In this document: positions 1-64,000 of the stretch, in pieces
Layout of the letters: each line of letters opens with the position of its first letter
How positions within the stretch are numbered: position 1 is the first letter of the stretch
NCBI RefSeq assembly: GCF_023498005.1
Contig: NZ_CP097289.1
Span: forward strand, 6,572,001-6,636,000
Direction of reading: 5' to 3'
Length of the DNA: 64,000 nucleotides
Source: Streptomyces durmitorensis
GTDB taxonomy: Bacteria; Actinomycetota; Actinomycetes; Streptomycetales; Streptomycetaceae
Translations under genes and position numbers: made by a program
Notes under the pieces: generated by a model
Databases searched by the model: none
What the model saw: the letters and a program-made list of their open reading frames with translations, nothing else
What the model was told of the DNA's origin: nothing

Positions 1-304
1 CCACCACCTGCGGCCCGGACAGCCCGAGCCCGAGCATCATCCGCCCGCCGGACAGGTGGTCCAGGGTCAGCGCGTGCATCGCGGTCGTCACCGGCGAGCG
101 CGCCGCCATCTGCACGACCGCCGTACCCAGCTTGATCCGCGAGGTCTGCGCCGCGATCCAGGTCAGCGGGGTGAAGGCGTCCGAGCCCCATGCCTCCGCC
201 GTCCACACGGAGTCGTAGCCGAGCCGCTCGGCCTCCTGGGCGAGCTCCACGTGCCCGGGGTCGGGGCCGCGCCCCCAGTAACCGAGTGCGAGTCCCAGGC
301 GCAT
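1..304 (-). CDS. LLM-class F420-dependent oxidoreductase, 5' part (runs off the window)
   Basis: This is the first 101 codons of a gene that reads leftward out of the window. The start ATG is at 304-302. The product begins [13 protein letters not shown] and continues with [20 protein letters not shown] and a later [23 protein letters not shown] segment. These are the N-terminal strands of the bacterial-luciferase-like (beta/alpha)8 barrel typical of coenzyme-F420-dependent oxidoreductases. Such enzymes reduce or oxidise a substrate in the cytoplasm with F420. The substrate cannot be told from this part, and the C-terminal two thirds is not visible. Family assignment is firm; function is not. 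Confidence 0.85.
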
Positions 305-421
305 GCGCAACCCCTCGATCCGTTCTGACGCCCCGTCAGTTCAGTGCAGGGTGGCGACTGTACGACAACGGCCCCCCGCCCGGAAGGGCGAGGGGCCGCG
401 AGGTGCGTCATGCGTCGGAGA

Positions 422-1294
422 TCAGCCGCGCTGGATCCCCGTGGTGTCCTGCAGCACGCCACGACGGCCGTCCTGCGTCTGGGCCACCAGGCCGGGACCG
501 CGCTGCTCGACGGCCAAGTACCAGGTGCCGGGCGCCAGTTCGGCGATCGGCGTGGGCGAGCCGTCCTCCGCGTACAGCGGACGCGGCACCGGCACGGCGA
601 ACCAGAACGGCGAGAAGTCACCGGTGGCCTGCGCCTGCCCGGGAGGCGGCGTCTGCTGCCCCGGCTGCGGCTGACCCGGCTGGGCGCCGTAGGGCTGACC
701 CTGCTGCGGCTGACCGGGCTGGGCGCCGTAGGGCTGACCCTGCTGCGGCTGGCCCTGGGCACCGGGGTACCCGTAACCACCCTGCGGCTGGCCGCCGTAG
801 GGCTGGGGGGTGACGGGGCGCGGGGCGCCCATGAGCGGCGCCTTCAGGGCCGGCACCAGCGCGGTCGCGACCGCGGCGGCGGCCAGGACCAGGGCTGCGA
901 TCAGGCCGAGGATGAGGCCGATACCGGCCTCGGGGCCGCTGGAGCCGCCGCCCAGGCTGCTGTCGAAGAAGAAGCCGTAGGACTGGTCGGCGTCGAAGAT
1001 CGCACCGAGCGAGCTCCAAGCGGCGGCGATGGTGAAGGCGACACCGAGCTGGCCGAGGTCAAGGCCCGCGACCTTGCGCGGCTGCGGGAGCGCACGGCCC
1101 ACGACGATGAGCGCGGCACCGATGATCCCGAGCAGGTACACGCTCAGCAGCAGGTTGCCGTTCTCCCAGGCGTTGGGAAGCTTGTCGCTGTCGCCGCCGT
1201 CGGCGTCAAGGGTGTCGAGGAACGATGCGATGAAGAGCAACACCGCTGCCCCGATCACCACGCCGTCGCCTCGAGTGAGAGAGCGGATATTCAC
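422..1294 (-). CDS. Four-helix membrane protein with a Gln/Gly/Pro/Tyr-rich tail region
   Basis: The 290-residue product has about four hydrophobic helices in residues 1-145, including GVVIGAAVLLFIASFLDTL near the start and GLILGLIAALVLAAAAVATA later. A low-complexity linker follows with repeats of QPQQGQPYGAQPG, and then a folded-looking C-terminal segment of about 70 residues ending in DTTGIQRG. The layout resembles actinobacterial DUF5336-type membrane proteins, but I do not assign a function. The repeat units (two near-identical 42-bp copies around 676-760) may vary in number between strains. The gene stands alone on the minus strand. Confidence 0.75.
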   Translation of the reverse strand: MNIRSLTRGDGVVIGAAVLLFIASFLDTLDADGGDSDKLPNAWENGNLLLSVYLLGIIGAALIVVGRALPQPRKVAGLDLGQLGVAFTIAAAWSSLGAIFDADQSYGFFFDSSLGGGSSGPEAGIGLILGLIAALVLAAAAVATALVPALKAPLMGAPRPVTPQPYGGQPQGGYGYPGAQGQPQQGQPYGAQPGQPQQGQPYGAQPGQPQPGQQTPPPGQAQATGDFSPFWFAVPVPRPLYAEDGSPTPIAELAPGTWYLAVEQRGPGLVAQTQDGRRGVLQDTTGIQRG

Positions 1295-1464
1295 TTCAGG
1301 TCCTTCGTAAGTCGTCTCGTCGGTGGAGGCGTCGCTCGCCCCAGGTCGCGGCGCGGAGCGCGGGGATGGCCCCCCATCGTACGGAGGACATTATCGTTCA
1401 CACGGGTGGGGTGTCTGCTCGGCATAAAGACGTACCGACCCGTTATCCCCGGCCGACCAACCCG

Positions 1465-2481
1465 TTATCCGCGCAGAAAGCTCACGATTCCGTCGGAGAT
1501 GCCCTGCGCGGCCTTCTGCCGCCAGGCGCCGCTGGTGACCAACGCCTCGTCCTTCGCGTCCCGCATGTTGCCGCACTCGATGAAGACCTTGGGGACGGTG
1601 GAGAGATTGAGGCCGCCCAGATCCTTGCGTACGTCGAGTCCCGTGCCGTCGCCGATGTAATTGGACGGGGCGCTGCCCGTCGCGCTCACGAACTTGCCCG
1701 CGATGCGCTCGCCCAGGGCGCGTGACGGTACGACGATCTTGGAGGTGTCCGCGTCGCCGGACTTCACCGACGCGGGCAGGATCACGTGGAAGCCGCGGTT
1801 GCCCGCCGCCGAGCCGTCGGCGTGCACGGAGACGACGGCGTCCGCGTGGGCGTCGTTGCCGATACGGGCGCGCTCGTCGACGCAGGGGCCCCAGGGGGGG
1901 TCGCCGTCCTGGGTGAACTTGACCGTGGCGCCCTGCTTCTCCAGCAGCGTGCGCAGACGGCGCGAGACGTCGAGGGTGAACTGGGCCTCGCTGTAACCGT
2001 TGTTGGTGGAGGTGCCGGTGGTGTCGCACTCCTTGCGGTGCGTGCCGACGTTCACCAGGCGGTTGATCTCGGCCGTGTGCTTGCCGTTGCCCAGGTTGTG
2101 GCCGGGGTCGACGACGACGACCTTGCCCTTGAGAGGCCCGGATGCGGCGGGGCGGCTCGACGACTTCGGCGGCTTCGTCGTGCTCGGCTTGGCGTCGGCT
2201 TCCTCCCCCTTGCCCTTGTCGTCCTCGTCGCCCTTGTCGTCCTTCTCGGGCTTCGAGGGGGACGGCACGGCGGACACCGAACCCTGCGCGGACTGGCTCG
2301 TGGAGGGGAGCGTTCTCGGGGGCTCGCTCCCACCGGGACCGCTCGTCGCCTCGTAGATGAGCCACCCCGCCAGGCACGTCGGCACCAGCGCGGCGAGCGT
2401 CACGGTGAGAGGGCCGCCGCTGAAACGGCGGGGCGGGCGAGGGGGCTGGCTGTCCGGACCTACGTACGACACGACAGCCAC
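1465..2481 (-). CDS. N-acetylmuramoyl-L-alanine amidase (Amidase_3), membrane anchored
   Basis: The 338-residue product has a cytoplasmic stub, one membrane segment at about residues 25-45 (LTVTLAALVPTCLAGWLIY) and a charged Lys/Asp/Glu-rich linker to about residue 115. A zinc amidase domain follows. Visible metal ligands are His in DPGHN (about 127), Glu in SEAQF (about 163) and His in VSVHADG (about 218). The catalytic Glu lies in FIECGNMRD (about 300). The enzyme is expected to cut the amide bond between N-acetylmuramic acid and the stem peptide outside the membrane, in cell-wall remodelling. Length fits the family. Confidence 0.92.
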   Translation of the reverse strand: MAVVSYVGPDSQPPRPPRRFSGGPLTVTLAALVPTCLAGWLIYEATSGPGGSEPPRTLPSTSQSAQGSVSAVPSPSKPEKDDKGDEDDKGKGEEADAKPSTTKPPKSSSRPAASGPLKGKVVVVDPGHNLGNGKHTAEINRLVNVGTHRKECDTTGTSTNNGYSEAQFTLDVSRRLRTLLEKQGATVKFTQDGDPPWGPCVDERARIGNDAHADAVVSVHADGSAAGNRGFHVILPASVKSGDADTSKIVVPSRALGERIAGKFVSATGSAPSNYIGDGTGLDVRKDLGGLNLSTVPKVFIECGNMRDAKDEALVTSGAWRQKAAQGISDGIVSFLRG

Positions 2482-2573
2482 CTTACGGGCCGTTCACTTG
2501 CTCCGCAGTGTCCCTGGGGGTGGTGCTCGGGCGTGAAGCGGTGGATCACGGATGCGCCGGGCCGCGCGCGACG

Positions 2574-2840
2574 TCAGCCGGGTGAGCCGATACGGCCGCG
2601 CACCGCGTTCGTGCCGGTGATGGCACCCGCCATCCAGAAGCATGCCCCCGAGACGGCCACCTGGGCCGGTGCGCCGATGAGCAGGGCAAGCGCGCAGACC
2701 ACCGCGAAGGTGATGACGCCGCAGGCCATCGATGTCGTGTCACGCCAGGCAGGTGTCACCGGTCTGCCCATGAACATCATGAGGACCGCGGACAGGAGCA
2801 CCACCAGGGCTCCGCTGTAGATGAGCCATGCGCTGCTCAA
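2574..2840 (-). CDS. Small membrane protein, 88 residues, TTG start
   Basis: The likely start is TTG at 2840-2838, because GGAG sits six bases upstream and no ATG or GTG with a ribosome site exists nearby. The product SSAWLIYSGALVVLLSAVLMM... has about three hydrophobic helices (residues 3-20, 32-50, 55-72) and a short polar tail. It lies just downstream of the methyltransferase at 2885-3541 on the same strand and may be cotranscribed with it. I do not recognise the family and give no function. Confidence 0.6.
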   Translation of the reverse strand: MSSAWLIYSGALVVLLSAVLMMFMGRPVTPAWRDTTSMACGVITFAVVCALALLIGAPAQVAVSGACFWMAGAITGTNAVRGRIGSPG

Positions 2841-2884
2841 AGCCGTTCTCCGCTCGTGTAGCCGTTCCCGTGGGTGATGCGAGG

Positions 2885-3541
2885 TCAGATACCCGGTCCC
2901 GTCCGCCGCAGGACGCGCAGCGATTCGGTTGCCGAGACCTCGGTGAACGCGCCGGACTCCAGTGCCCTGAGGTAGACGCGGTACGGGGCCTGGCCCGTCA
3001 TGATGTCGGCGGGGTCCGGGAAGACGTCGTGGATCAGGAGCAGGCCGCCATCGGCGATGTGCGGTGCCCAGCCCTCGTAGTCGCCGGTCGCGTGCTCGTC
3101 CGTGTGGCCGCCGTCGATGAAGACGAGACCCAGTGCCCCGCCCCACGCCTTCGCCACCTGCGGCGAGCGCCCGACGATCGCGATCACGTGCTCTTCCAGG
3201 CCCGCGTGGTGGAGCGTGCGCCGGAAGGTCGGGAGGGTGTCCATGCGGCCGACCTCCGGGTCGACCGTCTCCGGGTCGTGGTACTCCCAGCCCGGCTGCT
3301 GCTCCTCGCTGCCGCGGTGGTGGTCCACCGTGATCGCGGTGACGCCTGCCTCGCGGGCGGCGTCGGCGAGCAGGATGGTGGAGCGGCCGCAGTACGTCCC
3401 GACCTCCAGGAGCGGGAGTCCGAGCGCCGCCGCTTCGGCCGCCGCCGCGTACAGGGCGAGGCCCTCGCCGGCCGGCATGAAGCCCTTGGCCGCTTCGAAG
3501 GCGGCGAGAATCTCCGGCTTGGGCTGGGGGGCGGCCGTCAT
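2885..3541 (-). CDS. Class I SAM-dependent methyltransferase (Methyltransf_24 type)
   Basis: The 218-residue product has a Rossmann-fold motif I, LLEVGTYCGRST (about residues 43-54), an acidic strand AITVDHH that binds the SAM ribose (about 90), and LVFIDGGHTDEHA (about 138-150). The last is typical of the O-methyltransferase-like Methyltransf_24 group often found in glycan and natural-product loci. The substrate is unknown. A nearby small membrane protein lies downstream and a CatB-type acetyltransferase is divergent, so a role in modifying a small molecule or sugar is possible but unproven. Confidence 0.82.
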   Translation of the reverse strand: MTAAPQPKPEILAAFEAAKGFMPAGEGLALYAAAAEAAALGLPLLEVGTYCGRSTILLADAAREAGVTAITVDHHRGSEEQQPGWEYHDPETVDPEVGRMDTLPTFRRTLHHAGLEEHVIAIVGRSPQVAKAWGGALGLVFIDGGHTDEHATGDYEGWAPHIADGGLLLIHDVFPDPADIMTGQAPYRVYLRALESGAFTEVSATESLRVLRRTGPGI

Positions 3542-3657
3542 GGGTTTCTCCCGGTCGGAAATGGGGTGGGTTCGTTCTGCGGGCCGCCCTATGCTGCCGC
3601 ATGGCCCGGCCGTTGACCGAGGCGGGGCCGTAAATGAGGAGTGGAAGGCGCTTGTCC

Positions 3658-4302
3658 ATGCAACGTGTACCGGCTGATCCGACAGTGCTGCATCCCTTTC
3701 CGGACCAGCCGCGTGTCGTGCTTCTGAAGCCGCTGGTGAAGTCTCCGTTGATCGAGGTGGGGGAGTACTCGTACTACGACGATCCGGACGACGCGACGGC
3801 CTTCGAGGCGCGCAACGTCCTTTACCACTACGGGCCCGAGAAGCTTCGTATCGGGAAGTTCTGTGCGTTCGGGACGGGGGTGCGGTTCATCATGAACGGC
3901 GCGAATCACCGGATGGACGGACCCTCGACCTTCCCGTTCCCCATCATGGGCGGTTCGTGGAGCGAGCACTTCGATCTGATCAGCGGGTTGCCGGGGCGGG
4001 GGGACACCGTTGTCGGCAACGATGTCTGGTTCGGGTACGGGGTGATGGTGATGCCCGGGGTGCGGATCGGGCACGGGGCGGTCATCGCCTCTGGGTCTGT
4101 CGTGGTGGATGACGTGCCTGATTACGGGGTGGTCGGGGGGAATCCCGCGAAGCTGATCCGTACTCGGTACAGCGAGGACGAGGTTGCGCGGCTGCTGGCT
4201 GTGGCGTGGTGGGACTGGCCTGCGGAGCACCTCACCGAGCATGTCCGGACCGTGATGTCCGGGACCATCGATGACCTTGAGAAGGTCGCCCCGCGGGCCT
4301 AG
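3658..4302 (+). CDS. CatB/Vat-family xenobiotic O-acetyltransferase (left-handed beta helix)
   Basis: I chose ATG 3658, which has GGAAGG nine bases upstream; an in-frame ATG at 3634 is possible but lacks a ribosome site. The 214-residue product has hexapeptide-repeat turns, the conserved YSYYDDP segment, the catalytic-loop motif MNGANHRMDG (His about residue 84) and the C-terminal YGVVGGNPAKLIRTRYS. These are hallmarks of streptogramin (Vat) and chloramphenicol (CatB) acetyltransferases. They transfer acetyl from acetyl-CoA to a hydroxyl group in the cytoplasm. Many chromosomal homologues have no proven resistance role, so drug inactivation is only a possibility. Confidence 0.88.
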   Translation: MQRVPADPTVLHPFPDQPRVVLLKPLVKSPLIEVGEYSYYDDPDDATAFEARNVLYHYGPEKLRIGKFCAFGTGVRFIMNGANHRMDGPSTFPFPIMGGSWSEHFDLISGLPGRGDTVVGNDVWFGYGVMVMPGVRIGHGAVIASGSVVVDDVPDYGVVGGNPAKLIRTRYSEDEVARLLAVAWWDWPAEHLTEHVRTVMSGTIDDLEKVAPRA

Positions 4303-4322
4303 CGGCAGCCTTGGTGGCCGCC

Positions 4323-4366
4323 ATCACCGGCTTCGCCGAGTTCGTCCTCAAACGCCGGACGGGCTG
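4323..4366 (+). repeat. Dispersed 44-bp intergenic repeat, copy 1
   Basis: This stretch is 43/44 identical to the reverse complement of 11352-11395. Its last 23 bases (GTCCTCAAACGCCGGACGGG plus CTG) recur at 18232-18254. It leads directly into the terminator hairpin at 4371-4408. Confidence 0.85.
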
Positions 4367-4370
4367 AAAC

Positions 4371-4408
4371 ACTCCGGCCGGGCTGGATAGTTCCAGCCCG
4401 GCCGGAGT
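4371..4408. terminator. Bidirectional hairpin terminator between convergent genes
   Basis: A perfect 17-bp inverted repeat (4371-4387 and 4392-4408, beginning ACTCCGGCCGGGCTGGA) with a 4-nt loop. It sits between the acetyltransferase ending at 4302 and the MFS gene ending at 4436 on the opposite strand. Confidence 0.8.
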
Positions 4409-4435
4409 TTGAGGCCATCTTGCAGGGCACTGCCC

Positions 4436-6169
4436 CTACGCCAGCACCTCACTCCCACCCGGCAGCAGCAGATCCATCTCCACCGCCCGGTCGTCCCCGC
4501 CATGCGCCGCCGCCGAGGCCAGCGGCGCGTGCCCGGCGGCCGTTGCCGCGAGGACGTACGAGCCGTCGCCCGGCACCGCAAGCGCATAGCGGCCGCCCTC
4601 ATCCGTGAGCGCCGCCCCCGCCTGGCGCCCCCGCCGGTCGATCAGCGTCACCTTCGCCCGAGCGACCGGCGCCCCGGTGGGGCTCAGTACCCGGCCGTGG
4701 AAACCGGCCAGCGCCTCCGTCGCGGCGCGCAGGTTCGCGTCCTCCTCGCTGCTGGCCCGGAGCTGGGTCTTGACGGAGCGGCGGGCGGAGGGGAGGAACA
4801 GGGCGAGGACGAGGCCCAGGGCCACCGCCCCCGTGGCGATCAGGAAGGACGTGCGGAAGCCCGTCATCGTGGGGATCGCGACGCCGCCCACGTGGTCCGC
4901 CGTGTTGGCGAGGACCATGCCGATCACGGCGCTCGACACCGACGTACCGATCGAGCGCATCAACGTGTTGAGGCCGTTCGCCGCGCCCGTCTCCGAAGGG
5001 TCGACCGCGCCGATGATCAGCGCGGGGAGCGAGGAGTAGGCGAGGCCGATGCCCGCGCCGACGACGACCGCGATGATGATCGTCTGCCAGGCGGCGCTCA
5101 TCAGGCCGAGGCCCGCGCCGTAGCCGATCGCGATGATCAGCATGCCGAGGATGAGGGTGACCTTCGGGCCGTACTTCGCCGAAAGGCGGGCGTAGACCGG
5201 GGCCGTGAACATCATCGTCAGGCCCAGCGGCGCCACGCACAGGCCCGCGACGACCATGGACTGGCCGAGGCCGTAGCCGGTGGCGGTCGGCAGCTGGAGG
5301 AGCTGGGGGAGCACCAGGGAGATCGCGTAGAACGCGACGCCGACCATGATCGAGGCCAGGTTGGTGAAGAGGACCGCGGGGCGGGCCGTGGTGCGCAGGT
5401 CCACCAGCGGCGCCTTGAGGCGCAGCTCCATCACGCCCCACAGGACCAGGACGAGCGCCGCCGCGCCGAACAGGCCGAGCGTCATGCCCGAGGTCCAGCC
5501 CCAGTCACTGCCCTTGGTGATGGGCAGGAGGAAGAGGACCAGGCCCGCGGAGAGGCCGAGCGCGCCGGCCACGTCGAACGTGCCCTGGGCCTTCACGGTG
5601 CTCTCGGGCACGAAGAGGACGGTCAGGAGCATCGATATGACGCCGAGGCCCGCCGCGCCGAAGAACAGGGCGTGCCAGTCGGCGTGCTGCGCGGTCAGTG
5701 CCGCGAGCGGCAGCGCGAGGCCGCCGCCGACGCCGATGGACGAGCTCATCAGGGCCATCGCGGAGCCGAGCTTCTCGCGGGGCAGCTCGTCGCGCATCAG
5801 GCCGATGCCGAGCGGGATGGCGCCCATCGCGAAGCCCTGGAGGGCGCGGCCGACGATCATCACGACGAGGTCGTCGGTGAAGCCGCAGATCAGGGATCCG
5901 ACGACCATCACGGCCAGGCTCGTCAGGAGCATGCGGCGCTTGCCGTAGAGGTCGCCGAGGCGGCCCATGATCGGGGTCGAGACGGCGCCCGCGAGCAGGG
6001 TCGCCGTCATGACCCAGGTGGCGTTCGACGGCGTGGTGCTCAGCAGCGTCGGCAGGTCCTTGATGACCGGCACCAGGAGCGTCTGCATCACCGCGACGAC
6101 GATGCCGGCGAAGGCGAGTACGGGGACGACTCCGCGGGTGCCGCGTTGGTGGGTCGTCGACTGCGTCAT
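4436..6169 (-). CDS. MFS drug-efflux transporter (DHA2/EmrB-like) with C-terminal carboxypeptidase-regulatory-like domain
   Basis: The start at 6169 has GGAGG nine bases upstream. The 577-residue product has about 14 transmembrane helices in residues 15-480. It carries the MFS loop 2-3 signature MGRLGDLYGKRRM (about 68-80) and the helix-5 motif C region GLMRDELPREKLGSAMALM. After the last helix comes a soluble tail with GFHGRVLSPTGAPVARAKV and DEGGRYALAVPGDGSYVL (about residues 500-565). This is a beta-sandwich of the carboxypeptidase-regulatory/CnaB-like kind. Expected role is proton-driven export of a small compound; the function of the tail is unknown. Confidence 0.9.
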   Translation of the reverse strand: MTQSTTHQRGTRGVVPVLAFAGIVVAVMQTLLVPVIKDLPTLLSTTPSNATWVMTATLLAGAVSTPIMGRLGDLYGKRRMLLTSLAVMVVGSLICGFTDDLVVMIVGRALQGFAMGAIPLGIGLMRDELPREKLGSAMALMSSSIGVGGGLALPLAALTAQHADWHALFFGAAGLGVISMLLTVLFVPESTVKAQGTFDVAGALGLSAGLVLFLLPITKGSDWGWTSGMTLGLFGAAALVLVLWGVMELRLKAPLVDLRTTARPAVLFTNLASIMVGVAFYAISLVLPQLLQLPTATGYGLGQSMVVAGLCVAPLGLTMMFTAPVYARLSAKYGPKVTLILGMLIIAIGYGAGLGLMSAAWQTIIIAVVVGAGIGLAYSSLPALIIGAVDPSETGAANGLNTLMRSIGTSVSSAVIGMVLANTADHVGGVAIPTMTGFRTSFLIATGAVALGLVLALFLPSARRSVKTQLRASSEEDANLRAATEALAGFHGRVLSPTGAPVARAKVTLIDRRGRQAGAALTDEGGRYALAVPGDGSYVLAATAAGHAPLASAAAHGGDDRAVEMDLLLPGGSEVLA

Positions 6170-6388
6170 TACGTGGGGCCTCCGGGGGCGGTGCAAGGGC
6201 TGGCAGGGGTACGTGGGATACGAACCTGTTTCCTGGGGCGACTATTCCGACGGATGTCGTACGAGGGGAAGTCTTGACCTGTTGTTAACCGGGCGCTTAC
6301 GGGCGGACGGGTGGGTGCCCGCGGCGGGCGGTGAAGCCGGTGGTGAAGTCGGCCAGGAAGCCGACCCGTATCTGACCTTCCGTCAGAT

Positions 6389-6402
6389 TGGAACGTGTTC
6401 TA
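6389..6402. promoter_or_regulatory. KstR-like operator (TetR-type inverted repeat) upstream of the acyl-CoA dehydrogenase
   Basis: The sequence TGGAACGTGTTCTA fits TNNAACNNGTTNNA exactly, the published KstR steroid-catabolism operator pattern. It ends 41 bases before the start codon at 6444. A near-identical site (TGGAACGCGTTCTA) lies at 15149-15162. Confidence 0.7.
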
Positions 6403-6443
6403 GTCTGTCGCCGTCCCGGAAGCTGCTACCGGCGAGGACGCGC

Positions 6444-8627
6444 ATGGGCATCGGAATCACGCAGGAACAGCGGGAGTTGGCGTCGGCGGTGCGCGGCTGG
6501 ATCGCCCGCGCGATGCCGCCCGAGGAGATACGCAAACTGCTCGACGCGCCGCCAGGTACCGGCGGCAGGCCCGCCCACTGGGACGGGCTCGCCGAGCAGG
6601 GGCTGCTCGCGGTGCACCTGCCCGAGGAGTGCGGCGGCGGGGGCGGCGACCTCGTGGACCTCGCCGTCGCCCTGGAGGAGGCCGGGCGGGCCGCGCTCCC
6701 GGGGCCCTACCTGGCGAGCTCCCTCGCCTCGATCGTGCTGCACAGGGCCGGAGCCCTGGACCTCGCCGCCGACCTGGCGTCCGGCGCGCGGATCGGCGCC
6801 GTCGCGCTCGGCGCGGGCACGCTCACCGCGGTGTCCGTGGCGGACGGCTGCGTCCTCGACGGCACCGCGCCGCCCGTGCTCTGCGGGGCGGACGCCGACC
6901 TCCTGATCCTGGCTGCGGAGTCCGCGCGCGGAACGGTGTGGCTCGCCGTCGACGCGGCCGAGCTGACCGTGCGTACGCAGGAGGGCGCCGATCCGACGCG
7001 GCCCACCGCCGAGGTGACGGCGGACGGGGTGGAGGTCCCGGCCGGGCGTGTGCTCGACGTCGACGCGGCGCTCGTACGGGATCTCGCGTGCGCCGTGTAC
7101 GCCGCCGACGCGTGCGGTGTCGCGGCCTGGGCGCTTGAGACCGCCACCGAGTACGCCAAGGTGCGCGAGCAGTTCGGGCGGCCGATCGGGCAGTTCCAGG
7201 CGGTCAAGCACGGTTGCGCGGACATGCTGGTGCGCCTCGAACAGGCGCGGGCGCTCGCATGGGACGCGGCGCGGGCGGCCGGTGAGCCCCCGGAGGTGCG
7301 GGGCCTCGTCGCCGCGCTCGCCGCCGGTGGCGCGCTCGACGCCGCGTACTCCTGCGCCAAGGACGCCATCCAGTTCCTCGGCGGCATCGGCTTCACCTGG
7401 GAGCACGACGCGCACCTGTATCTGCGCAGGTCCCTGGTTGCCCGGCAGCTGCTCGGCACCGGCGACGCGCACCGGCTGCGGGCGGTGCGGCTCGCGGAGG
7501 GCGGGGCGCGGCGCGAGCTGCGGATGGAGCTGCCCCAGGAGGCGCAGGCGTACCGGGAGCAGGCGCGCGAGGGCATCGCGCAGGCCCGGGGGCTCGACCC
7601 GGCCGCAGCCCGCAAGGCGCTCGCGCCGACCGGCTATGCGGCGCCGCATCTGCCCGAGCCGTACGGGCTCGGCGCGGGCCCCGTCCAACAGCTCGCCGTA
7701 CAGGAGGAGTTGGCGGCCGCCGGGGTGCGCGTCAGCGATCTCGGGATCGCCACCTGGGTGGTGCCCTCGCTCATCGCGTTCGGGACGGGCGAGCAGCGGG
7801 AGCGGTTCCTGGCGCCGACGCTCAGGGGTGAGGTGCTGTGGTGCCAGCTGTTCTCCGAGCCCGGGGCGGGTTCGGACCTGGCGTCGCTGCGGACGAGGGC
7901 GGAAAGGGTCGAGGACGGCTGGCTGATCAACGGGCAGAAGGTGTGGACGAGCGCGGCGCAGTGGGCCGACCACGGGATCCTGCTTGCCCGTACGGACCCC
8001 GAGGCTCCCAAGCACAAGGGCCTGACGTACTTCCTCATCGACATGAAGCGGGCCAAGGGCGTCGACATCCGCCCGCTGAAGGAGATCACCGGGGACTCCC
8101 TCTTCAACGAGGTCTACTTCGACGACGTCCTGCTGCCCGCCGACGCGGTCGTCGGCGAGGTGAACGACGGCTGGCGGGTCGCGCGCCACACTCTCGGCAA
8201 CGAACGCGTCCACATGGCCGACCAGCTGACCTTCGACACGGGGCTCGAAGCGCTCATCGCGCGCGCCGGTGAGCTCGACGGGGCGCACCGCGCGCGGATC
8301 GGCGCGCTGGCGGCCGAGGCGCACGCGCTCGCCTGCATCGGCCTGCGCACGACGATGCGGCAGGTCGCGGGCGCGGAGCCGGGGGCCGGGGCCTCCGTCC
8401 GCAAGCTCGTGCAGACCCCGCATCAGCAGAAGGTCGCCGAGCTCGCACTCGAACTGCTCGGCCCGGCGGGCGCGGTGCGCGAGGGCGCCGGGGAGCGTGC
8501 GCTGCACGGCTTCCTGATGTCGCGCTGCCTGACCATCGCGGGCGGGACCACGCAGGTGCAGCTGAACGTCGTCGCGGAGCGGCTCCTCGGCCTGCCGAGG
8601 GACCCCGAGCCGCGCCCCATCATCTGA
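6444..8627 (+). CDS. Two-domain acyl-CoA dehydrogenase, FadE34-like
   Basis: ATG 6444 follows GAGG at a seven-base spacing. The 727-residue product is about twice the usual acyl-CoA dehydrogenase length and is a head-to-tail fusion. The first half (about 1-345) ends with QFGRPIGQFQAVKHGCADM and FLGGIGFTWEHDAHLYLRR. The second half (about 370-727) has WCQLFSEPGAGSDLASL, GQKVWTSAAQWADHGILLAR and TIAGGTTQVQLNVVAERLLG. This architecture and length are those of mycobacterial FadE34 (ChsE3-type), which forms an alpha,beta double bond in steroid side-chain CoA thioesters using FAD. The substrate is inferred from family and operator, not shown. Confidence 0.88.
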   Translation: MGIGITQEQRELASAVRGWIARAMPPEEIRKLLDAPPGTGGRPAHWDGLAEQGLLAVHLPEECGGGGGDLVDLAVALEEAGRAALPGPYLASSLASIVLHRAGALDLAADLASGARIGAVALGAGTLTAVSVADGCVLDGTAPPVLCGADADLLILAAESARGTVWLAVDAAELTVRTQEGADPTRPTAEVTADGVEVPAGRVLDVDAALVRDLACAVYAADACGVAAWALETATEYAKVREQFGRPIGQFQAVKHGCADMLVRLEQARALAWDAARAAGEPPEVRGLVAALAAGGALDAAYSCAKDAIQFLGGIGFTWEHDAHLYLRRSLVARQLLGTGDAHRLRAVRLAEGGARRELRMELPQEAQAYREQAREGIAQARGLDPAAARKALAPTGYAAPHLPEPYGLGAGPVQQLAVQEELAAAGVRVSDLGIATWVVPSLIAFGTGEQRERFLAPTLRGEVLWCQLFSEPGAGSDLASLRTRAERVEDGWLINGQKVWTSAAQWADHGILLARTDPEAPKHKGLTYFLIDMKRAKGVDIRPLKEITGDSLFNEVYFDDVLLPADAVVGEVNDGWRVARHTLGNERVHMADQLTFDTGLEALIARAGELDGAHRARIGALAAEAHALACIGLRTTMRQVAGAEPGAGASVRKLVQTPHQQKVAELALELLGPAGAVREGAGERALHGFLMSRCLTIAGGTTQVQLNVVAERLLGLPRDPEPRPII

Positions 8628-8648
8628 TTCATCTGAAGGAGCTGGCCA

Positions 8649-9839
8649 GTGAAGGCGTACATAGTCGGCGTCGGCATGACAAAGTTCGAGAAGCCCGAGA
8701 CGCGGGACTGGCAGTACTGGGACATGGCGAAGGAGGCGGGCACCAAGGCGCTCGACGACGCCGGGATCTCCTACGAGCAGGTGGAGCAGGTCCCGGTCGG
8801 GTACTGCTTCCAGGCATCGACGGCAGGACAGCGGGCCGTGTACGAACTGGGCCTGACCGGCGTCCCCGTCTACAACGTGAACAACAACTGCGCGACCGCC
8901 TCGACCGCGCTGATGATGGCGCGGCAGTTCGTCGAGGGCGGCATCAACGACTGCGTGCTCGCGCTGGGCTTCGAGAAGATGGCGCGCGGCGCGCTGGGCG
9001 GAGGGTCCGACGGCGGGGACTTCAAGACGTCTCCCGTCGCCCGGCACTACGGCGTGATGGCGGCACGCCACGGCTTCGAGATGACCCCGCCCACCGCCCA
9101 GATCTTCGGCGACGCGGCACGCGAGCACATGGAGCTGTACGGCACGACACCGGCGCAGCTCGCCGCGGTGGGCGCCAAGAACCACCGGCACTCGGTGAAC
9201 AATCCGTACGCCCAGTTCCAGGACGAGTACACGGTCGACGAGATCCTCGCCGCCAAGACCATCCACAGCCCGCTCACCAAGCTGCAGTGCTCGCCGACGT
9301 CGGACGGTTCGGCGGCGGCGGTCGTGGTGTCGGAGCGCTTCGTGGAGCGGCACGGCCTCCAGGAGCGGGCCGTGGAGATCGCGGCGCAGGCGATGACGAC
9401 GGACACCGGGGAGTCCTTCGCATCGGGCTCGTGCATCGACGTCGTGGGGCAGCCGATGTCGAGGGCGGCGGCGCGGGAGGTCTACGAGAAGTCGGGCCTG
9501 GGCATCGAGGACGTCGACGTCGTCGAGCTGCACGACTGCTTCTCCATCAACGAGCTCCTGACGTACGAGGCCCTTGGCATGTGCGCGGCGGGGGAGTCGG
9601 GCAAGCTCGTCGAGAGCGGGGCGACGACGTACGGCGGGCGCTGGGTGGTGAACCCGTCGGGCGGCCTGATCTCCAAGGGGCATCCGCTCGGCGCGACGGG
9701 AATCGCCCAAGTGGCGGAGATCACCTGGCAGTTGAGGGGCGAGGCGAAGGCGCGGCAGGTGGCGGGCGCGCGCGTGGGGCTCGCGCACAACATCGGCCTG
9801 GGGGGAGCGGCGGTGGTGACGCTGCTGCGGAAGGGGTAG
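8649..9839 (+). CDS. SCP2-type thiolase / lipid-transfer protein (Ltp family)
   Basis: The gene starts 21 bases after the dehydrogenase stop, with AAGGAG upstream, so the pair is an operon. The 396-residue product has the acyl-accepting cysteine in [10 protein letters not shown] (Cys81), an HDCFS motif (His295) and GHPLGATG (His345). These are the catalytic residues of the SCP2/non-specific lipid-transfer branch of thiolases. Members cleave beta-keto acyl-CoA or act as retro-aldolases in steroid side-chain degradation (Ltp2, Ltp3). The role here is most likely the last step of the beta-oxidation round encoded with the genes at 15259-18226. Confidence 0.88.
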
Positions 9840-9924
9840 TCGGAGGAGGCCGGAGTCCTAGGACCCGCGGCCGAGGCCTCCTGCGTCGAAACCCCGATGC
9901 ACGGGGAACGCAATTCCTGAGAAC

Positions 9925-11370
9925 ATGCCCGTCATGGTCCAAACGCCCCCTGACACTTACATAGCCGCGACCCCGCGGAAGTCCGCACCGGTGTGGGCGG
10001 TGCTCCTCGCCGCCTGCGCCGGGCAGTTCCTGGTCGTCCTGGATGTGTCGGTGGTGAACACCGCGCTGCCGTCCATGCGCTCCGACCTGGGCATGAGCGC
10101 CGTCGGACTGCAGTGGGTGGTCAACGCGTACTCGATCGCCTTCGCCGGTTTCATGCTGCTCGGCGGGCGGGCCGGTGACCTCTTCGGGCGCAAGCGAATG
10201 TTCCTGGTCGGGCTCGGGCTCTTCACGGTGGCCTCGCTCGCGGGCGGCCTCGCGCAGGCCGAGTGGCAGCTGCTCGTGGCGCGGGCCGTGCAGGGGCTCG
10301 GCGCGGCGGTCCTGGCCCCTTCGACCCTGACGATCCTCACCTCGGCGGTGCCCGAGGGGCCCGCGCGGATACGGGCCATCGGGACCTGGTCTGCGGTGGG
10401 CGCGGGCGGCGGCGCCGCGGGCGGCCTCGTCGGAGGGGTCCTCACCGACGTGCTCTCCTGGCGCTGGGTGCTCCTGATCAACGTGCCGATCGGCGCGCTG
10501 GTCGTCGTCGCGGGCGTGGCCTGGCTCACCGAGAGCCGGGCCGGCGAGGCACGCCGCCTCGATGTGCCGGGCGCGGTCCTTGTGACGGCGGGCCTCGCCA
10601 CGCTCGCGTACGGGATCGTGCAGACGGAGGAGGAGGGCTGGACGGCTTCGGCGACCCTGGTGCCGCTGGCCGCGGGGCTGGCGCTGCTCGCCCTCTTCCT
10701 CCTGGTCGAGGCGCGGACGAAGGTTCCGCTGATGCCGCTGAAGCTGTTCCGGGTGCGGTCCGTCTCGGCGGCGAACGCGGCGATGTTCGTGTGCGGCGGC
10801 GGCATGTTCGCCATGTGGTTCTTCATGACGCTGTACGCGCAGAACGTCCTCGGCTACTCGGCGCTGAAGGCGGGCCTCGCGCTGATCCCCTCGTCGCTGA
10901 CGGTCGTCGTCGGCTCGAAGCTCGCGCCGCGGCTGATGCGGGTCCTCGGCGCGAAGAACGTCTCCGTGCTCGGGATCCTGGTGGCGGCGGCGGGCTTCGG
11001 CTGGCAGTCCCTGATGACCGCGGACGGCGGCTACGTCACGTCGATCATGCTGCCCGGCATCGTGATGATGCTCGGCGCGGGGCTCGCCACGACGCCGCTG
11101 GCGTCGCTCGGGACGTCCGGGGCGGACCCCGGGGACGCGGGGCTCGTCTCCGGCCTGATCAACACCTCGCGGACGATGGGCGGTGCGCTGGGGCTCGCGG
11201 TGCTCTCCACGGTCTCCGCGTCGCGGATGGGCGGGTCGACCACTCCGGAGGCGCTGACGGCCGGGTACGCGTTGGCGTTCCGGACCAGTGGGTTCATTCT
11301 GCTGGGGGGCGTGCTGGTGCTGCTGCTGTGGATGCCGCGGGACGGGAATTCCAGCCCGTCCGGCGTTTGA
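9925..11370 (+). CDS. MFS transporter, DHA2 (EmrB/QacA) family
   Basis: The 481-residue product has about 14 transmembrane helices. Motif A GGRAGDLFGRKRMF is near residue 75, and the helix-1 motif QFLVVLDVSVVNTALP is typical of the DHA2 drug:H+ antiporters. The start could be 9925 or 9934, as both ATGs are in frame and the ribosome site is weak. The last residues (SSPSGV) and the stop codon are encoded by a dispersed repeat at 11352-11395, so the original C-terminus has been replaced. The substrate is unknown. Confidence 0.9.
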   Translation: MPVMVQTPPDTYIAATPRKSAPVWAVLLAACAGQFLVVLDVSVVNTALPSMRSDLGMSAVGLQWVVNAYSIAFAGFMLLGGRAGDLFGRKRMFLVGLGLFTVASLAGGLAQAEWQLLVARAVQGLGAAVLAPSTLTILTSAVPEGPARIRAIGTWSAVGAGGGAAGGLVGGVLTDVLSWRWVLLINVPIGALVVVAGVAWLTESRAGEARRLDVPGAVLVTAGLATLAYGIVQTEEEGWTASATLVPLAAGLALLALFLLVEARTKVPLMPLKLFRVRSVSAANAAMFVCGGGMFAMWFFMTLYAQNVLGYSALKAGLALIPSSLTVVVGSKLAPRLMRVLGAKNVSVLGILVAAAGFGWQSLMTADGGYVTSIMLPGIVMMLGAGLATTPLASLGTSGADPGDAGLVSGLINTSRTMGGALGLAVLSTVSASRMGGSTTPEALTAGYALAFRTSGFILLGGVLVLLLWMPRDGNSSPSGV

Positions 11371-11395
11371 GGACGAACTCGGCGGAGCCGGTGAT
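11352..11395 (-). repeat. Dispersed 44-bp intergenic repeat, copy 2
   Basis: The reverse complement differs from copy 1 (4323-4366) at one base in 44. The repeat overlaps the 3' end of the MFS gene and supplies its last codons and stop at 11368-11370. Confidence 0.85.
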
Positions 11396-11436
11396 CGACG
11401 GTGCGCGAGGCCCAGGGCTCAAGGCCCAGGGGCCAG

Positions 11437-12042
11437 TCAGAGCCAACCCCGCTGCCTGGCCTCCCGTACCGCCTCCATCCGGTTCCGCGTCCCCGTCTTT
11501 CCGATCGCCGCCGAGAGATAGTTCCGCACCGTCGACTCCGACAGGTGCAGCTTCTCCGCGATGTCGGAGACCGTCGCCCCGTCCACCGAGGCCCGCAGGA
11601 CGTCCGCCTCGCGCGTCGTCAGCGGACTGGGACCCGCGCTCAGGGCCGCCGCCGCGAGGGCGGGGTCGATCACCGTCTCGCCCCGCAGCGCCTGGCGGAT
11701 CGCCTCCGCCAGGTCCTCCACCGGGCCGTCCTTGACCAGGAAGCCCACCGCGCCCGCCTCCATCGCCCGGCGCAGATAGCCGGGCCTGCCGAAGGTCGTG
11801 AGGATGAGGACCCGGCACTCGGGGCACTCGTCGCGCAGGTCCGCCGCCGCGTCGAGCCCGCTGCGGCCCGGCAGTTCGATGTCGAGGAGCGCCACGTCGG
11901 GGCGTGAGTTCAGCGCCGCGTCCACGATCTCGTCGCCCGCGCCGACCTGCGCGACGACCTCGATGTCCTGCTCCATGCCGAGCAGCAGCGCGAGCGCGCT
12001 CCGCATCATGCCCTGATCCTCGGCGAGCAGGACTCTGATCAT
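11437..12042 (-). CDS. NarL/LuxR-family response regulator
   Basis: The 201-residue product has a receiver domain (MIRVLLAEDQGMMR, phospho-acceptor Asp in ALLDIELPGRSG at about residue 53, Lys in GFLVKDGP). A C-terminal LuxR-type helix-turn-helix follows (LTTREADVLRASVDGATVSD, then LHLSESTVRNYLSAAIGKTG). Its ATG (12042-12040) overlaps the TGA of the upstream kinase gene, so the two are translationally coupled. It probably receives phosphate from that kinase and controls the linked ABC exporter operon. Confidence 0.93.
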   Translation of the reverse strand: MIRVLLAEDQGMMRSALALLLGMEQDIEVVAQVGAGDEIVDAALNSRPDVALLDIELPGRSGLDAAADLRDECPECRVLILTTFGRPGYLRRAMEAGAVGFLVKDGPVEDLAEAIRQALRGETVIDPALAAAALSAGPSPLTTREADVLRASVDGATVSDIAEKLHLSESTVRNYLSAAIGKTGTRNRMEAVREARQRGWL

Positions 12043-13268
12043 GGGGTGCGCTCCTCCACAACGGGGCCGGTGCTGAACTCGGTGACCGGCAGCTCCGCGG
12101 TGACCCGGAAACCGCCGCGTGGTGCGGGGCCCGACTCCAGGGAGCCGCCCGCCGCCGCGAGGCGTTCGGCCAGGCCTTTCAGCCCGCTGCCGGGCGCTGT
12201 CGAGCCTACGCCGCGGCCGTCGTCGGTGATCAGGAGTCGGGTCCGTTCGGCGGTGCCCGTCACCTCGATCTCGCAGCGGGTCGCCTTGGAGTGGCGTACG
12301 ACGTTCGTGGCGGACTCCCGGACGACCCAGCCGAGCAGCGCCGCCGTCTGCGGGGCGAGCGGCGGTCCCGACTGGCGTACGACCGCTTCGATGCCCGCCG
12401 CGTCCAGGAGGTCGCGGGCCCGGTCGAGCTCCGTGGCGAGGCTGCCCTCGCGGTAGCCGGTGACCGCCTCGCGGATCTCGGTCAGGGCCTGGCGGCCGAC
12501 GGACTCGATGTCGGCGACCTGGCCGAGCGCCGCGTCCAGGTCGCGGGGGGCGAGGCGGCGCGTGGCCTCCGCCTTGACCACGATCACCGAGAGCGTGTGG
12601 CCGAGCAGGTCGTGCAGGTCCCGCGAGAAGCGCAGCCGTTCCTTCTCGACGGCGGTGCGGGCCAACTCCTCGCGGGTGGTGCGCAGTTCCTTGACCGTCT
12701 CGGCCAGGGCCAGGATCGCGGCCGTCACCATGACGGAGAGGAACGTGCCGTACGCGATGCCCGCCGCGTCCCATCCCTCCCGCAGCCCGCCGACCACCGC
12801 CGCCGAGATGCTCAGGGCGAACCCCGCGGGAACGAGCTGCCTGCCCCGCAGCACTGATCCGGTGGCCAGGCCGAGGAGCGGGAAGAACATCAGCCAGCTG
12901 CCGCCGTAGCCGATGGCGAGGGCGAAGGTGACCGCGGTCAGCGCGAGCAGCGACTGCTTGGTGACGCGCGCCTCCCGCGCCTGCTTGTTGAAGGCGCGGA
13001 ACACCACGTTGATGTAAAGGGAGTTGAAGACGAGGAGCCCGAGGCCGGCGAGCCAGGGGTTGCCCGTCTTGCCCTGGAGGAGGTTGGAGAAGGAGCCCAT
13101 CCCCATCAGGAGCCAGGGCAGCATCGCGAAGCCGTTGGGCGGACCCAGGTCCTCGGGCCTGCTCCGCCCGGACTTCTCCTTCGCCCGCATCTCGGCGAGC
13201 TGCTCCCTGCTGCTCTGTTTCCAGGCCGCGAGACGTGTGTGCCGCTGCCAGAAGCCGTTCACCGGCAT
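12039..13268 (-). CDS. Sensor histidine kinase (HisKA_3 / DesK type)
   Basis: I favour the ATG at 13268-13266, preceded by AGGAGA at a good spacing. An upstream in-frame ATG at 13346 overlaps the permease stop (ATGA) but would add a Thr/Pro repeat tail. The product of about 409 residues has several membrane helices in the N-terminal half. Then come a dimerisation domain with the phospho-acceptor His in RFSRDLHDLLGHTLSV and an ATPase domain with VVRESATNVVRHSKA (N box) and DDGRGVG. It lacks an obvious extracellular sensor, like intramembrane-sensing kinases next to ABC exporters. Confidence 0.9.
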   Translation of the reverse strand: MPVNGFWQRHTRLAAWKQSSREQLAEMRAKEKSGRSRPEDLGPPNGFAMLPWLLMGMGSFSNLLQGKTGNPWLAGLGLLVFNSLYINVVFRAFNKQAREARVTKQSLLALTAVTFALAIGYGGSWLMFFPLLGLATGSVLRGRQLVPAGFALSISAAVVGGLREGWDAAGIAYGTFLSVMVTAAILALAETVKELRTTREELARTAVEKERLRFSRDLHDLLGHTLSVIVVKAEATRRLAPRDLDAALGQVADIESVGRQALTEIREAVTGYREGSLATELDRARDLLDAAGIEAVVRQSGPPLAPQTAALLGWVVRESATNVVRHSKATRCEIEVTGTAERTRLLITDDGRGVGSTAPGSGLKGLAERLAAAGGSLESGPAPRGGFRVTAELPVTEFSTGPVVEERTP

Positions 13269-13342
13269 CGCTTCTCCTGTCGTGCCCTGACGCGTCGTCG
13301 GGGTCGGAGTCCGAGTCTGAGTCGGAGTCGGAGTCGGAGTCG

Positions 13343-14068
13343 TCATACGGTCCGCGCCGCCCGGCGGTACGAGGTCACAGCGTACGAACCGAACGCCAGC
13401 AGCCAGGCGATCAGCACCGCGACCGTGCCGAAAGCGATGCCGCCGCCGTCCGTCACGGACGTGCCGAGCTCCGCGAAGCGGTGCGTGGGTGTGTAGTCGG
13501 ACAGGGTGCGCAGCCAGCCGGGGAACAGGTCGACGGGGAACCAGAGCCCGCCGAGCACCGCGAGCCCCAGGTTGCAGGCCGTGTTCACCACGCCCGTGGT
13601 CTGCGCGGTCAGGCGGTACCCGTTGCCGAGCCCCAGCATCGTGAAGGGCAGCGAGCCGAGCCAGAGCAGCACCGCGGCGGCCGCCCACTGCCAGGCCGCC
13701 ATGCGTACGCCGTTGACCAGGCCGCCCGCGGCGAACACCGCCACGATCGCCGGGAGCACGGTCACCGCACCGGTCAGGGCCCGGCCCGTCACGACCTCGC
13801 GCGGTGTCATCGGCGTCACCCGCAGCTGCCGCAGCCAGCCGGTCGTCTTGTCCTCGGCGACGCCGGTGCCGGTGTTCAGGGCGGCGATCACGGCCCCGTA
13901 CGCGGCCATGCCGATCATCGACGTCGTCTTCCACCGCTCGTGGTCCGAGCCGCCGCCGATGTTGGTGAACAGCAGGTACATCAGCACCGGGAGTGCGATG
14001 CCGCCGATGACGAAGCCGGTGTCGCGGAGCGTTCTGCGCACTTCGAGCCCGAGGTAGGCGAACATCAC
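13343..14068 (-). CDS. ABC-2 type exporter permease
   Basis: The 241-residue product starts at GTG 14068, overlapping the TGA of the ATPase gene. It has about six hydrophobic helices, including TGFVIGGIALPVLMYLLF and LLIAWLLAFGSYAVTSYRR at the end. The order ATPase, permease, kinase, regulator with stop/start overlaps at all or nearly all junctions (the kinase start is in doubt) shows one tightly coupled operon. With the neighbouring ATPase it should export a lipid, peptide or drug. Confidence 0.88.
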   Translation of the reverse strand: MMFAYLGLEVRRTLRDTGFVIGGIALPVLMYLLFTNIGGGSDHERWKTTSMIGMAAYGAVIAALNTGTGVAEDKTTGWLRQLRVTPMTPREVVTGRALTGAVTVLPAIVAVFAAGGLVNGVRMAAWQWAAAAVLLWLGSLPFTMLGLGNGYRLTAQTTGVVNTACNLGLAVLGGLWFPVDLFPGWLRTLSDYTPTHRFAELGTSVTDGGGIAFGTVAVLIAWLLAFGSYAVTSYRRAARTV

Positions 14069-14982
14069 ACGGCCTCCGGGGTGAGAGGAGCGGTGGTCAG
14101 GGCCAGGAACGCCTCGTCGAGCGAGGCCGCCGTGACTTCGAGGCCGCGGATCGCACCGAGCCGCGCGAGCGCGATCACCGTCGCGTCCGAGTCCTCCGTA
14201 CGCAGCCGGGCCCGGTCCCCGCGCACCTCGACGGCGACCACACCGGGCAGCAGCGTCAGACCCTCCGTGCCCCTCCCGGCCAGGTCGAGGGAGACGGTGC
14301 TGCCGCCCGCGGACCGCTTGACCTGCTCGCCCGTGCCGTCGGCGACGATCCGGCCGTGGTCCATGACGACGATGCGGTCCGCGTGCCGGTCGGCCTCCTC
14401 CAGGTAGTGGGTGGAGAACAGGACGGTGTGGCCGCGCCGCGCGTAGGCACGCATCGACGCCCAGAACGCCTGGCGCGCCTCCACGTCGAGAGCGGCGGTC
14501 GGCTCGTCGAGGACGATCAGCGAGGGGGTACCGGCCAGGGCGAGGGCGAACCGCACCCGCTGCGTCTGGCCCCCGGACAGCTTGTCGACGCGCCGCCCGG
14601 CCAGCTCCTCGATCCCGGCGAGCGCGAGGGCCTCGCCGACGGGCAGCGGCGCCGGATAGCGCCCGGCCACGAAGGAGACGAGCTCGCGCACGGTGACGCG
14701 CGGGACGAGGCGGCCCTCCTGGAGCATGGCGCCCACGTGCCCGGCGCGCACGGCGTCAGCGGGCGGTCCGCCGAAGAGCTCGACGCGGCCCGCGTCGGGG
14801 GCGTCGAGGCCGAGCAGGAGGGAGATCGCCGTGGACTTGCCCGCGCCGTTGCGGCCGAGCAGGGCGACGGTCTCACCACGCAGGATCTCCAGGTCGACGC
14901 CGTCGACGGCGCGCAGCGGCCCGAAGGCCTTGACCACGCCGGAGAACGCCACGGCCCGCTCGGCGGGCACTGAATTCGTCAT
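14065..14982 (-). CDS. ABC transporter ATP-binding protein
   Basis: The 305-residue product has Walker A (GRNGAGKST, about residue 43), the signature LSGGQTQRVRFALALAG, Walker B (LIVLDEPTAALDVEARQ) and the switch His in LFSTHYLEEADRHADR. It is the first gene of the exporter/two-component operon that runs to 11437. Members of this group (DrrA/CcmA-like) energise ABC-2 exporters for antibiotics or lipids. The promoter should lie in 14983-15258. Confidence 0.93.
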   Translation of the reverse strand: MTNSVPAERAVAFSGVVKAFGPLRAVDGVDLEILRGETVALLGRNGAGKSTAISLLLGLDAPDAGRVELFGGPPADAVRAGHVGAMLQEGRLVPRVTVRELVSFVAGRYPAPLPVGEALALAGIEELAGRRVDKLSGGQTQRVRFALALAGTPSLIVLDEPTAALDVEARQAFWASMRAYARRGHTVLFSTHYLEEADRHADRIVVMDHGRIVADGTGEQVKRSAGGSTVSLDLAGRGTEGLTLLPGVVAVEVRGDRARLRTEDSDATVIALARLGAIRGLEVTAASLDEAFLALTTAPLTPEAV

Positions 14983-15085
14983 GGCTGTGACGTTACGAAC
15001 CCGGGGCGGTGCGGCGGCAGATGTGGTTGTACGGACTCGGCCGGTACAAATGTCACACGCCTGAACAGCGGTGCACCGGGAGTAT

Positions 15086-15100
15086 CTGACGTGACGTCAG
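15086..15100. promoter_or_regulatory. 15-bp perfect palindrome in a divergent intergenic region
   Basis: CTGACGTGACGTCAG is fully symmetrical around its central G. It lies between the divergent ABC-exporter operon (start 14982) and the MaoC gene (start 15259), about 100 bases from the first. It is a plausible operator; no cognate regulator can be named. Confidence 0.45.
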
Positions 15101-15148
15101 GAGTCTTCACAACTACCGGACGCTCGGCTATACATGGGATCGCCGGAC

Positions 15149-15162
15149 TGGAACGCGTTCTA
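15149..15162. promoter_or_regulatory. KstR-like operator upstream of the MaoC hydratase operon
   Basis: TGGAACGCGTTCTA fits TNNAACNNGTTNNA and differs from the site at 6389-6402 at a single central base. The following bases (GAACG) extend a second half site. The start codon is at 15259. Confidence 0.7.
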
Positions 15163-15258
15163 GAACGGGCTCCTTCCGGCCCTGTTGCGACCTCGGTGCG
15201 ACCGACGGTGCGGACGGCCGCACCGAGGTCTTCAGACCGGCCAAGGAGCTGCCACCAC

Positions 15259-16122
15259 ATGCCCATCGACGCCGCGAAAGCACTGGCCGCGGAGCCCAGG
15301 TCGGCCGAGATCACCTGGGATCACAAGGACATCCAGCTCTACCACCTGGGCCTCGGCGCGGGCGTCCCCGCCACCGACCCCGACGAGCTGCGCTACACCC
15401 TGGAGTCGAAGCTGCACGTCCTGCCCAGCTTCGCCACCGTCGCGGGCGCGGGCATGGGCGTCGTCGGCGGGCTCTCGTCACCGGGCATCGAGGTGAACCT
15501 CGCCGCGGTCCTGCACGGCGGCCAGAGCATCACGCTGCACCGCCCGATCCCGGTCAAGGGCAAGGCCGTCACCACCTCCAAGGTGGCCGCCGTGTACGAC
15601 AAGGGCAAGGCCGCGATCCTCGTCCTGCGCACCGAAGTGGCCGACGGTGAGGGGCCGTTGTGGACCAGCGACGCGCAGATCTTCGTACGCGGCGAAGGCG
15701 GATTCGGCGGCGAACGCGGCCCTTCCACCCGCGTCCCGGCCCCGGAGGGCGAGCCCGACAAGACCGTCGAGCGCCCGGTCCGCGAGGAGCAGGCGCTGCT
15801 CTACCGCCTCTCCGGTGACTGGAACCCCCTGCACGCCGACCCCGAGTTCGCCAAGCTCGCGGGCTTCGACCGGCCGATCCTGCACGGCCTGTGCACCTAC
15901 GGGATGACGCTCAAGGCCGTCGTCGACACGGTGCTCGGCGGTGACGTGTCGCGGGTACGCGGCTACAGCACGCGCTTCACCGGGATCGTCTTCCCCGGGG
16001 AGACCCTGCGGATCCGGATGTGGCGCCCTCAGGGGACGGAGGGCCGCGTCCAGGTCGCGGTGACGGCGGTCGAGCGGGACGACGCGCCGGTCCTCGCCGA
16101 CACGATCGTCGAACACGCCTGA
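15259..16122 (+). CDS. MaoC-family 2-enoyl-CoA hydratase (double hot-dog, Hsd4B-like)
   Basis: ATG 15259 has AGGAG about ten bases upstream. The 287-residue product has an N-terminal hot-dog half and a C-terminal half with the hydratase-2 motif SGDWNPLHADPEFAKLAGF followed by PILHGLCTYG; Asp and His of this motif are the catalytic pair. Length and layout match actinobacterial enoyl-CoA hydratases such as the Hsd4B group. It would add water across the double bond made by the dehydrogenase at 6444-8627. It is first in a three-gene run with the alcohol dehydrogenase and SDR. Confidence 0.88.
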   Translation: MPIDAAKALAAEPRSAEITWDHKDIQLYHLGLGAGVPATDPDELRYTLESKLHVLPSFATVAGAGMGVVGGLSSPGIEVNLAAVLHGGQSITLHRPIPVKGKAVTTSKVAAVYDKGKAAILVLRTEVADGEGPLWTSDAQIFVRGEGGFGGERGPSTRVPAPEGEPDKTVERPVREEQALLYRLSGDWNPLHADPEFAKLAGFDRPILHGLCTYGMTLKAVVDTVLGGDVSRVRGYSTRFTGIVFPGETLRIRMWRPQGTEGRVQVAVTAVERDDAPVLADTIVEHA

Positions 16123-16123
16123 A

Positions 16124-16164
16124 TTCCGTACGGCCTGAGTTCCGTACGACCTGAGTTCCGTACG
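16124..16164 (+). repeat. 16-bp tandem repeat in the MaoC-ADH spacer
   Basis: TTCCGTACG occurs three times at a 16-base period (16124, 16140, 16156), with the linker GCCTGAG or ACCTGAG between copies. The last copy abuts the ribosome site of the gene starting at 16179. Confidence 0.75.
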
Positions 16165-16178
16165 AGAGGAGCCGCACC

Positions 16179-17255
16179 ATGCGCGCAGCCGTACTGCACG
16201 AGACAGGCCAGGACAAACTCGAGGTCCTCGACGACATCGAGACGGTGGGTTTTGGCCCCGGCAAGGTGAAGATCAGGGTGCGGGCCACCGGCCTGTGCCA
16301 CTCCGACGTCTCCGCGATGAACGGCGTACTGCCGCAGCCCGCGCCGTTCATCCCCGGTCACGAGGGCGCGGGCGAGATCATCGACGTCGGCGACGGCGTG
16401 AGCGGCATCAGCCAGGGCGACCGGGTCCTGGTGTGCTGGCTGCCCGCCTGCGGCACGTGTCCGGCGTGCAAGCGCGGCCAGAGCCAGCTGTGCCTGGCCG
16501 GTTTCATGAACGCGGGCACCCCCAACTTCAAGCGCCCGGACGGCGATGTCTTCGGCTTCGCCGGCACGGGGACCTTCGCCGAGGAGGTCGTGGTCGACGC
16601 GGGCTGCGCCGTGCCGATCCCGGACGACGTGCCCTTCGACATCGCGGCCCTGATCGGCTGCGGGGTGACGACGGGGCTGGGCGCGGCCATCAACACCGCG
16701 AAGGTGGAGGCCGGTTCGTCGGTCGCCGTCATCGGCTGCGGCGGCGTCGGCATCTCCGCGATCCAGGGCGCGCGGCTCAAGGGCGCGGCGCAGATCATCG
16801 CCGTCGACCCGGTGGCGTCCCGGCGCGAGGCCGCGCTGCGGTTCGGCGCGACGGAGGCGGTCGCACCTGACGAACTCGCCGACGCCAAGCAGCGGGTGAC
16901 CGCGGGCGAGGGCTTCGACTACGTCTTCGAGGTCGTGGGCAAGTCCGCCACCGCCCGCACCGCGTACGAGACGACGCGGCGCGGCGGCACGCTGTGCATC
17001 GTCGGAGCGGGCGCCATGGACGACAACCTCCAGCTGAACATGTTCGAGCTGTTCTTCGACGAGAAGAAGATCCTGCCGTCCATGTACGGCGGCGGCGACG
17101 TCCTGCGGTCCTACGAGCGGGCCATCGCGCTGTGGCGCGCGGGCCGGATCGACCTGGAGAGCCTGATCACCCACCGGGTGCCGCTCTCCGAGATCAACGA
17201 AGCGCTTGACCAGATGCGTACGGGCGTCGCGCTGCGTACGTGCATCGAGATCTGA
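16179..17255 (+). CDS. Zinc-dependent alcohol dehydrogenase (MDR, class III-like)
   Basis: The 358-residue product has the catalytic zinc ligands Cys40 in TGLCHSDVSA and His/Glu in PGHEGAGE. The structural zinc cysteines are in CGTCPACKRGQSQLC, and the NAD-binding glycine motif is GCGGVGISAIQGA. It would oxidise an alcohol or reduce an aldehyde with NAD+. Related genes (AdhD type) sit in steroid-catabolic clusters of other actinobacteria. The spacing between the hydratase gene and the SDR gene supports one transcript. Confidence 0.9.
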   Translation: MRAAVLHETGQDKLEVLDDIETVGFGPGKVKIRVRATGLCHSDVSAMNGVLPQPAPFIPGHEGAGEIIDVGDGVSGISQGDRVLVCWLPACGTCPACKRGQSQLCLAGFMNAGTPNFKRPDGDVFGFAGTGTFAEEVVVDAGCAVPIPDDVPFDIAALIGCGVTTGLGAAINTAKVEAGSSVAVIGCGGVGISAIQGARLKGAAQIIAVDPVASRREAALRFGATEAVAPDELADAKQRVTAGEGFDYVFEVVGKSATARTAYETTRRGGTLCIVGAGAMDDNLQLNMFELFFDEKKILPSMYGGGDVLRSYERAIALWRAGRIDLESLITHRVPLSEINEALDQMRTGVALRTCIEI

Positions 17256-17272
17256 GAGGACTTCGATCCCTG

Positions 17273-18226
17273 ATGGCACAGCCATTGCCACGGCCACTGG
17301 ACGGTTTGGCCGCGATCGTGACGGGCGCGGGCCGGGGGCTCGGCCGTGCGGAGGCCCTCGAACTCGCCCGGCTCGGCGCGAGCGTCGTCGTCAACGACTT
17401 CGGAAAGACGGGCCGCGACGGCTCGGGCGAGGCGTCCGCGACGCCCGCCGAGGAGGTCGCCGCCGAGATCCGGGCCGCGGGCGGGCAGGCGGTCGCGCAC
17501 CTGGGCGACGTCGCGGACCACGAACAGGCGCGCGGGCTCGTCCAGTTGGCGGTCGACACGTACGGCAAGCTCGACATCCTGGTCAACAACGCGGGGATCC
17601 TGCGGGACCGGATGATCTTCTCGATGAGCGAGAGCGAGTGGGACTCGGTCATCCACGTCCACCTCAAGGGCCACTTCAACACGACGCACTTCGCGTCCGT
17701 GCACTGGCGTGAGCGGTCCAAGGCGGCGGGGGAGCCGGTGTACGGCCGGATCGTCAACACGTCGTCGGAGGCGTTCCTCGCGGGCTCGGCGGGCCAGCCG
17801 AACTACGCGGCGGCGAAGGGCGGCATCGTCGGCCTGACGACGTCGAGCGCGCTGGCGCTCGGCAAGTACGGGGTGACGGCGAACGTCATCTGCCCCCGTG
17901 CGCGGACACGGATGACGGAGGACGTCTTCGCGGGGTTCCAGGAACCGGACGCGGGCGAACTGGACGCGCTCGCTCCCGAGCATGTGGCGCCGCTGGTGGG
18001 CTACTTGGCCTCGCCTGCCGCCGCCGGGGTCAACGGCCAGTTGCTGGTGGTCCACGGCGGCATGGTCGCGGTGGTCGAACGCCCCAAGGTGGCGGCGAAG
18101 TTCGACACGGCGAAGGACGTCTTCACGTACGAGGAGCTGGACGGGGTCCTGTCCCCCTACTACGCGGGGCGGCCTGCTAACGAGACGTTCGCGGCGGCGG
18201 AGGTGCTCGGGCTGAAGCGGGGGTGA
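17273..18226 (+). CDS. Short-chain dehydrogenase, Hsd4A/MFE-2-like 3-hydroxyacyl-CoA dehydrogenase
   Basis: ATG 17273 is taken as start, just after the ADH stop, with AGAGGA upstream. The 317-residue product has VTGAGRGLGRAEALELARLG (NAD site), VVVNDFG, NNAGILRDRM and the catalytic Ser, Tyr and Lys in NTSSEA and QPNYAAAKGG. The long VVND-type N-terminal region is characteristic of the multifunctional-enzyme-2 and mycobacterial Hsd4A branch, which oxidises 3-hydroxyacyl-CoA including steroid side chains. It would act after the MaoC hydratase and before the thiolase at 8649. Confidence 0.87.
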   Translation: MAQPLPRPLDGLAAIVTGAGRGLGRAEALELARLGASVVVNDFGKTGRDGSGEASATPAEEVAAEIRAAGGQAVAHLGDVADHEQARGLVQLAVDTYGKLDILVNNAGILRDRMIFSMSESEWDSVIHVHLKGHFNTTHFASVHWRERSKAAGEPVYGRIVNTSSEAFLAGSAGQPNYAAAKGGIVGLTTSSALALGKYGVTANVICPRARTRMTEDVFAGFQEPDAGELDALAPEHVAPLVGYLASPAAAGVNGQLLVVHGGMVAVVERPKVAAKFDTAKDVFTYEELDGVLSPYYAGRPANETFAAAEVLGLKRG

Positions 18227-18231
18227 TGGTT

Positions 18232-18283
18232 GTCCTCAAACGCCGGACGGGCTGGATGTATCCAGCCCGGCCGGCGTTTGAGG
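18232..18283. terminator. Palindromic repeat/terminator, copy 3 of the dispersed family
   Basis: Arms 18234-18256 and 18261-18283 form a 23-bp inverted repeat with one mismatch and a 4-nt loop. The left arm repeats the core of the 44-bp elements at 4323 and 11352. The stop codon at 18224-18226 lies just upstream, so it probably terminates the beta-oxidation operon. Confidence 0.75.
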
Positions 18284-18369
18284 CCATCTTGTACGGGGTC
18301 TGGGGCAGAGCCCCAGGCAGGCCCCCGCGCCAGCGGGTTCTCGGGAAGGGGCGGGGTTGGGGAAAGAAA

Positions 18370-18525
18370 TCAGTTCCCGTCGCCCTGCCGACGATGGCGG
18401 CCCCGCGGCGCCGCCACCTCATCATGCTCGGCCACAGGCCCTCGATGCCTACCCGCACCGCTGGTACCCGCCGCCTCCCGCGGCTCGGGATTCCGCTCCG
18501 TCTCCGTACTGATCTCGGTTCTCAT
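18370..18525 (-). CDS. Possible small polar protein, 51 residues
   Basis: An ATG at 18525-18523 with GGGGTGAG eight bases upstream opens a 51-codon frame: MRTEISTETERNPEPREAAG, then GRHRGPVAEHDE, then PRGRHRRQGDGN. The product is charged, has two GRHR motifs and no membrane segment. It sits in the 363-base gap 18227-18589, which otherwise holds the terminator at 18232-18283. The coding call rests on the ribosome site and reasonable codon use only; I do not recognise a family. Confidence 0.4.
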   Translation of the reverse strand: MRTEISTETERNPEPREAAGTSGAGRHRGPVAEHDEVAAPRGRHRRQGDGN

Positions 18526-18589
18526 CAACACACTCACCCCGTAAACCGGTAACTCTGTAAAGAAGATCGTTCGATGTGGCCGGGCGAGT

Positions 18590-19726
18590 CTAACCAACGC
18601 CCGTACGCCCCGTGAGGGGTGCCTGCTGCAACGGAACAGGCCGCGCGGCAACCACCGCGGGCGGCGCCTCCGGAGCCGGCAATTCCGCCTCCGCGACCCC
18701 GCACGGCACCGCCCCCGTCACATACGGAAGCCGCAGCGCCCCCTCCCGCGTCCACCACCCGGCGCCCGCCAACCACCCCTCCGGCGCCGCCAGTTGATGC
18801 AGCCGCCGGTCGGTGGGGCGCCACAGGCCGAGCCAGCTGCCCGCCGCCCCGTCGATCCGCAGCGCCACCGCGCAGCTCTCCGGCATCAGCGTCTGCTCGG
18901 GCTGGATGGCGAACGGCGTCACCGCGAGGTCGGGCAGGTGCAGGCACTCGGGGAAACGCACCGGGCGCGTACCGCCGAGGACGCCCCAGCCGAGCCGGTC
19001 GTGGCCCGGCGCGTCCGAGCGGATCAGGAGCAGTCCGCTGTCGGCGTCCGCGAGCAGCAGCCGGTCGTTGCTCTCGTCGGCGATCTGGAGGAGGGGGGAC
19101 ACCTCGCCGCCCCGCTCCAGGTCCACGGCGACCGCCTTGACCCGGCCGCCCAACTCCCGGTCCAGGGCCAGCATCCGGCCATCGCCGTCCAGCCAGACCC
19201 CGCCCGAACAGCGCCCGGGGATCTCGGCGACGTGCTCGGGCCCGAAGGCGCCGCCCGCCACCATCCACAGGGCCGTCGACCCCGCGCCCACCGCGAGGGC
19301 GTACGCGTGGCTGCCGACCGGTGACGGCGCCAGGAGCGTCAGCCGTGACTCCCCGCACTCCACGGCGCCGAGCGGCACCTCGCCGGTCTCCGGACCCGTC
19401 GGGTAGAGGAGCGCGAACGTGTGCCGTCCGTCGACGACGCGGTGGATCAGGACCCGTCCGTCGGCCATCGGGAGCACCTCCGTGCCGGGCTCCTCTGGCT
19501 GGTTGCCGGGCAGTGGCACCGCGTACGGCTCCGGGGAGTCGAGGGTCCAGCGCTCGGGGAACCAGGAACCGCCGTCGTGGGCGAGCCGGGCCGCGTACGC
19601 GCCGTTGGCGGTGATCACTGGGGGCGTCGCGGGCGCCGGGCGGGACATCGGCGGGGACGTCGGCGGGGGCATCGGCGGGGACGTCGGCGCGGTCATGGGT
19701 TCGGGCTCAAGCGTGGGCGCTGTCAT
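18590..19726 (-). CDS. Hypothetical protein, probable beta-propeller-like fold, Pro-rich N-terminus
   Basis: The start ATG at 19726 follows GGAGG nine bases upstream. The 378-residue product opens with a Pro/Thr/Met-rich stretch (repeated TSPPM) to about residue 35. It then shows many short beta-type repeats of about 40-50 residues with Trp and Gly turns (GGVWLDGDGRMLALDRELGG, RLLLADADSGLLLIRSDAPG, GSWLGLWRPTDRRLHQLAAP). No catalytic motif, signal peptide or membrane helix is visible. It is divergent from the siderophore-binding lipoprotein gene and shares the region with the iron box. I do not recognise a named family. Confidence 0.7.
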   Translation of the reverse strand: MTAPTLEPEPMTAPTSPPMPPPTSPPMSRPAPATPPVITANGAYAARLAHDGGSWFPERWTLDSPEPYAVPLPGNQPEEPGTEVLPMADGRVLIHRVVDGRHTFALLYPTGPETGEVPLGAVECGESRLTLLAPSPVGSHAYALAVGAGSTALWMVAGGAFGPEHVAEIPGRCSGGVWLDGDGRMLALDRELGGRVKAVAVDLERGGEVSPLLQIADESNDRLLLADADSGLLLIRSDAPGHDRLGWGVLGGTRPVRFPECLHLPDLAVTPFAIQPEQTLMPESCAVALRIDGAAGSWLGLWRPTDRRLHQLAAPEGWLAGAGWWTREGALRLPYVTGAVPCGVAEAELPAPEAPPAVVAARPVPLQQAPLTGRTGVG

Positions 19727-19869
19727 GTGGGGGTACCTCCGGGCCCCGAAGCTAGTTTTCGCACGCGCTGCCGTGGCATCTGTGGCTGCCCGCTTCACAC
19801 AGAAGGGTGGCGAAGTACCGATTCGCCTGAGGGGTCGGGGGTGGTTGTGCTGGGTGGGGAGGGCGCGCT

Positions 19870-19888
19870 TAAAGTAAGGCGAACCTAA
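19870..19888. promoter_or_regulatory. Iron box (DmdR/IdeR-like operator)
   Basis: TAAAGTAAGGCGAACCTAA matches the actinobacterial iron-box consensus TTAGGTTAGGCTCACCTAA (read on the reverse strand) at 14 of 19 positions. It lies 60 bases upstream of a siderophore-binding lipoprotein gene, as expected for iron repression. Confidence 0.7.
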
Positions 19889-19947
19889 GTGGTCGCGGGC
19901 CTGCGGAAGCGGCCGCCGCGGCACACCCCCTGGAGCATGGAGCACCG

Positions 19948-21000
19948 ATGTCCGTCTCTGTACGGTCCGTACGACCCCGCCGCCACCGCGCCACCGCCGC
20001 CCTCGCCCTCGCCGTGGCCGGCGCGCTCTCCCTCGCGGCCTGCGGGTCCGGCGACAGCGACGGCAAGTCCGACAACGGCAGCGGCAGCAAGGCCGTCGCC
20101 CAGGGCGGCGACGACTTCTCCAAGGCCGCCGAGCAGACCGCGAAGATGGGCACCACGGCCAAGGCCGGCGTCTTCCCGCGCACCATCACGCACGCCCGCG
20201 GCAAGACCGAGCTCAAGGCGCAGCCCAAGCGGGTCGTGGTCCTGGACGTCGGCGAGCTCGACAACGTCGTCTCGCTCGGCATCAAGCCCGTCGGCTACGC
20301 CCCCACCGAGGGCGACGACGGCATCCCCGGCTACCTGAAGAAGGACGCGGGCGACCCCAAGGACGTGGGCACGATCAACGCCCTCAACCTGGAGGCCATC
20401 GCGAACCTGAAGCCGGACCTGATCCTCGGCAGCGAACTGCGCGCCGCCAAGCTCTACCCGCAGCTCGCCAAGATCGCCCCGACCGTCTTCTCCATCCGCC
20501 CCGGCTTCACGTGGAAGGAGAACTACCTCCTGAACGCGGCCGCGCTCGACAAGACCGCCAAGGCGAAGACGGAGCTCGCCGCGTACGAGGAGAAGGCGAG
20601 GTCCCTGGGCCGGGACCTCGGCGACGACAAGCCGACGATCACGATGCTCCGCTACATGCCGGACCGCGTCCGCCTCTACGCCAAGGCGTCCTTCATCGGC
20701 ACGATCCTCGACGACACCGGCCTGCCCCGCCCGAAGAACCAGCAGGTCAACGACCTCGCCACGGAGATCAGCACCGAGAAGATCGACGACGCCGACGCGG
20801 ACTGGATCTTCACCGGCGTCTACGGCGACGCGAAGAAGACCGGCCGCTCCGCCGCCGAGAAGAACCCGCTCTGGAAGAAGCTGGACGCGGTGAAGAAGGG
20901 CCAGGCCAAGGACGTCCCGGACGAGACGTGGTACCTGGGTCTTGGCGTGACGGCGGCGAATTCGGTCCTTGACGACCTCAGGTCCGACCTGGCCCCGTAA
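19948..21000 (+). CDS. Iron-siderophore ABC transporter substrate-binding lipoprotein
   Basis: The 350-residue product has a basic N-terminus, a hydrophobic stretch and a lipobox LSLAACGSG (lipidated Cys at about residue 32). A FecB/FepB-type periplasmic-binding fold follows, with QPKRVVVLDVGELDNVVSLG, an EAIANLKPDLILGSE motif and WYLGLGVTAANSVLDDL near the end. It would capture ferric siderophore at the outer face of the membrane. No permease or ATPase gene is adjacent, so it must use components coded elsewhere. The iron box upstream suggests induction under iron limitation. Confidence 0.92.
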   Translation: MSVSVRSVRPRRHRATAALALAVAGALSLAACGSGDSDGKSDNGSGSKAVAQGGDDFSKAAEQTAKMGTTAKAGVFPRTITHARGKTELKAQPKRVVVLDVGELDNVVSLGIKPVGYAPTEGDDGIPGYLKKDAGDPKDVGTINALNLEAIANLKPDLILGSELRAAKLYPQLAKIAPTVFSIRPGFTWKENYLLNAAALDKTAKAKTELAAYEEKARSLGRDLGDDKPTITMLRYMPDRVRLYAKASFIGTILDDTGLPRPKNQQVNDLATEISTEKIDDADADWIFTGVYGDAKKTGRSAAEKNPLWKKLDAVKKGQAKDVPDETWYLGLGVTAANSVLDDLRSDLAP

Positions 21001-21132
21001 GGGGCGCGGGGAAGCGCGCTCAGCCACAGAAGAGCCGCAGACGCGACTGCCGAGCACCGAGCAGATGCGTCTGCGGCTTTTCCTTGCTTGCTCGCTTGCT
21101 CGCTTGCTCGCGCAGTTCCCCGCTCCCCTTAC
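20997..21132. repeat. Nested palindromic element with terminator core and octamer repeats
   Basis: Outer arms 20997-21013 and 21116-21132 (GTAAGGGGCGCGGGGAA and its complement) match at 16 of 17 positions. Inside lie a terminator hairpin (21033-21044 with 21067-21078) and three tandem copies of CTTGCTCG (21087-21110). The GGGGCGCGGGGAA part recurs at 24009. Confidence 0.7.
21033..21081 (+). terminator. Rho-independent-type terminator after the siderophore-binding gene
   Basis: A perfect 12-bp stem (AGCCGCAGACGC with GCGTCTGCGGCT) and a 22-nt loop is followed by a T run ending at 21081. It lies 32 bases after the stop codon. Confidence 0.8.
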
Positions 21133-21207
21133 GGGGCGCTCAGTAGCAGCCCGTAGCGGTGCGTAACGTACGACATGCCGAGCGCAGCGGGAAGGTAGCC
21201 TTTCCCC

Positions 21208-22059
21208 GTGCCCCGTCTGTCTGAAGTCATCGCCGCCCTCGACGCCCTGTGGCCCGCCGAACTGGCCGAGAGCTGGGACGCGGTCGGCACGGTCTGCGGC
21301 GACCCCGAAGCGGAGATCTCCCGGGTCCTTTTCGCTGTCGACCCCGTCCAGGAGATCGTCGACGAAGCGGTGAAGCTGGGCGCCCAGCTCCTGGTCACCC
21401 ACCACCCGCTCTACCTGCGCGGCACGACGACGGTCTCGGCGGGCACCTTCAAGGGCCGCGTCGTCCACGACCTGATCAAGAACGACGTCGCGCTGCACGT
21501 CGCGCACACGAACGCCGACCGCGCCGACCCGGGCGTCTCCGACGCCCTCGCGGGCGCGCTCGACCTGCGGATCGTCCGACCTCTCGTACCGGACCCGGCC
21601 GACGCGCACGGCCGCCGCGGCCTCGGCCGGATCTGCGAGCTCGAACACCCCCTGACGCTCCGCGAACTCGCCGCCCGCGCGGCCGAGCGGCTGCCCGCCA
21701 CCGCGCAGGGCATCCGGGTCGCGGGCGACCCGGAGCAGCTCATCCGCACCCTCGCCGTCAGCGGCGGCTCCGGCGACAGCCTCTTCGACGACGTACGCGC
21801 GTCCGGCGTGGACGCCTTCCTCACCGCCGACCTGCGCCACCACCCGGTGTCGGAGGCCCGCGCACAGACTCCGCTCGCGCTGCTCGACGCCGCGCACTGG
21901 GCCACCGAGTGGCCGTGGTGCGAACTGGCCGCCGCGCAGCTCGATCAGATCTCCGACCGTCACGGATGGGGACTTCGCGTCCACGTCTCCAAGACGGTCA
22001 CCGACCCCTGGACCGCCCACGCGGCCTCGAATACCGACACAACAGGAGCCCCCAACTGA
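21208..22059 (+). CDS. Nif3-like dinuclear metal centre protein (NGG1-interacting factor 3 family)
   Basis: GTG 21208 is the only suitable start; GGAAGG lies upstream at a long spacing. The 283-residue product has the metal-binding motifs LLVTHHPLYLRG (about residue 63) and ALHVAHTNADRADPG (about 96), and the C-terminal GSGDSLFDDV and FLTADLRHHPVSEA motifs. These ligate a dinuclear metal site in the toroid-shaped hexamer of this family. Members have been linked to GTP cyclohydrolase-like chemistry, but the true reaction is not settled. It is translationally coupled to the next gene. Confidence 0.9.
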   Translation: MPRLSEVIAALDALWPAELAESWDAVGTVCGDPEAEISRVLFAVDPVQEIVDEAVKLGAQLLVTHHPLYLRGTTTVSAGTFKGRVVHDLIKNDVALHVAHTNADRADPGVSDALAGALDLRIVRPLVPDPADAHGRRGLGRICELEHPLTLRELAARAAERLPATAQGIRVAGDPEQLIRTLAVSGGSGDSLFDDVRASGVDAFLTADLRHHPVSEARAQTPLALLDAAHWATEWPWCELAAAQLDQISDRHGWGLRVHVSKTVTDPWTAHAASNTDTTGAPN

Positions 22060-22799
22060 ACGCCGCGCCCGCCGACCAGATCCGACTCCTCGACGTCCAG
22101 GCACTCGACGTACGCCTCCAGCAGCTGGCGCACCGGAAGAAGTCCCTGCCCGAGCACGCCGAGATCGAATCGCTGAACAAGGACCTCACGCAGCTGCGTG
22201 ACCTGCACGTCGCGTCGACGACCGAGGAGAGCGACTGCTCCCGCGAGCAGACCAAGGCGGAGCAGGACGTCGACCAGGTGCGCCAGCGCGCCAACCGCGA
22301 CCAGCAGCGCCTGGACTCCGGCGCCGTGACGTCCCCCAAGGACCTGGAGAACCTCCAGCGTGAGATCGCCTCGCTCGCCAAGCGCCAGGGCGACCTGGAG
22401 GACGTGGTCCTCGAGGTCATGGAGCGCCGCGAGTCCGCCCAGGAGCGCGTCTCCGAGCTGGCGGAACGTGTCTCCTCCGTCCAGTCGAAGATCGACGACG
22501 CGACGGCCCGTCGTGACGCGGCCTTCGAGGAGATCGACGGCGAGGCCGCCACGGTCACCAAGGAGCGCGAGGTCGTGGCCGGTTCGGTCCCGGCCGACCT
22601 GCTCAAGCTCTACGACAAGCTCCGCGTCAAGGAGGGCGGCATCGGCGCGGCCAAGCTCTACCAGCGGCGCTGCGAGGGCTGCCGCATCGAGCTGGACATC
22701 ACCGGGGTCAACGAAGTGAAGGCGGCGTCCCCCGACACGGTCGTGCGGTGCGAGAACTGCAGCCGCATCCTGGTCCGCACGTCCGAGTCGGGTCTGTAA
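22056..22799 (+). CDS. Coiled-coil zinc-ribbon protein (CT398/C4-type), probable CTG start
   Basis: The 247-residue product is mostly a long antiparallel coiled coil (about residues 10-180, rich in Glu, Arg, Gln). It ends in a four-cysteine zinc ribbon, CEGCRIEL and CENCSRIL (about 205-240). The reading frame has no ATG, GTG or TTG near its start. CTG at 22056-22058 overlaps the TGA of the Nif3-like gene (CTGA), with GGAG eight bases before it, so CTG initiation is the best reading. Homologues of CT398 are proposed to bind nucleic acid or act near the flagellar/secretion ATPase in other bacteria; the role here is unknown. Confidence 0.85.
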   Translation: MNAAPADQIRLLDVQALDVRLQQLAHRKKSLPEHAEIESLNKDLTQLRDLHVASTTEESDCSREQTKAEQDVDQVRQRANRDQQRLDSGAVTSPKDLENLQREIASLAKRQGDLEDVVLEVMERRESAQERVSELAERVSSVQSKIDDATARRDAAFEEIDGEAATVTKEREVVAGSVPADLLKLYDKLRVKEGGIGAAKLYQRRCEGCRIELDITGVNEVKAASPDTVVRCENCSRILVRTSESGL

Positions 22800-22805
22800 G
22801 GGACC

Positions 22806-23999
22806 GTGGCCGTGCGGGAGTTCATCGTCGAGGCCGACGGCGGGTCGCGGGGCAACCCGGGACCCGCGGGCTACGGCTCGGTCGTCATCGACGCGACCAC
22901 GGGGGAGACCCTGCGGGAGGTCGCGGAGTACATCGGCGTCGCGACGAACAACGTCGCCGAGTACAAGGGACTCGTGGCCGGCCTGAAGGCGGCACACGAG
23001 CTCGACCCGGCCGCAACGGTCCATGTCCGCATGGACTCCAAGCTCGTCGTCGAGCAGATGTCGGGCCGCTGGAAGATCAAGCACCCGGACATGAAGCCGC
23101 TCGCCGCCGAGGCCGCGCGGGTCTTCCCGTCGTCCCAGGTGACGTACGAGTGGATCCCGCGCGAGAAGAACAAGCACGCGGACCGTCTCGCCAACGAGGC
23201 GATGGACGCGGGCAAGCGCGGGGAGCAGTGGTCGGCGTCGGATTCGACGGCCGAGCTGGACGCGATGGCTTCGCCGACGGGCACGACGGGCACGACGGGC
23301 ACGGCGGGGGCGGACGTGCGGGCCGCGGGCAACGTGGCCGCGCAGGCGCCGCCCGTCGGCTGGGGCGCCGCCGACCTGGGTGCCCCCGCGACCTTCGTGC
23401 TGCTGCGGCACGGCGAGACCGCGCTGACCCCCCAGAAGCGGTTCTCCGGCAGCGGAGGCTCCGACCCCTCCCTCTCCGACGTGGGCCGGGAGCAGGCAGA
23501 ACGCGCGGCGGCGGCGTTCGCCGCGCGGGGCACGATCCAGGCGATCGTCTCCTCGCCGCTGAAGCGCTGCCAGGAGACCGCGCAGGCCGTCGCCGCCCGC
23601 CTCGGCCTCGACGTACGCATCGAGGACGGGCTGCGCGAGACGGACTTCGGGGCCTGGGAGGGCCTGACCTTCGGCGAGGTGCGTTCGCGCCAGCCCGAGG
23701 AGCTGAACGCGTGGCTCGCCTCGCCCGATGCGGCGCCGCCGGGCGGCGAGTCCTTCGCCGCGGTGGCCGAGCGGGTGTCGGCGGCGCGGGACTGTCTGGC
23801 CGCCGAGTACGCGGGCCGCACGGTCCTCCTGGTCACGCACGTCACGCCGATCAAGACGCTGGTGCGCCTGGCGCTGGGCGCGCCGCCGGAGTCCCTGTTC
23901 CGCATGGAGCTCTCGGCCGCGTCCGTCTCGGCGGTGGCGTACTACGGGGACGGCAACGCGTCCGTACGGCTGCTCAACGACACGTCACACCTGCGGTAA
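22806..23999 (+). CDS. Bifunctional RNase H type I / histidine phosphatase
   Basis: The 397-residue product is a fusion. Residues 1-135 are an RNase HI domain with acidic catalytic residues in VEADGGSRGNPGPAG, NNVAEYKGL, VRMDSKLVVEQM and NKHADRLANEAMD. A Gly/Thr-rich linker follows (tandem GTT units at 23279-23310). Residues 195-397 are a histidine-phosphatase domain starting with LLRHGETALTPQKRFSG and ending with the second His region LVTHVTPIKTLV. The same fusion is well known in Streptomyces and mycobacteria (Rv2228c type). It follows the zinc-ribbon gene by six bases, forming one operon with Nif3. Confidence 0.95.
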   Translation: MAVREFIVEADGGSRGNPGPAGYGSVVIDATTGETLREVAEYIGVATNNVAEYKGLVAGLKAAHELDPAATVHVRMDSKLVVEQMSGRWKIKHPDMKPLAAEAARVFPSSQVTYEWIPREKNKHADRLANEAMDAGKRGEQWSASDSTAELDAMASPTGTTGTTGTAGADVRAAGNVAAQAPPVGWGAADLGAPATFVLLRHGETALTPQKRFSGSGGSDPSLSDVGREQAERAAAAFAARGTIQAIVSSPLKRCQETAQAVAARLGLDVRIEDGLRETDFGAWEGLTFGEVRSRQPEELNAWLASPDAAPPGGESFAAVAERVSAARDCLAAEYAGRTVLLVTHVTPIKTLVRLALGAPPESLFRMELSAASVSAVAYYGDGNASVRLLNDTSHLR

Positions 24000-24008
24000 G
24001 CGCCCGAA

Positions 24009-24056
24009 GGGGCGCGGGGAACTGCGCGCTCAGCCACGACGCACCCGCAGGGGTGC
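24009..24056. repeat. Second copy of the GGGGCGCGGGGAA dispersed element
   Basis: It lies between the convergent RNase H/phosphatase and KDPG aldolase genes. It shares GGGGCGCGGGGAA and CGCGCTCAGCCAC with 21001-21027 and ends in a GCACCC/GGGTGC hairpin, so it may serve as a terminator for both genes. Confidence 0.6.
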
Positions 24057-24082
24057 ACTCGCGTCAGGCCCCGGGGCCCGCG

Positions 24083-24721
24083 TCAGCGCAGGGCGGCGGC
24101 CTCGCGGGCCAAGGCCTCGATGCGGCCCCAGTCCTTCGCCGCGACCGCGTCAGCCGGCAGCATCCAACTGCCGCCCACGCAGCCGACGTTCTTCAGGGCG
24201 AGGTACGACGGCGCGGACGCGAGGCCGATGCCGCCCGTCGGGCAGAAGCGGGCCTGCGGCAGCGGGCCGCCGAGCGACTTGAGGTAGGCGGTTCCGCCCG
24301 CGGCCTCCGCCGGGAAGAACTTCATCTCGTGCACGCCGCGCTCGATCAGCGCCACGACCTCGGACGTCGTCGAGACACCCGGCAGGAACGGCACCCCGGA
24401 CGCCTTCATGGCCGCCAGCAGCGTGTCGGTCCACCCCGGGCTGACCAGGAAGCGGGCCCCGGCGTCCACGGAGTCAGCGACATTCGTGGCCGAGATGACG
24501 GTGCCCGCGCCGACCACCGCGTCCGGCACCTGCGCCGCGATGGCCCGGATCGCGTCGAGCGCGGCGGGCGTCCGCAGCGTCACCTCGATCGCGGGCAGCC
24601 CGCCCGCGACCAGCGCGCGCGCCAGCGGCACGGCGTCGGCGACGTCCTCCACCACGACTACGGGGACGACGGGGGCGAGATCGAGCACGGAGGCGGAGGC
24701 CGCGGCGGAGGGGGAAGTCAT
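24083..24721 (-). CDS. eda: Bifunctional 4-hydroxy-2-oxoglutarate / KDPG aldolase
   Basis: ATG 24721 follows AGGA seven bases upstream. The 212-residue product is a class I (beta/alpha)8 aldolase. It has GGLPAIEVTLRTPAALDAI (catalytic Glu), VGAGTVI, FLVSPG, the Schiff-base Lys in HEMKFFPAEAAGG and FCPTGGIG near the end. It cleaves 2-keto-3-deoxy-6-phosphogluconate to pyruvate and glyceraldehyde 3-phosphate, or handles 4-hydroxy-2-oxoglutarate. No dehydratase or kinase gene is adjacent, so the pathway context is open. Confidence 0.92.
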   Translation of the reverse strand: MTSPSAAASASVLDLAPVVPVVVVEDVADAVPLARALVAGGLPAIEVTLRTPAALDAIRAIAAQVPDAVVGAGTVISATNVADSVDAGARFLVSPGWTDTLLAAMKASGVPFLPGVSTTSEVVALIERGVHEMKFFPAEAAGGTAYLKSLGGPLPQARFCPTGGIGLASAPSYLALKNVGCVGGSWMLPADAVAAKDWGRIEALAREAAALR

Positions 24722-24799
24722 GGGAGCATCCTGCCTCGGCGTACGCAGCATGCGCAAAGGGCGTTGCGCATGCTGCAACAGGCGGGCCCGTGGCGCAGA

Positions 24800-25606
24800 T
24801 CAGTGGATCTCGCGCACCACCACGTCGAGCGCCCACGCCTTGCCCGCCTTCGCCGGAGCCTGCGCCTCCACCACGTGCCCGAGGTCCCGCAGCGCCTCGA
24901 CCAGCTCCGCCGGGCCCTTCGGCTGCGTGCCGGTCTCCAGCAGAGAGCGGACGATCCTGCCCTTCGTCGCCTTGTTGAAGTGCGAGACGACGGAGCGCTT
25001 CTCGACCCCGGTCGCCGGGTCGGTCTGCGCGTGCAGCACCCGCACCGTCGCCGTCCGGTCCGCGACCTCGCCCTTCGGCTTCCAGGCGGCCGTGTACGCC
25101 GATGAACGCAGGTCGAGGACCAGCCCGTCGCCCGCCGCCTCGGGCATCGCCGAGGCCATCGGCGTACGCCAGTAGGCGCCGAGCGCGCCGAGGCCCGGCA
25201 GCTTGACGCCCATCGAGCAGCGGTAGGAGGGGATGCGGTCCGTGACGCCGACGGCGCCCCACAGTCCGGAGAAGACAAGCAGCGAGCGGGCCGCGCGGCG
25301 CTTGGCGGCGGCGTCCAGGGAGGCGAGGTCAAGGGCGTCGTACAGGACGCCGGTGTAGATCTCCCCCGCGGGGCGCGCGCCGGCAGTCCGCAGCTCGGTG
25401 TTCTTGGCGACCTCACCGCGCAGACCTTCACTCAGTCCGAGTACGTCACGGGCCTTGTCCTCGTCCGCCACGCAGAGCTCGACCAGCTCGTCGAGCACGG
25501 CCCGCCGCGCGTCCGCGAGCACCGGCAGGGAGAGCGACTCCGGCTTCAGGGGGGCGCCGCGGCCGGAGGGTGCCTTGCCTTCGGAGGGCGGCAGCAGGAC
25601 GAGCAT
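24800..25606 (-). CDS. yaaA: YaaA family peroxide-stress protein (DUF328)
   Basis: ATG 25606 has AAGGAG at a good spacing. The 268-residue product begins MLVLLPPSEGKAPSGRGAPL, the conserved start of the family. It contains GVLYDALDLASLDAAAKRRA, LLVFSGLWGAVGVTDRIPSYR and SHFNKATKGRIVRSLLE. In Escherichia coli YaaA limits intracellular iron and protects DNA during peroxide stress. The same role is likely but untested in actinomycetes. Confidence 0.93.
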   Translation of the reverse strand: MLVLLPPSEGKAPSGRGAPLKPESLSLPVLADARRAVLDELVELCVADEDKARDVLGLSEGLRGEVAKNTELRTAGARPAGEIYTGVLYDALDLASLDAAAKRRAARSLLVFSGLWGAVGVTDRIPSYRCSMGVKLPGLGALGAYWRTPMASAMPEAAGDGLVLDLRSSAYTAAWKPKGEVADRTATVRVLHAQTDPATGVEKRSVVSHFNKATKGRIVRSLLETGTQPKGPAELVEALRDLGHVVEAQAPAKAGKAWALDVVVREIH

Positions 25607-26248
25607 GGGTCTCCTTCGGAGGGTCACGGGAGGGGATGCGGCCCCGCGCCAGGGTAATCGCCTCCGCGCCCCAGCTTCGCCCACGCCGCCACTGCCCGTC
25701 CTCCCCGCAGCCTTCCCCGCGCGCGAACATGCCCTTCCCACCCACCCGCCCGTCACCCCGCATCCGCTCCTGCACGAACGAGCTTTCCCGCCCACCCGCC
25801 CGATTGCCCCGCAGCGACCGACGATTGGCTGCAGTCGGGAGCGCGCGCGAGGGGACGTGCCGGTATGTCTGCCCGGAGCACGGTTCGCGGCACTCCGGTG
25901 CCGAAGCAACAACGCGGCCACCGGACGATAGCGAGGACGGACATACCGGCGCGGCCCCGCACCCACACACGGACCGGCACCGTCCCGCCCCACCGTGCCG
26001 TCCCGCCCCCCGTGCCGTCCCGCCCCCCCCGTGCCGTCCCGCCCCCCCCCGTGCCGCGCCGCCCCCCCCCGGTGCCGCGCCGCCCACCGTGCCGCCCCGC
26101 CCCCGTGCCGCGCCGCCCCCGTGCCGCGCCGCCCCCCGTGCCGCCCCGCCCACCGTGCCGCCCCGCCCCCCGCCCCGCCCCCCGTGCCGCGCCCCCGCGC
26201 CGCCCCGCCCACCGTGCCGCCCCGCCCCCCGCGGCCTACGCTCGGTCC
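25607..26248. other. Gene-free 642-base interval, mostly C-rich
   Basis: No credible gene. The left part has an 11-bp inverted repeat (GCCGGTATGTC near 25858 and GACATACCGGC near 25941). The right part is the C-rich repeat tract described separately. Long proline-rich frames run through it on the plus strand but follow from base composition. Confidence 0.6.
25981..26235. repeat. C-rich variable tandem repeat tract upstream of the RNB gene
   Basis: About 255 bases are almost purely made of degenerate units of the form CCGTGCCGCCCCGCCC and CCGTGCCGCGCCGCCC, with C runs of three to nine. The minus strand is correspondingly rich in G runs and could fold into G-quadruplexes. It ends 13 bases before the start codon of the gene at 26249. 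Confidence 0.85.
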
Positions 26249-27691
26249 ATGCCCCGTCGCCACCTCCGCGTGACCGGCGCAGCCGAAGCTCCGTTGCGGG
26301 GCGCGCTGCGTGAGCTGCGTACGAAGCTGGACGTTCCCGAGGCCTTCCCCGGGGATGTCCTCGCCGACGCGGAGCGGGCCGTCGCCGACCCCCGCCTCCC
26401 CGCGCACGACGCGACCGACATCCCCTTCTTCACCATCGATCCGCCCACCTCGGTCGACCTGGACCAGGCGATGCACCTGTCCCGGCGCGAGGGCGGCGGC
26501 TTCCGGGTGCGGTACGCCATCGCCGACGTCGCCGCGTACGTCACACCGGGCGCGCCGCTCGACACGGAGGCCCACCGGCGCGTCACCACCCTCTACTTCC
26601 CGGACGAGAAGGTGCCGCTGCACCCCACCTCGCTGAGCGAGGGCGCGGCCAGCCTGCTGCCGGGCCAGGACTGCCCGGCGGTGCTCTGGACGATCGACCT
26701 CGACGGGGAGGGACGTGCCGTCTCGACCGACGTGCGCCGCGCCCTCGTACGCAGCCGTGCCAAGCTCGACTACGAGGGTGTGCAGCGGGCCATCGACGGC
26801 GGCACCGCCGAGGAGGCCCTCGCGCTGCTCGGCGACATCGGGCGGCTGCGCGAGCAACTGGAGGTCGAGCGGGGAGGCATCTCCCTCAACGTGCCCGAGC
26901 AGGAGATCGTCGAGCGGGACGGCGCGTACGCACTCGACTTCCGCGCCCCGCTGCCCGCCGACGGCTGGAACGCCCAGATCTCCCTCCTCACCGGCATGGC
27001 AGCCGCGGAGCTGATGATCCGGTCGGGCGCCGGCATCCTGCGCACCCTGCCCACCGCCCCCGACGGCGCCGTCGGCCGGCTCCGGCGCACCGCGCAGGCC
27101 CTGCGGGTCGACTGGCCGCACCACGTCCCGTACGCCGAGCTCGTCCGCTCGCTCGACCCGCACGAGCCCCACCACGCCGCGTTCCTCCAGGAGTGCACCA
27201 CGCTCCTGCGCGGCGCCGGATACACCGTGTTCAGCGGCGGCGACGTCCCCGAGCTCACCACGCATGCCGCCGTCGCCGCGCCCTACGCCCACTGCACGGC
27301 CCCGCTCCGCCGCCTCGTCGACCGCTACGCCGCCGAGCTGTGCCTTGCCGCGGTCGCCGGGGACGAGCCGCCGCAGTGGGTGCTCGCCGCGCTGCCCGAG
27401 CTGCCCAAGGAGATGGCGGACGGGACGCGGCGCGCCAACACCGTGGAGCGCGAGTGCGTGGACATCGTCGAGGCGGTGCTGCTCAAGGACCGGGTCGGTG
27501 AGCTCTTCGACGCCGTGGTGGTGGACGTCCAGGAGAGTGAACCGGACGCGGGAACCGTCCAGTTGACCGATCCCGCGATCGTCGCCCGCATCGAGGGCGG
27601 CACGGGCGGCCTTCCGCTGGGGGAGCGGCTGCGGGTGCGGCTCACGCAGGCGGAGCCGGGGACGGCGAAGGTGCGGTTCGCGCCTGCCTGA
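26249..27691 (+). CDS. RNB-domain 3'-5' exoribonuclease (RNase II/R family)
   Basis: ATG 26249 starts a 480-residue product. The RNB catalytic core shows DATDIPFFTIDPPTSVDLDQAMH (metal-binding Asp residues at about 60-75), YAIADVAAYVTPG, YFPDEKVPLHPTSLSEGAASL and later THAAVAAPYAHCTAPLRRLVDRY. There are no clear cold-shock or S1 RNA-binding domains, so it is shorter than RNase R and matches the compact actinobacterial RNB proteins. It would degrade RNA processively in the cytoplasm. Its 3' end overlaps the convergent gene by 50 bases. Confidence 0.9.
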   Translation: MPRRHLRVTGAAEAPLRGALRELRTKLDVPEAFPGDVLADAERAVADPRLPAHDATDIPFFTIDPPTSVDLDQAMHLSRREGGGFRVRYAIADVAAYVTPGAPLDTEAHRRVTTLYFPDEKVPLHPTSLSEGAASLLPGQDCPAVLWTIDLDGEGRAVSTDVRRALVRSRAKLDYEGVQRAIDGGTAEEALALLGDIGRLREQLEVERGGISLNVPEQEIVERDGAYALDFRAPLPADGWNAQISLLTGMAAAELMIRSGAGILRTLPTAPDGAVGRLRRTAQALRVDWPHHVPYAELVRSLDPHEPHHAAFLQECTTLLRGAGYTVFSGGDVPELTTHAAVAAPYAHCTAPLRRLVDRYAAELCLAAVAGDEPPQWVLAALPELPKEMADGTRRANTVERECVDIVEAVLLKDRVGELFDAVVVDVQESEPDAGTVQLTDPAIVARIEGGTGGLPLGERLRVRLTQAEPGTAKVRFAPA

Positions 27692-28451
27692 GGGCGCTCA
27701 GGAGCCGCTCCGGCTCGTCCGCGTGCAGCCGCACCGTCGTCACCGGGCGCCGCTTGCCGAGGAATCCGACCGCCGTGACGGGCTCCGTCAGCTCCAGGGT
27801 GAGGGAGGTCTGCGAGCCGACGGGCAGGTCGATGACCCCGTCGGCGGCCTCGTGCGTGAAGCGCCGCTCACCGCGCACGGCGGCGATCCTCTCCAGCGGT
27901 ATCCGCAGGTCCCGGTGGGCGCCCTGACGTACGCGGAGCGCGTCTTTCGTCAGTACGTGCGGCCGGGTCACGGAGGCGGCGTGGATGCCAAGGATCAGGA
28001 CCACGGTGTAGACGTCGACGACGAGCATCACCGCGTGCGCCACGGGCCAGTCGCGCAGCAGCACGGCCATCCCGACGGTCTCCACCACGCAGACGAAGAC
28101 GAAGCCGTAGAGCATCGCGGCCTGGTCGCGGGCGTGCCCGAAGGCGAGATCCCCCGCCCGCACCCCGTGCCGCCGCCGGGCCACCCACAGCGCGAGGCTG
28201 CCGAGCACCCGCAGCTCGTGCCCCACGATCCTGCGCACCGGCTCCGGCACGACGTCCCTGACCGCCGCGCGCCCGCCCCGCCGGTAGATGAGGGCGAGCC
28301 CCACACCCTCGACGGCGATCAGCACCAGGGCGACGGCTTCCACGCCGACGAGTACGTCCGCGGGGAGCGAGGCCCCGGCCAACAGGCAGACGACAAGGAC
28401 GAGTTCGACGGGTACGACGACCCAGGCGAGGCCCCGCACAAGCCCCTTCAC
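27642..28451 (-). CDS. Membrane protein of unknown function, C-terminal soluble domain
   Basis: GTG 28451 overlaps the TGA of the upstream MerR gene (GTGA), so both form one operon. The 269-residue product has two helices near the N-terminus (residues 5-25, 32-55) and another pair at about 113-165 (YGFVFVCVVETVGMAVLL and VMLVVDVYTVVLILGIHA). A cytoplasmic beta-rich tail ends it (LTLELTEPVTAVGFLGKRRP). The layout hints at a PH-like tail domain, but I do not recognise the family. The gene could be a target controlled by the adjacent regulator. Confidence 0.75.
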   Translation of the reverse strand: MKGLVRGLAWVVVPVELVLVVCLLAGASLPADVLVGVEAVALVLIAVEGVGLALIYRRGGRAAVRDVVPEPVRRIVGHELRVLGSLALWVARRRHGVRAGDLAFGHARDQAAMLYGFVFVCVVETVGMAVLLRDWPVAHAVMLVVDVYTVVLILGIHAASVTRPHVLTKDALRVRQGAHRDLRIPLERIAAVRGERRFTHEAADGVIDLPVGSQTSLTLELTEPVTAVGFLGKRRPVTTVRLHADEPERLLSALRQARTAPSPSPAPPA

Positions 28452-29272
28452 CGGGCACCCCGCTCGCCGAGCAGCCGCATCCCGCGGCGTACGGCTTCGG
28501 CCTGGGCGGGGGCGAAGTCGGAGAAGAAGGCTTCGAGGAACCGGTCCTCGCCGCGGCCGAGCCCGTCGGCCACGGCCCGCACGCCCTCCGTGCCCAGCTC
28601 CTCCAGGAGGGAGTCGGGCAGCGCGTCGGCGAGCGCCCGGGCCGCCTCGTCCACGGCGGCTTCCGTACGCGGGTCGGCGAGGTCGGCGTCGGCGAGCGCG
28701 TCGAGCAGCGCGTACACCTCGTGCGCGCGCTCCACCGCTCCCGGCGTGGTCAGGGCCGGGCGCATCGCGGCAAGGAGCCGGTCCCGGTCCTCCCGGGGTG
28801 CGGTGGTGTCGATCAGGGCGAGCAGCTCCCGGTCCTTCGCGGCCATCGCGGACTCGGGCCCGTCGCGGCCGGCGGTGGAGCGCGCCAACTCGGCGAAGAA
28901 ATCCCCGAGTTCGGGCGATACGGGCCCTTCGGCGGACAGCACCCCGCGCTCCGCGTCGTCGAGCAGCACCCGCAGCCGCTCCCGCCGCTCACGGATCGCG
29001 GCCTCCTGCCGTGCGAGGTCGGCGTCCAGCTCCGCGAGCACCTCGGCGAGCTCGCGCCCCGCGTCGTCCGCGAGCACGTCCCGCACCTCGGCGAGCCCGA
29101 GCCCCAGCTCGGTGAGCCGCCGGATCCGCGCGAGCACGACGGCGTGCCGAAGGCCGTACTCCCGATACCCGTTGGACCGCCGCTCGGGCTCGGGCAGCAG
29201 CCCGAGGTGGTGATAGTGCCTGATGGCCCGCGTGGTGACGCCGACGATCCCGGCGAGCTCCCCGATCCGCAT
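28448..29272 (-). CDS. MerR-family transcriptional regulator with long effector/coil region
   Basis: ATG 29272 (MRIGELAG) or 29281 can start the protein; both lie inside a duplicated 20-bp segment. The 274-residue product has a winged helix at residues 1-70 (VGVTTRAIRHYHHLGLLPEPERRSNGYREYG). A long coiled coil follows (LDADLARQEAAIRERRERLR), then a C-terminal TipAS-like helical domain of about 120 residues. MerR proteins of this kind activate promoters with a stretched spacer after binding a ligand. It probably controls its own operon through the promoter at 29311-29341. Confidence 0.88.
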   Translation of the reverse strand: MRIGELAGIVGVTTRAIRHYHHLGLLPEPERRSNGYREYGLRHAVVLARIRRLTELGLGLAEVRDVLADDAGRELAEVLAELDADLARQEAAIRERRERLRVLLDDAERGVLSAEGPVSPELGDFFAELARSTAGRDGPESAMAAKDRELLALIDTTAPREDRDRLLAAMRPALTTPGAVERAHEVYALLDALADADLADPRTEAAVDEAARALADALPDSLLEELGTEGVRAVADGLGRGEDRFLEAFFSDFAPAQAEAVRRGMRLLGERGAR

Positions 29273-29310
29273 CCCGTTCATGAGGCCGTTCGCATCCCGT
29301 TCATGAGGCC
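29268..29310. repeat. 20-bp direct repeat duplicating the MerR start region
   Basis: CGCATCCCGTTCATGAGGCC is present at 29268-29287 and again at 29291-29310, a 23-base period. Each copy carries ATG codons in the minus-strand sense, but the second copy is out of frame with the gene. Confidence 0.85.
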
Positions 29311-29341
29311 AGTAGAAACGTTGACGCTGCGGCAAGGTCAA
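29311..29341 (-). promoter_or_regulatory. MerR-type promoter with 19-bp spacer
   Basis: On the minus strand, TTGACC (29341-29336) and TCTACT (29316-29311) are separated by 19 bases. The spacer contains part of a TTGAC...GTCAA dyad. A long spacer spanned by a dyad is the hallmark of MerR-controlled promoters, and the MerR gene itself lies immediately downstream. Confidence 0.65.
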
Positions 29342-29342
29342 G

Positions 29343-29700
29343 CGACGGCGCGGAGGGACCCGCCGGGCGGGCGCACTCCTGGAGGCGGGGCTGCGGCCCG
29401 CGGAGGCGGCGACCTGGCAGACGACACTGCCGGGCCCCGCCACTCTTGCCTCCCTCGCGGGCCTCGGCGTCATCTGCACGGCCCTGGCCTTCGTCGTCTT
29501 CCTCGAACTGATCCGGGAGGCGGGCCCGACCCGCGCGGTCGTCTTCACCTACGTGAACCCGGCGGTGGCGGTGGCGGCAGGCGTCGTGTTCCTCTCCGAA
29601 CCCCGGGCGGCGGGCATCGTGGCGGCCTTCACGCTCATCCTGGCGGGCTCGTTCCTGGCGACAGGGGCGTCCGCGGGGCGGAGCTCCGGCACACGCCGGG
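29343..29700 (+). pseudogene. Remnant of an EamA/DMT-superfamily transporter (C-terminal part only)
   Basis: The frame reads ALLEAGLRPAEAATWQTTLP, then GVICTALAFVVFLELIREAG, TRAVVFTYVNPAVAVAAGV and AAFTLILAGSFLATGAS. That is the last three to four helices of an EamA permease, including the conserved YVNPAVAV segment. No N-terminal half, start codon or ribosome site is present. The left end is cut by the MerR promoter region and the right end runs into rnpB. It is therefore a decayed fragment. Confidence 0.75.
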
Positions 29701-29715
29701 TAGCATGGTCGGCAC

Positions 29716-30134
29716 GGCAGACGAGCCGGGCGGACGGCCGCGTGAAGCTCCCCTCACCAGGGGCTCTTCCCGAGGAACGTCCGGGCTCCACAGGGCAAGG
29801 TGGTGGCTAACGGCCACCCGGGGTGACCCGCGGGACAGTGCCACAGAAAACAGACCGCCGGGGACTTCGGTCTCCGGTAAGGGTGAAACGGTGGTGTAAG
29901 AGACCACCAGCGCCTGAGGTGACTCAGGCGGCTAGGTAAACCCCACCTGGAGCAAGGTCAAGAGGGGCCCTGGAAACAGGACCCTGCGCGGATGATCGAG
30001 GGCTGCCCGCCCGAGTCCGCGGGTAGACCGCACGAGGTCCGCAGCAATGCGGACCCTAGATGGATGGCCGTCTCCCCGGCCGCCGCGAGGCGCCCGGGCG
30101 ACAGAACCCGGCGTACAGCCCGACTCGTCTGCCG
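29716..30134 (+). ncRNA. rnpB: RNase P RNA (class A, actinobacterial)
   Basis: The ends pair as helix P1: CGGCAGACGAG (29715-29725) with CTCGTCTGCCG (30124-30134). Inside are the universally conserved segments GAGGAACGTCCGGGCTCC (near 29772), the ACAGAAAACAGACCGCC region (near 29842), GGTAAGGGTGAAACGGTG and, near the 3' end, GCGGACCCTAGATGGATGGC. The 419-nt length fits Streptomyces rnpB. It is the catalytic subunit that trims the 5' leader of tRNA precursors. The exact ends are inferred from pairing. Confidence 0.95.
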
Positions 30135-30284
30135 CCACTTGCGGCTTTGCCTTGGATGGAGTTCCGATCTGCGACGGAGGCCCATTTGCTGCGTTAGGCC
30201 GTGGAGAGTTCCTCGGGCAGCGCTGAAGGCCCTGAAAAGTCCCTGACGTAGATGAGCAGGCAAGCCTCTGCGCTGGCCGTTCGC

Positions 30285-30448
30285 GGACCGAACTCTTCTC
30301 CCCTGCTCAGGCAGGGCAAGGTAGCCCAGGTCGGTGTGGCCTGCGACGGGCCCGCCACGAGACAGAGTTCGCCCGCACCCCGACGGAGCGATGCGCCCGA
30401 CGAGTGGCAGAGGTTCCCGTTCCGAAGCGGCAGCTCGTGCTCAGAAAG
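30285..30448 (+). pseudogene. Frameshifted relic of an Hhe-type helicase C-terminus
   Basis: Nucleotides align with 41960-42118, near the 3' end of the giant helicase gene. Read in pieces, the relic gives LLRQGKVAQVGVACDG and then, after a one-base deletion near 30354, HETEFARTPTERCARRVAEV and PVPKRQLVLRK. The intact protein has LLKQGKIVNVGTAYDVPG, HETEFARTSTEWCARRVAEV and PVVERQLVLRN. A second one-base gap lies near 30297. Similarity stops abruptly after 30448. Confidence 0.75.
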
Positions 30449-30687
30449 CCCGACACCGTCCGCATCCGCTGGATGACACGGACGCCACCGAGATTGACGA
30501 CGCTGACTCCAGCGGCCAGAGGCCGTGCACTCCGGTCCGGGCGTCGGTAGGAGAGGCCGGGCACGGCATCAGCTACCGCTACTCCGACCACCGATACGAC
30601 CGGCAGTACCGCCAGGTACCCTCAGACACATCGCCAACGCGGCCCGACGGGCTTCCGTTCCACTCCGGTGGAGTCTCGAAGGACATG

Positions 30688-30724
30688 CCCCCACCCGCAC
30701 GAGTCACTTCGTGCTGCCTGGGGG
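30688..30724 (+). promoter_or_regulatory. Leader hairpin that includes the Shine-Dalgarno sequence, copy 1
   Basis: Outer stem CCCCCA (30688-30693) with TGGGGG (30719-30724) and inner stem GCACGA (30697-30702) with TCGTGC (30709-30714). The 3' arm GGGGG plus the next AA is the only good ribosome site for the start TTG at 30731. The counterpart is at 32770-32803. Confidence 0.65.
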
Positions 30725-30730
30725 AAGTCC

Positions 30731-32641
30731 TTGCTGTTCCGTGCGTCCGCGAAAACGGTCGCCGTCATGGCACTCGACGGTTCGCTGTTCCTACACCTTG
30801 CCGACCAGTTTCTTCACATGCACGGCTACCAGCCCGGAACCTCGGAGGCGCGTTCCTGGGAGCGCAGCATCCCTATTCTGACCGCCGCGCTCAACGACGC
30901 TGGCCTGGGCGACGTCGAGGTCATGCTCGAGTATGCGCTACCGCTGAACAGCAAGCGCGCCGACGTCGTCCTCGCCGGCCTGCACCCGGTCACGCAGGAG
31001 CCGTCCTACGTTGTGGTCGAGCTGAAGCAGTGGAGCCAGGTGACTCCGCACGAGGACGACCCCACCCTGTGTCATGTCGACGCCTACGCGCATCCGGTGC
31101 TCAACCCGATCGAACAGGTGCGGCGATACTGCGAGTACCTGGTCAACTTCAATGGCGCGGTGGCCGAGCATGGCGAGCGGATCCACGGAGTGGCCTTCCT
31201 GCACAACTCCACCGAGTTCGGGGTGTCAGGGTTGCGGGAGATCGAGCGCGACGGGCGGGGACGGCTCTTCACGGGGGAGCGTCGCGGTGCGTTCCTGGAC
31301 CACCTCCGGTCGAAGCTGAGTGGCAAGCACCCTGGCGCCCACGCGGCCGATGAACTGCTCGCGGGCGCCACCGCACCGTCGAAGCAACTGATGTCCGTGG
31401 CAGCCCAGGAGGTGCGGGAGCGACAGCAGTTCGTCCTCCTCGACGAGCAGCAGGTCGCCTACCGCATGGTGCTCAACGCGGTGGAGAGGGCGAAGCGCGC
31501 TGACCACAAGGAAGTCGTCATCGTCACCGGCGGCCCCGGAACCGGGAAGAGCGTGATCGCGCTCCAACTGCTTGGCGAGCTCTACCGAAGAGGTGTGGCC
31601 GCGGTCCACGCGACTGGCTCGCAGTCGTTCACCAAGACGATGCGCAAGGTGGCCGGTTCCCGGAAGCGGGAAGTCCAGGATCTCTTCAAGTACTTCAACA
31701 GCTTCATGACTACGGAGAAGAACAGCCTGGGTGCTCTGATCTGTGATGAGGCGCACCGCATCCGCGAGACGTCCGCCAACCGCTACACCCGCGCGGCACT
31801 GCGGACCGGCAGAGCACAGATCGACGAGCTCATCGACGTGGCCCACGCACCGGTCTTCTTCCTCGACGAGCACCAAGTGGTGCGCCCCGGTGAGATGGGC
31901 ACCGTGGACGAAATCCGTGAGGCCGCGGCCAGACGGGGCATTGACTGCAATGTCATTCCTCTGGACAGCCAGTTCCGCTGCGGAGGTAGCGACGCCTACC
32001 TGCGCTGGGTGGTCCGACTCCTCGGCCTGGAGCCCGGTGGGCCGGTCGGGTGGGAGCCCGATGACCGCATGCAATTACTGGTCGCCGACAGCCCTGAAGA
32101 GCTGGAGGCGTTCCTCGATGCCCGGCGTGGCGAGAAATACGGTGCCCGGATGTCTGCGGGCTACTGCTGGCGGTGGTCTCCCGAGCCCAAGCCCGGCGTC
32201 CCCCTGCCTCTCGACGTCGTCATCGGGGGCTGGGAGCGGCCTTGGAATCTGCGCGGCGACCGGTCGGTTTCCGGCGCGCCGCCGTCCGCGCTGTGGGCCA
32301 CCGACCCCGCGGGCTTCCGGCAGATCGGCTGCGTCTACACCGCCCAGGGGTTCGAGTACGACTGGTCCGGCGTCATCATCGGCCCGGACTTGGTTTGGCG
32401 GGGCAACCGCTGGATCACCGACCGCTCCGCCTCCAAGGACCCGGTCTTCAAGAAGTCCGTACCCGACACCGATGTGGACCGTCTTATTCGGAACACGTAC
32501 AAGGTTCTGCTGACTCGAGGCATGGTCGGCACGATCGTCTACTCGACCGATCCGGAGACGCGGGAAAAGCTGCGGGAATTGGTGTCTGCCCGACCGGAGC
32601 CACGGCCTGCCGCGGTCGAGGGGCCCCTTCTGCGGCGATGA
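30731..32641 (+). CDS. Schlafen-group-3 (DUF2075) helicase with N-terminal PD-(D/E)XK-like domain, paralogue A
   Basis: TTG 30731 is preferred because GGGGGAA lies six bases upstream, as in the paralogue; ATG 30767 is the alternative. The 636-residue product has an N-terminal nuclease-like core with Asp78 (KRADVVLAG) and Glu97-x-Lys99 (VVVELKQWS). An SF1-like helicase domain follows: Walker A GGPGTGKS (267-274), DEAH (339-342), FFLDEHQVVRPGE, QFRCGGSDAYLRWV, CVYTAQGFEYDW and NTYKVLLTRG. The DUF2075 family is now described as the Schlafen group 3 helicase. It likely acts on nucleic acid in phage defence, by family and context. It carries one TTA codon (32075-32077), so bldA tRNA may limit its translation. 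Confidence 0.85.
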   Translation: MLFRASAKTVAVMALDGSLFLHLADQFLHMHGYQPGTSEARSWERSIPILTAALNDAGLGDVEVMLEYALPLNSKRADVVLAGLHPVTQEPSYVVVELKQWSQVTPHEDDPTLCHVDAYAHPVLNPIEQVRRYCEYLVNFNGAVAEHGERIHGVAFLHNSTEFGVSGLREIERDGRGRLFTGERRGAFLDHLRSKLSGKHPGAHAADELLAGATAPSKQLMSVAAQEVRERQQFVLLDEQQVAYRMVLNAVERAKRADHKEVVIVTGGPGTGKSVIALQLLGELYRRGVAAVHATGSQSFTKTMRKVAGSRKREVQDLFKYFNSFMTTEKNSLGALICDEAHRIRETSANRYTRAALRTGRAQIDELIDVAHAPVFFLDEHQVVRPGEMGTVDEIREAAARRGIDCNVIPLDSQFRCGGSDAYLRWVVRLLGLEPGGPVGWEPDDRMQLLVADSPEELEAFLDARRGEKYGARMSAGYCWRWSPEPKPGVPLPLDVVIGGWERPWNLRGDRSVSGAPPSALWATDPAGFRQIGCVYTAQGFEYDWSGVIIGPDLVWRGNRWITDRSASKDPVFKKSVPDTDVDRLIRNTYKVLLTRGMVGTIVYSTDPETREKLRELVSARPEPRPAAVEGPLLRR

Positions 32642-32769
32642 GCACGTGATATCCAGCCATGATCTCCGTGCTTCCAGCCGACCGACGTGTCATGTGCGTC
32701 GCGGCGGAGCGTCAACTCCCTAAGATCCGAAGTGTCATTGCGGTCCGACGGGCTTCCCACGTGGACATG

Positions 32770-32803
32770 CCCCCATCCGCACGAGTCACTCGTGCCCTGG
32801 GGG
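32770..32803 (+). promoter_or_regulatory. Leader hairpin that includes the Shine-Dalgarno sequence, copy 2
   Basis: Outer stem CCCCCA (32770-32775) with TGGGGG (32798-32803), inner stem GCACGAG (32779-32785) with CTCGTGC (32789-32795), loop TCA. The 3' arm is the ribosome site for GTG 32813. An upstream block CCGACGGGCTTCC (32745-32757) is also shared with copy 1 (30644-30656). Confidence 0.65.
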
Positions 32804-32812
32804 ATCCACCTC

Positions 32813-34936
32813 GTGTCCATGCTCCTGCTGAAACTGGCAGCGCAGGATCTGCTGACCCTGAATTCAAGACGCCGTATGGTGCCCCATCTCGCCGCGAGGT
32901 GGAAGCACTTCCTCAACACCGACGCTTCGTTGACCGAACGCTCCGCCTGGGCGGAGAGCCTTGTGCATCTTGCCGAGGATCTGGTCGCCGCCGACCGCGG
33001 GAACGTCGAGATGGTCGTCGAATGCGCTGCCACCCTCGACGAGGCAGACCGCGCTGGGGATCCGCGGCTCATCGATGTCGTCCTCGTGGGCCATCATCCC
33101 GAAGAGCGCGGGCTGTCCGTTCAACTCGTCGAGCTGAAGCGTTGGTCGACGGTGACCAGGGTGGAGCGAGCCACCGCGGAACTGGTGCATGTCCCCGGCA
33201 TGGGAGAGAAGAAGCATCCTGCGCTGCAACTGCGCGAGTATCACGCGGCTTTCACGGGTGGCAGAGGGCCGCTGCACGGACTGAACTTCGAATGTGGCGG
33301 CTTCGCCTATCTGCACAACGCCACCGACGCCTCGGTGCTCCCACTGGTCGGCGTGGACGCGCCGACCGGTTCCTATGCCCGGGTCTATACGAGTGACCGT
33401 CGCGCCCAGCTGCTGTCGGACCTGCGGAGCAGCTTCGCGGCCGACGGTGCCGACTCGGCGGCCGAAATCCTGCTACGGGGCATGGGTCTGCGTAACACCC
33501 CTCTGCTCGACGCCATGATTCGCTCCAGTGGCGAGGACACGGTCTTCACCCTGCGTGGACGTCAGAAGAAGGTCGCGGACCAGATCCTCGACACTGCCGC
33601 CAAGGTGCTCCCCGATCCACAGCGGCCGGCGCTCCTCCCCGACGAGCGACGGGTGGTGTTCCTCGTCACCGGCGGTGCCGGTACCGGCAAGAGCGCCATC
33701 GGCCTCCAGCTCAAGGCCGAACTGGAGGCGGAGGGCCGCACGGTCAAGTACGCGAGCGGCAGCAGAGCGTTCAATGGCGCCCTGCAGGAGCATGTCGGCT
33801 ATGGCGACCGGGAGTTCAAGGAGAGTTTCACTTACTTCAGCAACTTCGTCACCCCGCCCGATCCGCCTCTGGACGTGCTGATCTGCGACGAGGCCCACCG
33901 CCTGCGCGATCGCTCCACAAATCGCTTCTGGGATCCCGAGGACTATGGCACCAAGCCACAGGTGGACGAACTCCTCGATGCCTCCCGGTTGACGGTGTTC
34001 TTCCTGGACGAGGGGCAGTCAGTGCGCCCGCAGGAGGTCGGCACCGCCGCTCTCGTGGAGGACGCTGCACGGCGCTACGGCGCCCAGCTGGTCCCTTGCC
34101 CCTTGTGGGAACAGTTCCGGTGCGGTGGCAGCGACACCTACATCCGCTGGGTGCGTGGAGCGCTAGGGGTGTTGGACGCGGAGCCGGAGCAGTGGACCCC
34201 GGACGGGCTGATGCACGTTGAGGTAGTGGACAGCCCGGAGGAGCTCGAGCGGATCATTCGCTCCGAGGCCGTGGCGGGAGCGTCCGCGCGCATGGTCGCC
34301 GGATACTGCTGGCCCTGGACGAAGCCCTTGGGCAAGGAGAAGCGGCTCGAGCCCGACGTCCGGATCGGTGATTGGCACCGGCCGTGGAACGCGGACAGCG
34401 AATCCTTCTGCGAGAACAAGACCGTCCCGCCTTCCAAGATCTGGTCTGTGCACGAGAACGGCCTCGGCCAGATCGGCTGTGTGTACACCGCGCAGGGACT
34501 GGAGTGGGACTGGTGCGGCGTGATCATGGGCGACGACATGGTGCGCCGGGGCGACAGCTGGGTGTTCCGTCGGGGCAAGGAGCGAGTGGACAAGGAGGTG
34601 GAGGTCAAGCGGGTCGCCGTTCCCGGATCGTTCGATCCCAAGGTGAAGCCGAAGAGCGTGGACGACGACGAGTTCGCCCGTCTCGTACGGCACGCGTACC
34701 ACGTGCTGATGACCCGGGCGAGCCGGGCGACCGTGCTCTACTCCACGGATGAGGAGACCCGGAATTACCTGAAGCGACTCGTCGGCGAGGTCCAGCTACA
34801 CGGTCTGCGACCCACCTGGGAGAACCTGCCGGAGCAGGCTCGCCAGCCGCATCTGCCCCGACCCGGCCGAGGACAGCGCCGCCGCAGGAGGCGCCAGAAG
34901 GAGAACACCCCGCCCGGGGAGATGCGTCTCTTCTGA
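32813..34936 (+). CDS. Schlafen-group-3 (DUF2075) helicase with N-terminal PD-(D/E)XK-like domain, paralogue B
   Basis: GTG 32813 has GGGGGA nine bases upstream; ATG 32819 is an in-frame alternative. The 707-residue product parallels paralogue A. It has Asp88 (RLIDVVLVG), Glu107-x-Lys109 (QLVELKRWS), Walker A GGAGTGKS (287-294), DEAH (359-362), FFLDEGQSVRPQEVG, QFRCGGSDTYIRWV, CVYTAQGLEWDW and HAYHVLMTRAS. It has a longer basic C-terminal tail (GRGQRRRRRRQKE) that could bind nucleic acid. Overall similarity to paralogue A is clear but moderate, so the duplication is old or they were acquired together as a two-gene module. Confidence 0.87.
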   Translation: MSMLLLKLAAQDLLTLNSRRRMVPHLAARWKHFLNTDASLTERSAWAESLVHLAEDLVAADRGNVEMVVECAATLDEADRAGDPRLIDVVLVGHHPEERGLSVQLVELKRWSTVTRVERATAELVHVPGMGEKKHPALQLREYHAAFTGGRGPLHGLNFECGGFAYLHNATDASVLPLVGVDAPTGSYARVYTSDRRAQLLSDLRSSFAADGADSAAEILLRGMGLRNTPLLDAMIRSSGEDTVFTLRGRQKKVADQILDTAAKVLPDPQRPALLPDERRVVFLVTGGAGTGKSAIGLQLKAELEAEGRTVKYASGSRAFNGALQEHVGYGDREFKESFTYFSNFVTPPDPPLDVLICDEAHRLRDRSTNRFWDPEDYGTKPQVDELLDASRLTVFFLDEGQSVRPQEVGTAALVEDAARRYGAQLVPCPLWEQFRCGGSDTYIRWVRGALGVLDAEPEQWTPDGLMHVEVVDSPEELERIIRSEAVAGASARMVAGYCWPWTKPLGKEKRLEPDVRIGDWHRPWNADSESFCENKTVPPSKIWSVHENGLGQIGCVYTAQGLEWDWCGVIMGDDMVRRGDSWVFRRGKERVDKEVEVKRVAVPGSFDPKVKPKSVDDDEFARLVRHAYHVLMTRASRATVLYSTDEETRNYLKRLVGEVQLHGLRPTWENLPEQARQPHLPRPGRGQRRRRRRQKENTPPGEMRLF

Positions 34937-34955
34937 TACGGGGGCCAGGGTGTGG

Positions 34956-34983
34956 GGTGGCGGGCTCTCCCGGGCCCGCCACC
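34956..34983. terminator. Bidirectional hairpin terminator
   Basis: Ten-bp arms GGTGGCGGGC (34956-34965) and GCCCGCCACC (34974-34983) with an 8-nt loop. It lies between helicase B (stop 34936) and the convergent small gene ending at 34990. Confidence 0.75.
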
Positions 34984-34989
34984 TGCCGG

Positions 34990-35118
34990 TCAGAAGACCA
35001 GGCGTGCTGCCGCGATCAGGGCCGCCACCAACAGATTGATGGCGACTCCTACCGTGACGTCGACCAGAATCTGACGAAACCGGTCGCGACGTGCAGGCTT
35101 GTACTCAACGGTATTCAT
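34990..35118 (-). CDS. Membrane micro-protein, 42 residues
   Basis: ATG 35118 with GGAG nine bases upstream opens a 42-codon frame. The product has a basic amphipathic N-terminus (MNTVEYKPARRDRFRQIL) and one membrane helix (VTVGVAINLLVAALIAAARL), then stops. Codon third positions are G/C-rich as in real genes. It lies between helicase B and the giant helicase, on the opposite strand. It resembles the many one-helix small proteins of Streptomyces (some catalogued as DUF6408), but I cannot assign it. A toxin-like or defence-accessory role is possible only by position. Confidence 0.6.
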   Translation of the reverse strand: MNTVEYKPARRDRFRQILVDVTVGVAINLLVAALIAAARLVF

Positions 35119-35182
35119 CGGTTTCCACTCCAGAGCGTGAGCTGGGAATGGCAGGGATCGCCCTACCGGGCATCCGCAGTCA

Positions 35183-35202
35183 CACCGCGTACGTACGCGG
35201 TG
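35183..35202. promoter_or_regulatory. 20-bp perfect palindrome between divergent genes
   Basis: CACCGCGTACGTACGCGGTG is symmetrical over all 20 bases. It lies 65 bases upstream of the micro-protein start and about 155 bases before the predicted promoter of the giant helicase, as expected for an operator. Confidence 0.6.
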
Positions 35203-35357
35203 GAAACCACTCGTCGCTCATCGCCGAGGACCGGCACCTGGAACACCGTCGACGTACCCTCCGGGAAGGTGCGCAGCGGGTAACCACGTTAGTACATGCA
35301 CCAGTTGTTGCAGATGGGCATGCCGTAGCAGCGATTGAACCGTTCCGTAACTATCGC

Positions 35358-35386
35358 TTCACGCATTGGTGTGCTGACCGTATTAT
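35358..35386 (+). promoter_or_regulatory. Predicted sigma-70-type promoter for the giant helicase
   Basis: TTCACG (35358-35363) and TATTAT (35381-35386) are 17 bases apart. TATTAT is rare in this GC-rich window. The start codon is at 35529, which would leave a leader of about 135 bases. Confidence 0.5.
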
Positions 35387-35528
35387 TCGCGTCCAGGGGG
35401 GATCAGCGGGACTTGTGCGGCCACCGGGACAGTACGGACGTTGGTGGCCGCGCTTTGCGTTGGTGGCAGAGGGGACTGCCGCCGACGCCGTGCTCCGTTG
35501 GCCCAGAAGCGACAACTCAGGGATCAGC

Positions 35529-38500
35529 GTGACGAACTCGGTTAGCTTCGGGGACAGCCAGGAACTCGATCGCCTCAAGGCGATGCTTGAGAGCTGGCGC
35601 ACATCGCTGGTGGACTTGAGCGGCCGCAACCGGCTGCTCAATTTCCGCCACACCAAGTCGGCGACACTGGAGATTGCCAACCCATCCGCGCGGGAGCTTG
35701 TCGAAGGGCTGGCCCGTGGTTGGGACTTCGCGCCGCTCCCGGACGAGGAGCCGGAGGCCGGCGAGGGTTCGCGATCCGGCGATGTGGTCCTCGCGAAGAA
35801 GGGCGACCGCACTGACGGAATCGTCACCCAGAAGAACACCGCGCCGTCCCTCCTGCGCGCGTTGAACAGTCTCCGTGCCAAAGCGACGCAGCTCTTCAAC
35901 GACTATGGCCTGTGGACCCTCAACCTCGGCGTAGGCATGCTCCGCTGGCGCGAGGACGGAGCGGAGACAGCCAGTGACGCCCCCCTGATCCTTATGCCGG
36001 TGGTCGTCGAGCGCACGCGCAACGGCCGGATCCGCCTCAAGGCGAGCGATGATGAGGAACCGCGCCTCAACCCGGCCCTGAAAGTAAAGCTGCAGCAGTT
36101 CCACATCGACTGGACTCCGGTCGTCGAACAGGGCCCCTCGGACCTGCAGGCGGTGCTCTCCGCCGCGCGAGCCGCGGTGGCGGGCAAGGCCGGATGGCAG
36201 ATCTCCGAGCGTGTGGTGCTCGCACTCTTCGCCTCCCACAAGGAGTCGATGTATCAGGACCTGCTGGACAACGAGGACTGCGTCCTCGGCAGTGACCTCA
36301 TACGGGCGATGGCACTCGGCCCACATTCCGGACTGGCCTCCGACCGTTTCGACTTCGAGGAGATCCAGCTCGACCGGATCGACGAACTGAGCCCGCCCGA
36401 GGACAGCCCGCTGGTGCTCGACGCCGACGCCTCGCAGCGGCAGGCCGTCGCCGCGGCCGTGGCCGGACAGTCGTTCGTCCTGGACGGTCCGCCCGGCACA
36501 GGCAAGAGCCAGACCATCACCAACATGATCGCCGGTCTGATGCACGCGGGCCGGAGCGTGCTGTTCGTCAGTGAGAAGGCGGCGGCCCTCGACGTCGTCC
36601 TCGCCCGGCTGAAGGCGGTCGGACTCGACTCGTACGCATTGCCCCTCCACAGCCACAACACCAGCCGTAAGGCGGTGGCCCAGGAGCTGGGTCGGGCCCT
36701 GGCGGAGGAGCCGCGTGCACCGCAACTGTCACAGCAGGCCCTGGCGCAGGCCAGGGAACTGCGCCTTGCGCTCAGTGCTTATGCCGAAGCGATGAACGAG
36801 GCCCGCGACCCGCTGGAACGAACCCTGCACGATGTGCTCGGCCAAGTCGGCCGCCTGTCCGATGCGCCGGTCGCTTATTTGAGCCATGGCGACGACCCGG
36901 CCACGGGGGCAGGCGCGACGTTTCGCGCGGAGACGCTCAGTGCCGAGGACCTCCGCCTGATCGTCGAGGCGACGAGAGCCATCTCCGATGCTTGGGAGGC
37001 GGTCGCCGACCCGTCGTTCCCCTGGCGCGGCCTGCGAGCCGGCCTGCCGCATCCACGTCCGGTGCTTGAGCAGGCGCAGGCAGCGCGGGACGCGCTCGCG
37101 ACAGCGGTCGACCGGTACCGGGACCTCGCGCTTGATGGTGCGCCCATCACCGACCAGAGCGGGATCGACCGTCTGGCTGCGCTCCTGCGGCTGCTCGACA
37201 CGCGGAGTCCCGTGCCGGAAGAGTGGCTGACCACGGATGCCTTTGCCGACGAGGTGGACGACCGGGTCGACGCCTTCCTTGCGGAACTGCGCAAGGCGCA
37301 GCGTACGAGCACCGCCGTCCGGGCGACGGTGGGCGAGCGGTGGCAGGAGCTTTCCACCAGGCTGACGGCTGAGCCGGGGGAGGCCGAGAAGTCGCTCTCG
37401 GCGATGGCGCCGCGAGGCCTCGACCTCACCGAGCTCATGCAGGAGCGAGCGCGACAGTTCGCCGGGGAGTTCGATGCGACCGCCGGCGTGCTGGAGCGGA
37501 CCCTGCAGAATCTGACCCGCGTCAGCCACCGCACCGGGCTCGCGCACCCCAGCAGCCCCGAGGAAGCACGCCATCTGTGTGACGTGATCGCCGTGGCCGG
37601 TACCGAACACCGCCCTCCCGAGCAGTGGCTGGTCCCCGAAGGTCCCGTGCGGGCGGAGGAGGCGGCGGTCGGGGTCGTCGCCGATGCGCTGAGTGACTTC
37701 TTCACCCGACGCAACCAGGTGGTCTCCGCCCAAGCCCTCGCGACGGACCACGCGGGCCCGGGTTGGACCGAACTGCGGCGAGAAGTGAGCGCCGAGCGAC
37801 CGGTCAACGAACAGGCACTCGCCGCACTGGAACCCCCCGGCACCGACATCGCGTCGCTGACAGGCAGAGAGGCCGCGGAGCTTACCCAGCGGTTCGACAC
37901 GCTCGCCGACGCACTTGAGATGGCCGCCGGGCACGCCGACTCGTTAGCCGGACACCTCGGGTGCGACCGGCCGAGGGCGATGTCCGAAGCGGAGGACCTG
38001 GCCACGCTCGTGGAACTGGCCGCAGCATCGGACCGCACGCTCGAAGCATGGCTTGATCCCTGGGCACTTCCCGGTGTCCAGGCAGCTGTTGCGGAGATCT
38101 CCGCTGCCGCCGATGACCTGGCAGCCGCGGAGAGGGCGGCGCGTGACACCTTCCTGCCCGAGATCGTCTCCACGCCTGAACTGCCCGAAGCGGTCCACCG
38201 GCTCCTGGAGGGGCGCCAAGGACTCGCCGGAACGTTGTCCAGTGGCATCCGGGCCGACCGGAAGCTCGTGGCCCGGCTGACGCACGGCGGATCATGGCGC
38301 GGCGAGCTGTACGACAAGCTGCCGCTTGCCGACGCCTGGTGCGCCGCTCACCAGAGGCTGAGGGCGCTGGCCGCCACCCACGCCGAGCTGATGGGTCGCT
38401 ATCGCGGCACGGTGTTGCCCGACGTCCCAGGACTGCTCAAAGCACTCGCGCACGCCGAAGAGGTCCACGCACTCGCGCCGGAGACCGTCGCCGACCCCTA

Positions 38501-41500
38501 CCGCAGGAGTCTGCTCGCCACTCACGTGGCCGACGGCCGAGACCTGCACCCCGCACTCGTCGATCAGGGAACGGCGCTTCGCGGCGGTCTCGCCGGATGG
38601 CGGCAGAATCTGGACGACCCGTCGCTCGCGCCGCACGCGGCCGACCTCACCAAGCTGCCGCTCGACGCCGCAGCCCGCTGGCTGCGCGCCCACCTCGCTC
38701 CCTTGAGACAGGCCGTTGCGTTGCTGGACACGGTGGCCTCGGTCGGCCGCCGGGACAGTGGCCCGGGTTCCGAGTACACCCTCACCGCCGCGCGCACGGC
38801 GGTGAGGACCGCGCACGCGGCACAGAAGGAGACCGCCGCGTTCGACGGCCAGGCCGTGAGCGACCGCAGCCTTCTCGGCCCCTGGTACCGGGGCCTCGAC
38901 ACGCAGGCGGACGACCTGCGCGACGCCGCGCCCAACGGCGCGACGGGTTACGAGCCGATGGGGCGGCTTCTGTGCCGCGGACTCGACCTGACGCGACAGC
39001 GTCCGGGACCGTACACCACCGCGCAACAGCGCGAGTTGCTCGGCCGGTACGTCATGGAAGGGCGACCACACACCGAGGGCTTGCGGGTGGCCCTGGACTC
39101 GGCCCGTCTCATCGCCCGCCTTGCCCTCGGCACGCTCGCAGAACCAGCATGCCGGACCAGCCTCGTCGACGTGCTGGCCGACGGCCGGCCCGAACCGCGC
39201 GACCTGCTCGCACAGACCGACCAGATCCGCCATGACCTGGACCTGTGGCAGGAGTACACCGGACAGTCGCACGTCGCGGCGGTCGGCGCGGCACTCGCCT
39301 CCTGCTCCCTCGAACAGGCGGCGAGCTGGCTCCGTGCGCACGTGGAACCCTTCGAGGATGCGGCCGACCTCACCCGCTCAACCGCCCGAGTCATGGACGA
39401 GGAGACGGGGCTCACCCTGTCCCGGGCCAGGGAAGCGGTGGCCGCCGTCGCCTCCGCCCGCGCCGCCGAGTCCTCCTTTGCGGAGAACGACGCCACGTAC
39501 CGAAGCCTTCTCGGTTCCCTCTACCAGGGCACGGGGACGGGCCGGGACGCGATCCTGGACGCCCTCGACTGGGCCCAGAAGGTCCGTCGCACCGCACATG
39601 GCGGCCACTCCGCGCCCCTGTCGCAAACGGCGGCCCGGCTGATGCTGACCGCGTCAGCAGATCCGTCCGTCGCGGCCCGCGCCGGTGACTGGGGCGGGCA
39701 GCGCGAGGCACTCGCCGGGCACTTCGAGCCTGCGCGCGCCGAGGAACTGCGACGCGAACTCGCCGGATCCCTCACGACGGCCCAGTCTGTCCTGTCACTC
39801 CTCGAGCGTGACCCCTTCGGCCCGGAAGCGTGGACCAGCCGCGCCGACGCACTGACCCTGTTGCGCCGCTACCACCTCCACGAGCTCCCCGACCAACTCG
39901 CACGCCGCGAAGTCTCCGCCGAGGACTTCCCCGCAGCCATGGAACGCGCGGTGCTCACCGCGTGGGTCGAGCACCAGCTCACCACTGACCAGAGGCTGAA
40001 GCCGATGCGGGCGGTGGAACGCGATCAGCTGGTGGAGCGCTTCCAGAGGGCGGACCAGGACCTGGTGGCGGCGGCACACGCCGAGGTGATCGCAGCATGC
40101 AACTCCCGGCGTCCTCGCAGAACGTCGGTGGGTCAGGCCGCCGTGATCCGCCGCGAGGCCGAGAAGCAGCGTCGCCACATGCCCGTACGGCACCTGCTGA
40201 AGCAGACTCGCGACGTCGTAAGGCTGGTCAAGCCCTGCTTCATGATGAGCCCGCTGACGGTCAGTCAGTTCCTGCCACCGGACTTCGACTTCGATGTCGT
40301 CATCTTCGATGAGGCGTCCCAGGTGCTGCCCCAGGACGCGGTGAACTCCGTCTACCGGGGCAAGGCCCTCATCGTGGCCGGTGACCAGAAGCAGCTGCCG
40401 CCGACGTCCTTCTTCACCGCGGCCGGCGACAGCGACGACGGCGACGAATGGGACGAGGACGCCGCCGACGGCTTCGAGTCCATCCTCGACATGTGCAAGG
40501 CCAGCGGAGTCCTGCGCGGACTGCCTCTGCGCTGGCACTACCGCAGTCGGCACGAGAACCTGATCGCCTTCAGCAACCACGACTTCTACGACAACTCCAT
40601 GGTCACGTTTCCGGGCGCGCTGGAACAGGGACCGGACATCGGCGTGGAGTTCATCAAGGCGGACGGCGTCTACGACCGCGGCGGGAGCAGCGACAACCCC
40701 GTCGAGGCCGCCAAGGTGGCGCAGCGTGTCATCCACCACTTCGACACCCGCCCCGAGCACACCCTCGGCGTGGTCGCGCTGTCGAAGTCGCAGGCGGAGG
40801 CAGTCGAGGAGGCGGTGCAGAAGGCGAGGGCGGCCCGACCGGACCTCGACCACCACTTCACGGAAGGCCGGCTCGACGGGTTCTTCGTCAAGAACCTCGA
40901 AACCGTCCAGGGCGACGAGCGCGACGTCATCATCCTCTCCATCGGCTACGGTCCCGACCACCGCGGCAAGCTGCTGTCGGCGTTCGGCCCCATCAACCGG
41001 GAAGGCGGCTGGCGACGCCTCAACGTGGCCGTGACACGCGCCCGGCGCCGCATGGAAGTCGTGGCTTCCTTCCACGGAGGCGATCTGCCGGACAGCGCCA
41101 AGAAGAGCGTGCAACACCTGAAGCGGTACCTGCAGTACGCCCAGCACGGTCCTGCGATTCTCCAGACGGAGGCAGCCGATCCGGACGCGGCTCCGGAGAG
41201 CCCCTTCGAAGAGGAGGTCATCGACATCCTGCGCGACTGGGGGTACGAGGTCCAGCCGCAGGTGGGGGTGGCCGGTTTCCGTATCGACATGGCGATACGG
41301 CACCCGGGTGCGCCCGGCACGTACGCGCTGGGCATCGAGTGCGACGGCGCCATGTATCACTCTTCGCGGGCGGCCCGGGACCGCGACCGGCTGAGGGAAG
41401 CGGTCCTGCGCGACCTGGGTTGGAAGCTGCACCGAATCTGGGGAACGGACTGGTACCGGAACCGACGGGACGCGATGGCGCGGCTGCGGGCCGCGGTGGA

Positions 41501-42299
41501 ACGGGCGTGTGCGGAGGATCCGCATGCGGTGCGGGTGACGCCGCCCGTGACGGTGGAGGTCAGCGACGGCGGCCGTGGCGATGACGGCGGTACGGCGGAG
41601 CCCGTGGACGGTCTGAGGAGCGCAGGGCGCCATGCATCCGCGGAAGGGCGGGCAGGCGGTCGGTCGGTCCCGCGTGTGGAGTTCGTGACGGTCGACGAGG
41701 GCCCCGCACCGTGGAGTCGCCCCTACCAGGATGTGGATCCCGACCTGTTGGCAGAGCTGCGTGTGGAGTCGAGCAACCGGCGGGGCATGTCGGGTGTGGA
41801 GCTGCAGGACCCCGATGCTCTCGACGTGGTGGCGGAGGTGGCGCTGTGCGTCGTCGAGGTGGAAGGGCCCGTCGAGAGGGAGGTGGTCTACACCCGGGTC
41901 CGTCTCGCGTGGGATCTCGGACGATCCGGCCAGGTGGTCCGCGACCGCATCGACCGGGCTCTTCGCCACTTGCTCAAGCAGGGCAAGATCGTCAACGTAG
42001 GTACGGCCTACGACGTACCCGGCCATGAGACGGAGTTCGCCCGCACGTCGACAGAGTGGTGCGCTCGACGCGTGGCGGAGGTTCCGGTGGTGGAACGGCA
42101 GCTCGTGCTGAGAAACGTGGTCGCCGAGGGACCGGGCGTGCACCGGGAGGACTTGCTGCGGGAGGCCGCCCGCTTCTTCGGGTGGGCGCGGCGGGGCGCC
42201 GACATCAAGGAGGCTCTGACCGGCGACATCGACGCGTTGATCGCGACCGGGCACTTGGCCGAATCGGAGGGCGGCCTAATGCCTGCGGAGGCATCTTGA
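35529..42299 (+). CDS. Giant DUF4011-helicase-Vsr-like nuclease-DUF3320 protein (Hhe-type defence protein)
   Basis: GTG 35529 with AGGGA upstream is chosen because the family N-terminus (ELDRLKAMLESWRTSLVDLS, then GRNRLLNF at 29-39) begins just after it; the open frame continues upstream without homology. The 2256-residue product has DUF4011 (about 10-190) and a split SF1 helicase: Walker A GPPGTGKS (320-327) and DEAS (1594-1597), GDQKQLPP, LETVQGDERDVIILSIGYGP. A Vsr/MTES_1575 PD-(D/E)XK nuclease follows (Asp1920 in RIDMA, Glu1937/Asp1939 in GIECDG), then DUF3320 at about 2070-2256. The single-gene DUF4011-helicase-Vsr arrangement was named Hhe among experimentally tested antiphage systems. 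A helical insert of about 1250 residues separates helicase motifs I and II. One TTA codon at 37944. Confidence 0.9.
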   Translation: MTNSVSFGDSQELDRLKAMLESWRTSLVDLSGRNRLLNFRHTKSATLEIANPSARELVEGLARGWDFAPLPDEEPEAGEGSRSGDVVLAKKGDRTDGIVTQKNTAPSLLRALNSLRAKATQLFNDYGLWTLNLGVGMLRWREDGAETASDAPLILMPVVVERTRNGRIRLKASDDEEPRLNPALKVKLQQFHIDWTPVVEQGPSDLQAVLSAARAAVAGKAGWQISERVVLALFASHKESMYQDLLDNEDCVLGSDLIRAMALGPHSGLASDRFDFEEIQLDRIDELSPPEDSPLVLDADASQRQAVAAAVAGQSFVLDGPPGTGKSQTITNMIAGLMHAGRSVLFVSEKAAALDVVLARLKAVGLDSYALPLHSHNTSRKAVAQELGRALAEEPRAPQLSQQALAQARELRLALSAYAEAMNEARDPLERTLHDVLGQVGRLSDAPVAYLSHGDDPATGAGATFRAETLSAEDLRLIVEATRAISDAWEAVADPSFPWRGLRAGLPHPRPVLEQAQAARDALATAVDRYRDLALDGAPITDQSGIDRLAALLRLLDTRSPVPEEWLTTDAFADEVDDRVDAFLAELRKAQRTSTAVRATVGERWQELSTRLTAEPGEAEKSLSAMAPRGLDLTELMQERARQFAGEFDATAGVLERTLQNLTRVSHRTGLAHPSSPEEARHLCDVIAVAGTEHRPPEQWLVPEGPVRAEEAAVGVVADALSDFFTRRNQVVSAQALATDHAGPGWTELRREVSAERPVNEQALAALEPPGTDIASLTGREAAELTQRFDTLADALEMAAGHADSLAGHLGCDRPRAMSEAEDLATLVELAAASDRTLEAWLDPWALPGVQAAVAEISAAADDLAAAERAARDTFLPEIVSTPELPEAVHRLLEGRQGLAGTLSSGIRADRKLVARLTHGGSWRGELYDKLPLADAWCAAHQRLRALAATHAELMGRYRGTVLPDVPGLLKALAHAEEVHALAPETVADPYRRSLLATHVADGRDLHPALVDQGTALRGGLAGWRQNLDDPSLAPHAADLTKLPLDAAARWLRAHLAPLRQAVALLDTVASVGRRDSGPGSEYTLTAARTAVRTAHAAQKETAAFDGQAVSDRSLLGPWYRGLDTQADDLRDAAPNGATGYEPMGRLLCRGLDLTRQRPGPYTTAQQRELLGRYVMEGRPHTEGLRVALDSARLIARLALGTLAEPACRTSLVDVLADGRPEPRDLLAQTDQIRHDLDLWQEYTGQSHVAAVGAALASCSLEQAASWLRAHVEPFEDAADLTRSTARVMDEETGLTLSRAREAVAAVASARAAESSFAENDATYRSLLGSLYQGTGTGRDAILDALDWAQKVRRTAHGGHSAPLSQTAARLMLTASADPSVAARAGDWGGQREALAGHFEPARAEELRRELAGSLTTAQSVLSLLERDPFGPEAWTSRADALTLLRRYHLHELPDQLARREVSAEDFPAAMERAVLTAWVEHQLTTDQRLKPMRAVERDQLVERFQRADQDLVAAAHAEVIAACNSRRPRRTSVGQAAVIRREAEKQRRHMPVRHLLKQTRDVVRLVKPCFMMSPLTVSQFLPPDFDFDVVIFDEASQVLPQDAVNSVYRGKALIVAGDQKQLPPTSFFTAAGDSDDGDEWDEDAADGFESILDMCKASGVLRGLPLRWHYRSRHENLIAFSNHDFYDNSMVTFPGALEQGPDIGVEFIKADGVYDRGGSSDNPVEAAKVAQRVIHHFDTRPEHTLGVVALSKSQAEAVEEAVQKARAARPDLDHHFTEGRLDGFFVKNLETVQGDERDVIILSIGYGPDHRGKLLSAFGPINREGGWRRLNVAVTRARRRMEVVASFHGGDLPDSAKKSVQHLKRYLQYAQHGPAILQTEAADPDAAPESPFEEEVIDILRDWGYEVQPQVGVAGFRIDMAIRHPGAPGTYALGIECDGAMYHSSRAARDRDRLREAVLRDLGWKLHRIWGTDWYRNRRDAMARLRAAVERACAEDPHAVRVTPPVTVEVSDGGRGDDGGTAEPVDGLRSAGRHASAEGRAGGRSVPRVEFVTVDEGPAPWSRPYQDVDPDLLAELRVESSNRRGMSGVELQDPDALDVVAEVALCVVEVEGPVEREVVYTRVRLAWDLGRSGQVVRDRIDRALRHLLKQGKIVNVGTAYDVPGHETEFARTSTEWCARRVAEVPVVERQLVLRNVVAEGPGVHREDLLREAARFFGWARRGADIKEALTGDIDALIATGHLAESEGGLMPAEAS

Positions 42300-42371
42300 C
42301 CTCTTGGGGTGAGCCGCTCTCATACCGTCCGGGGCGCTGAGCCCGCAGGCGAAAGGCGTGGCGCGAGAAAC

Positions 42372-42400
42372 GGTGTCGGCCTGACGGACAGGCCGACACC
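42372..42400. terminator. Bidirectional hairpin terminator
   Basis: A perfect 12-bp stem (GGTGTCGGCCTG with CAGGCCGACACC) and a 5-nt loop, between the convergent giant helicase and the type IV restriction gene. Confidence 0.85.
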
Positions 42401-42416
42401 CGTGCTCTCCGCGTCG

Positions 42417-44219
42417 TTATTCTTCCGCCGATCTGTTCAGTTCGCACAGAGTCCGGTGGTAGTGCAGGTACGTCTCATCGATCTGATGGCCATCGTGTAC
42501 ATGAAGGCTTCCCAAGGAATCGCCCGAGTGTGTTCGCCTCACGATGCCGTCGACGTCGACGTAGATTTCGAGTCCGTCGAAGAGAACGTGGTGATTGGGG
42601 CACAGACAGAGCAGGTTCGGCAGTTCATCCGGACCGTCGTGCGGGGAGCCGAGCCCCCGGATGTGGGCAGCCTCGCTGTAGGGCCTGCGCTTGTACTCGA
42701 GGCGCGTTGCACACACCTGGCAGGCATGACCGTGCAGTTCCTTCACCTGAAGGACGATCGCGGGGTTGCGGACCGGCCGTGAGTAGGTGGTCTCTCGGCG
42801 CGCGGTCGGTCCAGCCGCCCGTTCCCTCTCGGTGACTTCCTGGCCGCGTTCCTCTTCGTCCTCGTCAGGCAGACCGTCTGCCGTGGCGTAACCACCGAGT
42901 CCCACCTGACTCAGCACCTCCCGCTGATCGACGTCGGCGAGATAGGTGCTGCACAGCTTGAGCACGGCCTCCAGGCGGGTCAGCGGGTTTTGCAGGAGGT
43001 CGGCGCTTGCGTGTGTGAGCCCTGCGACCGGTTGGAGAGTGTTGAGAATGCCCAGCTGCGGCATCGGACCCGCATCGCTCGGTATCCCGTGCACTTCCCA
43101 CAGGCCACTGCCCTGCAGGTGCCAGAAGGGGTACTCGGGGGTGACCCTTGAACCGGGCAGTCCGAACTCAGCCAGAAGAGGGCCGACCTCCGAGCGGAAA
43201 ACAGACCACGGCGCGAGGCGCGGCTTTCCTGCCGCGATGCGGGAGGCCGCCCACAGCAGAGACAGTGGTTGGTGCCGACTGCGTGCGGTGCCCTCTGATC
43301 GGCGATGAGTGTTGAGAGAGCCGAGCCGTTCCAGCAGCTTCTCCGGAGTCAGCCGGGCCGGTACCGCTGAGGGTGAAGTCAGGGAGCGGGGTAGGCGCGG
43401 TCGGGACCTCACCGGGAGAAGTGGAGCAACACGACGGTAGTCCTCGGCTGATCGCAGGGTAAGGCTGCGCAAGGGTGCAGGAACGTTCAGGCGCTGCAAG
43501 ATGGGCGCGGCCAGCACACGAGTGGGGAACTCTTCGACTTCCCCCAGCGCCATGACGTGCTCCCACGTGGAACCGTCCTGATTGATTCCCCAGACTTCCT
43601 GCGCCGCAAGCGGGCTGTTGAAGAGATGGAGGATGCGGGCGCGAGCGATGAAGTGATTCTCCGCGTAGAAGAAGACGTCGTCGCCGACGCGGCGCTTTCG
43701 CAGCGCTCGCACTTTTTCGTTGTTGGTCTGGGTGGTGGGGGTGGAGCCCCACAGCCGTGCTACCCCATCCGGGTACAGGCCGGCCAGTGTCTCCGCATGC
43801 TCACCGAGTACTTGCCTGACATCGGCCAGGCGTATCCCCCGGCGTACCGACTTGGCGAAGTTCTGTGGCCCACGCTCCCGAGCGCCGCCGCGAGGCTGAA
43901 GAACCATCTGCGGCGTTGTCTCCTGCTCGCCGTCCGCGACAGTGGCTCCTTCTTGCACAGTGAAGCCGAGGGCCCGCAGACGACGTGCCACCGTGTTGGC
44001 GCCCCCGCTGAAATCATCGGCCGACAGCAGGTTGCCGGCCGAGTACAAGTGCGCGACGCCCGCGATGGCCTTCGAGTCAAAGCGGTCGCCTTCCAAGACC
44101 AGCTCGTACGTCATCGCTCGGCCGAATCCGTACTGACGGCGAAACGTTTCGCGCCCCAAACGCTGACACTCCTGGACCGCAGCCAGTACGCCTGCGCGCG
44201 TTATATCCCCAAGTCCCAT
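42417..44219 (-). CDS. Type IV restriction endonuclease, ScoMcrA-like (head, SRA-like, sulfur-binding and HNH domains)
   Basis: The 600-residue product has the layout of Streptomyces coelicolor ScoMcrA. An N-terminal head domain (about 1-92, FGRAMTYELVLEGDRFDSKA) is followed by an SRA/EVE-like region (about 115-260, VFFYAENHFIARARILHLFN). A sulfur-binding domain comes next (about 305-390, SRHQPLSLLWAASRIAAGK, then PEYPFWHLQGSGLWEV). A C-terminal HNH nuclease ends it (about 493-560, HACQVCATRL, SEAAHIRGLGSPHDGPD, NLLCLCPNHHVLFDG). The family cuts near phosphorothioated and, for some members, 5-methylcytosine DNA. It would restrict modified foreign DNA and would be lethal in a phosphorothioating host. 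Confidence 0.87.
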   Translation of the reverse strand: MGLGDITRAGVLAAVQECQRLGRETFRRQYGFGRAMTYELVLEGDRFDSKAIAGVAHLYSAGNLLSADDFSGGANTVARRLRALGFTVQEGATVADGEQETTPQMVLQPRGGARERGPQNFAKSVRRGIRLADVRQVLGEHAETLAGLYPDGVARLWGSTPTTQTNNEKVRALRKRRVGDDVFFYAENHFIARARILHLFNSPLAAQEVWGINQDGSTWEHVMALGEVEEFPTRVLAAPILQRLNVPAPLRSLTLRSAEDYRRVAPLLPVRSRPRLPRSLTSPSAVPARLTPEKLLERLGSLNTHRRSEGTARSRHQPLSLLWAASRIAAGKPRLAPWSVFRSEVGPLLAEFGLPGSRVTPEYPFWHLQGSGLWEVHGIPSDAGPMPQLGILNTLQPVAGLTHASADLLQNPLTRLEAVLKLCSTYLADVDQREVLSQVGLGGYATADGLPDEDEEERGQEVTERERAAGPTARRETTYSRPVRNPAIVLQVKELHGHACQVCATRLEYKRRPYSEAAHIRGLGSPHDGPDELPNLLCLCPNHHVLFDGLEIYVDVDGIVRRTHSGDSLGSLHVHDGHQIDETYLHYHRTLCELNRSAEE

Positions 44220-44499
44220 GCGCGGGGAGCTTGGTAGGACAGTATGACAATCACTGGTCTACCTCGATCCGGTAGCGCTCCGACTGTTGCCCGGTCGCCG
44301 TCCCGTCGTCGGCGCGAGAAAGCTGTCGCTGACTGCGAGCGGGGCGCGCTCTGCAATTCGAGTCGAATCTGCTGAAGGTCCGCCCTTCACCAACTCTTCT
44401 CGTGTCTCATGCAGCCACTAGGATGCGGCAGGAGGGTGTCATCGGGGGGAACGGTGGCCTTCGAGGGACACGAGGAGCGGGGAACAGGCATGCGGGAAG

Positions 44500-45528
44500 G
44501 CGGTCTATTGGCGGCTCACCGAACGGCTCACCACCTCCAGTTTCCCGCCCAGCGCGCTGCGGCCCGTGGTCGACGCCTGGTTCTACGCCCTGGAGGAGGA
44601 CGCCCTCGCGGCCGGCGCGACCGAGGAACAGCTTCCGAGCGAGGTGGAGAAGCTCCTCGCCGCACGGCTCGCCGAAGTCTCCCGGCACGCCCCGTCGTTC
44701 GCCACAGCTCTGCGCGGCTACCGGGCTGCGCTCGCGGACGGCGACGAGGCAACCGCCGCGGCCGTGCTGGCATGGCTCGGCGGTCAGCCGCACGTCGCGG
44801 CCTCCGCTCGCCGGGCCGCCGGGGTACGCGGGGACCTTGACCACTTCGGCGCGCTCGGGTTCCTGCAGGGGCTCCTCACTGTGCTGCGCGACTCCGGGCA
44901 CACCGGGCTGTTCGTCGTCCTAGACGAGGTGGAGACGCTGCAGCGGGTCCGGTCGGATGCCCGTGACAAGGCACTCAACGCGCTGCGACAGCTCATCGAC
45001 GAAGTGCACTCGGGTCGCTTCCCCGGCCTCTATCTGGTCATCACGGGCACTCCGGCCTTCTACGACGGTCAGCAGGGTGTGCAGCGTCTGGCCCCGCTCG
45101 CGCAGCGGCTGGCCACCGATTTCACCACCGACCCGCGCTTCGACAACCCTCGCGCCGTACAGATCAGGCTTCCCGGCTTCAACCAGGAGTCCCTGGTCGG
45201 GCTCGGCCTCACCATCCGCGACCTGTACGCCGATGCCGCGGTAATGCCCGAGCACGTGCGGAAGGTTGTCGACGACGCGTACGTCGCTGATCTCGCGACG
45301 GCCGTCGGCGGGGCGTTGGGCGGCAAGGTGGGAGTGGCTCCCCGGCTTTTCCTGAAGAAACTCGTCGGGGACGTGCTCGACCGCGTGGACCAGTTCGACG
45401 ATTTCGACCCCCGGCAGCACTACCGGCTCACCGTCGCCGGTAGCGAACTCACTGACGTCGAGCGAAACTTGGCGGCCAGGATCTCCGGTGACTCCGCGTC
45501 GGCCGATGACATCGACCTGGAGCTGTGA
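44500..45528 (+). pseudogene. brxD: BREX ATP-binding protein BrxD, N-terminally truncated
   Basis: Homology begins at AVYWRLTERLTTSSFPPSAL (44500) in a frame opened by a stop at 44419-44421. There is no ATG, GTG or TTG until GTG 44566 and no Walker A motif, which full BrxD (about 440 residues) carries near residue 65. The rest is intact: Walker B LFVVLDEVETLQRV, YLVITGTPAFYDGQQGVQRL, FTTDPRFDNPR and the C-terminal DPRQHYRLTVAG. Roughly the first 100 residues are lost. The protein, if made from GTG 44566, could not bind ATP normally. Its stop overlaps the start of brxHI (TGATG). Confidence 0.8.
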
Positions 45529-47726
45529 TGGCGGACGAGGGACTCCCGGCCGGGAATGAGCCGGGTAACGAGGAGGTCGACGTACTGGACCGACTCGACC
45601 CCGTCGTCCTGCATCACATCGTCAACACCCTTGGCTGGCCCGATCTGCGCCCGCTGCAGCGGGCGGCGATCACGCCGCTCATGCAGGGGCAGGACGCCGT
45701 ACTGCTGGCTCCGACAGCCGGGGGCAAGACCGAGGCGGCCTGCTTCCCCCTACTCTCGGCGATGACCGAGCAGAGGTGGAGCGGCACGTCCGTGCTGTAC
45801 CTGTGCCCGCTCAAGGCACTCCTCAACAACCTGGTCGGCCGCGTCGACACGTACGCCCAGTGGCTGGGGCGGCGGGCTGCACTCTGGCACGGCGACACCA
45901 AGGAATCGCAACGGCAGCGCATCCGGGCCGAGGCGCCGGACATCCTGCTGACCACACCCGAATCGCTCGAAGCGATGCTGATCGGCGTCAAGACCGACCA
46001 CGCCCGCCTGTTGGGGAGCCTGCGGGCCGTCGTTATCGACGAAGTACACGCGTTCGCAGGGGACGACCGGGGATGGCACCTGCTCGCCGTGCTCGAACGG
46101 TTGGAGCGGGTCACCGGGCGGCCCATCCAACGCGTCGGGCTCTCGGCGACCGTCGGCAACCCGGCCGAGTTGCTGCACTGGCTGCAAGGCGCGGGTGCCG
46201 GCAGCCGCACCGGTCAGGTGGTCGCCCCTGGAGTGCGCCTGCCGACCGCCGACGGCAGCGGACACGGCGACAAAGCGAGTGCCGAGCCCTTCAGCAGGCC
46301 TACGGGCGAAGTGGAACTCGACTACGTCGGCTCTCTCGACAACGCGGCCAAACTCATCGCGGCACTGCACAGAGGAGAGAAGCGCCTCGTCTTCTGCGAC
46401 TCGCGCCGCCAGGTCGAGGAGTTGGGCGCGGCGCTCCGCGCGCGTGAGGTCACTGTCTTTCTGTCCCACGCCTCGCTCTCCGTCGATGAACGCGCCCGTT
46501 CCGAGCAGGCGTTCGCCGAAGCTCGCGACTGCGTCATCGTCTCCACGTCAACCCTCGAGCTCGGTATTGACGTCGGTGATCTCGACCGCGTCATCCAGAT
46601 CGACTCACCGGCCACTGTCGCCTCGTTCCTGCAACGCATCGGACGCACAGGGCGGCGGTCCGGCACGATACGGAACTGCCTGTTCCTGACTACCCGCAAG
46701 GAGACGCTGCTCCAGGCGGCGGGCCTTTTGCTGCTGTGGTCACGGGGCTGGGTCGAACCAGTCGTCCCCCCGCCGGAGCCGCGGCACCTGGTGGCCCAAC
46801 AACTGCTTGCCGTCACCCTGCAACAGCACAAGCTCGGCGACCGGTTGTGGGACCGGCAGTGGAACGGTCTCGCCCCCTTCGACAAGTCGGCTGCTCCCAT
46901 CCTGCGCTTCCTCACTGAGGAGGGCTTCCTCGACAGCGACGGCGGGATGCTGTTCGTGGGCCCCGAGGCGGAACGGCGCTTCGGTAAAAGGCACTTCATC
47001 GAACTCACCGCCTCGTTTACCGCACCTCCGCAGTTCACCGTCCTGTCCGGACGCACGGAGATCGGCCGCACCGACCCGAGCGTGCTCACGGAGGAACGCC
47101 CCGGCCCCAGGCGGTTGCTGCTCGGAGGACGTAGTTGGCAGGTCACGTACATCGACTGGCTGCGCAAACGCGTCTTCGTCGAGCCGGCCGACGGCGGGGG
47201 AATCGCCAAGTGGATGAACGGCGGCGTCACGGGACTCTCATACGCACTGACGCGTGCCATGCGCGAGGTACTGCTGGGCACGGCCCTGCCGGTCACCCTC
47301 ACCCGGCGTGCGGAGGCCTGCCTGGCCGAACAGCGAGCCACCGACGCACCTGACACCGTCCACTCGGACGGTACGTTGATCAGGCGCGTCGGCTCCGATG
47401 TCCGTTGGTGGACCTGGGCCGGTTACCGCGCCAACGCCACCCTGGCCGCCACCCTCCAGTCGGTCACCGACCCCCTGCAACGGCCCACCGACAGCTGGCT
47501 GCGCCTGCGAGAGGACATTGGCCCGGCAGACTGGCATGCGGCTCGAAAGAACGTCGGCGAGATTCTTGTCCTGCCCGAAGTGGACCCCCGGGCCGTACGC
47601 GGCCTGAAGTTCTCGGCCGCCCTCCCGGGACGGATCGCTGAGGCCACGGTGGCGGCCCGCTTGGCCGACTTCGAGAGCGCCCGCTTGGTGCTTGGTGAGC
47701 CGGTGCGATTCCAATACGAGGTCTGA
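45528..47726 (+). CDS. brxHI: BREX type 2 DEAD/DEAH-box helicase BrxHI
   Basis: ATG 45528 overlaps the brxD stop; GTG 45525 is in frame just before. The product of about 732 residues is an Lhr-like SF2 helicase. It has Q-motif/Walker A VLLAPTAGGKTEAACFPLLS (about 61-80), TTPESLEAML, DEVH (motif II), GLSATVGNP, CVIVSTSTLELGIDVGDLDR and QRIGRTGRRSG. A C-terminal domain contains RSWQVTYIDWLRKRVFVEPA. In type 2 BREX this gene sits with brxD and pglW, pglX, pglY and pglZ. None of the pgl genes is present here, so this is an orphan that could act alone or be decaying. Confidence 0.88.
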   Translation: MADEGLPAGNEPGNEEVDVLDRLDPVVLHHIVNTLGWPDLRPLQRAAITPLMQGQDAVLLAPTAGGKTEAACFPLLSAMTEQRWSGTSVLYLCPLKALLNNLVGRVDTYAQWLGRRAALWHGDTKESQRQRIRAEAPDILLTTPESLEAMLIGVKTDHARLLGSLRAVVIDEVHAFAGDDRGWHLLAVLERLERVTGRPIQRVGLSATVGNPAELLHWLQGAGAGSRTGQVVAPGVRLPTADGSGHGDKASAEPFSRPTGEVELDYVGSLDNAAKLIAALHRGEKRLVFCDSRRQVEELGAALRAREVTVFLSHASLSVDERARSEQAFAEARDCVIVSTSTLELGIDVGDLDRVIQIDSPATVASFLQRIGRTGRRSGTIRNCLFLTTRKETLLQAAGLLLLWSRGWVEPVVPPPEPRHLVAQQLLAVTLQQHKLGDRLWDRQWNGLAPFDKSAAPILRFLTEEGFLDSDGGMLFVGPEAERRFGKRHFIELTASFTAPPQFTVLSGRTEIGRTDPSVLTEERPGPRRLLLGGRSWQVTYIDWLRKRVFVEPADGGGIAKWMNGGVTGLSYALTRAMREVLLGTALPVTLTRRAEACLAEQRATDAPDTVHSDGTLIRRVGSDVRWWTWAGYRANATLAATLQSVTDPLQRPTDSWLRLREDIGPADWHAARKNVGEILVLPEVDPRAVRGLKFSAALPGRIAEATVAARLADFESARLVLGEPVRFQYEV

Positions 47727-47736
47727 ACGGGAAAAT

Positions 47737-47759
47737 CCCTCTGCCGGACCGCAGGAGGG
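47737..47759. terminator. Probable bidirectional terminator between brxHI and glutaminase
   Basis: CCCTCTGC (47737-47744) pairs with GCAGGAGGG (47751-47759) with one bulged base and a 6-nt loop, in the gap between convergent genes. Confidence 0.55.
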
Positions 47760-47883
47760 TGTCTGCCTACGTAGTCATCCAGGTAGCCACATAAGCGTCC
47801 TCTCTGCACGTTTGCACAAGGTCATAGCGCCGCGGCCGGGCCTGCCCCGTGCCTCGGAGGGCCTCAGAAAGCTTCATCGGGCC

Positions 47884-48810
47884 TCAGAACACCGAAAGCC
47901 CCGTAAGCGTAGTGAACCGGTCAAGCGCCGCCACCCCCGACACCGAATTGCCCCGCTCGTCCAGGCCCGGGCTCCAGACGCACAGCGTGCAGTGGCCGGG
48001 GACGACGGCGATGATGCCGCCGCCTACGCCGCTCTTGCCCGGCAGGCCCACGCGGTAGGCGAAGTCGCCCGCCGCGTCGTACGTGCCGCAGGTCAGCATG
48101 ATCGCGTTGACCTGCTTCGACTGGCTGCTGCTCAGGAGGCGGGTGCCGTCGGCGCGGATGCCGTGGCGGGCCAGGAAGCCCGTGGCCAGGGCCAGGTCGG
48201 CGCAGGACGCCTCGACCGAGCACTGGCGGAAGTACTGGTTCAGGAGGACAGGGACCGGGTTGCCGATGTTTCCGTACGACGCCATGAAGTGGCCGAGCGC
48301 GGCGTTGCGGTCGCCGTGGGCCGACTCGGAGGCGGCGACGCGCTCGTTGATGGTGAGCTCGTCGTTGCCGCTCTCCGCGCGGAGGAACGCGAGGAGGGTT
48401 TCCGCCGCGTCGCCCGTCTGGGTCTGGAGGCGGTCGGTGACGACGAGTGCGCCCGCGTTGATGAAGGGATTGCGCGGGATGCCGTTCTCGTACTCCAGCT
48501 GCACCAGCGAGTTGAAGGGGTTGCCGGACGGCTCGCGGCCCACGTGCTCCCACAGGGCGTCGCCCTCGCGCGCCAGATCGAGCGCGAGGGTGAAGACCTT
48601 GGTGATGGACTGCGCGGAGAAGGGCTGGCGCCAGTCGCCCACCCCGTACACCGTCCCGTCCGGCTCCGCGACGGCCATGCCGAACCGGCGCGGGTCGCAC
48701 GCGGCGAGCGCCGGAATGTAGTCGGCGGGCCTGCCGCGCTCCGGCGTCTTCTCGATCTCGGCCGCGATGCGGTCGAGGACCGGCTGGAAGGTCAGGGACG
48801 ACGTGGTCAT
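47884..48810 (-). CDS. glsA: Glutaminase A (serine-dependent beta-lactamase fold)
   Basis: The product is 308 residues from ATG 48810; ATG 48819 would add three. It has the Ser-x-x-Lys motif in PFSAQSITKVF, the substrate-binding NPFINAGALVV, YGNIGNPVPVLLNQYF and KSGVGGGIIAVVPG. These are diagnostic of the glutaminase family. It hydrolyses glutamine to glutamate and ammonia. It lies just downstream of aspartase, asparaginase and an amino acid permease on the same strand and completes an amide/amino-acid catabolic block. Confidence 0.93.
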   Translation of the reverse strand: MTTSSLTFQPVLDRIAAEIEKTPERGRPADYIPALAACDPRRFGMAVAEPDGTVYGVGDWRQPFSAQSITKVFTLALDLAREGDALWEHVGREPSGNPFNSLVQLEYENGIPRNPFINAGALVVTDRLQTQTGDAAETLLAFLRAESGNDELTINERVAASESAHGDRNAALGHFMASYGNIGNPVPVLLNQYFRQCSVEASCADLALATGFLARHGIRADGTRLLSSSQSKQVNAIMLTCGTYDAAGDFAYRVGLPGKSGVGGGIIAVVPGHCTLCVWSPGLDERGNSVSGVAALDRFTTLTGLSVF

Positions 48811-48862
48811 GATCGCCATTCTGGACTGTAGTGGGCCGGGACGGTCGGGGACGCGTGCGGGG

Positions 48863-50260
48863 TCAGGTGCCCTGTGAGCCCGCGAGGACCTCTGGGCGGA
48901 GCAGTTCCGCCAGGCGCTCCGCGGGCAACAGGCCCTTCTCCAGGACGAGTTCCGCCACGCCGCGCCCCGTGGCGAGCGCCTCCTTGGCGATGGCGGTGGC
49001 CGCCTCGTACCCGATGTGGGGGTTGAGCGCGGTGACCAGGCCGATGGAGTTCTCGACCGCCGCGCGGAGCTCGTCCGTGTTGGCTGTGATTCCGGCTACG
49101 CACCGTTCGGCGAGCGTCAGGCAGGCGGCGCGCAGATGCGTGAGGCTCTCGGACAGGGAGTGCAGGATGATCGGCTCGAACGCGTTCAGCTGCAGCTGCC
49201 CCGCCTCCGCCGCCATCGTGATGGTGACGTCGTTGCCGATCACCTCGAAGGCGACCTGGTTGACCACCTCGGGGATCACCGGGTTCACCTTGCCCGGCAT
49301 GATGCTCGAACCGGCCTGCACCGGCGGCAGGTTGATCTCGTTCAGGCCCGCGCGCGGCCCGGACGACAGGAGGCGCAGGTCGTTGCAGCTCTTGGAGAGC
49401 TTCACGGCGATCCGCTTCAGGACCCCGGACATCTGGACGAAGGCCCCGCAGTCCTGGGTCGCCTCGACCAGGTTCGCCGCCGTCACCAGCGGGAGTCCGG
49501 TGATGTGGGCGAGGTGCCCGCGAGCGGACTCCGCGTACCCCGCGGGCGCGTTGAGCCCGGTCCCGATCGCCGTCGCGCCCAGATTGATCTCGTGGATCAG
49601 CTCAACTGCCTCCGCGAGCCGGCTGCGGTCCTCGTCGAGCATCACCGCGTACGCCGAGAACTCCTGCCCGAGCGTCATCGGCACGGCGTCCTGCAACTGC
49701 GTACGCCCCATCTTCAGGACGTCGCGGAACTCCACCGCCTTGGCCGAGAAGGCGTCCTGCAGCACGGCCATCGCCTGCAGGAGCTCGCGCACCGCGAAGA
49801 CCGTGCCGATCTTGACGGCCGTCGGGTAGACGTCGTTGGTCGACTGCCCGAGATTGACGTCCTCGTTCGGGTGCAGGAACTCGTAGGCGCCCTTGGCGTG
49901 GCCGAGCAGCTCAAGGGCACGGTTGGCGACGACCTCGTTGGCGTTCATGTTCGTCGAGGTGCCCGCCCCGCCCTGGATGACGTCCACGACGAACTGGTCG
50001 TGCAGCTTGCCCTCGCGGATCTCCCGGCAGGCCTCGACGATGGCCGCCGCCTTGCGGGGCTCAAGGAGGCCGAGCTCCTCGTTGGCGAGTGCGGCGGCCT
50101 CCTTGACCGCGGCGAGCGCCTTGATGAGGTGGGGGTAGGTGGAGATCGGGGTCCCCGTGATGGGGAAGTTCTCCTTGGCGCGCAGGGAGTGGACACCCCA
50201 GTACGCCTCGGCGGGAATGTCGCGGTGGCCGAGCAGGTCGTGCTCGCTGCGGACGGTCAT
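48863..50260 (-). CDS. aspA: Aspartate ammonia-lyase (aspartase)
   Basis: The 465-residue product belongs to the fumarase/aspartase superfamily. It has GAGTSTNMNANEVVANRALE, NLGQSTNDVYPTA, QDAVPMTLGQEFSAYA and the signature loop GSSIMPGKVNP. It converts L-aspartate to fumarate and ammonia. Its neighbour upstream is an asparaginase that would supply aspartate. Fumarase is the alternative, but the context and the aspartase-like N-terminus (RSEHDLLGHRDIPAEAYWGV) favour aspartase. Confidence 0.93.
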   Translation of the reverse strand: MTVRSEHDLLGHRDIPAEAYWGVHSLRAKENFPITGTPISTYPHLIKALAAVKEAAALANEELGLLEPRKAAAIVEACREIREGKLHDQFVVDVIQGGAGTSTNMNANEVVANRALELLGHAKGAYEFLHPNEDVNLGQSTNDVYPTAVKIGTVFAVRELLQAMAVLQDAFSAKAVEFRDVLKMGRTQLQDAVPMTLGQEFSAYAVMLDEDRSRLAEAVELIHEINLGATAIGTGLNAPAGYAESARGHLAHITGLPLVTAANLVEATQDCGAFVQMSGVLKRIAVKLSKSCNDLRLLSSGPRAGLNEINLPPVQAGSSIMPGKVNPVIPEVVNQVAFEVIGNDVTITMAAEAGQLQLNAFEPIILHSLSESLTHLRAACLTLAERCVAGITANTDELRAAVENSIGLVTALNPHIGYEAATAIAKEALATGRGVAELVLEKGLLPAERLAELLRPEVLAGSQGT

Positions 50261-50345
50261 GGTGGTGCGGCTTCCTTCTGACTGGGGTGGGGACTTGTGG
50301 GGGAGTTGGGAAGTGGGGGGGCGTGGATCCCGGGGTGGGTGTGCG

Positions 50346-51386
50346 TCAGGTGTACGACGCCCGCGCGACCGGTTCCAGCGCCCGCGCCGGGCGGATGTTC
50401 CCGACCACCGCCCCGCCCCCGAGCAGCGGCGCGTCGCCGAACCCCGCGAGTGCGGCGGGATCGACCCCGCAGCGCGCGAGCGCCGCCGCGGTCACCGGCA
50501 GGCGTGCCCGGTCCGCTCCGTCGGCGATCTTCACGGCGATGGACCGGCCGTCCGGCAGGGCCGCGACCTGCACCCCTTCGAAGCCGTCCTTGGCGAGCAG
50601 CCCCGGCACGGCCCGCATCAGGGCCGCGACGTCGCGGCCGGAGCCCGATGCCATCTCGGCGTGCTCGCGCATCGCGTCGGCCACCAGCGCCTCGGGGGTG
50701 CCGGGCGGTGCCGTGGTGATCGTGGCCGCGGCGCGCGCCAGGCCGTGCAGGGAGATGGAGAACAGGGGCGCGCCGCAGCCGTCGACCGTCACATGGGCCA
50801 CGGCCTGCCCGGTGAGCTCCTCGACGGTCCGCGCGATCGCCCGCTGCAGCGGATGCGCGGGGTCGAGGACGTCGTCGAGCGACCAGCCGTTGAGCCGCGC
50901 CGTGTACAGCATCGCCGCGTGCTTGCCCGAGCAGTTCTGCGCGAGCCGTGACGGCAGCCGTCCGGCGCGGATCCAGTCCTCCCGTACGACCGGGTCGAAG
51001 GGCAGGTCCGACACATTGCGCAGGTCGTCCTCGACGAGCCCGGCCAGTTCCAGGATCCGCCGGGTCCCGGCGAGATGCCGTTCCTCGCCGGAGTGGCTCG
51101 CCGCGGTCAGCGCGAGCAGCTCGCCGTCGAGCGGGAGACCGGCCCGCAGCAGCGCCACGGCCTGCACCGGCTTCAGCGCCGAACGAGGAAAGAAGGCCGC
51201 CTCGATGTCACCGATCTGGAGCCGCACGCTCCCGTCGGCGGCCAGCACGACCACCGATCCGTAGTGGATGCCCTCGATGACACCGCCGCGTACGAGACGG
51301 GCGACGGGCGCGTGCAGCGGTTCCCGCACGGCGGGCGCCTCGGCGAGTGAACTTCCATACGTGGGAGCGGTGTTGAGGGTGTTCAC
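50346..51386 (-). CDS. L-asparaginase (asparaginase II family)
   Basis: GTG 51386 overlaps the permease stop (GTGA). The 346-residue product has [42 protein letters not shown] and [13 protein letters not shown], the conserved blocks of the Rhizobium-type asparaginase II family. It hydrolyses asparagine to aspartate and ammonia and is unrelated in sequence to the classical bacterial type. Coupling with the permease supports uptake and use of asparagine. Confidence 0.9.
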
Positions 51387-52843
51387 GCGTCCGCTCCGGA
51401 CTTCCGTACGGCCGATACCCGGCCGCGTACGCAGTACCACCCGGCCACCAGCGCCGCCGCGATCAGCGGCAGGCACAGCACGGTCGTGCGTCCGGCGCCC
51501 CCGTCGGCGTACATCAGGACCAGCACGGACACGAGGAAGAAGAGGGTGACGAGCTGGATCCAGGGTGAGCCCGGCAGGCGGTAATCGGGGCGCTCGATGG
51601 CGCCCTCCTCCGTCTTCCGCCAGAACTGGAGATGGCAGAGCATGATCATGCCCCAGGTGGCGAGGATGCCGAGGGCCGCGAAGTTCAGGACGATCTCGAA
51701 CGCGTCGGCGGGGACCACGAAGTTGAGCCCGACGCCGAGCACGCAGATGCCGCTGGTCAGCAGGATTCCGCCGTACGGGACCTGGCTGCGGCTCATGACC
51801 CCGGTGAACCGGGGCGCGGAGCCGGACATCGCCATGGAGCGCAGGATGCGGCCGGTGGAGTAGAGGCCGGAGTTCAGCGACGACATGGCCGCGGTGAGCA
51901 CCACGAGGTTCATCACGCCGCCCGCCGCCGGGATGCCGATGTTGGAGAGCACGGTGACGAAGGGGCTCTCGCCGGAGGTGTACTTGTTCCAGGGCAGCAG
52001 CATGGAGAGCAGCAGTACGGAGCCGACGTAGAAGAGCCCGACGCGCCACATGATGGAGTTGATGGCCTTCGGCATGATCTTCTCGGGGTTCTCGGTCTCG
52101 CCCGCCGCGACGCCGACCAGCTCCACGGACGCGTAGGCGAAGACGACACCCTGGATGATCAGGAGCATCGGCAGCAGGCCGCTCGGGAAGATGCCGCCGT
52201 TGTCCGAGATCAGGGACGGGCCGGGGGAGTGGCCGTCCACGGGATGCTGGGTGACGAGCAGGAAGATCCCGATCAGCATGAAGATCACAAGGGCGCTGAC
52301 CTTGACGATCGCGAACCAGAACTCCAGCTCCCCGAAGATCTTCACGGAGATGAGGTTCACCGTGAGGACGACGGCGAGCGCGATGAGGGCGATCACCCAC
52401 TGCGGGATGTCGGAGAACATGCCCCAGTAGTGGGTGTAGGTGGCGACCGCGGTGATGTCGGCGATCCCGGTGGTCGCCCAGTTCAGGAAGTACATCCAGC
52501 CCGCCGTGTAGGCGCCCTTCTCGCCGAGGAACTCCCTGGCGTACGAGACGAAGGCGCCGGACGAGGGCCGGTACAGGACGAGTTCGCCGAGGGCCCGCAC
52601 GACCAGGAAGGCGAAGGCGCCGCAGACGGCGTACGCGATGAACAGCGAGGGACCGGCCTCGGCGAGGCGGCCGCCGGCCCCGAGGAAGAGTCCCGTGCCG
52701 ATCGCGCCGCCGATGGCGATCATGTTGACGTGCCGGGACTTCAGGGACTTGCTGTACCCCGCGTCCCCGGCGTCGACGTGAGCCGCCGGTTTCCGTATGT
52801 GCGACGGGTCTTCGAGGGAGTCTGCGAGGGACTGTTCGCTCAC
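51383..52843 (-). CDS. Amino acid permease (AAT/APC family, AnsP/GabP-like)
   Basis: GTG 52843 overlaps the TGA of the FadR-type gene. The 486-residue product has about 12 transmembrane helices. The family start is [25 protein letters not shown], and it has [20 protein letters not shown] and the [18 protein letters not shown] loop. It is a proton-coupled importer. Position next to asparaginase and aspartase suggests asparagine or aspartate as substrate. Confidence 0.92.
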
Positions 52844-53574
52844 GCCTGGTGTCCGCCTTCCGGTGGGGCGTCCGTGCGTTCGGGGCGCACGATCGCGGTG
52901 AGGGTCGTCTCGACGCGGTCGAGGTGGTGGGCCATGGCCTCGGCCGCGTCGTGCGAGCTGCCGTCGACGAGCGCCTCGACGATGGCGCGGTGCTCGCGGT
53001 TGGACTGCTCGCGGCGGTCGCCGAGTTCGTTGAGGAACGCGGACTGGCGGGCCAGCGCGTCCCGGATCTCCTCGATCACGCGGCGGAAGACCGGGTTCTG
53101 GGCGGCTTGTGCGACGGCGAGGTGGAAGACCGTGTCCATGGCCACCCACGCGGTGGTGTCGGTCTCGCGCTCCATGCGCTCCAGGAGGTGGGCGAGGTGG
53201 TCGAGGTCCTCGGACGTACGGCGTGTGGCGGCGTAGCCCGTCATGGGGATCTCGACGTGCCGCCGGACTTCAAGGAGGTCGCTGGCCGCGTAGTCGCCGA
53301 AGGTGGGGTCCTCGTCCGGCCCGTTCGACAGGACGAACGTGCCCTTGCCCGTCCGGGAGACGGTGAGGCCCATCGTCTGCAGGGCCCGCAGGGCTTCCCG
53401 CAGTACGGGCCTGCTGACCTCCAGGCGACGGCAGAGCTCCGCCTCGGAGGGGAGCTTGTCGCCTACGGCGTAGTCGCCGCGCTCGATGGCGCTGCGCAGA
53501 TGACCGAGCACTGCTTCCATGGCGCTGACGCGCCGGGGTACCGGGTCACCTGTCTGGCTGTCTGACAGGTTCAC
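52840..53574 (-). CDS. GntR/FadR-family transcriptional regulator
   Basis: The 244-residue product, counted from GTG 53574, has a winged helix ([20 protein letters not shown], then [13 protein letters not shown]). An FCD ligand-binding domain follows with the metal-site histidines typical of FadR-C ([22 protein letters not shown]). It heads the permease-asparaginase-aspartase operon through GTGA couplings, so it likely senses an amino acid or organic acid. An inverted repeat at 53548-53570 lies inside the first codons of this long version, so ATG 53520 (MEAVLGHL) is a serious alternative start. Confidence 0.88.
53548..53570. promoter_or_regulatory. Inverted repeat, possible FadR/GntR operator
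   Basis: ACCTGTC (53548-53554) and GACAGGT (53564-53570) are perfect 7-bp arms nine bases apart, at the 5' end of the regulator gene. Confidence 0.5.
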
Positions 53575-53815
53575 GGGGGTGATCCTGCGGGGGGACGGGA
53601 GGGGCTGTCAAGGGTCCGGGGGAGGGCGGGGCCGGTGGGGGCCGTGGGTCGGGGACGGCTGGATTTGGCCGTGGCATGTCAAGAATCATGGGGGTGTGTC
53701 TTGCCACCTCAAGGGGCCCATGCCTCAATGAGCAGCGGTGCGGGACGCTGACTGCCCGTCAGTTTCCGTGCTCAATTCCCCCCGCAATCCCCCCACTTGA
53801 AGGCAGGACACCCCC

Positions 53816-54322
53816 ATGAGGCATGGCAATGGCGCAATCGGCGGGCAGGGCAGATTCGGCGTCCGCAGACTCGGTGCCGGGTCGGCGCTCGGCGTCGGTC
53901 TGGTCGCCCTGGGCGCGATGGTGATGGCGCCCGCCGCCACCGCGGTGACCCCCGACACCGCGACCATCTCGTTCGACTGCGGCTCGTACGGCTCGGGCTC
54001 GGCGACGCTCAAGGCCACCCAGGACGGGACCGCCGCGACCATCAGCGTCTCCACGTCGGCGATCACCGCCCCCATCGACATCGCCGCGGGCTCGGTCGAC
54101 TCGACGCTCACGCTCACCAAGAACGGCTCGGACACCGCCACCTTCACCGGCAGCTCCAACCCGGCCATACCCGCCGGCGGAGAGGTCTCCACAGGGCCGC
54201 TCGACGGGACCGTCGCCACCGGCGACAGCCTGGAGGGCAAGTCGCTCCAGGTCGTGGTCCTCGGGATCAGCGTGACCTGCAACGCCACGTCGGCGCAGGC
54301 ACCCGGGCCGTTCGTCTTCTGA
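53816..54322 (+). CDS. Secreted protein of unknown function
   Basis: ATG 53816 has GCAGGA about seven bases upstream. The 168-residue product has a signal peptide (basic start, hydrophobic GSALGVGLVALGAMVMA, cleavage near AATA at about residue 42). A Thr/Ser/Gly-rich beta-type body has two cysteines (FDCGSYGSG and SVTCNATS) that could form a disulfide. It resembles the small extracellular Ig-like or DUF-type proteins of Streptomyces. No catalytic motif is visible. It is a single-gene unit with 241 bases upstream of it. Confidence 0.75.
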   Translation: MRHGNGAIGGQGRFGVRRLGAGSALGVGLVALGAMVMAPAATAVTPDTATISFDCGSYGSGSATLKATQDGTAATISVSTSAITAPIDIAAGSVDSTLTLTKNGSDTATFTGSSNPAIPAGGEVSTGPLDGTVATGDSLEGKSLQVVVLGISVTCNATSAQAPGPFVF

Positions 54323-54363
54323 CGGCCGGCAGGGGCATCTGCTCCGTGTGCGGGCGGTGGCGC

Positions 54364-55119
54364 TCAGGTCCGAGCGCCACCGCCCCTTCCGCCGGGTCCC
54401 CCTGCCAGCGGGCGCCAGTACTGGTCCTTGCCCTCGTCCCGTACGACATAGCCCAGACCCTGCATCGTCTCGGCGAGGTCCCTGACGTCCTCCCCGGCAT
54501 CGCTCTTCAACGCGATCCTCCGTGCCGCGAGGACCGCCTGCGCCTCGGCGGACAGCCCCGGAACGCCGGGAATCCAGCGCTGGAACAGGGACGCGTGCGG
54601 GTCGGCGTCCTGCCACGGGTAGCCGTGCGAGCGGAACGCCTTGGCCAGGGCCGGTGCCGCCGTCTTGTGGACGCCGCGCGTGAACTGGCGTGACGTCTCG
54701 TCGAGCACCACCAGTTCCTTGCCGTCCAGGAAGACCGCCGAGACGCGCTCGCGTCCGATCGTCCGCGTGCGGTTGTGCTGCTCCGCCGCGAGCTCCTGGT
54801 CGGTCAGCTTCAGCTTCAGGGTCTCCTCGATCTCCGTGACGGCGATCAGCAGCCCGGCCACCAGGCCGACGCCCGCCGCGATCCCCGCCTGCCACGGCTT
54901 GTCCAGCGTGCCGACGAACGTGATGCCGTCCCGCCAGGGCAGCACCGGCGACCGGCTCAGCCACCGGGCCAGGGGCGGCAGGCCGATGCCGAGCAGGAGG
55001 CCGAGGATCGGCATGCCGATGAGTACGGTCAGCAGGTCGCCGCGCGGGTAACCGAGCACCGTCGTCCGGTCCTTGTCGAGCGAGACGGGGACGGGGCCGA
55101 GGCTCTCTTCGCTGGTCAT
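54364..55119 (-). CDS. YqeB-like membrane protein
   Basis: ATG 55119 is chosen (MTSEESLGPVPVSLDKDRTT). The 251-residue product has two membrane helices (about 28-48, LLTVLIGMPILGLLLGIGL, and about 72-95, AGIAAGVGLVAGLLIAVTEI). A PH-like domain follows (ELVVLDETSRQFTRG). A C-terminal region (FRSHGYPWQDADPHASLFQR) ends in a Gly-rich tail. This layout matches actinobacterial proteins annotated as YqeB. Function is unknown. It is divergent from the phosphotransferase at 55259. Confidence 0.78.
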   Translation of the reverse strand: MTSEESLGPVPVSLDKDRTTVLGYPRGDLLTVLIGMPILGLLLGIGLPPLARWLSRSPVLPWRDGITFVGTLDKPWQAGIAAGVGLVAGLLIAVTEIEETLKLKLTDQELAAEQHNRTRTIGRERVSAVFLDGKELVVLDETSRQFTRGVHKTAAPALAKAFRSHGYPWQDADPHASLFQRWIPGVPGLSAEAQAVLAARRIALKSDAGEDVRDLAETMQGLGYVVRDEGKDQYWRPLAGGPGGRGGGART

Positions 55120-55258
55120 GTCCTCGACGCTAGGCGGGCCGGGGGTCGCGGGGGAGCGGCCGAAAGTCGATGGGCGGCAGACTTCGGTCGATGTCGCGAG
55201 GCCGCGCGACCACCAAATTGCGTTGCCGACGCCCCACCCGCCCTCTACCGTCCCGATC

Positions 55259-56203
55259 ATGCTGCCCACCGTGGACACCGACGAGCAATGGGACGCCGTG
55301 GTCCCCGACGAGGCCCTCATGCGGCCCGGAGCCGAGGACCTCTGCGCCAGGCTCGGCCTCGCAGGGGCCCCGCTCGACCGGTTCACGGAGGGGACACAGC
55401 CCGTCTACGCCGTCGGCGACGACCTCGTCCTGAAGCTCTTCCCCGGCGCCGCGGCCGACGACGGGCTCGTCGAGGCGCGGGTGTTGAGCCATCTTCAGGG
55501 GCGGCTGCCCGTCCCCACACCGCGGGTGCACGCGTCCGGGGCGTACGAGAACGGCTGGCGCTACGTGCTGATGTCCCGGCTGCCCGGCGAAGACCTCGCC
55601 ACCGCCTGGCCGCGCGTCCCGCGCGCCGACCGGGAGCGCCTGGTCACCGAGGCCGGTGAGGCGCTCGCCGCGCTGCACGCCCTTGACCCCGGGCCGCTCG
55701 CCGATGTGCTCGGACCCGGTGACTGGGGGGCGTTCCTCGGCAGGCAGCGCGCCGGGGCCGTCCGGCGGCAGCGGGAGCGCGGGCTGCCGGAGAGCTGGCT
55801 GGAGCAGATCCCGGGATTCCTGGACGCCGTGCCGCTGCGTGCCGATGCGCCGCGGGTCCTCCTGCACACCGAGTTCATGCGCCAGCATCTGCTGGCCGGT
55901 CCGAGTCCCGGCGACGGCGGGCGGCTCGCGCTCACCGGGCTCTTCGACTTCGAGCCCGCCATGATCGGGGACAGGGCGTACGACTTCGTGGGCGTCGGCC
56001 TCTTCGTCACGCGCGCGGAGCCGGGGCTGCTCGGCCGCTTCATGCGGGCCTACGGGCGGACCTTCGAGCCGCGGGAGCTCCTGGCCCACACCCTGCTGCA
56101 CGTCTACAGCAACCTGCCCTGGTACCTGCGGGAACTGCCCGCACCGCCGGAGCCGACGCTCGACGCGCTCGCCGAGACCTGGTTCGGCACCGATGGCGGC
56201 TGA
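55259..56203 (+). CDS. Aminoglycoside phosphotransferase (APH)-family kinase
   Basis: The 314-residue product has an ATP-binding start (GDDLVLKLFPGAAADDGLVE), a helix with RVLSHLQGRLPVPTPRVH and YVLMSRLPGEDLATAW, and LLHTEFMRQHLLA where the usual catalytic His-x-Asp is expected. The motif reads HTEF, so the catalytic Asp is replaced by Glu. FDFEPAMIGDRAYDFV (metal-binding region) follows. It is probably a small-molecule kinase or fructosamine/choline-kinase relative, perhaps not an antibiotic resistance enzyme. Confidence 0.85.
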   Translation: MLPTVDTDEQWDAVVPDEALMRPGAEDLCARLGLAGAPLDRFTEGTQPVYAVGDDLVLKLFPGAAADDGLVEARVLSHLQGRLPVPTPRVHASGAYENGWRYVLMSRLPGEDLATAWPRVPRADRERLVTEAGEALAALHALDPGPLADVLGPGDWGAFLGRQRAGAVRRQRERGLPESWLEQIPGFLDAVPLRADAPRVLLHTEFMRQHLLAGPSPGDGGRLALTGLFDFEPAMIGDRAYDFVGVGLFVTRAEPGLLGRFMRAYGRTFEPRELLAHTLLHVYSNLPWYLRELPAPPEPTLDALAETWFGTDGG

Positions 56204-56204
56204 G

Positions 56205-56617
56205 GGCGCCCGTCGTATCGATCACCTCGGCCTCGCGCCGCAGCCACGGCAGGGCTTCCTGGTAGACGGAGACGTGGTCGAGGCGCCAGCGGGCGAACGC
56301 CGGGGCGTCCGCCTCGATGCGCCGCGTGAGGGTCTGCGCGTCGGTGTGCAGCACGAAATGCCGTACGGGAACGCCGAGTTGGCCACCAGCGTGTCGCCCG
56401 TGTACGCGAGCAGCTCCCGCGCCGTCTCGACGACGAGGCGCCGCCACGGCGTCCAGTGCTGGAAGTCGGCCTCCTCCTGGAGGGGGCCGAGGACGTGGTG
56501 CAGCATGTAGCCGACCTCTTCGGTGTCGAAGAGGCGGGATGCGGGGATCAGCTCGACCAGTCTCTCGGACGTGGTCGTCTTGCCCACGCCGAAACTTCCG
56601 TTGACCCAGACAATCAT
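56205..56617 (-). pseudogene. Broken AAA-family P-loop kinase
   Basis: The start is intact (MIVWVNGSFGVGKTTTSERL, Walker A at about residue 8) and continues to AYTGDTLVAN. There the frame shifts: the next homologous residues (GVPVRHFVLHTDAQTLTRRI, then DHVSVYQEALPWLRREAEVIDT) are in another frame. Family members carry about 20 more residues at this junction, so a deletion caused the shift. The 3' end stops at the neighbouring phosphotransferase gene and lacks the usual C-terminus. The intact family consists of small nucleotide-binding kinases of unknown substrate. Confidence 0.75.
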
Positions 56618-56673
56618 GCGGTCCAGGCAAGCACGTACGCCGTGAGAGCGGCTTAAGGCTCAAGGCTCAAGGC

Positions 56674-57225
56674 CTAGGTGACCGGGTCACCCGGCGTCGC
56701 CGGGCTCTGCTGCTCGCGTACGTTCCTCGTCCGCGAGCCCACCGACACCAGCGCCCCGATGGCCGTGCCCGCCAGGGCCGCCGGCACCATCCAGTTGCGG
56801 TTGAAGGAGTGACCGAGCGCGCTGTCGGCCGAGTAGGCGCCGGGTCCTGTGATGGCGAGGGCGGCGGAGACCAGGCCGAGGAATGCCGGGTACTCGTAGC
56901 CGCCGCCCTGGCTGAAGAAGCCGTTGGGAGCGTGTACCGCGGTCGCCCCGGCCATGGCGCCCGCCGCCGCCGAACCGGCCGCGGGGGTCGCGAGGCCGAG
57001 CGCGAGGAGGGTGCCGCCGCCCGCCTCGGCGAGCCCGGCGATGACGGCGTTCGCCTTGCCGGGCTGGAAGCCGATGGACTCCATGAAGGCGCCGGTGCCC
57101 TCGATGCCGTGCCCGCCGAACCAGCCGAAGAGCTTCTGGGCGCCGTGGGCGGCGAGGACTCCGCCGGTCGTGACGCGGAGCAGGAGCAGGCCGAAGTCGC
57201 GGCGGTCGAAGCAGGAACTGGTCAT
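56674..57225 (-). CDS. DoxX-family membrane protein
   Basis: ATG 57225 follows AGGAGAG. The 183-residue product has four helices. The family motif FGLLLLRVTTGGVLAAHGAQ, then KLFGWFGGHG, comes first. FMESIGFQPGKANAVIAGLA, then EAGGG, and a late GYEYPAFLGLVSAALAITGP follow. DoxX proteins are linked to thiosulfate:quinone oxidation or oxidative stress in other organisms. The specific partner here is not known. Confidence 0.88.
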   Translation of the reverse strand: MTSSCFDRRDFGLLLLRVTTGGVLAAHGAQKLFGWFGGHGIEGTGAFMESIGFQPGKANAVIAGLAEAGGGTLLALGLATPAAGSAAAGAMAGATAVHAPNGFFSQGGGYEYPAFLGLVSAALAITGPGAYSADSALGHSFNRNWMVPAALAGTAIGALVSVGSRTRNVREQQSPATPGDPVT

Positions 57226-57358
57226 GGCGCTCTCTCCTGAGATGGGCGGGCGTGTCCCCCCACCGTCCGCCAGAGCCGCGCCGCGCACCCGGCTCGATCG
57301 GCCGTACGGGTGACCCCGTCCGGTGGCGGGGCTGGGCGGCCGATGTGACCGTGGGTGC

Positions 57359-57682
57359 ATGAGCATTCAGGTAAACAGGCTCGCCGACCCGACGGTCCGG
57401 GCCTTCGTCACCGCCGTGAACTCCCACGACCAGGCAGCCTTCCAGGCCCTCCTCACGCCGGACGCGACCATGTCCGACGACGGCACGGACCGGGACATCG
57501 CCGAGTGGACGGAGCGCGAGGTCTTCTCCTCGCACGGCCACATGGACGTGGAGAACGAGTCGGACGGCGGGCGCGTGCTGATCGTCACTTACCGTAACGA
57601 CACGTGGGGGGAGATGCGGACGAAGTGGCGGTTCACCGTCGACGGCGGGAAGGTCTCCCGGTTCGAGACGGGGCAGGCTTAA
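57359..57682 (+). CDS. NTF2-like (SnoaL-type) small protein
   Basis: ATG 57359 starts a 107-residue product, MSIQVNRLADPTVRAFVTAV, then NSHDQAAFQALLTPDATMSD, ending in a strand-rich KWRFTVDGGKVSRFETG. This is the cone-shaped alpha+beta barrel of the NTF2/SnoaL superfamily, which binds small molecules or acts as isomerase or hydrolase. No diagnostic catalytic residues can be fixed. It is divergent from doxX. Confidence 0.8.
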   Translation: MSIQVNRLADPTVRAFVTAVNSHDQAAFQALLTPDATMSDDGTDRDIAEWTEREVFSSHGHMDVENESDGGRVLIVTYRNDTWGEMRTKWRFTVDGGKVSRFETGQA

Positions 57683-57725
57683 GGCCTGGAGCAGCGGCAT
57701 CGAGTGACGCGTTCCGCGTGAGGGC

Positions 57726-57756
57726 TTGCCTTCGCATGCACTTCAACTCCTAGCGT
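57726..57756 (+). promoter_or_regulatory. MerR-type promoter, probably giving a leaderless mRNA
   Basis: TTGCCT (57726-57731) and TAGCGT (57751-57756) are separated by 19 bases, the stretched spacing used by MerR activators. ATG 57765 lies 8 bases after the -10 element, so transcription should start at or next to it. Confidence 0.6.
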
Positions 57757-57764
57757 CCGTGGGC

Positions 57765-58799
57765 ATGGAGACGACGCGTACGACACGTACGGCACACATG
57801 GCACGTAGGACGTTGGGACGCAGCGGCATCGAGGTCAGCGCGCTCGGCCTCGGCTGCTGGGCCATCGGCGGCGAGTGGTCGGGGCCCGACGGGCAGCCGT
57901 ACGGCTGGGGTGCGGTCGACGACGAGGAGTCGGTGCGGGCGATCCGGCGGGCCGTCGACCTCGGCGTGACCTTCTTCGACACCGCGGACAACTACGGGAC
58001 CGGGCACAGCGAGCGCATCCTCGGGCGTGCTCTCGGCGCGCGGCGGGACGACGTCGTCATCGCCACGAAGTGGGGAAACCTCTTCGACGAGGAGACGCGG
58101 ACCGCGGTCGGCCGCGCCGACGACTCGGTGGCGTACGCGCGCCGCGCGCTGACCGCCTCGCTGAAGCGGCTCGGCACGGACCACGTCGACCTCTACCAGC
58201 TGCACATCGGCGACGCGGACCCGGAGCGCGCCGCGCAACTCCGCGATGCCTGCGAGGAGTTCGTGCGGGAGGGGCTCATCCGGGCGTACGGGTGGAGTAC
58301 GGACGACCCGGACCGCGCGGCGCTCTTCGCCGAGGGGCCGCACTGCGCGGCGGTCCAGCACCGCTGCAACGTGCTGCAGGACGCGCCGGGGATGCTGGCG
58401 CTCTGCGCGGAGCTCGGGCTCGCGAGTGTGCTGCGGAGTCCGCTCGCGATGGGGCTGCTGACCGGGAAGTTCGGCGGCGGGCGTGTGCCGCGGGCCGGGG
58501 ACATCCGCAGCGCGCCGCCCGCCTGGCTGCCGGGCTTCGGCACGGGCGGGGGCGCGGATCCGGAGTGGCTCGGGCGGGTGGACGCGGTGCGGTCCGTGCT
58601 GACCAGTGGCGGGCGGAGCCTCGCTCAGGGCGCGCTCGCCTGGCTCTGGGCGCGGAGCCCGCTGGCGGTGCCCGTTCCGGGCTTCCGGACCGTGGCGCAG
58701 GTCGAGGAGAACGTCGGGGCGCTGGAGTACGGGGCGCTGACCGAGGGGGAGTTGGGGGAGGTCGAGCGGATCCTGGGGGAGACGCGCGGGGCGCGGTAG
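57765..58799 (+). CDS. Aldo/keto reductase
   Basis: ATG 57765 fits a leaderless transcript; ATG 57798 (MARRTLG) is the alternative. The product is 344 residues with the AKR catalytic tetrad: Asp and Tyr in FFDTADNYGTGHSERILG, Lys in VVIATKWGN, and His in LYQLHIGDADPE. NADP-binding SPLAMGLLTGKF and VPVPGFRTVAQVEENVGA follow. It reduces carbonyl compounds with NADPH. The MerR-type promoter suggests induction by a redox or electrophile signal. Confidence 0.92.
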   Translation: METTRTTRTAHMARRTLGRSGIEVSALGLGCWAIGGEWSGPDGQPYGWGAVDDEESVRAIRRAVDLGVTFFDTADNYGTGHSERILGRALGARRDDVVIATKWGNLFDEETRTAVGRADDSVAYARRALTASLKRLGTDHVDLYQLHIGDADPERAAQLRDACEEFVREGLIRAYGWSTDDPDRAALFAEGPHCAAVQHRCNVLQDAPGMLALCAELGLASVLRSPLAMGLLTGKFGGGRVPRAGDIRSAPPAWLPGFGTGGGADPEWLGRVDAVRSVLTSGGRSLAQGALAWLWARSPLAVPVPGFRTVAQVEENVGALEYGALTEGELGEVERILGETRGAR

Positions 58800-58915
58800 T
58801 CGCAGGGCAACCGTTCCGCGGCCCCGGCCTCCCCGCGGCTCCCCGGCGCGGCCCCCACCGGCCGTCACGGAGCGGCTGCCCTGCACCCCTCCCCTTCAGA
58901 GTGGCAACTGGGCCC

Positions 58916-59392
58916 TCAGTGGCAGCTCTTGTACCCGGGGTTGCTGTTCGTCCAGGAGCAGGAGTCCTTGAGCGAGCCGCTCGGCTTGATCAGGCGGGCC
59001 TTGTCGCTGGTGTTGTTCCAGACGTACGAACCGCGGCCCCAGTAGCGGACGCCGGAGGCGTTCGTGCCCTTGCCCGTGCGGACCTTGACGGTCTTGCCGG
59101 AGCCGATCTTGTAGCTGCCGAAGGTGTACGTGTACCCGGTGTTGTCCTTCAGCTTGTAGCCCTTGAGCTGGATCGCCGAGCCGGAGTTGTTGTGGATGTT
59201 CACCCACTCCGCGTTCAGCGAGGAGTTGGACCGGGTGTCGCTGCCCGGGCTGTCGAACTGGATGTACCCGAGGTGCAGTCCGCCCTGGTGCGCGGCCGCG
59301 GTCGCGGGGGACGCGGCGAGCAGCGAGACCGAAAGGGCGGAGGCCGCGAGGACGGCCGGGACCGCGGAACGTATGCGCAAGGTGTGCTCCAT
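58916..59392 (-). CDS. Secreted lamin-tail-domain protein
   Basis: The 158-residue product has a signal peptide (VPAVLAASALSVSLLAASPA, then TAAA). One lamin tail domain follows: LHLGYIQFDSPGSDTRSNSS, EWVNIHNNSGSAIQLKGYKL, KVRTGKGTNASGVRYWGRGS and VWNNTSDKARLIKPSG. The domain is an Ig-like beta sandwich that often sits in secreted bacterial nucleases and adhesins. Here it stands alone, as in several Streptomyces proteins. The role is unknown. Confidence 0.88.
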   Translation of the reverse strand: MEHTLRIRSAVPAVLAASALSVSLLAASPATAAAHQGGLHLGYIQFDSPGSDTRSNSSLNAEWVNIHNNSGSAIQLKGYKLKDNTGYTYTFGSYKIGSGKTVKVRTGKGTNASGVRYWGRGSYVWNNTSDKARLIKPSGSLKDSCSWTNSNPGYKSCH

Positions 59393-59550
59393 GTGTGCTG
59401 TGCTTGTGGAGTTCTCGTGGAGGGCACGCTGAGCATACGGGGCGCGATGCGCGTAATTGATGCGGTACTTCCTATTCCGCTTGTGAGGATGTTGGCCGAC
59501 CGTGAGGGGTGGGTCACGGTCGGCCACGAAGGGTGTCTGCGGCGGGCCGG

Positions 59551-60402
59551 CTAACCCCGCCCGACGAACGGCATGTTCGTCGCGAGCACCGTCGCGAACT
59601 GCACATTCGCCTCGAGCGGCAGCTCCGCCATGTGGCGCACGGTCCGCGCGACGTCGGAGACGTCCATCACCGGCTCGGGCGCCAACTCCCCGTTCGCCTG
59701 GAGGATTCCGGTCTGCATCCGCTCGGTCATGTCGGTCGCCGCGTTGCCGATGTCGATCTGGCCGCAGGCGATCCGGTAGGGGCGGCCGTCCAGGGAGAGG
59801 GACTTCGTCAGGCCGGTCAGCGCGTGCTTCGTCGCCGTGTACGCGACGGAGTGCGGGCGCGGTACGTGCGCGGAGATGGAGCCGTTGTTGATGATCCGGC
59901 CGCCCTGCGGGTCCTGCTCCTTCATCTGACGGAAGGCCGCCTGTGCGCACAGGAAGGCGCCGTTGAGGTTCGTGTCGACGACGTGCCGCCACGCGTCGTA
60001 CTCCAGCTCCTCGACGGGCACGCCGCCGGGGCCGAACGTACCGGCGTTGTTGAAGAGGAGGTCGAGACGGCCGAAGCGCTCGCGCACGGCCGCGAAGAGC
60101 GCGGCCACGTCCTCGGGCCGCGACACGTCGGTGCGCAGACAGAAGGCGTCGGTCTCGGCCGGGGCGTTCACCTCGGCGGAACCCTCGGCGTGCGGGACGG
60201 GCCGCACCGCGGCGCCCTCCGACACGCCCGCGGCGATCGCCGCCGTCTCCTCCAGCGTCTTGATCCGGCGCCCCGCGAGGGCCACGGACCAGCCGGCCCG
60301 CAGCAGTTCCACCGCCACGGACCTGCCGATTCCGGAGCCCGCTCCGGTCACCACGGCGATCCTCGTCTGTTCGGTCGGATGCCCAGTTAGCTCTGCGTTC
60401 AT
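59551..60402 (-). CDS. Short-chain dehydrogenase/reductase
   Basis: ATG 60402 starts a 283-residue product. It has the NAD(P) motif [20 protein letters not shown] (about 17-36), [13 protein letters not shown], and the catalytic Ser/Tyr/Lys in [20 protein letters not shown], then KHALTG. The insert [20 protein letters not shown] (about 60-80) is unusual and low-complexity. Classical SDR; the substrate is unknown. Confidence 0.9.
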
Positions 60403-60535
60403 GGCCCCGCAGCGTACGGGAGGCCCGTCCACGCGGACATCATCCGCCCGCCATGCGGCTGTTGTGTACGCGACAGTCGGGCGTCGTCCCTCGCCACTTG
60501 CATGCCCGTGACACCAATCGTCAGGGGAGGGCCAC

Positions 60536-62170
60536 ATGACATCCGCAGGCCAGCAGGACTCAGTCGAACTCCGGGCAGCCGCCGCCCACTTGGGCCGCCG
60601 TCGTTTCCTCACCGTCACGGGTGCCGCGGCCGCGCTCGCCTTCGCCACCAACCTGCCGACGGCGGGTGCGGCGAGCGCCGCGGAGCTGGACGCGCGGAAG
60701 ATCGCCGACAATCCGTTCACGCTCGGTGTGGCGTCCGGCGACCCGCAGCCCGCCTCGGTCCTGCTCTGGACCCGCCTCGCCCCGGCCCCGTACGAACCGG
60801 GCAACGGTCTGCCGAACGAGCGCGTCACCGTCCAGTGGGAGCTCGCCCACGACGCCCGCTTCCGCCGGGTGGCCAGACGCGGTTCGGTGACCGCCCACCC
60901 CGAGTTCAACCACTCCGTGCACGTCGAGGTGGGGCACCTCGACGCCGCGCGGACCTACTACTTCCGCTTCAAGACGGGGAAGTGGATCAGCGAGACGGGC
61001 CGCACCCGCACCGCTCCCGCGGTTGGCAGCAAGGTGAGCTCCCTGACGCTCGCCGCGGTGTCCTGCCAGGCGTACCACGACGGCTACTTCACCGCGTACA
61101 AACACCTGGCCGATGACGACGTCGACGTGGTCTTCCACCTCGGCGACTACCTCTACGAGTACGCGGTGAACTCGGTCGGCGGCAACCGCAACTACACCGA
61201 CCGCACCCTGCCCGCCCTCTTCAACCGCGAGACGCAGACGCTGGAGGACTACCGCCTGCGGTACGCCCTCTACAAGTCCGACCCCGATCTGCGCGCCGCG
61301 CACGCCGCGCACCCCTTCGTCGTCACCTGGGACGACCACGAGGCCGAGAACAACTACGCGGGCGACCTCGACGAGAACGGCAACCCGCCCGCCGAGTTCC
61401 TGGTCCGCCGCGCCGCCGCCTACCGCGCGTACTGGGAGAACCTTCCGCTGCGCAGCCCCCAGCGCCCCCAGGGCCCGGACCTTCAGCTCTACCGCCGCCT
61501 CCAGTGGGGCAGGCTCGCGCAGTTCGACATCCTGGACACCCGGCAGTACCGCTCGGACCAGGCCTACGGCGACGGCTCCCACGTCCCGGGCCCCGAGTCC
61601 ACCGACCCCAAGCGCACCCTCACCGGGGCCACCCAGGAGCGCTGGCTCACCGACGGCTGGCGCCGCTCGCGGGCGCTGTGGAACGTCGTGCCGCAGCAAG
61701 TCACCTTCTCCCAGCGCAAGCTGGACCTCAACGCGGTGGCGAAGGTCAGCATGGACGCGTGGGACGGCTACACCGCTTCGCGCGAGCGCGTCCTCGCGGG
61801 CGCGAAGTCGGCCGGGATCGAGAACCTGATGGTGCTCACGGGCGACGTGCACGTCGGGTACGCCTTCGACATCAAGGACGACTTCGACGACCAGGCGTCC
61901 AGGACGGTCGGCACCGAGATCGTCGCCACGTCCATCGCGAGCGGCAAGGACGGCGCCGACAAGCCCGCGAACTGGGAGACCTACACCAAGGCCAACCCGC
62001 ACATGAAGTTCTACAACGGGCGCCGCGGATACGTGACCGTGGACCTGGGCCAGGAGTCCGCGCGCGCCGACTTCAAGACGGTGTCGGCCGTCTCGAAGCC
62101 GGGGGCGCCGATCGCGACGGCGGCGTCGTTCGTGACGGAGGCGGGCAACCCCGGCCTCGAACCCGCGTAA
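60536..62170 (+). CDS. phoD: Alkaline phosphatase D (PhoD), Tat-exported
   Basis: ATG 60536 follows GGGGAGG. The 544-residue product has a twin-arginine signal ([18 protein letters not shown], cleaved near ASAA at about 48). The PhoD domain follows: [51 protein letters not shown] and [14 protein letters not shown]. These residues bind the Ca/Fe centre. It is a secreted phosphodiesterase/phosphatase that releases phosphate. I saw no clear PHO box upstream. Confidence 0.94.
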
Positions 62171-62210
62171 CCGCAGGACGCGCAGGACGCGCAGGACGCG
62201 CGGGGTGCGC

Positions 62211-63215
62211 TCACTCGCCCGGGTAGCGCACCCCGATCCGCTCCCGCACCGCGTCCAGGGTCCGCATCACCGCGAGGGTGCCGTCGAGGGGGACGAGGGG
62301 GGACTCGGTGTCGCCCGCGCGCAGCCGGTGCATGACCTCGGCGGCCTCGTGCTTGAGGCTGTCGCGGGGGCCGTGCTCGGGCAGGGCGGTGAACTCCTCG
62401 GGGTCGCGGCCGTCGCGGTGCAGGACGAAGCGCTCCGGGAAGAAGAAGCCGTCCGGGACGTCGATACGGCCCTTCGAACCGGTGACGGAGGCGGTGACGG
62501 GGGTGCCCGCGTTGATGGAGCAGTGCAACAAAGCGTGAGCACCGCTCTCCCACGAGAGCAGCATTCCCGTCTGGAGATCGACGCCCTCATCCGAGAGCGT
62601 TGCTCTCGCGGTGACTCCCGACGGCTCACCGAGCAGCAGCTGCGCGAACGACACCGGGTACACCCCGAGATCGAGCAGCGAGCCACCGCCCTGCGCCGGG
62701 TCACGCAGGCGGTGCGCGGGCGGGAAGGGCCCGGCAAGGCCGAAGTCGGCCTGCACGGTGCGCACCTCGCCGATCGCCCCGTCGTCGATCAGTGCCTTCA
62801 GCCGCCTGACCAGCGGATGGCAGTACATCCACATGGCCTCCATCAGGAAGAGGCCCCGCTGCCGGGCGAGTGTCACCAGCTCCCGCGTCTCGCGCGCGTT
62901 CAGCGCGAACGCCTTCTCGCAGAGCACCGCGCGGCCCGCGTCCAGGCACAGCCCCGCCGCGGCCCGGTGCGAGGCGTGCGGCGTCGCCACGTACACGACG
63001 TCGACGTCCTTGTCCTCGGCGAGCGCGCCCCACTCCCCGTAGGCGCGCGGTATCCCGAACCGCTCGGCGAACGCCTTCGCCGACGCGTCGGTCCTCGACG
63101 CCACCGCGACGACCTCCGCGTCCGGCATGTCAAGGAGGTTCGCCGTGAACGACGCGGCGATCCCGCCCGTGGCGAGGATGCCCCAGCGCACGGACTCACG
63201 GTTGTCTTCCACCAC
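62211..63215 (-). CDS. Gfo/Idh/MocA-family oxidoreductase
   Basis: The start is one of two adjacent GTG codons (63215, 63212); no ATG is near. The product of about 334 residues has a Rossmann N-terminal half (RWGILATGGIAASFTANLLD), the VYVATPHASHRAAAGLCLDA strand, CEKAFALNARE (catalytic Lys) and a C-terminal GFO_IDH_MocA_C domain with GGGSLLDLGVYPVSFAQLLL. It would oxidise or reduce a sugar or polyol with NAD(P). It is divergent from the Bcr/CflA pump. Confidence 0.9.
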   Translation of the reverse strand: MVEDNRESVRWGILATGGIAASFTANLLDMPDAEVVAVASRTDASAKAFAERFGIPRAYGEWGALAEDKDVDVVYVATPHASHRAAAGLCLDAGRAVLCEKAFALNARETRELVTLARQRGLFLMEAMWMYCHPLVRRLKALIDDGAIGEVRTVQADFGLAGPFPPAHRLRDPAQGGGSLLDLGVYPVSFAQLLLGEPSGVTARATLSDEGVDLQTGMLLSWESGAHALLHCSINAGTPVTASVTGSKGRIDVPDGFFFPERFVLHRDGRDPEEFTALPEHGPRDSLKHEAAEVMHRLRAGDTESPLVPLDGTLAVMRTLDAVRERIGVRYPGE

Positions 63216-63230
63216 AGGGGCCCCTGTCCG

Positions 63231-63250
63231 TACCGCGGAGTACCGCGGAA
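63231..63250. repeat. Tandem decamer in a divergent promoter region
   Basis: TACCGCGGAG and TACCGCGGAA are directly adjacent, each with the palindrome CCGCGG, between the oxidoreductase and pump genes. Confidence 0.6.
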
Positions 63251-63318
63251 ATGGTCTCAACCAGCACAGCTGAGCTGAGAGCATAGGTAATCGCACGCCT
63301 AATCGGGAGGGAAACCGT

Positions 63319-64000
63319 ATGCCGGAGCACGGCAGCCGCACCACGAGGGGGTCCGAAGCCCCCCTCATACGGCAGTCCAGGACGTCGGAACCGGGCCCCG
63401 CCACCGCCCCCGCCGCTCCGGCCCGCACCGCCCAGCGCCGCACGGGCCTGCTCGTCACGCTCGTCCTCGGCGGACTCACCGCGGTCCCGCCGCTCTCCAT
63501 GGACATGTACCTGCCGGCGCTCCCGGAGGTCACCCGCTCCCTGCACACGTCCGCCGCGACCGCGCAGCTGACCCTCACCGCCTGCCTCACCGGCATGGCG
63601 CTCGGGCAGCTCGTCGTGGGGCCGATGAGCGACAAGTGGGGGCGGCGCAGACCGCTGCGCATCGGGCTCCTCATCTACGTCCTCGCCACCGCGATCTGCG
63701 CGTTCGCGCCCACCGTCGAACTCCTCGTCGGCTTCCGCCTGTTGCAGGGCCTGGCGGGCGCCGCGGGCATCGTCATCGCCCGCGCCGTCGTGCGCGATCT
63801 CTACGACGGCGTGGAGATGGCCCGCTTCTTCTCCACGCTCATGCTGATCTCCGGGGTCGTCCCGGTCGTCGCGCCCCTCATCGGCGGCCAGGTCCTGCGC
63901 CTCACCGACTGGCACGGCATCTTCGCCGTGCTCACGGTGATCGGCATCGTCCTGACGGCGGTGGTCTGGCGGAGCCTGCCCGAGACGCTCGCCCCGCAGA
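63319..64000 (+). CDS. Bcr/CflA-family MFS multidrug transporter, 5' part
   Basis: ATG 63319 follows GGGAGG; the gene runs off the window after about 227 codons. A long polar N-terminus (residues 1-40) leads into helix 1, LLVTLVLGGLTAVPPLSMDM, with the family motif MYLPALPEV. LTACLTGMALGQLVVGPMSD and KWGRRRPL (MFS motif A) and ARAVVRDLYDGVEMARFFST, then LMLISGVVPVVAPLIGG, follow. These are clear Bcr/CflA features. Export substrate unknown. Confidence 0.9.
   Translation, partial: MPEHGSRTTRGSEAPLIRQSRTSEPGPATAPAAPARTAQRRTGLLVTLVLGGLTAVPPLSMDMYLPALPEVTRSLHTSAATAQLTLTACLTGMALGQLVVGPMSDKWGRRRPLRIGLLIYVLATAICAFAPTVELLVGFRLLQGLAGAAGIVIARAVVRDLYDGVEMARFFSTLMLISGVVPVVAPLIGGQVLRLTDWHGIFAVLTVIGIVLTAVVWRSLPETLAPQ

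Follow-up and report, generated by a model that had tools for sequence, protein, structure and literature searches.

A candidate cis-acting leader RNA with a predicted Shine-Dalgarno hairpin upstream of one nuclease-helicase gene family in the class Actinomycetes

How are bacterial nuclease-type defence enzymes kept quiet until they are needed? This control is largely an open question, and a locus of Streptomyces durmitorensis raises it twice over. The window (the whole stretch of DNA that was analysed, 64,000 nucleotides of contig NZ_CP097289.1) contains two neighbouring genes, H1 and H2, that encode Schlafen-type helicases. The human Schlafen helicases SLFN11 and SLFN14 are among the nearest systems known, and a statement in one article, itself citing a preprint, holds that several Schlafen-linked prokaryotic systems are able to act against phages (PMC12839542). 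The original prediction was that both genes share a leader hairpin whose 3' arm is the Shine-Dalgarno sequence. Its coordinates proved exact when arms and start codons were located again (Table 1), and the element turned out to be larger, and much more widely distributed, than first described. What kind of element is this, which genes carry it, and what might recognise it?

The encoded proteins combine two activities by prediction. Both match the SLFN-g3_helicase family (PF09848) at 300.6 bits (H1, E 2.3e-89) and 311.4 bits (H2, E 1.2e-92) against a cut-off of 24; they are 38% identical in alignment, and the helicase motifs are present in H1 in the alignment of the family. In the N-terminal region, E67, D78, E97 and K99 are invariant among 40 sequences and form the E/D...D...ExK active-site pattern that marks a PD-(D/E)XK nuclease, and most of the fold matches listed for H1 residues 1-230 are nucleases that we take to be PD-(D/E)XK enzymes. 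Pfam reported no nuclease domain in H1 or H2, and a sequence search of solved structures returned nothing informative. The closest recorded H1 homologues also have 636 residues, and conservation of the protein sets in at the TTG or GTG start codon. In comparison with PADLOC, H1 and H2 gave weak or partial matches only (the best being PDC-S41, E 1.1e-20, for H1), and neither passed an NCBIfam cut-off.

The two genes had been proposed to form a defence operon. The defence part of this proposal fits the surroundings, as the locus adjoins Hhe/ProA-like and BREX-type genes, but the operon part fits less well, since H1 and H2 each have a complete leader and a -10 box of their own. The island 3' of H2 (35091-47726) includes a Hhe/ProA-like DUF4011 protein, a match to a type IV restriction enzyme (42417-44219, minus strand), a BrxC/D-family ATPase (44566-45528) and BrxHI (45525-47726). 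On the other side, the H1 leader is preceded, at a distance of about 500 bases, by the RNase P RNA gene (29722-30131); a similar sequence resembling the 3' part of RNase P seems to be present upstream in some relatives too (for example L060, L068 and L125), so the locus may often adjoin rnpB.

Table 1. Leader elements and nuclease-helicase genes in the window, with the basis of each assignment.
Feature	Position	Strand	Basis
-10 box TACCCT (predicted), H1 leader	30617..30622	+	TANNNT position statistics
P1 box GCGGCCCGACGGGCTTCC, H1 leader, hairpin GCCC-GAC-GGGC	30639..30656	+	box match and covariance model
P2 linker hairpin, H1 leader; 30658-30663 pairs with 30668-30673	30657..30680	+	folding against shuffles; pair counts in 33 linkers
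GGACATG and P3 hairpin, H1 leader: CCCCCA 30688-30693, GCACGA 30697-30702, TCGTGC 30709-30714, 3' arm TGGGGG 30719-30724 (Shine-Dalgarno sequence)	30681..30724	+	sequence, folding
H1: N-terminal PD-(D/E)XK-like nuclease domain and Schlafen group 3 helicase; TTG start at 30731; 636 aa	30731..32641	+	Pfam, invariant residues, helicase motifs, fold matches
-10 box TAAGAT (predicted), H2 leader	32721..32726	+	as for the H1 -10 box
P1 box GCGGTCCGACGGGCTTCC, H2 leader	32740..32757	+	covariance model
Short linker CACGT, GGACATG and P3, H2 leader: CCCCCA 32770-32775, GCACGA 32779-32784, TCGTGC 32790-32795, 3' arm TGGGGG 32798-32803 (Shine-Dalgarno sequence)	32758..32803	+	sequence, folding
H2: nuclease and Schlafen group 3 helicase, paralogue of H1; GTG start at 32813; 707 aa	32813..34936	+	Pfam; alignment to H1

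Across leaders the element keeps one order: a -10 hexamer, a box that can form hairpin P1 (GCCC-GMC-GGGC), a linker, GGACAYG, hairpin P3, and a gap of mostly 6-9 nt (5-10 in nearly all leaders) between the Shine-Dalgarno sequence and a TTG or GTG codon. P3 itself reads CCCCCA-(CCC)-GCACGA-loop-TCGTGC-(TGCC, CC or less)-TGGGGG. The box, GCGGCCCGMCGGGCTTCC, is 18 nt long and nearly invariant, and it contains the second shared block, CCGACGGGCTTCC, that the original prediction had placed upstream of both hairpins and that is thus a real part of the element. With up to three mismatches the box is found in all 126 helicase-linked leaders of the Streptomyces scan described below, and in 97 it is identical. 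The A and G of CAYG are present in 230 of 230 leaders, which were collected by a mismatch-tolerant pattern. Loop and linker are variable; the arms and the unpaired bases (CAYG and the CCC of the 5' joint) hardly vary. The linker is a hairpin (P2) directly after the box in H1-type Streptomyces leaders, and it is short in H2-type leaders and many others.

Where the transcript would begin matters for any model of an RNA element. Among leaders with at most one box mismatch, 211 of 224 distinct upstream stretches have a TANNNT hexamer whose first base lies 17-26 nt ahead of the box, compared with a mean of 19.8 and a maximum of 29 in 200 shuffles. A full sigma-70 consensus promoter with a -35 box was not found at the H1 and H2 leaders. 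As the TANNNT sits upstream of the box, the predicted transcript covers the entire element; a transcription start below the hairpin, the finding named in advance as fatal to a hairpin switch, is thus not what the putative promoter suggests.

Both copies in the window stand out from their background. The 23-nt core of P3 has two matches at up to three mismatches and none in 100 shuffles, and the covariance model finds the H1 leader at 30638-30724 (106.6 bits) and the H2 leader at 32739-32803 (55.2 bits). Folding z-scores against dinucleotide shuffles are -2.4 and -3.9 for stretches of 74-75 nt, and -1.5 and -2.5 for about 150 nt. The predicted folds contain additional outer pairs, AAGGAC with GTCCTT in the H1 leader and GTGGACATG with the start-codon region in the H2 leader; such pairs near the start codon differ among subfamilies, and their conservation is not claimed.

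The association of the leader with its gene is nearly exclusive. In 392 Streptomyces genomes, the 5' arm (up to one mismatch) was found in 91; the stretches retrieved contain 137 places, 126 of which lie directly before a helicase of the H1/H2 family. The remaining 11 are eight other sequences that have no matching 3' arm, two complete orphans (L080 and L086) and L084; inspection by eye of the open reading frames downstream of these helicase-less places revealed no other clear client. In the class Actinomycetes, model R1 (37 leaders) had matches in 39 of 394 genomes, from 22 of the 137 genera, at 49 places in all; a helicase of the family follows at 48, at least three of them damaged (L189, L201 and, with an apparent frameshift, L183), and the 49th, the second place of L204, is a relic without the gene. 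Scans of genomes from three other taxonomic families gave matches in 33 of 130, 12 of 85 and 2 of 5 genomes, with the helicase in 36 of 37 resulting loci (three of which repeat class places, and not each place yielded a locus); the DNA of the other, L394, ends too soon. A phylum-wide draw, for which the in-class share is not given, had matches in 6 of 396 genomes, all six in Actinomycetes. Leader-bearing genera include Streptomyces, Yinghuangia, Nonomuraea, Herbidospora, Streptosporangium, Humibacillus and Phycicoccus. Leaders without the gene amount to five orphans or relics (L080, L084, L086, L248 and the second place of L204), and a second client gene family was not seen in these scans.

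Seen from the protein side, box and P3 precede 88 of 92 H1 orthologues by hand count (at least 60% identity, N-terminus covered), the exceptions being L129, L139, L143 and L148; distant relatives (about 50%) are mostly without the leader, and it is absent from L139, L143, L148-L151, L153, L155, L157 and L159, in a comparison for which most loci were fetched because they bear P3. The protein is about 55% identical in other genera while the leader is nearly unchanged. In most of the tandem and convergent gene pairs that were seen, each gene has its own leader. The divergent H1/H2 pair of L129 (G167:C99:109700-110800) departs from this: box and 5' arms are missing around the start codons, and the two facing 3' arms form one shared hairpin over both Shine-Dalgarno sequences, as if the DNA separating two leaders had been lost by a natural deletion (compare L107). 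L084 (2584-2668, minus strand; 73.8 bits) keeps box and linker with P3 as one unbroken helix (CCTCCACCCGCACGA and its complement), and the 2.5 kb downstream contain no helicase. Furthermore, MT836681.1 (L359:2418-2486), an unannotated 9.2-kb sequence from human faeces entered as 'Bacteriophage sp.', has a leader and a 57% homologue of H1, and may be actinobacterial DNA or a phage-borne copy.

The box is a near-perfect dyad (GCCCG-M-CGGGC) whose spacing from the -10 box is fairly uniform, and it could also be a DNA operator, lying below the transcription start and bound by a transcription factor, with P3 setting a fixed low level of translation. An exact box scan of named genomes (names taken from the first 80 of 119 loci) returned at least 131 matches. 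Among the matches listed, each of the 79 that lead to a helicase has P3 too (recognised by pattern in 73 and by eye in 6), 48 have neither, and four have a P3 match without the helicase (one by chance, one decayed copy in Actinacidiphila and two where the DNA ends). The exact boxes without P3 that are listed lie away from helicase genes, and of the 33 of these 48 that are named, 8 belong to actinobacteria and 25 do not, a distribution that does not suggest a regulon. Moreover, in leaders with at most one box mismatch the non-symmetric flanks of the box are conserved like the dyad in column counts, the linker that joins the box to P3 is prone to folding, and P3 hardly varies, a constancy for which passive occlusion has no use. 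We consider an operator quite improbable.

The predicted occlusion of the ribosome-binding site is strong. In 228 of 230 leaders the GGGG of the Shine-Dalgarno sequence has an unpaired probability below 0.2 (median 0.0001), a level that shuffled flanks commonly reach too (234 of 300) in this GC-rich DNA; a value below 0.01 is reached by 72 of 75 leaders (80 drawn at random, five without a usable stretch dropped) compared with 90 of 300 with shuffled flanks. For GGGGG the values are 0.004 (H1) and 0.001 (H2), and 0.004 for the GTG of H2. Replacing the 5' arm in silico opens the H2 site (0.475); the H1 Shine-Dalgarno sequence is still paired elsewhere (0.021). By prediction, the Shine-Dalgarno sequence therefore lies within a conserved hairpin near the start codon, as in a sequestering leader. 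Such strong occlusion is also what a passive or temperature-dependent hairpin that holds a dangerous nuclease low would provide. Stability would suffice for this task and a fixed sequence would be unneeded, yet the arms and unpaired bases hardly vary, and we regard a hairpin of either kind as very improbable.

Linkers of 14 nt or more also tend to be hairpins: 68 of 100, a set of related sequences with a few long false matches from coding DNA, equal or surpass 95% of mononucleotide shuffles in folding. Among covariance-model linkers de-replicated at 80%, 12 of 26 and 12 of 31 do so, where about 5% is expected (mean z about -1.7; the two sets overlap, and that of 31 comes from other genera). 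A helix between the box flank UUCY and the RGA that precedes P3 was considered and is suggestive only: rare matched changes occur in L199 and L191, the test patterns favour conserved leaders, and extension of the helix into the linker amounts to 0.70 bp compared with 0.58 bp by chance. Because linkers do not clearly extend this helix, the claim is limited to their tendency to be hairpins.

Covariation, the check proposed at the outset, has low power and gives a weak signal, because the arms of P1 and P3 hardly vary. A MAFFT alignment of 37 Streptomyces leaders has two double-change pairs compared with 0.4 expected (reached by 19 of 500 shuffles). Covariance-model alignments, which are biased towards the given structure, were used because alignment A1 misplaced the 3' arms of H2. 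For 108 distinct leaders, mostly from Streptomyces, such an alignment has three double-change pairs compared with 0.8 (10 of 500 shuffles), 123 of 500 shuffles attain the score of the structure, and sliding it by two columns gives 2-3 pairs and 7-8 double-change cells compared with four cells for the structure itself. The 79 distinct leaders chosen from other genera give four pairs and five cells compared with 0.7 and 0.8 (0 of 500 shuffles, and 0 of 500 for the score); slid structures have at most two pairs and four cells, and one nearly equals the score (0.044 against 0.045). Double changes thus exceed shuffles in other genera, but slid structures partly rival the proposed one; the lack of covariation that had been set beforehand as a refutation is therefore not seen, though the margin is slim. 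Double-change examples in P3 include CCCCUA/UAGGGG (L145), CCUCCA/UGGAG (L198) and CUCCCA/GGGAG (L372). In P2, the 7-bp stem of 33 equal-length linkers has eight double-change cells compared with 3.4 in shuffles (0 of 500), all in one pair, and this number of pairs is not above shuffles. Overall, P3 is well supported by stability and conservation, and modestly by covariation.

Some leaders depart from the common form in their own way. In a Streptomyces subclade (L134, L137 and L138) CGGGAG, closer to an ideal Shine-Dalgarno sequence, replaces TGGGGG, with a mismatch or shifted pairing in P3. A fourth helicase subgroup (L142, L160 and L161; about 43% identical to H1) has the box GCGGCCCGCCAGGCTTCC and CCTCCACCCGCAAGG, and its P3 may refold by pairing CAYGCC with GGCGUG in place of the usual inner stem.

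Several other candidate explanations were rejected. A leader peptide starting at the ATG within GGACATGCCCCC does not fit the codon (of 230 leaders, 154 have ATG, 66 ACG and the other 10 neither) or the varying loop lengths. A transposon or REP-like repeat does not fit either, as the host's own genome has the core (up to one mismatch) only at H1 and H2 (two forward and no reverse matches) and in other genomes the core tracks one gene family. A phage-borne element finds no backing in the box matches listed, which include 32 viral contigs, none of them with P3 or the helicase. No intrinsic terminator was found at the H1 and H2 leaders.

In type III toxin-antitoxin loci, a short RNA element lies directly upstream of a nuclease gene, and on a similar reading the leader would be excised as a small RNA and join the nuclease-helicase in a complex, as cofactor or antitoxin, with P3 partly stopping read-through. 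The tight pairing of RNA and gene and the predicted promoter immediately before the leader agree with it. Unlike those loci, the leaders have no tandem RNA repeats and no terminator-like site, and the protein is a nuclease-helicase fusion; in addition, paralogues mostly keep their own copies though one trans-acting copy would suffice. A small RNA of this kind seems extremely unlikely.

Taken together, the conservation of the element, its position and its folding speak for a translational leader that acts in cis. We propose that it is a structured, cis-acting leader RNA that belongs to one gene family and is spread through the class Actinomycetes, and that the encoded nuclease-helicase is its likeliest partner, a reading drawn from sequence comparison to which we give a probability of about one half. 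Transcription would begin just upstream of the box, as the -10 box suggests; the RNA would fold as P1, P2 and P3, and with the Shine-Dalgarno sequence paired in P3 the predicted default would be low translation. A specific partner probably recognises the leader, because bases not fixed by pairing (the box flanks, the A and G of CAYG and the CCC of the joint) are nearly invariant. Since paired genes mostly keep separate leaders, the action is probably in cis, and as only one client family is seen, its own product would be the simplest partner to assume. The nuclease-helicase may therefore bind its own leader, stabilise or open P3 and so set its own level, and it may be drawn off the leader when it engages foreign nucleic acid. 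Autogenous control of this kind is our best guess, and the observation that points to binding between protein and leader is the near-exclusive association of RNA and gene.

The main rival to autogenous control is an RNA sensor, a riboswitch-like trigger for the nuclease-helicase in which a ligand from outside the system binds P1 together with P3 and so exposes the Shine-Dalgarno sequence; the ligand could be a small molecule, a cellular RNA, or a protein that is made or lost on infection or stress. The near-invariant unpaired bases are aptamer-like, as are the two conserved domains with a variable linker between them, and a sensor would allow induction on demand. Ligand-sensing leaders often govern several gene families, yet here there is a single client family, and neither a junction nor a pseudoknot is shown, so that we think a sensor unlikely. 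Tentatively, and with more doubt than trust, P1 and P3 could be seen as the binding site of an ancient class-wide ligand, either the nuclease-helicase or an infection signal, with translation released upon invasion.

How does the leader compare with what is known? Translational riboswitches and RNA thermometers sequester the Shine-Dalgarno sequence in a hairpin whose 3' arm shortly precedes the start codon, and the same placement is found at H1 and H2. In contrast to them, the leader here has no known ligand and a single-family client; in riboswitches the ligand-binding core is conserved and the expression platform variable, whereas here the arms are invariant. Sequestration of the Shine-Dalgarno sequence is thus a well-known mode; the RNA family is new in that it is not in Rfam 15, and the client gene is unusual. 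At gathering score, RNase P (29722-30131) is the only Rfam 15 family that passes in the whole window, and between 29800 and 35400 the leaders have no match even at E<=1. The leader motif strings did not occur in the literature searched, and none of the DUF2075 literature, judged by titles, concerns such a leader; within Rfam 15 and this literature, the earlier statement that no element of this form is described holds. Among papers on candidate RNAs (PMC2864571 and PMC7247131), the latter deals with autogenous ribosomal-protein leaders, which offer the parallel of a structured 5' leader restricted to one gene family and one lineage, and strong conservation that suggests recognition by a protein. 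The client here is a nuclease-helicase, not a ribosomal protein, and no Rfam family matches.

One RNA, more conserved than its protein, serves a single nuclease-helicase family across many actinobacterial genera, and the near-unchanging leader seems to point to a dedicated, undescribed switch that would time a probable defence enzyme. The leader is a marker with which helicase genes, including those with non-ATG starts, can be found and annotated, and a defined RNA bait for the partner; Streptomyces is among the hosts, and leader-reporter tests are routine there. It may also be a possible handle on a family whose eukaryotic relatives, the Schlafens, restrict viruses.
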